Below the pieces are notes generated by a model. That model did not search any database, was not told the origin of the DNA, and was given only the letters and a program-made list of their open reading frames with translations. A program made the translations under genes and the position numbers. A stretch of 28,598 bases of DNA from a virus: IMG/VR virus record IMGVR_UViG_3300009164_003291, positions 1 through 28,598 of that record; one strand, given 5' to 3'. Below are positions 1-28,598 of the stretch, piece after piece (position 1 is the first letter of the stretch; each line of letters begins with the position of its first letter).

Positions 1-795
1 ATTACTGTTGATGCCGATAATATTGTACATGAAGATTTCTTTAGTCTTGAACTGGACATGAGTAAAATTGGCAAGCATGACGTAGTGAGTTGGGCAGGCA
101 AGAACGTTGTTAATGGCTTAGTCTACGGCAATGGTGGTATTAAACTGTGGCCCAAGCATGTGGTTGAACAAATGAAAACGCATGAAGCCGCAGATGATCC
201 TAAAGCGCAGGTTGACTTTTGTTGGGATATATATTATCATCAGATGAATAACATTTATTGTGATGTACACAATAATGGCAGTGCATATCAAGCATATCGT
301 GCTGGATTTAGAGAAGGCGTTAAGTTGACACTGGATGGTGGAGTTACAGTTGATCCTCGTTTAATCAAAGAACGTGTTCATGATCGTAACTATAAACGCA
401 TGTTGGTCTGGGCCAGTGTGGGTGCTGATGTTCAAAATGGGTTATGGGCAATGTTTGGAACTAGACTGGGCGCATATATGACTAACCTTGCCAGAGATGG
501 ATTTGATTTTAAAAATGTTAGAGATTTTAAATGGCACGATGCATTCTGGAAAGAAAGTATCCAGCCACAGTTTAGTGGTGGTTCAGAACGTTGCGCCGCC
601 ACTGGCTGGGTTTACGATAAGAAAAAGTTACAAGACGAAATATTTAAATTAGGTGAAGTGCTACGCAGTAGACTGGGTTTTGAAATAGCAGAACTAGATG
701 TAAATGGTAGTAAATTCTTCAAAGAAAGCTGGATCAATCCTCCTCGACTAGGTGCACTAATAAAAGAAACACAAGTAGATAATTCAATAGAATGA
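1..795 (+). CDS. Glycosyltransferase-like protein, VDAD family, 5'-truncated
   Basis: The reading frame is open from base 1, and its first residues read ITVDAD. The Met at base 58 is therefore internal and the true start lies outside the window. The protein closely resembles the product of 16299-17306. Both share the VDAD motif (a DxD-type motif typical of metal and nucleotide-sugar binding in glycosyltransferases), VNGLVYGNGGIKLW, an FREG(V/I)K motif, and a GTRLG/GARLA motif near the C-terminus. Aligning VDAD with residues 79-82 of that paralogue suggests about 75 residues are missing. The stop overlaps the next start as ATGA. A role in moving sugar onto a glycan is inferred from the DxD motif and the neighbours; donor and acceptor are unknown. 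Confidence 0.75.
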   Translation: MTVDADNIVHEDFFSLELDMSKIGKHDVVSWAGKNVVNGLVYGNGGIKLWPKHVVEQMKTHEAADDPKAQVDFCWDIYYHQMNNIYCDVHNNGSAYQAYRAGFREGVKLTLDGGVTVDPRLIKERVHDRNYKRMLVWASVGADVQNGLWAMFGTRLGAYMTNLARDGFDFKNVRDFKWHDAFWKESIQPQFSGGSERCAATGWVYDKKKLQDEIFKLGEVLRSRLGFEIAELDVNGSKFFKESWINPPRLGALIKETQVDNSIE

Positions 796-2174
796 CACCA
801 TTACATAATTTCAGAGATGAACTAAATGCAGTTAGTGATAGCTTCTGCATAGCAAAATGGAAACAAGTGACGTTACACCTACAAACAGGTCATACTCACA
901 GTTGTCACCATCCCACCACACATAAAATTCCACTGGACGAAATTACAGTAAATCCCAGTGCGCTTCACAATACTAGCTATAAAAAGAAACAGCGTAAAAT
1001 GATGCTGGATGGTACTCGTCCCCCTGAGTGCGAGTATTGCTGGCGTGTTGAAGACAGTGGTCCTGATGCAATGAGTGACCGTGTATATAAAAGCAGTGAC
1101 AGTTGGGCACGTAAGCATCTCAGTGAATGTGCCACTAAACCCTGGGACTTTGATGTTGCTCCGAGTTATTTGGAAGTAAGTTTCAGCAGTGTCTGTAATT
1201 TTAAATGTAGCTATTGCACTCCGGAAGTCAGCAGTTCTTGGATGGAAGAAGTCAAACAACATGGTGCATATCCAACCAGTAATAAATTTGCAGATATAGA
1301 ATGGCTTAAACGTACAGACAAACTACCAATACCACACAATCAATATAATCCTTATGTGGAAGCGTTCTGGCAGTGGTGGCCCGACATCTACAAGGATCTA
1401 CAACATTTCCGTATAACAGGCGGTGAGCCATTGTTGGCCAAAGATACATTTAGAGTACTGGACTACATCATTGAGAATCCTAATCCTGAACTAGATTTAA
1501 GTATTAACAGTAACATGTGCATTCCAGATGCAGTATTTGATAAGTTTATAGAAAAAGTAAAACATATATGTGCAGAGGGCAAAGTAAAGAAATTTAAAAT
1601 ATTTACTAGTGCAGAAGCACATGGACGAGCCGCAGAGTATATACGTGATGGTTTGGACTACGACAAATGGCTGACAAACATACAGAAAATGCTGGACGCC
1701 GTACCAGAATGTACGTTTACCATAATGAGCACATATAATGCTATGAGTTTGGGCAGCTACTTGGACTTTATGAAAGACGTATTGGCTATTAAGAAAAAAT
1801 ATGGTGGTGTCAATGGTAGACGTCACCCATTAATACTAGATACTCCCTATCTAAGGTATCCGCCGCATCAGGCTATTTTTATATTGCCCAATAGCTGGGC
1901 AGACAAAGTCAAAGAACAAGTTGATTTTGCCTATGCAAACTTAACTACAGATGAGGAAAATTCTGGCTTTGCCATCTGGGAAGCAGATAAATTTAAACGT
2001 TTACATGAATTAATGTTAACTAAAAAGGATGTTGGCGCTGTGGGTGGTAGAGTAGCAATAGAACACAAGGACTTTGTGGCATTCGTTGACGAACATGATC
2101 GTAGACGCGGCACTGACTTCTTGGCGACATTTCCCGAATTTATAGAACTTTATAATTATTGGAAACGTAATTAA
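792..2174 (+). CDS. Radical SAM protein with variant N-terminal twitch-type domain
   Basis: The radical SAM core has the 4Fe-4S motif CxxxCxxC at C135, C139 and C142, and a SAM-binding GGEP at residues 210-213. A cysteine-rich domain precedes the core: C19 and C38, then a CEYCW motif at C80/C83. This matches the twitch-domain radical SAM architecture also found at 20757, 25218, 26476 and 27959. It differs from those four in having CIAKW instead of CxxP(W/F), and SCHHP where they have an adjacent Cys pair. The C-terminus carries RGTDF..TFPEF, shared in form with the other family members. Such enzymes use SAM to make a 5'-deoxyadenosyl radical; substrate and product are unknown. It overlaps the upstream transferase by 4 bases and lies 2 bases before the SGQ-family genes, which suggests co-transcription and a role in glycan modification. 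Confidence 0.85.
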   Translation: MTPLHNFRDELNAVSDSFCIAKWKQVTLHLQTGHTHSCHHPTTHKIPLDEITVNPSALHNTSYKKKQRKMMLDGTRPPECEYCWRVEDSGPDAMSDRVYKSSDSWARKHLSECATKPWDFDVAPSYLEVSFSSVCNFKCSYCTPEVSSSWMEEVKQHGAYPTSNKFADIEWLKRTDKLPIPHNQYNPYVEAFWQWWPDIYKDLQHFRITGGEPLLAKDTFRVLDYIIENPNPELDLSINSNMCIPDAVFDKFIEKVKHICAEGKVKKFKIFTSAEAHGRAAEYIRDGLDYDKWLTNIQKMLDAVPECTFTIMSTYNAMSLGSYLDFMKDVLAIKKKYGGVNGRRHPLILDTPYLRYPPHQAIFILPNSWADKVKEQVDFAYANLTTDEENSGFAIWEADKFKRLHELMLTKKDVGAVGGRVAIEHKDFVAFVDEHDRRRGTDFLATFPEFIELYNYWKRN

Positions 2175-2176
2175 TC

Positions 2177-2908
2177 ATGGATCTAACAGGTAGGATAGCC
2201 ATTTGTTTCAGTGGCCAAATTAGAACTGGTGTTGAAAACTCCGAGCGCCTGTTAAAATACATAGGCAGGCTACGTGACACTGTGGATATTTTTATTCATA
2301 CCTGGGACATTGAAACTATGAGTTCAAATGCTCTGGAACATGCCGATATCGCTAATGTAGCTAGCATACGTAGAACAGTGGAAAAATCAGAGTTTAAAGA
2401 GATAGCAAAAATATACGACCCCGTAAATATGCGGGTTGATGATTTTGATTTATATCAGATAGTACATCATAAACGTGTGACAATGAGAGAAGGACAGTGT
2501 CACGCACAAATACCCATGTTTCAAAGTCTATGGGAATCAAATCAATTAAAACGAAATCACGAGTATCTAAGTAACAGCAAATATAATCTTGTTATGCGTC
2601 TAAGATTTGATTTAGATTTTGGAACTGCTAGAACATTAACCGAAGATATGAATTATATAGGCACCAAAAAAGACATGCTGTATGTTGTTGACTTTGATAA
2701 TAAGTTTCCTAACGCCATAGAAGATATATGTTGGTTTGGTAGCAGTGATGTTATAGATACTGTCTGTGATTTTGCCATAGAACGAGAATCAAAAAAGCAT
2801 AGTATAGACTGGCAATTTCACCACGCAGAATATCTTGCCGTAAATAACATTAAAATAAGACCATTCAAAAACAATGACATTACAATAGTAAGGCACGATA
2901 TATCATGA
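2177..2908 (+). CDS. Glycosyltransferase-like protein, SGQxR family (1)
   Basis: A 243-residue protein opening with IAICFSGQIRTG, followed by a DIFIHTWD motif near residues 37-44 and a central hydrophobic strand ending in MRLRFDLDF. The same three blocks occur in the products of 2905, 3690-4565 and 4552, making this the first of four tandem paralogues. The RxD block resembles metal or sugar-nucleotide-binding motifs of glycosyltransferases such as the WavE type, but I cannot assign a named family with certainty. No signal peptide or membrane segment is evident, so a cytoplasmic enzyme is expected. Its stop overlaps the next start (ATGA), implying translational coupling. Confidence 0.65.
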   Translation: MDLTGRIAICFSGQIRTGVENSERLLKYIGRLRDTVDIFIHTWDIETMSSNALEHADIANVASIRRTVEKSEFKEIAKIYDPVNMRVDDFDLYQIVHHKRVTMREGQCHAQIPMFQSLWESNQLKRNHEYLSNSKYNLVMRLRFDLDFGTARTLTEDMNYIGTKKDMLYVVDFDNKFPNAIEDICWFGSSDVIDTVCDFAIERESKKHSIDWQFHHAEYLAVNNIKIRPFKNNDITIVRHDIS

Positions 2909-2924
2909 AAATAGCACTTTGTTT
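2905..2924 (+). repeat. 20-bp direct repeat, copy 1
   Basis: The first 20 bases of this gene are identical to bases 3690-3709, the start of the next paralogue. The two copies are 785 bases apart in the same orientation, and similarity continues with scattered differences beyond base 20. Recombination between them would remove exactly one gene unit. Confidence 0.85.
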
Positions 2925-3693
2925 CAGTGGACAACTAAGAAGTTTCAAGCATGCCGCAGTTAACCTTAAAAAGTTTATAGGTGATGTTGAAAATATAGAC
3001 ATATTTGTTCACACCTGGGATGTCAGTCAGTACAAAGGTTGGGATACTTCAAGTTTTATGAGCCAATTGCACGGCTACACGAATCTATACCCAATAGAAC
3101 AAATAAATCAAACACATACTGACACTCTCAATGAATTGTATGATAACAGAGTACGTGCATTTGAGATTGAAAGCTACGATGAATTCTCAAAGACTGACAT
3201 AAAAATAATCCCACTGTGGCACAGCTTTAAAAAGAGTGTATTACTGGCAAAAAATTATAGTAATTATGATGTTGTAATCAAATTAAGAACAGATATGATA
3301 TTTGCACACGAAGCCACTTTGGCGGAAGAACTTGAATATTATAACAAAGATAGAAGTAAGTTTTTAGTGTGTAACCTGTCAGACACAATGGTAAATGATG
3401 TATATTTCATTTCCAATATGGCAACAATGATGTTGGCTTCTGAATTTAGCCCAATACATGGTCAGGTCGAATCACCCCTATTGTCCTTTAAAAAGTATTG
3501 CGAATCAAACAATATTAAATTAGATAGAACACTCAATCAAAATTATACAATTTTAAGACCAGAAGCAATAAAGGTCGACCCCAATGATAATTACAAACTC
3601 TGTGAATATATCGAGCATGCCTATACTTCTCCAAGAGAACATTTTAAAATTGTATATAAGACAAGAAACGAATTATTAAATATAAACATATGA
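2905..3693 (+). CDS. Glycosyltransferase-like protein, SGQxR family (2)
   Basis: A 262-residue paralogue of its neighbours. It has ALCFSGQLRSF at the N-terminus, DIFVHTWD near residue 35, and YDVVIKLRTDMIF in the middle. Its first 20 bases are identical to the first 20 bases of the next gene at 3690, pointing to a fairly recent tandem duplication or gene conversion. It overlaps both neighbours through ATGA junctions. The role is inferred as transfer of a sugar or related unit during glycan assembly; no substrate can be read from the sequence. Confidence 0.65.
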   Translation: MKIALCFSGQLRSFKHAAVNLKKFIGDVENIDIFVHTWDVSQYKGWDTSSFMSQLHGYTNLYPIEQINQTHTDTLNELYDNRVRAFEIESYDEFSKTDIKIIPLWHSFKKSVLLAKNYSNYDVVIKLRTDMIFAHEATLAEELEYYNKDRSKFLVCNLSDTMVNDVYFISNMATMMLASEFSPIHGQVESPLLSFKKYCESNNIKLDRTLNQNYTILRPEAIKVDPNDNYKLCEYIEHAYTSPREHFKIVYKTRNELLNINI

Positions 3694-3709
3694 AAATAGC
3701 ACTTTGTTT
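3690..3709 (+). repeat. 20-bp direct repeat, copy 2
   Basis: Identical to bases 2905-2924. It covers the start codon and first codons of the interrupted paralogue. Confidence 0.85.
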
Positions 3710-4565
3710 TAGTGGTCAACCAAGGACCTGGGATAAATGCAATCCTACTTGGCAAAAGCTCATAAGCAAGATTAAAGACAAATATGATGTCGAAACAATC
3801 GATACGTTTTGTCATGCCTGGGATTTCAATACGCCTCCACACGCTGTATTAGCCGCAGACGGCGCTGCCAGCAAACATCTTGTCGATGATTATATCACGA
3901 TTAAAGGTATCCCATTAAGTTAAGAAGAACGGTCAGCTTTTTTATCTGCGCTTAACCCTGTTAGATACATGTTTCATGATGAAGCGCATAGCAAAGATCG
4001 CCCCAAAGAACTGAGAAAATGGGCAGAACAACAAAAAGAACGCCACGGTGGTACGCCACTGGAATGGGCAGCCAGTCAGTTTTATGCAGTAATGCACAGC
4101 GCATACCTTAAGAAAAAATACGAAATAGAAAATAACTTTAGATATGACATCTGTTTTAGAATGAGATATGATTTGTTTTTTGATGATCATCAGATAAACT
4201 GGTTCTTGTCAGATGAAAGCAAGGATTTAGTGTATCCAGAGTATAATACATTTTATAGCTGTCACACAGGTAAAGACCAAAATCAATATCCATACCACAG
4301 AATGGGTGATATTTTTTGGTATGCAGACAGTGTGACATTTGATAGAATCTGTGATTTTTATCGTTGGATGCCTATGATAGGACGTAGATCATTCAATGAA
4401 AATCATGTATCCACAGAACATGCACTATATTTTTATGCCAAGATGTTAAGGATGCATGTTAGACCTATATCAATAGATCCCAAAGTTTATAGACAAAGTG
4501 ATTATATTGAACGCAAATTAGCGGCAGGATTAGACGGAGGACTAGGCGGTCATGAGCTCATCTAA
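3690..4565 (+). pseudogene. SGQxR-family glycosyltransferase-like gene interrupted by in-frame TAA
   Basis: Bases 3690-3920 encode 77 residues beginning ALCFSGQPRTW and containing TFCHAWD, then meet TAA at 3921-3923. Reading on in the same frame there is no other stop until 4563-4565, and the sequence keeps the family pattern: YAVMHSAYLKKKYE, then YDICFRMRYDLFF. The whole frame would be 291 residues plus the stop, close to the 262 and 274 of its neighbours. TAA is therefore most likely a single-base nonsense change of a sense codon such as AAA, GAA or CAA, or a sequencing or consensus error. A Met at 3969 could in theory restart translation and give a 198-residue piece that lacks the SGQ block. 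TAA ends many other genes here, so general codon reassignment is unlikely. Confidence 0.8.
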
Positions 4566-5376
4566 CAAATTCAGAATAGCAGTATGTCTAAGTGGTCAAG
4601 CAAGACACTGGCGTTCCTGTGTTGAAAACATCAAACGATTCTTTACATACGATCACCCCCACTTTGAAACTGGCCTACCAGTGGAAACAGACTTTTTTAT
4701 TCATACCTGGGATACAAATTCTTGGAGACAGCCCAAGACACATATAAGCGTATTCAAAGACGAAAAGCACAATGACATGGATGCAATTATTGCGGCCTAT
4801 GAACCCAAGGGATTTGAGCAAGAAGAATGGATAGCTGACAACTTTAAGTTGGCCTGGGACCCAATGTTTCACAGCTTTGAAAAGAGCCTAATACAAAAGC
4901 GTACATATGAACTAGCCAATGACTTCCAATACGATATCGTTGTTAAGGCAAGATTGGATGTGATTTATAACCCTGCATATAGATTCCCCTTGGCCAAGGT
5001 ATGGCCTGGAGTTTGTTATGCATGTACACCAATAAGTAAGTTCCAATCAGAATTTAATTACAATAGTCTAGATGATGTGTTATTTTATGGTGACAGTCCT
5101 ACCATGGATCTCATGGGCGATTTGTATGCAACACATAAACTGACCTGTGGTTTAGATTATAGAATGGAAAATCATAACAGCAACAATATAGATCCCGTAA
5201 CGTTTTATGGTCCAGGTTGTTTATTGTATGACCATGCAACTAATCTAAGTATACATCCACATTGTATAGAGCCAATCGAGTATGCGGTTATGAGAAGTAC
5301 GGCTGTTGAAGAAAATTTAAATGGAATTTATGACTATGAAGAAATCAGAAAAAAATGGTTCGCTTGGTATATTTGA
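4552..5376 (+). CDS. Glycosyltransferase-like protein, SGQxR family (4)
   Basis: A 274-residue paralogue with AVCLSGQARHW near residues 10-20, DFFIHTWD near residue 48, FHSFEKSL, and YDIVVKARLDVIY near the middle. It starts 14 bases before the stop of the interrupted gene upstream. Its own 3' end overlaps the SGNH gene that follows by up to 56 bases. The three conserved blocks are intact, so this copy appears functional even though its neighbour is not. No membrane segment is visible. A glycan-building role is inferred from family resemblance and context only. Confidence 0.65.
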   Translation: MSSSNKFRIAVCLSGQARHWRSCVENIKRFFTYDHPHFETGLPVETDFFIHTWDTNSWRQPKTHISVFKDEKHNDMDAIIAAYEPKGFEQEEWIADNFKLAWDPMFHSFEKSLIQKRTYELANDFQYDIVVKARLDVIYNPAYRFPLAKVWPGVCYACTPISKFQSEFNYNSLDDVLFYGDSPTMDLMGDLYATHKLTCGLDYRMENHNSNNIDPVTFYGPGCLLYDHATNLSIHPHCIEPIEYAVMRSTAVEENLNGIYDYEEIRKKWFAWYI

Positions 5377-6295
5377 TAGTATATTAGCAAGTTCTGAACC
5401 GTCATATACAGGCGGGCTGGAAATTATATGTGACGGGGATAGTTGGACATTTGGCTGTGAAATTGTAGACCCTAAACTGGCAGCCAAGGCAGGCGAGGAT
5501 GTGCATCCTGGAAACTATGACTTTGAAGAAAACAACGACAAGTATAGAAGAACAAAAATATTTTCCTATCATTTAAGTAGTCTATTGAATGCTAGAGTTG
5601 TAAATTTAAGTTGGCCTGCAGACGATAATAATACCATTATACGTAGGACCATGGACTACATAACTAATAATTATATAGCACAACATAGATCAACGGCAAA
5701 TCTTTTTGTTATAGTTGGTTGGACTAGTCCAGAACGAAACAGTTTTTGGTACAAGGATGATAAGTTGTCACAGCCGTTTAGATTGTGGCCCAACGTGCCT
5801 CATTTTGATTCTGAAGAACAGAAAAAGTTTTGGGAGTTGTATGTATCACACCTATGGCATCCAGAAGAATACATGATACGTCATGTAATGAATATAGCAA
5901 ATTTTCAAAATTTCTGCAAGGTGCATGGCATTAAATGGCTAAACTATAACAGTTTTTATCAGGTACCTAAGTCTCAGGTAGAGGAATGGTACGATTTAAA
6001 CACAAGAGAAGAATTAGATAAACTAGAATACGCACTGGGTGGCTATCAATTTCAAGAAACAGACTTACCTAAAAAACGCAGTAGGCAGTTCTATGACTTT
6101 AGAGCACTATGGGATACCATAGATCCTGTGCGATTCTATAAAAAGGATCAAGAGTTTAGTACATTCAAAAGTTTTATAGAGAACCCAGACTCAAAAGTTA
6201 AAGTGCCATTCAATGGCTGGCACCCTAGTCCCGAAGCGCATAAAGCCTGGGCTGTGGAACTTGCAAACTATATTAAAAAACATAATTTATTATGA
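5321..6295 (+). CDS. SGNH/GDSL-hydrolase-like protein (GDS type)
   Basis: A 324-residue protein. Block I reads GDSWTFG, with nucleophile candidate S41 when counted from the first Met. A NLSWPADDNNTIIRR segment follows (block II position), then VGWTSPERNS in place of the classical GxND block. The C-terminus has WHPSPEAHKAWA with H301 and H307, the expected catalytic-His region. SGNH enzymes are esterases or O-acetyl-group hydrolases and transferases, here plausibly acting on acetylated sugars. In-frame Met codons at 5321, 5330 and 5336 all overlap the upstream gene, and the true start among them is unresolved. The 3' end overlaps the next gene by ATGA. Confidence 0.75.
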   Translation: MEFMTMKKSEKNGSLGIFDSILASSEPSYTGGLEIICDGDSWTFGCEIVDPKLAAKAGEDVHPGNYDFEENNDKYRRTKIFSYHLSSLLNARVVNLSWPADDNNTIIRRTMDYITNNYIAQHRSTANLFVIVGWTSPERNSFWYKDDKLSQPFRLWPNVPHFDSEEQKKFWELYVSHLWHPEEYMIRHVMNIANFQNFCKVHGIKWLNYNSFYQVPKSQVEEWYDLNTREELDKLEYALGGYQFQETDLPKKRSRQFYDFRALWDTIDPVRFYKKDQEFSTFKSFIENPDSKVKVPFNGWHPSPEAHKAWAVELANYIKKHNLL

Positions 6296-7140
6296 CGATA
6301 AAAACACTTTATACAAATGGTTGCAGTTGGACGTTTGGACAAGAACTCGAACAAGACACGGTATTCACTGACTATCTAGGAGATCTTGGTATGTTTCTGC
6401 AAGATCCCAGTGATGATCTCAATTGGAATATCGTAGACAAAGATGGCAATATAGTTTCAAGACTGGACTATCATTATGACAATTTTAATTGGCCCGGTCA
6501 TTTAAAGAAGAAGCTGGGTGCCAAAACACTGATTAATCATGCACTGGGTGGCACAAGCAATACACGCATATTAAGAACTACCTTAGAATATGTTATGTCA
6601 TTGCCGCATGAAGAACGTGAGACAACGCTGATCGTGATTGGATGGACTGCATCAGAACGTGATGAAATCTATGTTAAAAAATCATGGGAACGATGGAACC
6701 TGGCACAAAAGTTTAGTGCAACAGTGGATAGACTTAAAGTTTCAGATCAAGATTTTATAGATTCTGTTGATAAATTTCAAGATGATTACCTGGGTTTAGT
6801 CTATGATGATTATGCTAACTTACTTAAATATTTCAACGACACCTATCTATTGTCCAATACATTAAAGAATTTGGGCATTAAACATTTATTCTTTAATGCT
6901 TTGCCTGCATGGTGGGAGGCAGGCGAATCAAAAACAGATTGTGATCCGTTCATAGAGATGCCCGTTCAATTAAATTTGCATGAAACTAATAATAACATAC
7001 TATCATTTAGAGATAATATGATGGGATTCGTGACCAGAGAAAACTGTACTGTTGGAAAATATCTACACCCCCTAATAAATGCACACCTGTTATGGAGTAC
7101 GCATTTATATCAACGACTTCGTCAACGCAACATCATATGA
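6292..7140 (+). CDS. SGNH-hydrolase-like protein (GCS variant)
   Basis: A 282-residue protein related to the preceding gene product. Block I is NGCSWTFG, with S12 retained but Cys in place of the Asp of GDS. The block II position reads NHALGGTSNTRILR, a IVIGWTASERDE segment follows, and the C-terminus has HPLINAH with H259 and H265. The Asp of GDS is not the catalytic acid in this superfamily, so the GCS form can still be active. It overlaps the next start as ATGA at 7137. A role in adding or removing an acyl group on a glycan is inferred; no secretion signal is visible. Confidence 0.75.
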   Translation: MTIKTLYTNGCSWTFGQELEQDTVFTDYLGDLGMFLQDPSDDLNWNIVDKDGNIVSRLDYHYDNFNWPGHLKKKLGAKTLINHALGGTSNTRILRTTLEYVMSLPHEERETTLIVIGWTASERDEIYVKKSWERWNLAQKFSATVDRLKVSDQDFIDSVDKFQDDYLGLVYDDYANLLKYFNDTYLLSNTLKNLGIKHLFFNALPAWWEAGESKTDCDPFIEMPVQLNLHETNNNILSFRDNMMGFVTRENCTVGKYLHPLINAHLLWSTHLYQRLRQRNII

Positions 7141-7766
7141 AAAAACTCTGGGTATACGGCTGTAGTTTTAGTGAACCTTTTGGTATAGAAATGGGCGGCG
7201 CAGATTGGGACGACCGTGGGTATAGAAAACTACGTGCAGAGTATTGGGGTACACATCTTGCCGCTAAACTAAATGCAGAATGTATTACTAGAAGTTTAAG
7301 TGGAGTTGGTTGGAATTACATCACTGAAAAGATAGATGAAGATATCTTAAACTGGTCAAAGGATGACGCCATCATTATCAGCCCCAGCTTCTTTAGTAGA
7401 GTAACATTTGAAGAACTAGAGCATCGTGACATACAGGGATCTATAGTTGCTCAATTTAAGTCCTGGGATTTTGTAGCCGAATATAATGAACAACGTTGGC
7501 GGAAAAAGGTTGACACTTTGCAACACTTTGGCTATAATGTATATACTTGGGCAGTTGATACTCCTAGATTTGTAGAGCTACCCTATAAATTTATTAAAAC
7601 TCCCAACGGTCATGTTTCCTGGAAAGAATGGATGGACATGAACAAACAATACTGGCAGGATCCTACTACAAATAAATATCCGCAGGGCGACTGGCATTTT
7701 AATGAACAAGGGCATGTCGCAGTAGCAGAAGGTATGTATAATTTTATATGTCAAGAACAGCAGTAA
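7137..7766 (+). CDS. SGNH-hydrolase-like protein (GCS variant, short)
   Basis: The start is placed at the ATG of 7137, which overlaps the upstream stop as ATGA and puts YGCSFSEPFG immediately at the N-terminus (S10), as in its paralogues. An in-frame Met at 7092 exists but would add residues overlapping the previous gene. The protein has 209 residues, with SLSGVGWNYI at the block II position, ISPSFFSRVTF at block III, and WHFNEQGH with H187 and H193 near the end. It is the shortest SGNH member of the cluster. Its 3' end overlaps the SGQ-type gene at 7748 by 19 bases. Confidence 0.75.
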   Translation: MKKLWVYGCSFSEPFGIEMGGADWDDRGYRKLRAEYWGTHLAAKLNAECITRSLSGVGWNYITEKIDEDILNWSKDDAIIISPSFFSRVTFEELEHRDIQGSIVAQFKSWDFVAEYNEQRWRKKVDTLQHFGYNVYTWAVDTPRFVELPYKFIKTPNGHVSWKEWMDMNKQYWQDPTTNKYPQGDWHFNEQGHVAVAEGMYNFICQEQQ

Positions 7767-8509
7767 TAGTATCGGGATCACTACGCCATCTGGTAAATGC
7801 CAGTAGCTCTTGGTGTATACCCGGCGATTATTATCTCGTCGTGGATCAAAATATGAATCTCTCGCAGAGTAGTGAAGTTATTGGGAATAGTTTTGATATA
7901 CTTTCAGAAAATATAGCAAACTGTCACGTTAAATTTGTAAATGTATTAGTGTCGGTGGATAGTATGTTACCAGAAGGATTCAGACAAAATTCCAGCGCGA
8001 ATATGATTGCAAAGTGGAAACTGGCACTGTATCAAATATCTGCGTATAGCTACTTAGGCTACGATAAAATAGTTGTACTGCGCCCTGACTTATATCTACG
8101 TAAAAAATCGCCAACTATAGAACTAGAAAGTACGGTACTGGAAGACAATGTGGTCTATTCAACAGTAAACATAACTCCTAAAAATGGTGGCATGTATCCT
8201 ATTATGAACGACGTATTACTAATGTTCAATACCTCGACATTTACTAGGTTTGTCAATGAACTATACTGGTTTTATCTTGAACGACACAAGGACATGGCTG
8301 TCTCGGGTCATGATGTACACTCTATAATGGCAGTGTTCGCTGATGAAAGAAAGTTTCAAGTAAGCAATTATTTAGATAAGTTCTTTGAATTCTCAGTACT
8401 CAGGGATACAAGCACAGACCTGTTCAGCAATGGATTATTAAAAACAAATTGTTCCTTCAACGATATTATAAGTCAGGGAACAATATGGTGGAAACAAAAA
8501 TATGGATAA
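7748..8509 (+). CDS. Divergent SGQxR-family glycosyltransferase-like protein
   Basis: A 253-residue protein starting with AVIVSGSLRHL, a variant of the SGQxR block, and containing YDKIVVLRPDLYLR near the middle, equivalent to the RxD block of the genes at 2177-5376. The HTWD block is not recognisable; LVVDQN stands in its place. It is embedded among SGNH genes rather than with its tandem relatives, so it probably split from them earlier. It overlaps the gene upstream by 19 bases and the one downstream by 8. Transferase function is inferred from distant similarity only. Confidence 0.5.
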   Translation: MSRTAVIVSGSLRHLVNASSSWCIPGDYYLVVDQNMNLSQSSEVIGNSFDILSENIANCHVKFVNVLVSVDSMLPEGFRQNSSANMIAKWKLALYQISAYSYLGYDKIVVLRPDLYLRKKSPTIELESTVLEDNVVYSTVNITPKNGGMYPIMNDVLLMFNTSTFTRFVNELYWFYLERHKDMAVSGHDVHSIMAVFADERKFQVSNYLDKFFEFSVLRDTSTDLFSNGLLKTNCSFNDIISQGTIWWKQKYG

Positions 8510-9311
8510 AAAAATTATAATATGCGGTGACAGCTTTGCCAAGGGCATTGGCTGCAGAGATTTAGTTAATGAACCCTATGGTAGTTTACTCAGCAAAGAA
8601 TTAAACATGCCATTGATAAATCTAGCCAAGGGATCTAGCACACATCTCAGCATTTATCTACAAGCCAAGTACGCTGTAGATAATTATGCAGATAGTGCGG
8701 GATTGGTAATAGTGACATATACAAGTTATGATCGTGTAGAGTGGTTCCCCTGGGATTATACACATCCTGGCAGAGATTATACAAATGCAGATGTAAACTA
8801 TCACGAATATCCTCCTTATATGCTGGGATCTTATGGAGTATCGGAATATGACGGACAACCACATCCCATGGTCGATGATGAGCGATACACCGGAAAGATG
8901 TTTACTGAGAATTTAATGGGTGTGATTGATTATTGGGAAACCTACGCACTCAAAGGTAAGTCCGGTGGCTATTATACCAGATTTGACAATGAACCCAAGG
9001 AAAGAATGAAAGTATTATATGATTATGCCGCACAAATACATGACCCCAGTATTAATCGATTGCATAGTATTGGATTATTGACAATGGCACATCAATTATT
9101 GTCAAAAGCAGGTATTAGGCATTTAATCGGAACACATGAAATGGAAGCGTATTCCGCATTCATTGACAGAAGTAACTTAGTAAATATAGATTGGGGACAA
9201 CTTGCATTGGATTATCCCGATGACCTTCCTTCGTGGCATATGAGTGCAGTGGGACATGAAGTGACCAAAGAAACAGTGATGAAGAAACTTAAAGAAAATG
9301 GTTGGATATAA
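8502..9311 (+). CDS. SGNH/GDSL-hydrolase-like protein (GDS type)
   Basis: A 269-residue protein. ICGDSFAKG gives block I with S11, NLAKGSSTHLS is the block II position, IVTYTSYDRVEW corresponds to the WTSxxR segment of its paralogues, and WHMSAVGH supplies H246 and H252 near the C-terminus. The layout agrees with the other six members of the cluster. Its TAA stop overlaps the ATG of the next gene by one base (TAATG). The likely role is ester hydrolysis or acyl transfer on a sugar; specificity is unknown. Confidence 0.75.
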   Translation: MDKKIIICGDSFAKGIGCRDLVNEPYGSLLSKELNMPLINLAKGSSTHLSIYLQAKYAVDNYADSAGLVIVTYTSYDRVEWFPWDYTHPGRDYTNADVNYHEYPPYMLGSYGVSEYDGQPHPMVDDERYTGKMFTENLMGVIDYWETYALKGKSGGYYTRFDNEPKERMKVLYDYAAQIHDPSINRLHSIGLLTMAHQLLSKAGIRHLIGTHEMEAYSAFIDRSNLVNIDWGQLALDYPDDLPSWHMSAVGHEVTKETVMKKLKENGWI

Positions 9312-9751
9312 TGGAAATTAAAAAAGTAACAAAGCATTGGGGACATGAGTTGTGGATAGCAGATGGGACATCTACTCCCTATGCCAGCAAACGTATACTA
9401 TTTAAAGCAGGTAATAGAACCAGCCTGCAAGTACATGAATATAAATTTGAAACTAACTATGTTCTCAGTGGTACCGGATTGCTATATCACAGCAAAGAAC
9501 CTTTGGACATAGCTAAATTTCTCAGTGAGGGTATGACATCACGACAAGTAGAGGACTATGAATCTACTTTTGAAATAGTAGAGTTAAAAGAAGGTGTGGT
9601 CTTTAATATGGCACCGGGATTTGTACATCGGGTCGTAGCGACAACTGATTTAGAATTCATGGAAACCAGCACAACAGAACTGGATGATGTAATACGTTTA
9701 CAAGATGATGCGGGTAGGACACATGGTAGAATCAGCTACGAGCACGAATAA
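9311..9751 (+). CDS. Cupin protein, mannose-6-phosphate isomerase type II-like
   Basis: A single-domain cupin of 146 residues. It follows the pattern of the isomerase domain of ManC/AlgA-type proteins: KHWGHELWI at the start, ASKRILFKAGNRTSLQVHEYKFE with metal-ligand candidates Q, H and E, then FVHRV as the second cupin half, and a DDVIRLQDDAGR tail like the family's EDDIVRxxDxYGR. Mannose-6-phosphate isomerases interconvert fructose-6-P and mannose-6-P, feeding GDP-mannose-type sugars; stand-alone phage cupins may act on other sugar phosphates. The ATG at 9311 is chosen because it overlaps the upstream TAA as TAATG; a TTG at 9302 would add only three residues. Confidence 0.8.
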   Translation: MEIKKVTKHWGHELWIADGTSTPYASKRILFKAGNRTSLQVHEYKFETNYVLSGTGLLYHSKEPLDIAKFLSEGMTSRQVEDYESTFEIVELKEGVVFNMAPGFVHRVVATTDLEFMETSTTELDDVIRLQDDAGRTHGRISYEHE

Positions 9752-10370
9752 ATTTAATAGGCTTGTTGTTTTTGGTTGTAGCCATACTCTGGGGCAACAT
9801 TTGCCAGGATGGAATCAGTGGTGGGAAGATCAGGGCTATGATAAAGTTAAAATATACAGAGAACAACTCAGTGATTTAAATTGGCCCAGCGTACTTGCAC
9901 AAAAATTAGGCATAACAGATGTACTTAACCTTGCATCTGGTGGCAATTCAAATCATGAAATAATGGCTAGGGTTCTTAGTTTCGAATTCAAACCAGATGA
10001 TCTATGTATAATATGCTGGAGTTATGCTGGCAGGGAGTTTATATATCAGGAACATGGCGGAGTGGCTCGCACCATGGACTTATTAGATGTGCTCAATGAT
10101 TCCAGATTTTATGAAGTACACAGTCAATTTGATTTAGAAATGAAAAGCAGAGAATATATCTACTTAACATATTTACATTTAGAAAGAAATAGTGTAAACT
10201 ATGCTATGGCAAAGATAGAACAATGGGAATCTGTAAGTGATTTCTGGATTCGCTATGAGCACGATGACTTATTAACATTCGATATGCTAGATTATGCACT
10301 GGATCATTCTCATCCTGGTGTAGAATCACACAAAGTTTTTGCCAATAAGATTTATGACACAATTAAGTAA
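9723..10370 (+). CDS. SGNH-hydrolase-like protein (GCS variant)
   Basis: A 215-residue protein. FGCSHTLGQ gives block I with S20 and the Asp-to-Cys change, NLASGGNSNHEIMAR is the block II position, ICWSYAGREF is the W(T/S)xxxR segment, and DHSHPGVESH gives H197 and H203, with an Asp three residues before the first His as in classical SGNH enzymes. The ATG at 9723 is preferred because GTAGGA lies just upstream; ATGs at 9705 and 9708 would lengthen the N-terminus and the overlap with the cupin gene. It overlaps the next gene by 17 bases. Confidence 0.75.
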   Translation: MVESATSTNKFNRLVVFGCSHTLGQHLPGWNQWWEDQGYDKVKIYREQLSDLNWPSVLAQKLGITDVLNLASGGNSNHEIMARVLSFEFKPDDLCIICWSYAGREFIYQEHGGVARTMDLLDVLNDSRFYEVHSQFDLEMKSREYIYLTYLHLERNSVNYAMAKIEQWESVSDFWIRYEHDDLLTFDMLDYALDHSHPGVESHKVFANKIYDTIK

Positions 10371-11895
10371 CACAGTTATTATACCCACTGCTGGACTCGG
10401 CAGTAGGATGGGTAACTATACAAAAAATTTAAACAAGGCTTTATTACCCTATAAAGACAAGCCTGTACTGGCACATATTATAGATAATTTTCCCAGAGAC
10501 ACAAAATTTATTATCCCTGTTGGTTACTTTGCACAACAAATCAAAGATTTTTGTAAAGTTGCGTATGCAGACAGGGATATTACATTTGTTGAGATCTCAG
10601 ATTATACCAGTGACAAAAGTGGCACAGCCACTACAGTAAAACAATGTAAAGATTATATCACAGGTCCATTTTGGTATATTCCCTGTGATACATATTTTAA
10701 CCAAAGCATAACAGATAAAGTCAGCAATGCAGATTGTTATTTTGTTAAAACAGTCAGTGAAAATCAAACGTATCTATATACTATGTTTGATCTGGGCGAC
10801 AACTTTAAAATTAAAAATATAACATTTAAACAACCACAACCAGATACTTGGGCGGCATTTACTGGTGTTAGTTATATCTATAACTGGTCGCAGTTCTTTG
10901 AAAGATTAAGCAATATAACCACAGTGGAGATTATAGACACCATTGAAATTGGCAACGAAACATCGCCACTTAATACTTGGCTAGATTTTGGTAGTCCGGA
11001 AATTTATAAAACAGAATTAACCAAAAGTCAAAAGTTTGACTTTACAAAAACAGATGAACTTACCTACATCTGTAACAACCGTGTTGTAAAATGGTATGCT
11101 GATGCCAGTACAGCTGAAAAGAAATATCGCAAAACATTGGCCAATCCCAGAGTCTGCCCAGACAATTGCACGTATAGTAACAGTTTTATGGCCTATGACT
11201 TCTTTGACGGGGAGGTATTGTATGATTTCAATAATCCCGTGATGTTCAATGACATGTTAACTTGGTTGCACAATGAAGTATGGATCAAACACTCAGATAT
11301 TAACATAGAAGCAGCCGCTGTTGAATTTTACAAGACAAAATCTCTGTCAAGAATAGGTAAATTCCTTGAAAAGCACACTGACCTGCCCGTTATTAATTTT
11401 GTAGATGGTGTGCCCGTAAAAGACTACAAATATTATCTAGATAAAATAGACTGGGATTATTTGACTAAAACTAATTTACCAGGATTTATTCACGGAGATT
11501 TACATTTTGATAATACTGTTATCAATAACAAAGGCGAGTTTAAGATCATTGATTGGCGCCATGAGTTTGCGGGACTAGTTGAGTACGGTGATATCTATTA
11601 TGATTTAGCTAAGATGAGCGGTGGATTCGTTATTAACTACGCTAACATTAAGAATCACAATTTCAATATAGAAATCAATGACGATCACGTTACATTAAGT
11701 GTACCCAGTGTTGATAATATAACAATATATCAAAAGAAACTTAAGAAATACATAGATGACAACGGGCTTGATTATAGGAAAGTACAGACGTTGATACCTA
11801 TAATCTTTTGGAACATGAGCCCATTGCACACTGCGCCATTTGATATATTCCTGTGGTACCTGGGAATTAAACTATTTGCGGAGTTGGAACAATGA
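10354..11895 (+). CDS. Bifunctional nucleotidyltransferase / APH-family kinase
   Basis: A 513-residue fusion. Residues 1 to about 230 form a sugar-phosphate or choline-phosphate nucleotidyltransferase: IIPTAGLGSRMG holds the G-x-G-x-R loop (G14, G16, R18), followed by NKALLPYKDKPVL with K28, and an IPCDTYF segment. The C-terminal part is an aminoglycoside-phosphotransferase or choline-kinase fold: HGDLHFDN (H380, catalytic D382, N387) and IIDWRHE with metal-binding D400. The combination suggests phosphorylation of a small alcohol or sugar followed by coupling to an NTP, as in LicA/LicC-type or kinase-pyrophosphorylase pathways. The ATG at 10354 places the nucleotide loop at the expected distance; a TTG at 10339 is less likely. 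It overlaps the next gene by ATGA. Confidence 0.85.
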   Translation: MTQLSNTVIIPTAGLGSRMGNYTKNLNKALLPYKDKPVLAHIIDNFPRDTKFIIPVGYFAQQIKDFCKVAYADRDITFVEISDYTSDKSGTATTVKQCKDYITGPFWYIPCDTYFNQSITDKVSNADCYFVKTVSENQTYLYTMFDLGDNFKIKNITFKQPQPDTWAAFTGVSYIYNWSQFFERLSNITTVEIIDTIEIGNETSPLNTWLDFGSPEIYKTELTKSQKFDFTKTDELTYICNNRVVKWYADASTAEKKYRKTLANPRVCPDNCTYSNSFMAYDFFDGEVLYDFNNPVMFNDMLTWLHNEVWIKHSDINIEAAAVEFYKTKSLSRIGKFLEKHTDLPVINFVDGVPVKDYKYYLDKIDWDYLTKTNLPGFIHGDLHFDNTVINNKGEFKIIDWRHEFAGLVEYGDIYYDLAKMSGGFVINYANIKNHNFNIEINDDHVTLSVPSVDNITIYQKKLKKYIDDNGLDYRKVQTLIPIIFWNMSPLHTAPFDIFLWYLGIKLFAELEQ

Positions 11896-12230
11896 TATCT
11901 AAGTACGAGTTAATGCGTGATTACTTGACAGCATTTGCTGATAAGAACTTGAACATGTTGGAGTTTATGTTCAGTGATGATGTTATATTACACGATTGGA
12001 GTATATTAGCTACTGGAAAAGAAGCGGTATTGGCAGCCAACAAAACTATATTTGATAATGTAACAAACATTGTAATTAACATAGATAATTTCAGCGAAGA
12101 TAGAACTGATAATAACTTAATGTTTGCACAACTTGAAGTGATTGTTGACAACGAAGTTATCAATGTAGTGGATGTGATTAAATTTGACAAGAATAACAAG
12201 ATCACAAAAATAACTGCATACAAAAGATGA
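11892..12230 (+). CDS. NTF2/SnoaL-like small protein
   Basis: A 112-residue protein with the helical N-terminus and repeated beta-strand pattern of the NTF2-like (SnoaL, ketosteroid-isomerase-like) fold: MRDYLTAFADKNLNMLEFMFSDDV, a GKEAVLAANKTIFD helix, then EVIVDNEVINVVDVIKFD and KITKITAYKR. It is joined by ATGA junctions to the kinase fusion upstream and the dehydrogenase-like gene downstream, so it probably works in the same pathway. NTF2-like proteins can be enzymes (isomerases, dehydratases, cyclases) or binding partners; I cannot say which applies here. Confidence 0.65.
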   Translation: MISKYELMRDYLTAFADKNLNMLEFMFSDDVILHDWSILATGKEAVLAANKTIFDNVTNIVINIDNFSEDRTDNNLMFAQLEVIVDNEVINVVDVIKFDKNNKITKITAYKR

Positions 12231-12940
12231 AAAAATATATAAGTCTAAGTAAGTATCCAGGTAAGCAGGGAAAATATTTTTATACTGAGTTTTTTAAACT
12301 GTATAATATAGACGCTACCTACGAACCATTGGGTACAGATGACTTAAAATATGAACTTGACCGTGCAGTGGAACACAATGTACATGGCATTAGTGTTAGT
12401 ATGCCATTCAAGCAAGAAGTAATCAAATACCTGGATGTAAAAGACACTTTGGTGGACAAATACCAAACTTGTAATACTGTGATAAATGTCAATGGTCGAT
12501 TACATGGGTATAACTGTGACCATGCAGGTGCAGAATATGTTATCAATGACATTAGGTTATCGGATAATGTAACGGTCATGGGCGCAGGTAGCATGGGATC
12601 AATGATTTTTGCCATGCTTAATCATAATGCCAGAATGGTGTCCCCAAGTTTGGGTAACTGGGCTGACAGGCACGAACCCGCCAGCGTAGTTATTAACTGT
12701 ACAAATCAGGGCACAGCAACACAGAATAGTCCCCTGGATTTTATACCAGATGGGTGCAGACTGGTCATAGACTTAACTGTTAATCAATGTGAATTAGCTG
12801 AACAGGCAAAGAGTTTAGGCATTAAATACTTGTCCGGACAGGAGTTCTATAAGTATCAATTTTTGGATCAATTCAAACGTTATACAGACATAGAACCCAG
12901 TGTACAGGACTACGAAATAATTAGATTGGCTAGAACATGA
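12227..12940 (+). CDS. Shikimate-dehydrogenase-like oxidoreductase (AroE family)
   Basis: A 237-residue protein with the AroE layout. GISVSMPFKQE carries the lysine equivalent to the catalytic one (K62), NTVINVNGRLHGYNCDHAG supplies N83 and the catalytic-type D98, and VMGAGSMGS (G119-G124) is the dinucleotide-binding loop. AroE proteins reduce a ring ketone with NADPH. The N-terminal substrate-binding segment, normally with an SxS pair before an HN, is replaced here by YPGKQGKYFYTEF, so the substrate is probably not shikimate itself. It is shorter than the usual 270 or so residues. The neighbours (kinase-nucleotidyltransferase and aldolase-like) point to a role in making a modified sugar or carbocyclic unit. 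Confidence 0.75.
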   Translation: MKKYISLSKYPGKQGKYFYTEFFKLYNIDATYEPLGTDDLKYELDRAVEHNVHGISVSMPFKQEVIKYLDVKDTLVDKYQTCNTVINVNGRLHGYNCDHAGAEYVINDIRLSDNVTVMGAGSMGSMIFAMLNHNARMVSPSLGNWADRHEPASVVINCTNQGTATQNSPLDFIPDGCRLVIDLTVNQCELAEQAKSLGIKYLSGQEFYKYQFLDQFKRYTDIEPSVQDYEIIRLART

Positions 12941-13932
12941 AAAGATTTAAACTAGGCTTTGGGCCTATGAGCAGGGAAATAATTAATATACTGGGAACAT
13001 ACACAGAGGAAAAACAATATCCTCTAATGTTGATTGCTAGTAGAAATCAAGTTGATTTCGAAACTGGGTATGTTATGACCACAGAGCAACTAGGTGAGGA
13101 AGCAGCCCACTTCAGTAAGAAAAATTTGTTATTGTGCCGTGATCACTGTGGTCCTTATTTCAGTGATGCAGATCGTGGCTTAGATGTAGATGCGGCAATA
13201 TTAAGATGCCAATCTACCATAGCCGCAGATATTAAAGCAGGCTTTGATTTAATTCACATTGACGTTAGTCGTATCAAGGACAATCAATTAGGATATGCAA
13301 AAAAGTTAATAGACTTTACACTGAATATTGAACCTAAAATGAAACTGGAATTCGGCAGTGAAGATAATACCGGCGTTGATGTTAACAGTAGCATTGGTCG
13401 CATTGAAAGCCAGTTAGAGTTTCTAGAAGCATACAAAGACAATGTTGTATTCTTTGTTAGCCAAACAGGTAGTTTAACCAAAGACGGACAAATTGGCAAG
13501 TTTAATGTAAAGAATAATAAAAAAGTCGCAGAACAATTACACACCGCAGGGTATCTGTTTAAAGAGCATAATGGTGATTACTTTGATCTAGCAGACATCG
13601 AAAAGCGAATTGAAGCAGGTATTGATGCTATAAACATTGCTCCACAGTTGGGTAAAGTACAAACAGACTTACTCACTGAAATGAGCGGAGATACCAACGA
13701 ATATAAAAAGTTTGCAGACCTAGTCTACAGCAAGCCAAATATATGGTCACGTTGGATGAGTAATGGTAGTACGGACAAAGATACTGCGGTCAGTGTTAGT
13801 GGTCACTATCATTTTGCCACTAAAGAATATCAGGATGCTGTGGCAGTTATTGACGAGAAACAATTTAAACAAGAGTTGACCAACAGAATCTACGCTCTAG
13901 TGGATATGTATAGAACATTTGATAGGAACTAA
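12937..13932 (+). CDS. Class II aldolase homologue, GatZ/KbaZ-like TIM barrel
   Basis: A 331-residue protein. It resembles the tagatose-bisphosphate aldolase accessory family: PLMLIASRNQVDFETGYVMT recalls the family's A(T/S)xNQVN..GGY motif, and LLCRDHCGPYF (R68-P73) recalls GGDHLGP. FDLIHIDVSR (H107, D109) and KLEFGSED further follow class II aldolase strand ends. GatZ and KbaZ themselves are non-catalytic partners, but stand-alone relatives may be enzymes. No GatY-like catalytic partner is visible in the window. It overlaps the dehydrogenase-like gene by ATGA, so the two are probably consecutive steps or partners in building the unusual sugar. Confidence 0.7.
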   Translation: MKRFKLGFGPMSREIINILGTYTEEKQYPLMLIASRNQVDFETGYVMTTEQLGEEAAHFSKKNLLLCRDHCGPYFSDADRGLDVDAAILRCQSTIAADIKAGFDLIHIDVSRIKDNQLGYAKKLIDFTLNIEPKMKLEFGSEDNTGVDVNSSIGRIESQLEFLEAYKDNVVFFVSQTGSLTKDGQIGKFNVKNNKKVAEQLHTAGYLFKEHNGDYFDLADIEKRIEAGIDAINIAPQLGKVQTDLLTEMSGDTNEYKKFADLVYSKPNIWSRWMSNGSTDKDTAVSVSGHYHFATKEYQDAVAVIDEKQFKQELTNRIYALVDMYRTFDRN

Positions 13933-13933
13933 T

Positions 13934-14086
13934 ATGTCTAATAATAATCAAGACGATAAAGCTAAAAACGAAGCCCCTGAAGTTGAACGAGAGTTAACTC
14001 CTGAGGAACGTGAACAAAAACAAAAAGAACTATTGGAAAAGCGACTAGCTGAACTTCGTCGTAGAGATCCATTTATTTACAAATGA
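13934..14086 (+). CDS. Small charged helical protein, 50 residues
   Basis: A short gene starting one base after the previous stop; its TGA overlaps the carbamoyltransferase start as ATGA. The tight junctions on both sides argue that it is real. The product is very rich in Glu, Lys, Arg and Gln, with a predicted long helix over roughly residues 18-43 (TPEEREQKQKELLEKRLAEL), and ends RRRDPFIYK. It has no Cys, signal peptide or membrane segment. I do not recognise the family. Its position just before the carbamoyltransferase suggests a small partner or adaptor for that enzyme. Confidence 0.75.
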   Translation: MSNNNQDDKAKNEAPEVERELTPEEREQKQKELLEKRLAELRRRDPFIYK

Positions 14087-15555
14087 ACATTTGGGGAATT
14101 AGTGCCAATAGTCATGACGCGGCGATTAGTGTCTGGCACGATAAACAAATACAATTTGCCGCGCACAGTGAACGCTATAGTGGTATAAAGAACGATGGTG
14201 ATTTATGCGCTGGCCTAATCGAGGAAGCACATACCCATGGTGCTCCGGATCTTATTGTATGGTATGAAAATCCACTAAAGAAAACAGCACGCCAGTTTTA
14301 TGCTGGGCAGGGCTTAAAGTGGAAAGAAAATGACATTAAACAGTATCTTGCTGGATACGGCTTAACGCAAAAAGTTGTCTATGAACAACATCACAAGAGT
14401 CATGCCGCCGCAGGATATTACACCAGTGGATTCAAGGATGCAACAGTAGTTGTCATTGACGCCATTGGTGAATTTGAAACGCTGACAGTATGGTCTGGTG
14501 ACGGTAATAACTTAAAACAAGTATACAGTCAAGGTTATCCTGACAGCGTGGGACTTTGGTTCAGTGCTATGACACAGCGCATTGGATTAAAGCCCAATGA
14601 AGAAGAATATATTCTTATGGGCATGGCCGCTTATGGTGATCCAGAGAAATATAAACAAGACATTTATAATGACTTATTCAAATCCATTAAAGGTCCTAAA
14701 ATTAAGTTTAAACACAACTTACACAGAGGATGTTTATGGTGGCGTAATGATTTATTAACAGATCAAGACTACTTTGACATCGCTGCCGCCACGCAACAGA
14801 TATACACAGAATTATTGCAGGGCATTAGTCGTTGGGCAAGAGTACAGTTGCCCAGTGAGAACATTGTATTAATGGGTGGTTGTGCGCTAAATTGTGTGGC
14901 TAATAGTACAATAACAGGTGACTGGAAAAATGTTTGGATCATGCCTAACCCTGGTGATGCAGGTAGTAGCATTGGTGCAGTTGCCGCACACATAGGCGAA
15001 CAGGTAAATTGGCCCGGAGCCTATCTTGGCACAGACATGGGCAAGGAATATCCAGTTGAACAAACTATTGACATACTTAAAACAGATAAAATTGTTGGTG
15101 TGGCTTCGGGTAGAGCAGAGTTCGGTCCCCGAGCTCTTGGCCACCGCAGTTTATTGGCAGACCCTCGTGGTCCCAATATCAAAGACACAGTCAACGCAAT
15201 TAAACGTAGACAAAAATTCAGACCGTTTGCACCAGCAATCCTAGAAGAATACGTGCATGAATATTTCGAAATGCCCGAGGGCATCACTGCCAGTCCATTC
15301 ATGCAATTTACTGCTAAATGTAAACGGCCCGACGAGTTCCCTGCAATTATACATGCAGATGGAACAAGCCGTGTACAAACAGTTAGTAAAACTGACAGTC
15401 CTGGTTTCCGCAAGTTACTGGAAGATTGGCACAGCGAAACTGGTTGCCCGATATTATTGAACACCAGTTTGAATATCAAAGGTCAGCCCATGGTCAATAA
15501 TTTGGCTGATGCGGTTGCATTTACTGAAAAATACAACGTTCCAGTGTTGAGTTAA
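14083..15555 (+). CDS. Carbamoyltransferase, NodU/TobZ/CmcH family
   Basis: A 490-residue enzyme expected to move a carbamoyl group from carbamoyl phosphate, via carbamoyl-AMP, to a hydroxyl acceptor. The N-terminal Kae1-like domain has NSHDAAISV and HHKSHAAA (H103, H104, H107), VIDAIGEFET, ILMGMAAYG, and GGCALNCVANS. The C-terminal domain has GRAEFGPRALGHRSLLADPR (from G343), KRRQKFRPFAPA and LLNTSLNIKGQP. It is somewhat shorter than typical NodU or TobZ proteins but keeps all these blocks. The acceptor could be a sugar in the glycan pathway. Related phage enzymes have been linked to carbamoylation of 5-hydroxymethylcytosine in DNA, which cannot be excluded. Confidence 0.92.
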   Translation: MNIWGISANSHDAAISVWHDKQIQFAAHSERYSGIKNDGDLCAGLIEEAHTHGAPDLIVWYENPLKKTARQFYAGQGLKWKENDIKQYLAGYGLTQKVVYEQHHKSHAAAGYYTSGFKDATVVVIDAIGEFETLTVWSGDGNNLKQVYSQGYPDSVGLWFSAMTQRIGLKPNEEEYILMGMAAYGDPEKYKQDIYNDLFKSIKGPKIKFKHNLHRGCLWWRNDLLTDQDYFDIAAATQQIYTELLQGISRWARVQLPSENIVLMGGCALNCVANSTITGDWKNVWIMPNPGDAGSSIGAVAAHIGEQVNWPGAYLGTDMGKEYPVEQTIDILKTDKIVGVASGRAEFGPRALGHRSLLADPRGPNIKDTVNAIKRRQKFRPFAPAILEEYVHEYFEMPEGITASPFMQFTAKCKRPDEFPAIIHADGTSRVQTVSKTDSPGFRKLLEDWHSETGCPILLNTSLNIKGQPMVNNLADAVAFTEKYNVPVLS

Positions 15556-15574
15556 AATATTAAATACTAGCATA
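15556..15574 (+). promoter_or_regulatory. Longest intergenic gap, weak T4-type late promoter candidate
   Basis: This 19-base gap is the largest in the window. It contains ATTAAATA at 15559-15566, one mismatch from the NATAAATA late box used by T4-like phages. No purine-rich ribosome binding site precedes the ATG at 15575. A transcript starting after the box would have almost no leader. Such matches occur often by chance in AT-rich DNA, so this is only a possibility. Confidence 0.2.
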
Positions 15575-15580
15575 ATGCTA
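15568..15580. repeat. Perfect 13-bp inverted repeat over a start codon
   Basis: TAGCAT and ATGCTA flank a central A at 15574, and the right arm contains the start codon of the gene at 15575. It could be a protein-binding half-site pair or chance. The loop is too short for a stable RNA hairpin. Confidence 0.35.
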
Positions 15581-16321
15581 GATGTATTTTTTCTCAGTTA
15601 CAACGAACCCTACGCCGACGAGCACTACGAGCTTTTACTTCAAAAGGCTCCACATGCTCGTCGTGTTCATGGTGTCAAGGGATTTGTGGAAGCACACCGA
15701 GAATGTGCTAGGCAAAGTATGACATATAATTTTTATGTTGTTGACGCAGATGCTTTATTGGTTGAGGATTTCGATTTTAGTTATACCCCCAGCAAATATA
15801 ATTATTGGTGGCAGGGTGTTCCAGAAAGTGAATGTCTAACTGTATGGAGCAGTATCAATCCAATTAATAACTTGACATATGGCTACGGAGGTGTTAAACT
15901 AATACCGAAGATACCGCTACTTAGAAAAAACAAGGACACTATTGACTTCAGCACAGGCTTTGGATTACCGTTCAAAGTATTTGACAGGGTTAGTAATATA
16001 ACTGCTTTCAACTACGATGAATTTAATACTTGGCGAAGTGCTTTTAGAGAGTGTACTAAATTGGCATCCAACCTCACAAACAAGGATATGGAATCGTCAG
16101 ATGACATGGACTATGATGAGATTGGGCGACAACGTGCTATAACAAGACGCCGCCTTAATACATGGTGTACTGTGGGTGAGGATAAATTGTTTGGCAAGTA
16201 TGCCATAGACGGTGCAAGGCGTGGTAAGATATTCGGTGAGGAAAATATTAAAAATCCTGAAACACTGAAACAGATTAATGATTATGAATGGATAAAAAAT
16301 GAGTTTACTAGATTCTTTTGA
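15575..16321 (+). CDS. Glycosyltransferase-like protein, VDAD family
   Basis: A 248-residue protein starting FFLSYNEPYAD and containing RRVHGVKGF, YVVDADALLVEDF with the DxD-type motif near residues 52-56, NPINNLTYGYGGVKL, FNTWRSAFRE, and a DGARRG segment near the end. All these blocks recur in the products of 16299 and 17300 and partly in 1-795. The start is fixed because the conserved FLSYNEP block begins at residue 6. It overlaps the next gene by 23 bases. A cytoplasmic glycosyltransferase is inferred from the DxD motif; donor sugar unknown. Confidence 0.75.
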   Translation: MLDVFFLSYNEPYADEHYELLLQKAPHARRVHGVKGFVEAHRECARQSMTYNFYVVDADALLVEDFDFSYTPSKYNYWWQGVPESECLTVWSSINPINNLTYGYGGVKLIPKIPLLRKNKDTIDFSTGFGLPFKVFDRVSNITAFNYDEFNTWRSAFRECTKLASNLTNKDMESSDDMDYDEIGRQRAITRRRLNTWCTVGEDKLFGKYAIDGARRGKIFGEENIKNPETLKQINDYEWIKNEFTRFF

Positions 16322-17306
16322 AATTAAACACAAACAAGATATGACATTAAGTCTTGGCGATATCCCAGTGGTATTTTTAAGCTATGATGAACCAAATGCA
16401 GATACTAATTTTGAACACCTCAAAAAGTATCATCCCAACAAGCATATTATTCACAGAGTGCATGGTGTCAAGGGTTTTGATGCCGCACACAAAGAAGCGG
16501 CAAGAGTAGCGAACTCGGATAGATTCTTTACTGTTGATGCAGACTGTTTAGTTGATAAAACTATTTGGCACAAACAACTAGAGATAACCAGCGACATAAG
16601 TGCCGCAACATTCAGTTGGAGTAGCCGTAATATAGTTAATGGCCTAGTCTACGGCAACGGTGGCATCAAGTTGTGGTACAGTGAATATGTCAACACCATG
16701 AAAAGTCATGAGGCAGCAGACAAAGAAGATAATAAGAATAACATAGATTTTTGCTGGGACTTTGATAATTATAAGCAGATGAACAATACCTATGGTACTG
16801 TTATGAATAACGCAACACCCTATCAGGCATTCCGTGCGGGCTTTAGGGAAGGCATTAAGATGGGCTTGGATCAAGGACATAAAGTAGACCCCGAAGAATT
16901 TAATTGTAAGATGTATCCAGCAAATTATAGTCGCTGGCTAACTTGGATGACTGTGGGTCGTGATGTTGAAAATGGCGTATGGTGTATCTACGGTGCTAGA
17001 CTTGCAACAATGATGTTATACGTTGAAAACTTTGATCATACATTAGTCGCTGACTATGATTGGTTTTTAAAGTTATGGGACGAAGTAAACATAGACACGG
17101 ACTCCGGCAAGTACGTTGAAGATAAAGCACATAAGCTGTTAATAGACATACGTGACAAATTAAAACTACCTTTGGTTGAACTAGACGCCAGTCAAAGTGA
17201 ATGGTTCAAGCATGTTAATATTTGTCCAGGCAAAGGAACAAACTGGCCCACGTTATTAAACTATAGCGCATTGCCCTTATTTGGATTTAAGCTACCAGAA
17301 TGGTAA
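16299..17306 (+). CDS. Glycosyltransferase-like protein, VDAD family, long form
   Basis: A 335-residue protein with VVFLSYDEPNAD, HRVHGVKGFDAAH, FFTVDADCLVDK (VDAD at residues 79-82), NIVNGLVYGNGGIKLW, AFRAGFREGIK and GARLA. It is the closest relative in the window of the truncated gene at 1-795, sharing its long C-terminal extension. The annotated ATG at 16299 overlaps the previous gene. An ATG at 16341, giving MTLSLGDIPVVFLSY, would fit the paralogues' shorter N-termini and is a fair alternative. It overlaps the next gene by 7 bases. Confidence 0.75.
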   Translation: MSLLDSFEIKHKQDMTLSLGDIPVVFLSYDEPNADTNFEHLKKYHPNKHIIHRVHGVKGFDAAHKEAARVANSDRFFTVDADCLVDKTIWHKQLEITSDISAATFSWSSRNIVNGLVYGNGGIKLWYSEYVNTMKSHEAADKEDNKNNIDFCWDFDNYKQMNNTYGTVMNNATPYQAFRAGFREGIKMGLDQGHKVDPEEFNCKMYPANYSRWLTWMTVGRDVENGVWCIYGARLATMMLYVENFDHTLVADYDWFLKLWDEVNIDTDSGKYVEDKAHKLLIDIRDKLKLPLVELDASQSEWFKHVNICPGKGTNWPTLLNYSALPLFGFKLPEW

Positions 17307-17983
17307 TCCCTATTTACTTTCTCTATTCCCAGGAAGCGAACATGAACGAGAACTGGGAAAGACTACAGGAAAAAGCTCCTAATGCAGAAGCAGTGGCCAG
17401 CACGGGTACTATATTTGAAAGCCACAAACACATTGCAGATCGATGCACTGCTGATAGATTCTATGTAGTGGATGCAGATTGTTGGATTGTGGATAAGTTT
17501 AATTTTGACACCAAGATAGAATTAACACCAAAGAGTGTAGCAGTGTTTCGTGCAAAGAATCCCATCAATGGTCTGGTATATGGACACGGTGGTATTAAAC
17601 TATTCAGTAAAGATTGTTTCAGCGTAGAACGACTGGATCGTCCGGACATGACAACCACACTGGCTGACAGTTATATCAAAGTAAATGTCCTTGCCAGTGA
17701 GCATAGATTCAATTACACGGCATTTAGTACATGGCGCACAGCATTCAGAGAAGCAATCAAGTTGAGTGCTGGTATAAACAAAAATAATAATGCTCAGGAA
17801 GACACTCAACGTCTGGATATGTGGCTTAATGCAGGACTAGAAGCACGATATGGATATTTTTGTGTAGAAGGTGCAAGACAGGGTATCGCATATACAAAAA
17901 CTGCGGACTACGATCACGCAGTAGTGAATAATTTTGATTGGTTGCGTAATAGATTCGTAGAATGGACAGGTCTAAATGAGTAA
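17300..17983 (+). CDS. Glycosyltransferase-like protein, VDAD family, short form
   Basis: A 227-residue protein with YFLYSQEAN at the N-terminus (a variant of FLSYNEP), FYVVDADCWIVDKF, NPINGLVYGHGGIKLF, NYTAFSTWRTAFREAIKL and EGARQG. It is most like the product of 15575 in length and C-terminal blocks. The three consecutive VDAD genes are joined by overlaps and followed at once by a methyltransferase-like gene, suggesting coordinated sequential action on one product. The start lies in a 7-base overlap with the upstream gene, and conserved sequence begins directly after it. Confidence 0.75.
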   Translation: MVIPIYFLYSQEANMNENWERLQEKAPNAEAVASTGTIFESHKHIADRCTADRFYVVDADCWIVDKFNFDTKIELTPKSVAVFRAKNPINGLVYGHGGIKLFSKDCFSVERLDRPDMTTTLADSYIKVNVLASEHRFNYTAFSTWRTAFREAIKLSAGINKNNNAQEDTQRLDMWLNAGLEARYGYFCVEGARQGIAYTKTADYDHAVVNNFDWLRNRFVEWTGLNE

Positions 17984-18842
17984 TGAAGATCAAACGAGTT
18001 GGTTGTTTGGACTTGAAAAATTCTTTGAGTTTACGGGACAAAAAGACAAACGCGAACTTGTAAAAAATATGATTAGAATGATTCATTCTAATGACAAGGA
18101 TAAGCTATGGGCATTAAAAAATTGCATAGCCAATGACTATGAAAAATTCAAGGTAGAAAATAGAGATCTGCGCTTGGGGCTGTATGTTGAATTATTACAG
18201 CAACAACGTATAAGTCATACTGCTCTTTTTTGGTTAATGAACGATATATGGGCAGATGATTTTAGCAGTAAACTGCATTTATTTTTTAATAATTCTTCTG
18301 TTAGTACAGCCAATGATCTTTTTAGTAAGAGTCAAGTATTAAGTAAAATATGGATGGCGGAGACATTGCAAAAGTTTGTGCCCAATCTAGGAAACGTGGC
18401 ATTGTTTGGTGGCTGGTATGCACAGCACATGTATTATTTAGATAACTTGTCATTTAAGCAGGTATTAAACATAGATATGGACACAGATGTACTTGTGCAA
18501 TCTAATAATATATTAGGATCACCCAACAACTATAAAACGCTGTCTGCAGATGTTAACTCTGTGATACAAGATGGTAAAATTGTTCTGGAAGACGTTGAGT
18601 TCGATCCAGATTTAGTTATAAACACCAGCGCAGAACACATGTCCACCGAATGGTTTGATAAGTTGGCCCTGGGCCAAATGATATTATTACAAACCAATGA
18701 CATGTTGGGCATGGAAGGTCACATAAATTGTTGCACAACACTGGAAGATGTAAAATCAAAATATACTATGCGCCAAGTATTATTTGCAGGAGAACTTACT
18801 CTTAGTAAGGGTAAGCGATTTATGTTGTTTGGAATAAAATAA
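17976..18842 (+). CDS. Class I SAM-methyltransferase-like protein
   Basis: A 288-residue protein. The first 130 or so residues are helical and charged. A Rossmann-like half follows: VALFGGWYAQ (G145-Y148) in the position of the SAM-binding glycine loop, then VLNIDMDTD (D167, D169) as the acidic end of the second strand. VINTSAEHMSTEWF (N216-M222) and ILLQTND come later. A GGWYG plus NTSxEHM pattern occurs in methyltransferase-like proteins of phages and bacteria whose substrate is unknown. Glycine content at the SAM loop is lower than classic, so activity is not certain. It ends directly against the next gene with no spacer. Confidence 0.6.
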   Translation: MSNEDQTSWLFGLEKFFEFTGQKDKRELVKNMIRMIHSNDKDKLWALKNCIANDYEKFKVENRDLRLGLYVELLQQQRISHTALFWLMNDIWADDFSSKLHLFFNNSSVSTANDLFSKSQVLSKIWMAETLQKFVPNLGNVALFGGWYAQHMYYLDNLSFKQVLNIDMDTDVLVQSNNILGSPNNYKTLSADVNSVIQDGKIVLEDVEFDPDLVINTSAEHMSTEWFDKLALGQMILLQTNDMLGMEGHINCCTTLEDVKSKYTMRQVLFAGELTLSKGKRFMLFGIK

Positions 18843-20015
18843 ATGTATAAAGCCAGTGAGATAACCACAGTACACCTAGAAGTTACAGAACGATGTAATG
18901 CAAGTTGCCCACAATGTGCTAGGAATTTAAATGGCGGTGAAGTAAACCCACAGTTACATGATGCTGAACTAAGTTTAGATGATGTTAAACAAATACTAAA
19001 GCCCGAGTTCATTAAACAGTTAAATCGCTTATATATGTGCGGTAATTACGGAGACCCAATAAGCGCACGTGATACACTGGAAATATTTGAATATGTTCGC
19101 GGCCACAATGCTAAAATGCAACTTAGCTTTCACACAAATGCCAGTGCTAAAACTCCTGAGTGGTGGAGCAAGTTGCCTGCTGCCATGGGCAAGAGTCATT
19201 ACGTAGTGTTCAGCTTGGACGGTTTAGAAGACACTAATCACTTGTATCGTCAAGGTACAGTATGGAAAAAGATAATGGAAAATGCACAAGCATTTATTGC
19301 CGCAGGTGGTAGAGCACGTTGGGACTACATAGTATTTGGACACAATGAACATCAAGTTGAAGAAGCTAGGGCGTTAGCAACTAGCATGGGCTTTGAAAAG
19401 TTCAATGTAAAGAAATCAAATAGATTCTTTAGCAACACACGCGGCGCAGTTAAAGCAGAACATCAAGCAGGTAATAGAAAAGGCGCAGAGACTACATTAA
19501 TAAGTATGCCAAAAAATCCCGAATATCAAAATGCCGCACTAAAACAACTGGAAAGTCTAAGCAAAGACAAGGGAGCCCTTAACATAGATTTTTTAACCAC
19601 AGTTGCTGAACTGGAAGGCAGATTGGGCAGCCAAAAGTTTAATTCAGATCCTGCTGACAAAAAAGACATGGAAAAATACTGGGATACAGTGCCCATTAAA
19701 TGTAAAGTTGCCGAAGAAAAAAGCATTTATATCACAGCAGAAGGATACTTGCAGCCATGTTGCTGGACAGCCGGACAAATGTATGTCTGGTATTGGAAAC
19801 AACGTGGTGGACAAATATGGAAAGCCATTGATGAGGTGGGTTTAGATACACTAGATGTTAAGAATAATGATTTAGCTGATGTTATCAATGGTAGATATAT
19901 GCAAGAAGTAATCCCAGATAGTTGGGATAAACCCAGTTGCTCAGATGGCAAGCTGGCAGTATGTGCCAAGACATGTGGCACTAAATATGATGCATTCAAG
20001 GAACAATTCAAATGA
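18843..20015 (+). CDS. Radical SAM protein with C-terminal SPASM/twitch-type domain
   Basis: A 390-residue enzyme. The core motif CNASCPQC lies at C18, C22 and C25, with GNYGDP in the place of GGEP and FSLDGL further on. The C-terminal domain carries cysteines C287, C306/C307, C366, C374 and C378, consistent with one or more auxiliary Fe-S clusters. This is the classical arrangement, with auxiliary cysteines after the core, unlike the N-terminal arrangement of the five twitch-first paralogues. It is the best intact reference for the split pair at 22087/22730. The substrate is unknown; SPASM enzymes modify peptides, sugars or alcohols. Confidence 0.88.
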   Translation: MYKASEITTVHLEVTERCNASCPQCARNLNGGEVNPQLHDAELSLDDVKQILKPEFIKQLNRLYMCGNYGDPISARDTLEIFEYVRGHNAKMQLSFHTNASAKTPEWWSKLPAAMGKSHYVVFSLDGLEDTNHLYRQGTVWKKIMENAQAFIAAGGRARWDYIVFGHNEHQVEEARALATSMGFEKFNVKKSNRFFSNTRGAVKAEHQAGNRKGAETTLISMPKNPEYQNAALKQLESLSKDKGALNIDFLTTVAELEGRLGSQKFNSDPADKKDMEKYWDTVPIKCKVAEEKSIYITAEGYLQPCCWTAGQMYVWYWKQRGGQIWKAIDEVGLDTLDVKNNDLADVINGRYMQEVIPDSWDKPSCSDGKLAVCAKTCGTKYDAFKEQFK

Positions 20016-20764
20016 CACCGCAAGAATATAACAGTTTTTTAAAAAGAAGAAACACGTCAAAAGTTTTCACTGACGATAAATTAACCTTACAGCAACGACA
20101 ATTTATTATTGATGCAGTTAATTTTGCACCTGCACAAAACTCAAATAGAAATTTTATACCTATTCTTGTTGAAAAGCCTGAACACAAGGAATGGTTACAG
20201 GACAACATATTTTTTATGGTTTCTAAGTATAGCGAGTCGCTGGGCAGAGTAATGCCCAAAGAATATCAGCTTGGTATATTAACTGCACCTGCTGTGGTAA
20301 TATATTTGGAAGCATCAAGAAGTCTCCCTATAGTAAATCATCCCAGTAATCTAGATGCAGATGGTTCGTATTTAAAAGAGCCAGCCGCCGGAGATATAGA
20401 TATAAGAAACATCAATATAGGAATGAACATGGCATTCGTGGCCCAACAAGCATATTTGCTGGGACTGGATGTTGGATTCAACGGTTGTACTCGTGGTGTC
20501 AGGAACGTCATGGAAACGCCTGAGCTAAAGGCTCACTTATATTCTATATACAATGAATATGGAATCACAGACGATATGGCACACAAACATTGGTTGTCGC
20601 CGGGTTATGCAGTATGCATAGGAAAAGCTCTTCCTATCGCCAATCCTATGATGATAGTTGCTAAAGAAGATTTAGAAGGTTTGCCATATAAGGATGGTTA
20701 TTATACAAATATTAAAAAACATAAATTGAATGCCTTTGAAAATATTAGAGTAATCAATGAATAA
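20012..20764 (+). CDS. Nitroreductase-like flavoprotein
   Basis: A 250-residue protein. LKRRNTSKVFTDDKLT at the N-terminus fits the RRSxRxF flavin-phosphate-binding pattern of the nitroreductase family, followed by DAVNFAPAQNSNRNF (APxxxN block). A central helix, NIGMNMAFVAQQAYLLGLDVGFNGC, matches the family's ALGLGxxxxG region. A late PGYAVCIGKAL strand resembles the conserved xxGxP end block. Such proteins bind FMN and use NAD(P)H; some act on natural-product intermediates. It sits between two radical SAM genes and overlaps both (ATGA upstream, 8 bases downstream), suggesting a redox step or electron supply in the same pathway. Confidence 0.65.
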   Translation: MTPQEYNSFLKRRNTSKVFTDDKLTLQQRQFIIDAVNFAPAQNSNRNFIPILVEKPEHKEWLQDNIFFMVSKYSESLGRVMPKEYQLGILTAPAVVIYLEASRSLPIVNHPSNLDADGSYLKEPAAGDIDIRNINIGMNMAFVAQQAYLLGLDVGFNGCTRGVRNVMETPELKAHLYSIYNEYGITDDMAHKHWLSPGYAVCIGKALPIANPMMIVAKEDLEGLPYKDGYYTNIKKHKLNAFENIRVINE

Positions 20765-22094
20765 AGATTTTGACAAATATGATAAAGTACCCGGCAATTT
20801 TTGCCTTGTGCCTTTTCTACATAAAGCAATAGATGGCAATGGAGATATAAATCCATGCTGTATTGCTGACCCACATAAAATGAGTGATGGCAAAAATGCC
20901 AACATTAACTTCATTGACTTTGATACTTTCATCAAATCAAAAGAAAACAACGACTTCAAAGAAGCATTTAAACGCAATGAACGTCCTGATATATGTCATA
21001 GATGCTGGAAAGTAGATGATCATCAAGGCGAAAGTCATCGTAAACGTGTTATGACTTTCTTTATGAACAAAAGCTGGGAAGGCGGCGAAACTGACTTATA
21101 TAAACAGTTAGAAGGTTTCTTTGCAGATAAAACACAGTGGCAAGATGTTGTAATAGAATTAGATAAAATAAAAGAGCCCATGGATCTGGAAATAGAACCA
21201 GGGACAACCTGTAATTTTAAATGCCACTTCTGTGGCCCACATGCAAGTAGTAGCTGGATCAGTGATCAGAAAGAATTATATGGTACCAGTCAAGAAGAAG
21301 CTGCCAGAGCAACTAAGCTAGGACACTGGGCATTAGATAGTGAACTGTGGAACAGTGAAGTAATGTTCAATGGTAAAAAGTTTCACTTCATGGGCGGTGA
21401 ACCCATGTTGATTAATGCACATTTTAAATTTTTAGCCAAGTTAGCCGAGCGTCCCGACGCCGCACAAGTACGTATGTCATATAATACCAACGCCAGTACA
21501 TTGCCGCCAGAAAATGTATTAAAAACAGTCTATGACAAGTTCTACTATACACGAGTTGCATTTAGTATCGACGGCATAGGTGACAAGTTTCACTATCAAC
21601 GTTTTCCCGGCGACTGGGCAGAAGCAGAAGCCAACATGGAAACATGGGTTACAAATGTTAAAAACATAGAAGCTAAAATAGATCCTGGTTGGAGTATTCT
21701 TAATATGTTGGACATGGCAGAATTATTCTTATGGGCAGATAAGTTTAAGCGTAAGTTTAATTTAAGTGACAAACAATTTGACTTTGACGGGCATTATTAC
21801 TTTGGCCCTCATTATTGCCCACAGAGTTTAAAACCAGAACAAAAAGAATATTTTAAGAATAAAATGAGCAATGATTTATCATTGTTACGTAACAGTAATT
21901 TAACACCTCGTATGATGGAACGATCTGAAATTATCGTTGACAATATGATTAACCATATGATGGCCAAAGACTCTTGGAATCAGGAGACTGAAGAACTGCG
22001 TAAATATAGAATAATGGGTCTCGATAGAATTCGCAAACAAACCCTTAAAGATTACTTACCAGAATTAAATTCAGTTTTAAAATATTATGATTGA
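20757..22094 (+). CDS. Radical SAM protein with N-terminal twitch-type domain
   Basis: A 445-residue protein. N-terminal cluster ligands are C16 (FCLVPF), the C34/C35 pair (INPCC) and C80/C83 (CHRCW). The radical SAM core begins near residue 145 with CNFKCHFC (C152, C156, C159) and FMGGEPML at G213-P216. The C-terminus has LDRIRKQTLKDYLPEL, a variant of the RxTxFxxTFPE tail. The order of domains matches the twitch-domain radical SAM family rather than classical SPASM enzymes. Its ATG is inside the end of the nitroreductase-like gene, and it overlaps the next radical SAM gene by 8 bases. Confidence 0.87.
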   Translation: MNKDFDKYDKVPGNFCLVPFLHKAIDGNGDINPCCIADPHKMSDGKNANINFIDFDTFIKSKENNDFKEAFKRNERPDICHRCWKVDDHQGESHRKRVMTFFMNKSWEGGETDLYKQLEGFFADKTQWQDVVIELDKIKEPMDLEIEPGTTCNFKCHFCGPHASSSWISDQKELYGTSQEEAARATKLGHWALDSELWNSEVMFNGKKFHFMGGEPMLINAHFKFLAKLAERPDAAQVRMSYNTNASTLPPENVLKTVYDKFYYTRVAFSIDGIGDKFHYQRFPGDWAEAEANMETWVTNVKNIEAKIDPGWSILNMLDMAELFLWADKFKRKFNLSDKQFDFDGHYYFGPHYCPQSLKPEQKEYFKNKMSNDLSLLRNSNLTPRMMERSEIIVDNMINHMMAKDSWNQETEELRKYRIMGLDRIRKQTLKDYLPELNSVLKYYD

Positions 22095-22728
22095 TCCTAG
22101 ACATTTAGAATTAGAAATAACCAGCAAATGTACAATATTTTGCCCCGAATGTCCTCGAACAAAGGACCCCGACGAAAAACTACACAAATGGAAATACGGC
22201 GAAGTAGACATTGCGGTCATCGAAAAAATAATGCAAGTGCCAACTATTCAGAAGGTCATCTTTTCCGGTGCATATGGTGATCCTATATATCATTCAAAAT
22301 TTATTGAAATAGTTGAAATTGTAAAAAAAGCCGGTAAACAAATAACTGTAAACACCAATGGCAGTTATAGAAATGCAGCTTGGTGGCAGAGATTGGCTCC
22401 TGTATTTGCCGAAGAAGATCTATTTGTGTTCAGTATAGACGGTTTGCCCGGCAAAGACTTATATAGAATAAATTCAGACTGGCCTAGTATTGAAACAGGA
22501 ATTAAAATCATGACAGAACATTCCCCTGCTGGTGTGCAGTGGAAATGGATAATTTTCAAACACAATGAAAATGATGGGATAGAGGGATACAAATTAAGTA
22601 AACAGTTGGGCATGAACGAATTCTTAATGGTTGGCAGTGGGAGACCGTACCCACCTGGTTACAAACCTGATAGAACTCTGGAAGAAGTAACCAATGAATT
22701 AAATAATTACATACAAGGACAACTATAA
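22087..22728 (+). CDS. Radical SAM core protein, lacking its C-terminal cluster domain
   Basis: A 213-residue radical SAM protein. Motif CTIFCPEC lies at C15, C19 and C22, with GAYGDP and FSIDGLPG. It follows the product of 18843 closely but ends at TAA (22726-22728), where that protein would continue into its auxiliary-cluster domain. The next gene, one base downstream in another frame, begins with just such a domain. Either the enzyme is naturally two subunits or an indel has split one gene. The core motif is intact. Confidence 0.8.
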   Translation: MIDPRHLELEITSKCTIFCPECPRTKDPDEKLHKWKYGEVDIAVIEKIMQVPTIQKVIFSGAYGDPIYHSKFIEIVEIVKKAGKQITVNTNGSYRNAAWWQRLAPVFAEEDLFVFSIDGLPGKDLYRINSDWPSIETGIKIMTEHSPAGVQWKWIIFKHNENDGIEGYKLSKQLGMNEFLMVGSGRPYPPGYKPDRTLEEVTNELNNYIQGQL

Positions 22729-22729
22729 A

Positions 22730-23398
22730 ATGCAACTAGATCCTGAATGCTATAAATCCAAAAATCTTTTCTTTATACGAGCAAACGGTAATTACTCTCC
22801 TTGCTGTTATACCAGCGCCAACGATCAATTAGAAAAATTTCTAGGTGAGGAATTATACAGCCAACTAAATTTAACTAATTACTCCTATGAAGAAGTAACA
22901 AATTCACAGGCCTGGACCGCGATAAGAGCAATGGTGAAATCGGATAATCCACTGCCAATTTGCTCTTTGTTATGTGCCAAGCGTGAACCTGGTAATGCAA
23001 GGGTAGATATGATTAATAATAAAAGGGTATCGTTCATTAATGTTATGAAACAATTCGATGAAGAATTTAAATTATATGCATATAAAAAGTATGATATTAA
23101 TGATCTAAGTTTGCGTGTAAACACTAACTTTGTCTTAACTTATCGACTTACGCACGACGAAATGAAACAAATATTTGCTGGTGCGAGTACCAGAGAGGGT
23201 ATTAATTTGCATTTGAAATGCGGTGTAAAAATGTATGTTGTTATTAAGCGCAATATATCTGCTGTGCGTTTTACAATTAATACACATGGAGGTAACTTTA
23301 ATCTGCGTTTTTCAATAGAATCATTTTACGGTCTAATGGCAGATTATAATTTCCAAATGGAGAATAACGTCAAATGGGATGACTATGACCCAAGGTAA
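22730..23398 (+). CDS. Stand-alone SPASM/twitch-type cluster domain protein
   Basis: A 222-residue protein. Its first 85 residues look like the auxiliary-cluster domain of the radical SAM protein at 18843: LDPECYKSKNLFFIRANGNY with C7, then the C25/C26 pair (SPCCYT), then C78 and C82. The spacing C7-C25 is close to C287-C306 in that protein. The remaining 130 or so residues, rich in strand-like segments, match nothing I recognise. There is no CxxxCxxC core. It is read in a different frame from the radical SAM core one base upstream and probably completes it, as partner subunit or as the broken half of one gene. Confidence 0.7.
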   Translation: MQLDPECYKSKNLFFIRANGNYSPCCYTSANDQLEKFLGEELYSQLNLTNYSYEEVTNSQAWTAIRAMVKSDNPLPICSLLCAKREPGNARVDMINNKRVSFINVMKQFDEEFKLYAYKKYDINDLSLRVNTNFVLTYRLTHDEMKQIFAGASTREGINLHLKCGVKMYVVIKRNISAVRFTINTHGGNFNLRFSIESFYGLMADYNFQMENNVKWDDYDPR

Positions 23399-24260
23399 AG
23401 ATGTCATCTATGTCAATGGAGATAGCTTTACCGAAGGCTGTGACATTGCGGATCATTTGTATCCTAACTTTAACAAAAATTATAGTTCAAATGAATTATT
23501 GGCTATACCTTTTAAACAAGCAATACAAAATCAATTAACCAGTCTCCAGGAAAAAGCGGAGTTTAGTCAAAAGTATCCAGTGGAAAATTCAGGATTTATT
23601 GCATATGAACGAACACTGCGATGGAGTTCTATATTAGAAACTATATTAAATAGGCCCGTGCTCAATTTATCTTCAAAAGGCGGCAGTAGTATGTATGCCA
23701 TTGTTTATAAGACTATAGCAGATGTTGTTGCTTTAAAAGATCAAGGTTATAATATAACAGATATAATTATTCAAATTACCGCCGGCGGGAGATTTGATAT
23801 TTTTAAAAATACAGAAGATTACGAAGAACCACCTGGACAGTCGAATATTCTTAGATATAATATCATGTCTGCAAATAGGTATATGAGTAAGTATAAAGAT
23901 ATGATGGAACAGATCTTATCACATGAAACTTTTGAATATAACGATTACAGAGTATTACATGATATGTTCATGTTGAAACATGCCTTGACTGCATTGACTA
24001 ATGCAAGAATTATATTTGTAGACAGCTTGTTTTACAAAAAAACATTAAGCGGTGATAAATTTTTTACGTTAAAAAACTGTAATGTATCTGATGACATGCA
24101 TGTTGTAAAATTTAAAAAACAACTGGATCAAGAAATCGAACTTGGTATGTTGGAATGTGTAGAGCCTGATGAACCAGAAACAATGACAACCGGCATGCAC
24201 TTTACTGCCAAAGTTCATGAATTATTTGCTAAAAAAATAGTAGAAAGATATTTTCAATGA
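23379..24260 (+). CDS. SGNH/GDSL-hydrolase-like protein (GDS type)
   Basis: A 293-residue protein. VNGDSFTEGCDIAD is block I with S16, NLSSKGGSSMYAI the block II position, IQITAGGRFDIF the block III region, and GMHFTAKVHELFA the C-terminal His pair H274/H280. It is a close tandem paralogue of the next gene, sharing the block I extension with xxDIAD. ATGs at 23379 and 23385 are both possible starts; either overlaps the previous gene. Its stop overlaps the next start as ATGA. Acyl-ester hydrolysis or transfer is inferred from the superfamily. Confidence 0.75.
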   Translation: MTMTQGKDVIYVNGDSFTEGCDIADHLYPNFNKNYSSNELLAIPFKQAIQNQLTSLQEKAEFSQKYPVENSGFIAYERTLRWSSILETILNRPVLNLSSKGGSSMYAIVYKTIADVVALKDQGYNITDIIIQITAGGRFDIFKNTEDYEEPPGQSNILRYNIMSANRYMSKYKDMMEQILSHETFEYNDYRVLHDMFMLKHALTALTNARIIFVDSLFYKKTLSGDKFFTLKNCNVSDDMHVVKFKKQLDQEIELGMLECVEPDEPETMTTGMHFTAKVHELFAKKIVERYFQ

Positions 24261-25225
24261 AAGACGTTATATATGTTAATGGATGTAGTTTTACGCACGG
24301 AGAAGACATAGCCGACTACATTTTAGATGGCTATGCGGATATAGCACCTGAGCTAACATTTAATGAGGTAAAACATTGTTTTAACAATGATTTGGCTGTG
24401 GATAAGGTAACTGATTATTTAAATTGGAGGCAGCCAAAATATGAAGAACTTGTTCCAAACAAAGACAAATTAAATTTTGCCGGCGCAGTTACTAGATTAC
24501 GTGAAAAAATAAATTGGTCTGCAATATTAGCAGACATTACCAATACCACAGTTATCAACAAATCTTCACCGGGATGTAGTAATTATAGTATCTATCTACG
24601 AACATGCAACGATATATATAATTTAAAAAAACAAGGAATAGATGTTAAAAAAGCAATAATTCAATTCACTTGCAGAACAAGACATGCCTATATAAAAGAA
24701 ATTAAGTGGGATTCTTATAATATATACAGACCAGCCTTAATAGATAATAATAAATTAGATGATGCATTTTTTGTTAGGTCGTTAAATCATGGAAGCAGTA
24801 AGTATGATAATTATTCTGTGGCTGAAAAATTATTCCTAGATACAGACAATTATATGGCATTGGAAGTTGATATGTGGGTAAATTCCAGATTATTAAATTA
24901 TCTATCAACAATAAACATGTATAAAAATGCAATACAGGGTGCATTGGGTATAGAAGTGATAATGGTGGATTCTCTATTTTTTGAAATGGAGTCCACTACA
25001 GCCATGGAAGGAAATGAACATATCGAACAGAATATTGATATTGATAATCCAGATCCCGATACATATTTAGGTAGAACCATACTGTCATTATTTCCCAATG
25101 GTTTTGATTCTATGGGAAGAATGATGGATAGAGATCAAAAAGCATTCACTCCTGGATTTCATTTTACTAAAGAAGTACATGAGAAGTTTGCAAAACATTT
25201 AGCAAAGAAATATTTCAATGAATAA
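24257..25225 (+). CDS. SGNH-hydrolase-like protein (GCS variant)
   Basis: A 322-residue protein, tandem paralogue of the gene upstream. VNGCSFTHGEDIAD is block I with S11 and Cys instead of Asp, NKSSPGCSNYSIYLR the block II position, IQFTCRTRHAYI the third block, and GFHFTKEVHEKFA gives H302/H308. The change from GDS to GCS between two adjacent duplicates shows that this substitution arises within close relatives. It overlaps the radical SAM gene downstream by 8 bases. Confidence 0.75.
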   Translation: MKDVIYVNGCSFTHGEDIADYILDGYADIAPELTFNEVKHCFNNDLAVDKVTDYLNWRQPKYEELVPNKDKLNFAGAVTRLREKINWSAILADITNTTVINKSSPGCSNYSIYLRTCNDIYNLKKQGIDVKKAIIQFTCRTRHAYIKEIKWDSYNIYRPALIDNNKLDDAFFVRSLNHGSSKYDNYSVAEKLFLDTDNYMALEVDMWVNSRLLNYLSTINMYKNAIQGALGIEVIMVDSLFFEMESTTAMEGNEHIEQNIDIDNPDPDTYLGRTILSLFPNGFDSMGRMMDRDQKAFTPGFHFTKEVHEKFAKHLAKKYFNE

Positions 25226-26486
25226 AACATTTTGTGTAATTCCCTGGGTGCAAATGGCAGCAAAACCCATAGGAACTGCCAGGGTTTGTTGCCTAATGAC
25301 TAATAGCAAGGACAGTCAGCAAGGTACAATAAGGGACAGTGCAGGAAAACCCTACAATCTTGGACGAGATGATTTCGACATCATTAAAAATGGTGACAAG
25401 GCACGTGAAATAAGATTGTCCATGCTGGCAGGTGAACGTCACAGTGACTGTAGTACATGCTGGGTCAAAGAAGACATGGGCGCAAGTAGTCGTAGAACTG
25501 TGAGCAATAAGATGTATCTGGGAGAGTTTGATGAAGATATAGCCAGAGCACATACTGATGAACATGGCAACACAGATTGGCAACCTAGCTATTGGGATCT
25601 ACGCTTTGGTAATTTATGTAACTTAAAATGTGTAATGTGTCACCCTGCTAGTAGTAGTCAGTGGTATGAAGATTATGTATTAATAAATGGTACAACCAAG
25701 TTCACGGACAGTGGCACAAAAATTAACTTAACAGACGTCAATGGTAGATACAAGGATGCCGGTGAATATGACTGGTGGGACAATCCAGAGTTTTGGGCTA
25801 AACTAGAAGCAAAGATACCTTATTTAAAACAAGTATATCTTGTTGGCGGTGAACCCATGCTTATTGAACCGCACTATGATTTTTTACAAAAAGTAATTGA
25901 CAGTGGCCGAGCTCACGAAGTTACCCTGGAATATGATACAAATTTAACTGCTATACATAAACGAGCACTGGATCTGTGGAAACATTTTAAAAAGGTATGG
26001 TTACGTATTAGCATAGATGATTTTGGTGATCAGTTTGAATATATTCGCTATCCAGCTAGATGGCAACAGATAAGTAAGAATGTAGAAACATTAAGTAAAG
26101 AAATGTCTAATATTAAAATGGATTTCACTGTTACATGGCAAGTTTTGAGTGCTTACACAACTCCAAATCTATTAGACTATTTTGAACAGTTTGAAAAACA
26201 CAATTCAAGTGTTAGGATTTTAAGTAGTCCTGACTATTTTGATGTAGCGATACTTCCCAAAGAAGTCAAGCAAGACATTTTAAATGTGTACAATGACTGG
26301 GCAACCACTGATAAAAAGAAAAAACAAATAGCACACCTTGTAAATTATATTGAATCGAATCTAGACGGAGATGACATCAAGGTTGAACGTTGCATACAAA
26401 TACTTACAAAATTGGACTCTATTAGAAACACAGACTGGAAGACAACCTTCCCGCAATTATATGAAAAGCTAAAAAATGAACGATAA
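25218..26486 (+). CDS. Radical SAM protein with N-terminal twitch-type domain
   Basis: A 422-residue protein. The N-terminal domain starts FCVIPW (C6), then the C24/C25 pair, then CSTCW (C78, C81). The radical SAM motif is CNLKCVMC (C134, C138, C141), with LVGGEPML at G210-P213 preceded by NPEFW. The tail reads LDSIRNTDWKTTFPQL. It is most like the product of 26476: both have YIRYP followed by a Trp a few residues on, and an LRFG segment just before the core cysteines. It is the first of three consecutive genes of this family. Confidence 0.88.
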   Translation: MNKTFCVIPWVQMAAKPIGTARVCCLMTNSKDSQQGTIRDSAGKPYNLGRDDFDIIKNGDKAREIRLSMLAGERHSDCSTCWVKEDMGASSRRTVSNKMYLGEFDEDIARAHTDEHGNTDWQPSYWDLRFGNLCNLKCVMCHPASSSQWYEDYVLINGTTKFTDSGTKINLTDVNGRYKDAGEYDWWDNPEFWAKLEAKIPYLKQVYLVGGEPMLIEPHYDFLQKVIDSGRAHEVTLEYDTNLTAIHKRALDLWKHFKKVWLRISIDDFGDQFEYIRYPARWQQISKNVETLSKEMSNIKMDFTVTWQVLSAYTTPNLLDYFEQFEKHNSSVRILSSPDYFDVAILPKEVKQDILNVYNDWATTDKKKKQIAHLVNYIESNLDGDDIKVERCIQILTKLDSIRNTDWKTTFPQLYEKLKNER

Positions 26487-27966
26487 AGTTATACTTGACG
26501 AAAACGGCAACGACATTAGTCAATGGTTTGTTAATAAACACAAAGACCACAATCTTAAAACAAAGCATTACTTTAATGTCAGTAAAACTTGGTGTATATT
26601 GCCTTGGATCCATTTGAGTACTCGCCCGGATGGTCAGATGCGTGTGTGTTGTACGGCCAATGCTAGTTCAGTGGGTGCAACCAATGATAAAATACATGGT
26701 GGAAATATTGGTATTTTAAAAGACGAAGAAGGTCGTCCTAATAACTTGAACGTTGCTGACTTTGAATCTAGCTGGAACAGTACATATATGAAAAATGTAC
26801 GATCACAGATGATAGCAGGCGAAAAACCCTCCAGTTGTTTGAAGTGTTACAAAGAAGAAGCCGCAGGCCATAGAAGCAAACGTCAGTGGGAAACAGAATA
26901 TTGGAGTAAGCGAGTAAGCATCGACGAGCTCATACAAGAAACAAATGCAGATGGTAGCATACCTCCCAAGCTACGTTATATCGATTTGCGTTTTGGAACA
27001 AAATGTCAGTTAGCCTGTATCATGTGTAGCCCACATGACAGTAGTGGATGGATCAAAGACTGGCAAGCAGTTTACCCTAAAATTGAAAACGAAAAAGTAA
27101 AAGAGATTTGGAACTGGGAAAACAAGGGCAGTACCAATGGTAGTAGCTATAATTGGCACAAGAACAACCCTGTATTCTGGGAACAGTTTTATCAACAGAT
27201 TCCTCACATGAAGCAGTTATACTTTGCTGGTGGTGAAGCATTAATCATTGAAGAACACTATGATATTCTGGAAGAATGTATACGTCAAGGTGTTGCTAAA
27301 GACATGGAAATACGTTATAATAGCAATGGTATAGAGTGGAGAGAAGACTTATTTGAATTGTGGAGTCACTTTAAACTTGTACGTTTCCATTACAGTGTTG
27401 ATGCATTTGGCGCACACAACGAATATATTCGCTACCCCAGTGAATGGAAACGCACAGAAGAAGTATTTCATATATTAGATACACAGACAACTGATAACGT
27501 TGAAGTTACAGTGGCCTGTGCAGTTAATGCATTGAACATACATTACTTGCCTGAATTTATTAAGTGGAAAATGACACAAAACTTTAAGAAGATTAACATG
27601 TGGCCCTTGGGCGCAGGTGGTATTAACTTCCACTTTGTGTACTGGCCAGCATTCTTAAATGTTAAAGTTCTTCCTAAGAAATTTAAAGATGAGGTCGCAC
27701 GTAAAATAGAGGAAGAACTAATCCCATGGTGGACTGACAACTATATGAACGGAGTTAGAAAAGGTGAAACATTGGATAAAGATGTATTCCTTATGAATGA
27801 CTACGGTATTAAACGTTTGCGTGGATTAATTAGATTCATGCAAAGTCAGGACTGGAGTGTGCGCTTGCCTGAAATGAAAGAATATTTAGAAAAACTAGAT
27901 CAACATCGCGGCACTAGCTTTTACGAAACATTCCCTGAAATGAAAGATATTTTCAACGATGTCTGA
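26476..27966 (+). CDS. Radical SAM protein with N-terminal twitch-type domain, GGEA variant
   Basis: A 496-residue protein, the longest of the family here. It has a 35-residue N-terminal extension before TWCILPW (C40), then the C58/C59 pair, then CLKC (C121, C124). The core is CQLACIMC (C177, C181, C184). The SAM-contacting motif reads AGGEAL (G252-A255), so the usual Pro of GGEP is Ala; the Glu is kept. NPVFW precedes it as in its relatives, and the tail is LDQHRGTSFYETFPEM. It overlaps the upstream gene by 11 bases and the downstream gene by 8. Confidence 0.87.
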   Translation: MNDKVILDENGNDISQWFVNKHKDHNLKTKHYFNVSKTWCILPWIHLSTRPDGQMRVCCTANASSVGATNDKIHGGNIGILKDEEGRPNNLNVADFESSWNSTYMKNVRSQMIAGEKPSSCLKCYKEEAAGHRSKRQWETEYWSKRVSIDELIQETNADGSIPPKLRYIDLRFGTKCQLACIMCSPHDSSGWIKDWQAVYPKIENEKVKEIWNWENKGSTNGSSYNWHKNNPVFWEQFYQQIPHMKQLYFAGGEALIIEEHYDILEECIRQGVAKDMEIRYNSNGIEWREDLFELWSHFKLVRFHYSVDAFGAHNEYIRYPSEWKRTEEVFHILDTQTTDNVEVTVACAVNALNIHYLPEFIKWKMTQNFKKINMWPLGAGGINFHFVYWPAFLNVKVLPKKFKDEVARKIEEELIPWWTDNYMNGVRKGETLDKDVFLMNDYGIKRLRGLIRFMQSQDWSVRLPEMKEYLEKLDQHRGTSFYETFPEMKDIFNDV

Positions 27967-28598
27967 ACCAGGCAAAATGTCTCTAGTAAAAAAAGACGAA
28001 ATATATAAATGGCTGGATACAAATAATTTCTGTGTCATGCCATTTGGACACATTGCTATAGAATCAAATGGCGATATTCGCCCGTGTTGCTTGGGCAATA
28101 CACTAAAAAAAGACGATGGCACTTCTTTAAATATTGGGAATGGTTCGATAGCAGATATTATAAAACATCCTGCACACATTAAATTTAGAGAAGCATTTAC
28201 TAATAATGAACAGCATCCTGCATGTCACCCATGCTGGGGTGTTAATTCTAAAGATAGATTCAGTGGTAGATATGTATATTCCAGTAGCGTTAAAGTGCAA
28301 AGTTTTGTAGAAGAGGTAATGTCAGGCAAAATGCCAGAGCAGAAACTTGTATGGTTAGAAATAAAAGCAGGTAATAGATGTAATCTAGCATGTAGAATCT
28401 GTGGTCTATGGAACAGCGCAAAATGGCTTAAAGAAACATTTGATTTGAAAAAACTAAATGACCCATCATACCCCGACTTCAAGTCCAGCTTTGAGTTTAA
28501 TTATAACCAACAAGCCAAATGGATTGACAACATAGATTTCTGGCAGAACATTGATATGTTTGAGGATATCAAAGTGATACATATCATGGGTGGGGAAC
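27959..28598 (+). CDS. Radical SAM protein with N-terminal twitch-type domain, 3'-truncated
   Basis: The frame is open from the ATG at 27959, which overlaps the previous stop, to the end of the window. The first 213 residues show FCVMPF (C25), IRPCC (C43/C44), CHPCW (C89, C92), the core motif CNLACRIC (C141, C145, C148), and IDFWQN. It breaks off at HIMGGE, just before the Pro expected in GGEP. By comparison with its neighbours, more than 200 further residues lie outside. It is the fifth twitch-first radical SAM gene and the third in a row. Confidence 0.85.
   Translation, partial: MSEPGKMSLVKKDEIYKWLDTNNFCVMPFGHIAIESNGDIRPCCLGNTLKKDDGTSLNIGNGSIADIIKHPAHIKFREAFTNNEQHPACHPCWGVNSKDRFSGRYVYSSSVKVQSFVEEVMSGKMPEQKLVWLEIKAGNRCNLACRICGLWNSAKWLKETFDLKKLNDPSYPDFKSSFEFNYNQQAKWIDNIDFWQNIDMFEDIKVIHIMGGE

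Follow-up and report, generated by a model that had tools for sequence, protein, structure and literature searches.

Why does a single virus fragment carry seven radical SAM enzymes, and on what would they act? The fragment (the window) is linear and 28,598 bases long. An earlier note on it had described repeated, diverged radical SAM copies in a phage-like glycan locus, which might act on sugars.

Genes of the window

The genes were packed on one strand, and all coordinates given here are on the plus strand. Gaps of more than 10 nt between ORFs of at least 45 aa occurred twice (45 and 19 nt), and none was found past 15.6 kb. A tRNA search of the 28,598 bases found none, and a nucleotide comparison with named phages, using the window as the query, returned no match. 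The ORF calls are mechanical, the E-values and folds are predictions, and the assignments of m, SGNH and SGQ genes are motifs read by eye. Frequencies out of 80 refer to the best 80 (67–96% identity) of 171 relatives of the protein g32 in IMG/VR, which were kept as loci.

Several genes were of sugar type. A sugar-1-phosphate nucleotidyltransferase-like domain was fused to an APH-type kinase domain at 10339..11895 (Pfam APH and NTP_transf_3; NCBIfam Arch_glmU-like, 8e-17, and AglF-like, 3e-13, both below their cut-offs). A NodU/CmcH-type carbamoyltransferase followed at 14083..15555 (Pfam Carbam_trans_C/N; phrog_1601, 2.5e-104). Just upstream of it, a charged ORF of 50 aa ending in RRDPFIYK was seen at 13934-14086; it was dismissed as a widespread small gene, with a family limited to seven loci.

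In relatives, the carbamoyltransferase is followed by genes of a GT-A-like glycosyltransferase family, here called VDAD. The window carried four of them, at 1..795 (5' end cut off), 15575..16321, 16299..17306 and 17300..17983; the family of the second and third was found in 68 of the 80 loci. The protein at 16299 matched Pfam GT2 weakly (3.3e-4, just under the cut-off). The protein at 17300 was modelled with AF2 (pLDDT 88) and compared with the PDB in Foldseek. The 24 matches with E-values up to 0.001 (best 3e-5) were glycosyltransferases, except for the UDP-binding protein majastridin, at modest TM-scores of about 0.3–0.45. From this model, a GT-A glycosyltransferase fold is predicted for VDAD.

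The next gene, m (17976..18842), was conserved in 66 of the 80 loci and looked Rossmann/methyltransferase-like by eye; no Pfam or PHROGs family matched it. A nitroreductase-like protein was encoded at 20012..20764 (PF00881, 2.6e-4, just under the cut-off). Two SGNH-hydrolase-like proteins were assigned by motif only, at 23379..24260 (NGDSFTEG) and 24257..25225 (NGCSFTHG; no Pfam match), both motifs being read directly.

Radical SAM cores

All seven radical SAM cores of the earlier note were recovered, with ORFs at 792, 18843, 20757, 22087, 25218, 26476 and 27959. Pfam PF04055 matched six of the seven, five over the cut-off and 26476 just short of it. The ORF at 27959 is cut by the contig end; it carried CNLACRIC and matched NF033640 at 2.7e-36. 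The CxxxCxxC motif was intact in all seven cores. Among relatives it was found in 281 of 281 N-type, 123 of 124 S-type and 68 of 68 R-type sequences, and in 0 of 281 shuffled N-type sequences.

The earlier note had placed an N-terminal cluster domain in five of the cores, and the same five matched NF033640 (N_Twi_rSAM; curated cut-off 170 bits). By score, g2 (792..2174, 348.5 bits, CNFKCSYC), g26 (20757..22094, 261.5 bits), g31 (25218..26486, 375.2 bits) and g32 (26476..27966, 422.8 bits) were full members of this N-terminal-twitch subfamily. The truncated g33 (27959..28597) matched as a member with 125.5 bits on half a protein. The aligned cysteines were invariant in the five proteins, and 230 of the 281 N-type relatives showed the N-terminal cluster together with CxxxCxxC by pattern.

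A shared C-terminal tail around RxTxFxxTFPE, also claimed before, was borne out in part. It was clear in 792 and 26476 and weaker in 25218 (NTDWKTTFPQ) and 20757 (KQTLKDYLPE), and truncation keeps 27959 from showing it. The tail is no family hallmark, because the strict form occurred in only 29 of the 281 relatives.

The N-type copies of the window shared 21–30% identity with each other and 41–96% with their best relatives outside it. They fell into separate orthologous clades of 69 (g32, the most conserved core member), 26 (g31), 6, 5 and 3 loci, and the description as diverged copies thus holds. The four full-length copies also fell apart in a quick tree with weak deep branches and many long ends, in which five bacterial rows formed one group (support 98) amid phage rows. 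Judged by sequence, the N-type enzymes of the window are old, separate enzymes and not recent duplicates.

The two remaining cores, 18843 and 22087, were of the core-then-SPASM kind, and both passed the PF04055 cut-off. The first, g24 (18843..20015; PF04055, 2.1e-9), had a weak C-terminal SPASM-like match below the cut-off (0.0054), and its family was found in 78 of the 80 loci. The second was split over two genes. A short core, g27 (22087..22728; PF04055, 3.9e-7), was followed by a detached SPASM domain protein, g28 (22730..23398; PF13186, 4.9e-7, over the cut-off), which is its probable partner and was absent from the earlier note. Relatives showed the same split at ~79% identity, so it is no sequencing error.

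SPASM domains encoded apart from a radical SAM core recurred up- or downstream of it (L178:8309-9318; window 22087-23398). In addition, phage N-type enzymes were found fused to a PP-loop-like domain (L063:12556-15039), to a second N-type copy (L001:12760-15309) and to an R-type copy (L010:12176-14242).

A viperin-like defence role was rejected. The best NF038283 score was 37.4 bits against a cut-off of 180, and the best PADLOC pVip score was 34.5 bits, a core similarity below threshold. A search of plasmids with g31 gave no match, and a sequence search of solved structures returned only weak and uninformative core matches to SkfB and NifB/Tes.

Extent of the island in relatives

The phage-like character of the locus was supported by longer relatives. 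Among the best 80 of 171 g32 relatives, 12 of the 15 long contigs carried the T4 capsid gene gp23, which was seen in relatives and not in the window fragment. NF033640 matched at 5 to 17 places in each of the 15 long contigs, counting weaker matches to the core. G001, the closest long relative, has a contig of 172 kb, of which the first 56 kb were covered; radical SAM genes were spread between about 8.3 kb and 54 kb, giving about 16 genes and about 17 cores within 46 kb. The window is therefore a truncated part of such an island. One MAG linked the island to a host, the gammaproteobacterium MED685, and this may be a binning accident.

Loci selected with g32 had a common order: tail-fibre-like genes came first, then a pair of glycosyltransferase-like genes, the VDAD genes, m, a small protein (p5), one S-type radical SAM gene and lastly the N/R-type enzymes. 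The co-occurrence with VDAD that the earlier note had proposed to measure was high, with a radical SAM gene in 41 of 44 VDAD loci of at least 10 kb. With p5 as bait, VDAD was found in 70 of 71 loci, an S-type gene in 65 and an N-type gene in 61. The g32, p5 and VDAD baits come from one collection and overlap, so these are counts of related contigs and not independent.

The same check named the SGQ genes, and here the expectation failed: those at 2177-5376 and 7748-8509 had no relative in any of the 80 g32 loci and were discarded as part of the pathway. Two pieces at 3690-3923 and 3969-4565 resembled the start and tail of one interrupted SGQ-type gene, either a broken gene or an assembly error. 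A theme of Fe-S supply was likewise abandoned. The A-type carrier (PF01521) is no constant companion, because it occurred in only 4 of the 15 long contigs.

The upstream cassette of G001, which matches that of the window, held three NAD-epimerases, an RmlC-type epimerase and TPP-enzyme subunits. On a MAG contig with the same island (L163), ORF 3727-5952 joined a Gfo/Idh domain to a DesII-like radical SAM domain (TIGR04426, 357.7 bits, E 9e-107, below the curated cut-off of 450), upstream of the same series of VDAD, m, p5, S-type and N-type genes. The NDP-sugar genes varied between relatives, with the RmlC-type PF00908 in 2 of 16 records. Glycosyltransferases and NDP-sugar genes were thus found together in a T4-like phage, as in surface-glycan islands. 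The phage island held no recognisable polymerase, flippase or exporter. The earlier description as a glycan locus agrees with the predicted GT-A fold of VDAD, the nucleotidyltransferase/kinase, the carbamoyltransferase and the epimerases of G001.

Bacterial relatives

Samples of 399, 385 and 78 bacterial genomes were searched. Strong NF033640 matches were found in three of the 399 Pseudomonadota genomes (G016, G092 and G127), and a search of the class added one (G760). The matching contigs of G016 look like phage islands. G092 had a tandem row of four N-type enzymes, accompanied by an ABC-2 permease, WbsX, a TylF-type methyltransferase and genes that are rmlC/rmlD-like by eye. One of the four, a full N_Twi enzyme, was fused to ABC_tran and Wzt_C, an O-antigen exporter ATPase with its glycan-binding domain (ORF L175:8579-11089). 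In G127 and G760, N-type genes lay beside GT2, epimerase or methyltransferase genes.

The non-phage contexts of N-type relatives are glycan-like, because all three (G092, G127 and G760) have glycan neighbours. This bacterial evidence is thin, with only three non-phage loci in the three samples. A literature search on radical SAM enzymes with O-antigen or Wzt found nothing relevant.

A proposed surface-glycan island

The enzyme families, the intact catalytic cysteines, the linkage to glycosyltransferases, the T4-like carriers and the glycan context of the bacterial relatives were computed. On this basis, we think it somewhat more probable than otherwise that the window comes from a large T4-like phage infecting aquatic bacteria and belongs to its surface-glycan island, in which the radical SAM series tailors sugars or a growing glycan. 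Sugar-type substrates, as suggested earlier, stay the best guess. Points that weigh against this are the variable NDP-sugar genes, the missing polymerase, flippase and exporter, the small number of bacterial loci and the sub-threshold DesII-like score.

The substrate, reactions, order of steps and destination of the glycan are what we infer, as follows. Sugar genes would supply activated nucleotide sugars, and the GT-A (VDAD) glycosyltransferases would assemble them. Individual radical SAM enzymes would attack unactivated C-H bonds, removing hydrogen from the sugars or from the glycan as it grows; examples of such radical steps would be oxidation, deamination, dehydration and epimerisation. 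The auxiliary cluster, whether N-terminal or C-terminal, may aid electron transfer or substrate binding. The carbamoyltransferase, nitroreductase-like and SGNH-like proteins could add further tailoring. By analogy with other phage LPS/capsule clusters, the glycan would most likely remodel an O-antigen-like surface of the host in infection. Relatives differ in the upstream cassette and in their sets of N-type enzymes, which is consistent with a diversifying surface structure.

The small protein p5 and other explanations

The conserved p5 is a point against a pure sugar model, which does not explain it. It comprises 74 aa, of which 13 were invariant across 25 sequences. We found 542 relatives in IMG/VR and one in the bacterial collection, on a MAG contig that carries this phage island. 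A single copy lay inside the array in 14 of the 15 long contigs (G001–G003 included). No other small ORF was widely conserved: p5 was present in 121 of 165 loci, 80 of which had been fetched with p5 as bait, and the next best in 8. Without this bias, it was present in 48 of 81 loci. In the window, p5 was searched for and is absent, probably since the fragment ends before it; in G001 and G002 it lay about 12 kb downstream of g32, adjoining R-type genes.

The alternative that survives best, and is still unlikely, is that the enzymes act on p5 as a substrate or as a carrier for the product, in the manner of a ribosomal peptide pathway. SPASM enzymes often have peptide substrates. The conservation of p5 within the array speaks for this, as does its position: in 60 of 71 loci, the gene immediately after p5 encodes an S-type enzyme, a detached SPASM domain or a nitroreductase. 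The protein itself speaks against it: the model is a compact all-alpha domain (pLDDT 94), conservation runs over the whole length and there is no flexible core. Moreover, searches of Pfam, NCBIfam, PHROGs and PDB folds returned nothing for p5, and no relative was found in named phages, despite the S-type arrays of Mosig and Campylobacter phages.

A short precursor with a leader and a variable core, as processed by a maturase, was not seen in the window. The earlier statement that there is no peptide precursor gene is therefore true of the window, but longer relatives carry p5 in the array. Relatives beside short peptide precursors had been named as evidence against the earlier reading, and this objection holds in part: the relatives do have a short conserved protein, with a predicted fold unlike that of a typical precursor. 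Because of this predicted fold and the full-length conservation, p5 as a classic precursor was rejected as the default.

A little less likely, the enzymes could modify the virion, either tail-fibre proteins or glycans on them, and alter adsorption. The island adjoins tail-fibre-like genes, and in many relatives it comes after them on the same strand (the Peptidase_G2 match was weak, E 0.0047). The array of phage Mosig lies near annotated tail fibres, and one relative had an Asp/Asn hydroxylase-type gene nearby. However, T4-like phages also keep variable host-surface genes by tail genes, and the glycan genes of pelagimyophages likewise sit by tail-fibre-like genes (PMC7029224, available part), which speaks for the surface-glycan reading. 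In addition, the bacterial relative G092 sits in a polysaccharide export cluster.

Ranking next, and doubtful, p5 could be a phage-specific carrier or acceptor. VDAD enzymes would assemble a glycan on p5, and a series of radical SAM enzymes, up to about 17 of them, would tailor either this glycan or p5. If true, this would amount to a radical assembly line tethered to a protein, for which no counterpart is known.

It is slightly more doubtful that the product of the island is a diffusible secondary metabolite, a small molecule that serves the phage in infection. A second cyanophage cluster with carbamoyltransferases, a methylase and hydroxylases was read as possibly of this kind in the part of PMC7824862 available. 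The nitroreductase and carbamoyltransferase would fit, but a polymer or surface glycan is the better match for the several glycosyltransferase-like genes of most islands and for the Wzt fusion.

Hypermodification of phage DNA bases, in whose pathways radical SAM enzymes, glycosyltransferases and carbamoyltransferases are known, is very improbable, as a homologue of the usual entry enzyme, thymidylate synthase/hydroxymethylase (PF00303), was found in only 2 of the 15 long contigs, some incomplete, and the bacterial relatives sit in glycan contexts.

No reaction is assigned to the NF033640 subfamily of radical SAM enzymes, and the surface-glycan reading suggests glycans as their class of substrate. 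It offers g31, g32 and the Wzt-N_Twi fusion as concrete test proteins. It further suggests unexplored radical chemistry on sugars, accompanied by a conserved small protein, in aquatic phages that are common but uncultured.

Comparison with known systems

Two papers, of 2017 and 2020, had described T4-like marine phages rich in radical SAM genes and read these genes as Fe-S metabolism or surface-region cassettes (PMC5332604, PMC7029224). The T4-like environmental genome TARA_ERS488813_N000010 has 12 radical SAM genes, interpreted as Fe-S metabolism (PMC5332604), and radical SAM cassettes were noted in the host-recognition region of pelagimyophages (PMC7029224). The view that the pathway is not described must therefore be narrowed: such phages had been reported, but the available parts of both papers link these enzymes to no glycan pathway. 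The phages of PMC5332604 are likewise T4-like and large, with many radical SAM genes, and are perhaps the same kind of phage. They are likened by description only, and the enzyme subfamily, the glycan context and p5 are absent from that description as far as available.

The LPS/capsule clusters of cyanophages and pelagimyophages likewise combine variable sugar and glycosyltransferase genes, those of pelagimyophages near tail genes (PMC7824862, PMC7029224). In the available parts of these sources, multi-copy N-twitch enzymes are not described, and PMC7824862 reports phage sugar clusters and a carbamoyltransferase cluster with no mention of radical SAM.

DesII (TIGR04426), a sugar radical SAM ammonia-lyase, performs radical chemistry on an NDP-sugar, and the related island L163 encodes a DesII-like protein. 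In contrast, the enzymes of the window had no DesII model match, and no DesII-like gene was found there.

Among named phages, Campylobacter phage CP220 (L083) has six radical SAM genes in a row, accompanied by one amidinotransferase-like gene and two genes of nucleotide-diphospho-sugar transferase type. Pelagibacter phage Mosig has such a row with carbamoyltransferase and nitroreductase genes. These arrays share with the window only S-type enzymes of about 26% identity, and the named-phage collection, both phages included, held no VDAD or p5 relatives. The NF033640 label is the name of a subfamily over whose separate clades the copies of the window are spread. Against these systems, what appears to be new is the enzyme subfamily, the extent of the array, the module that it forms with VDAD and p5, and the fusion to Wzt in a bacterium.
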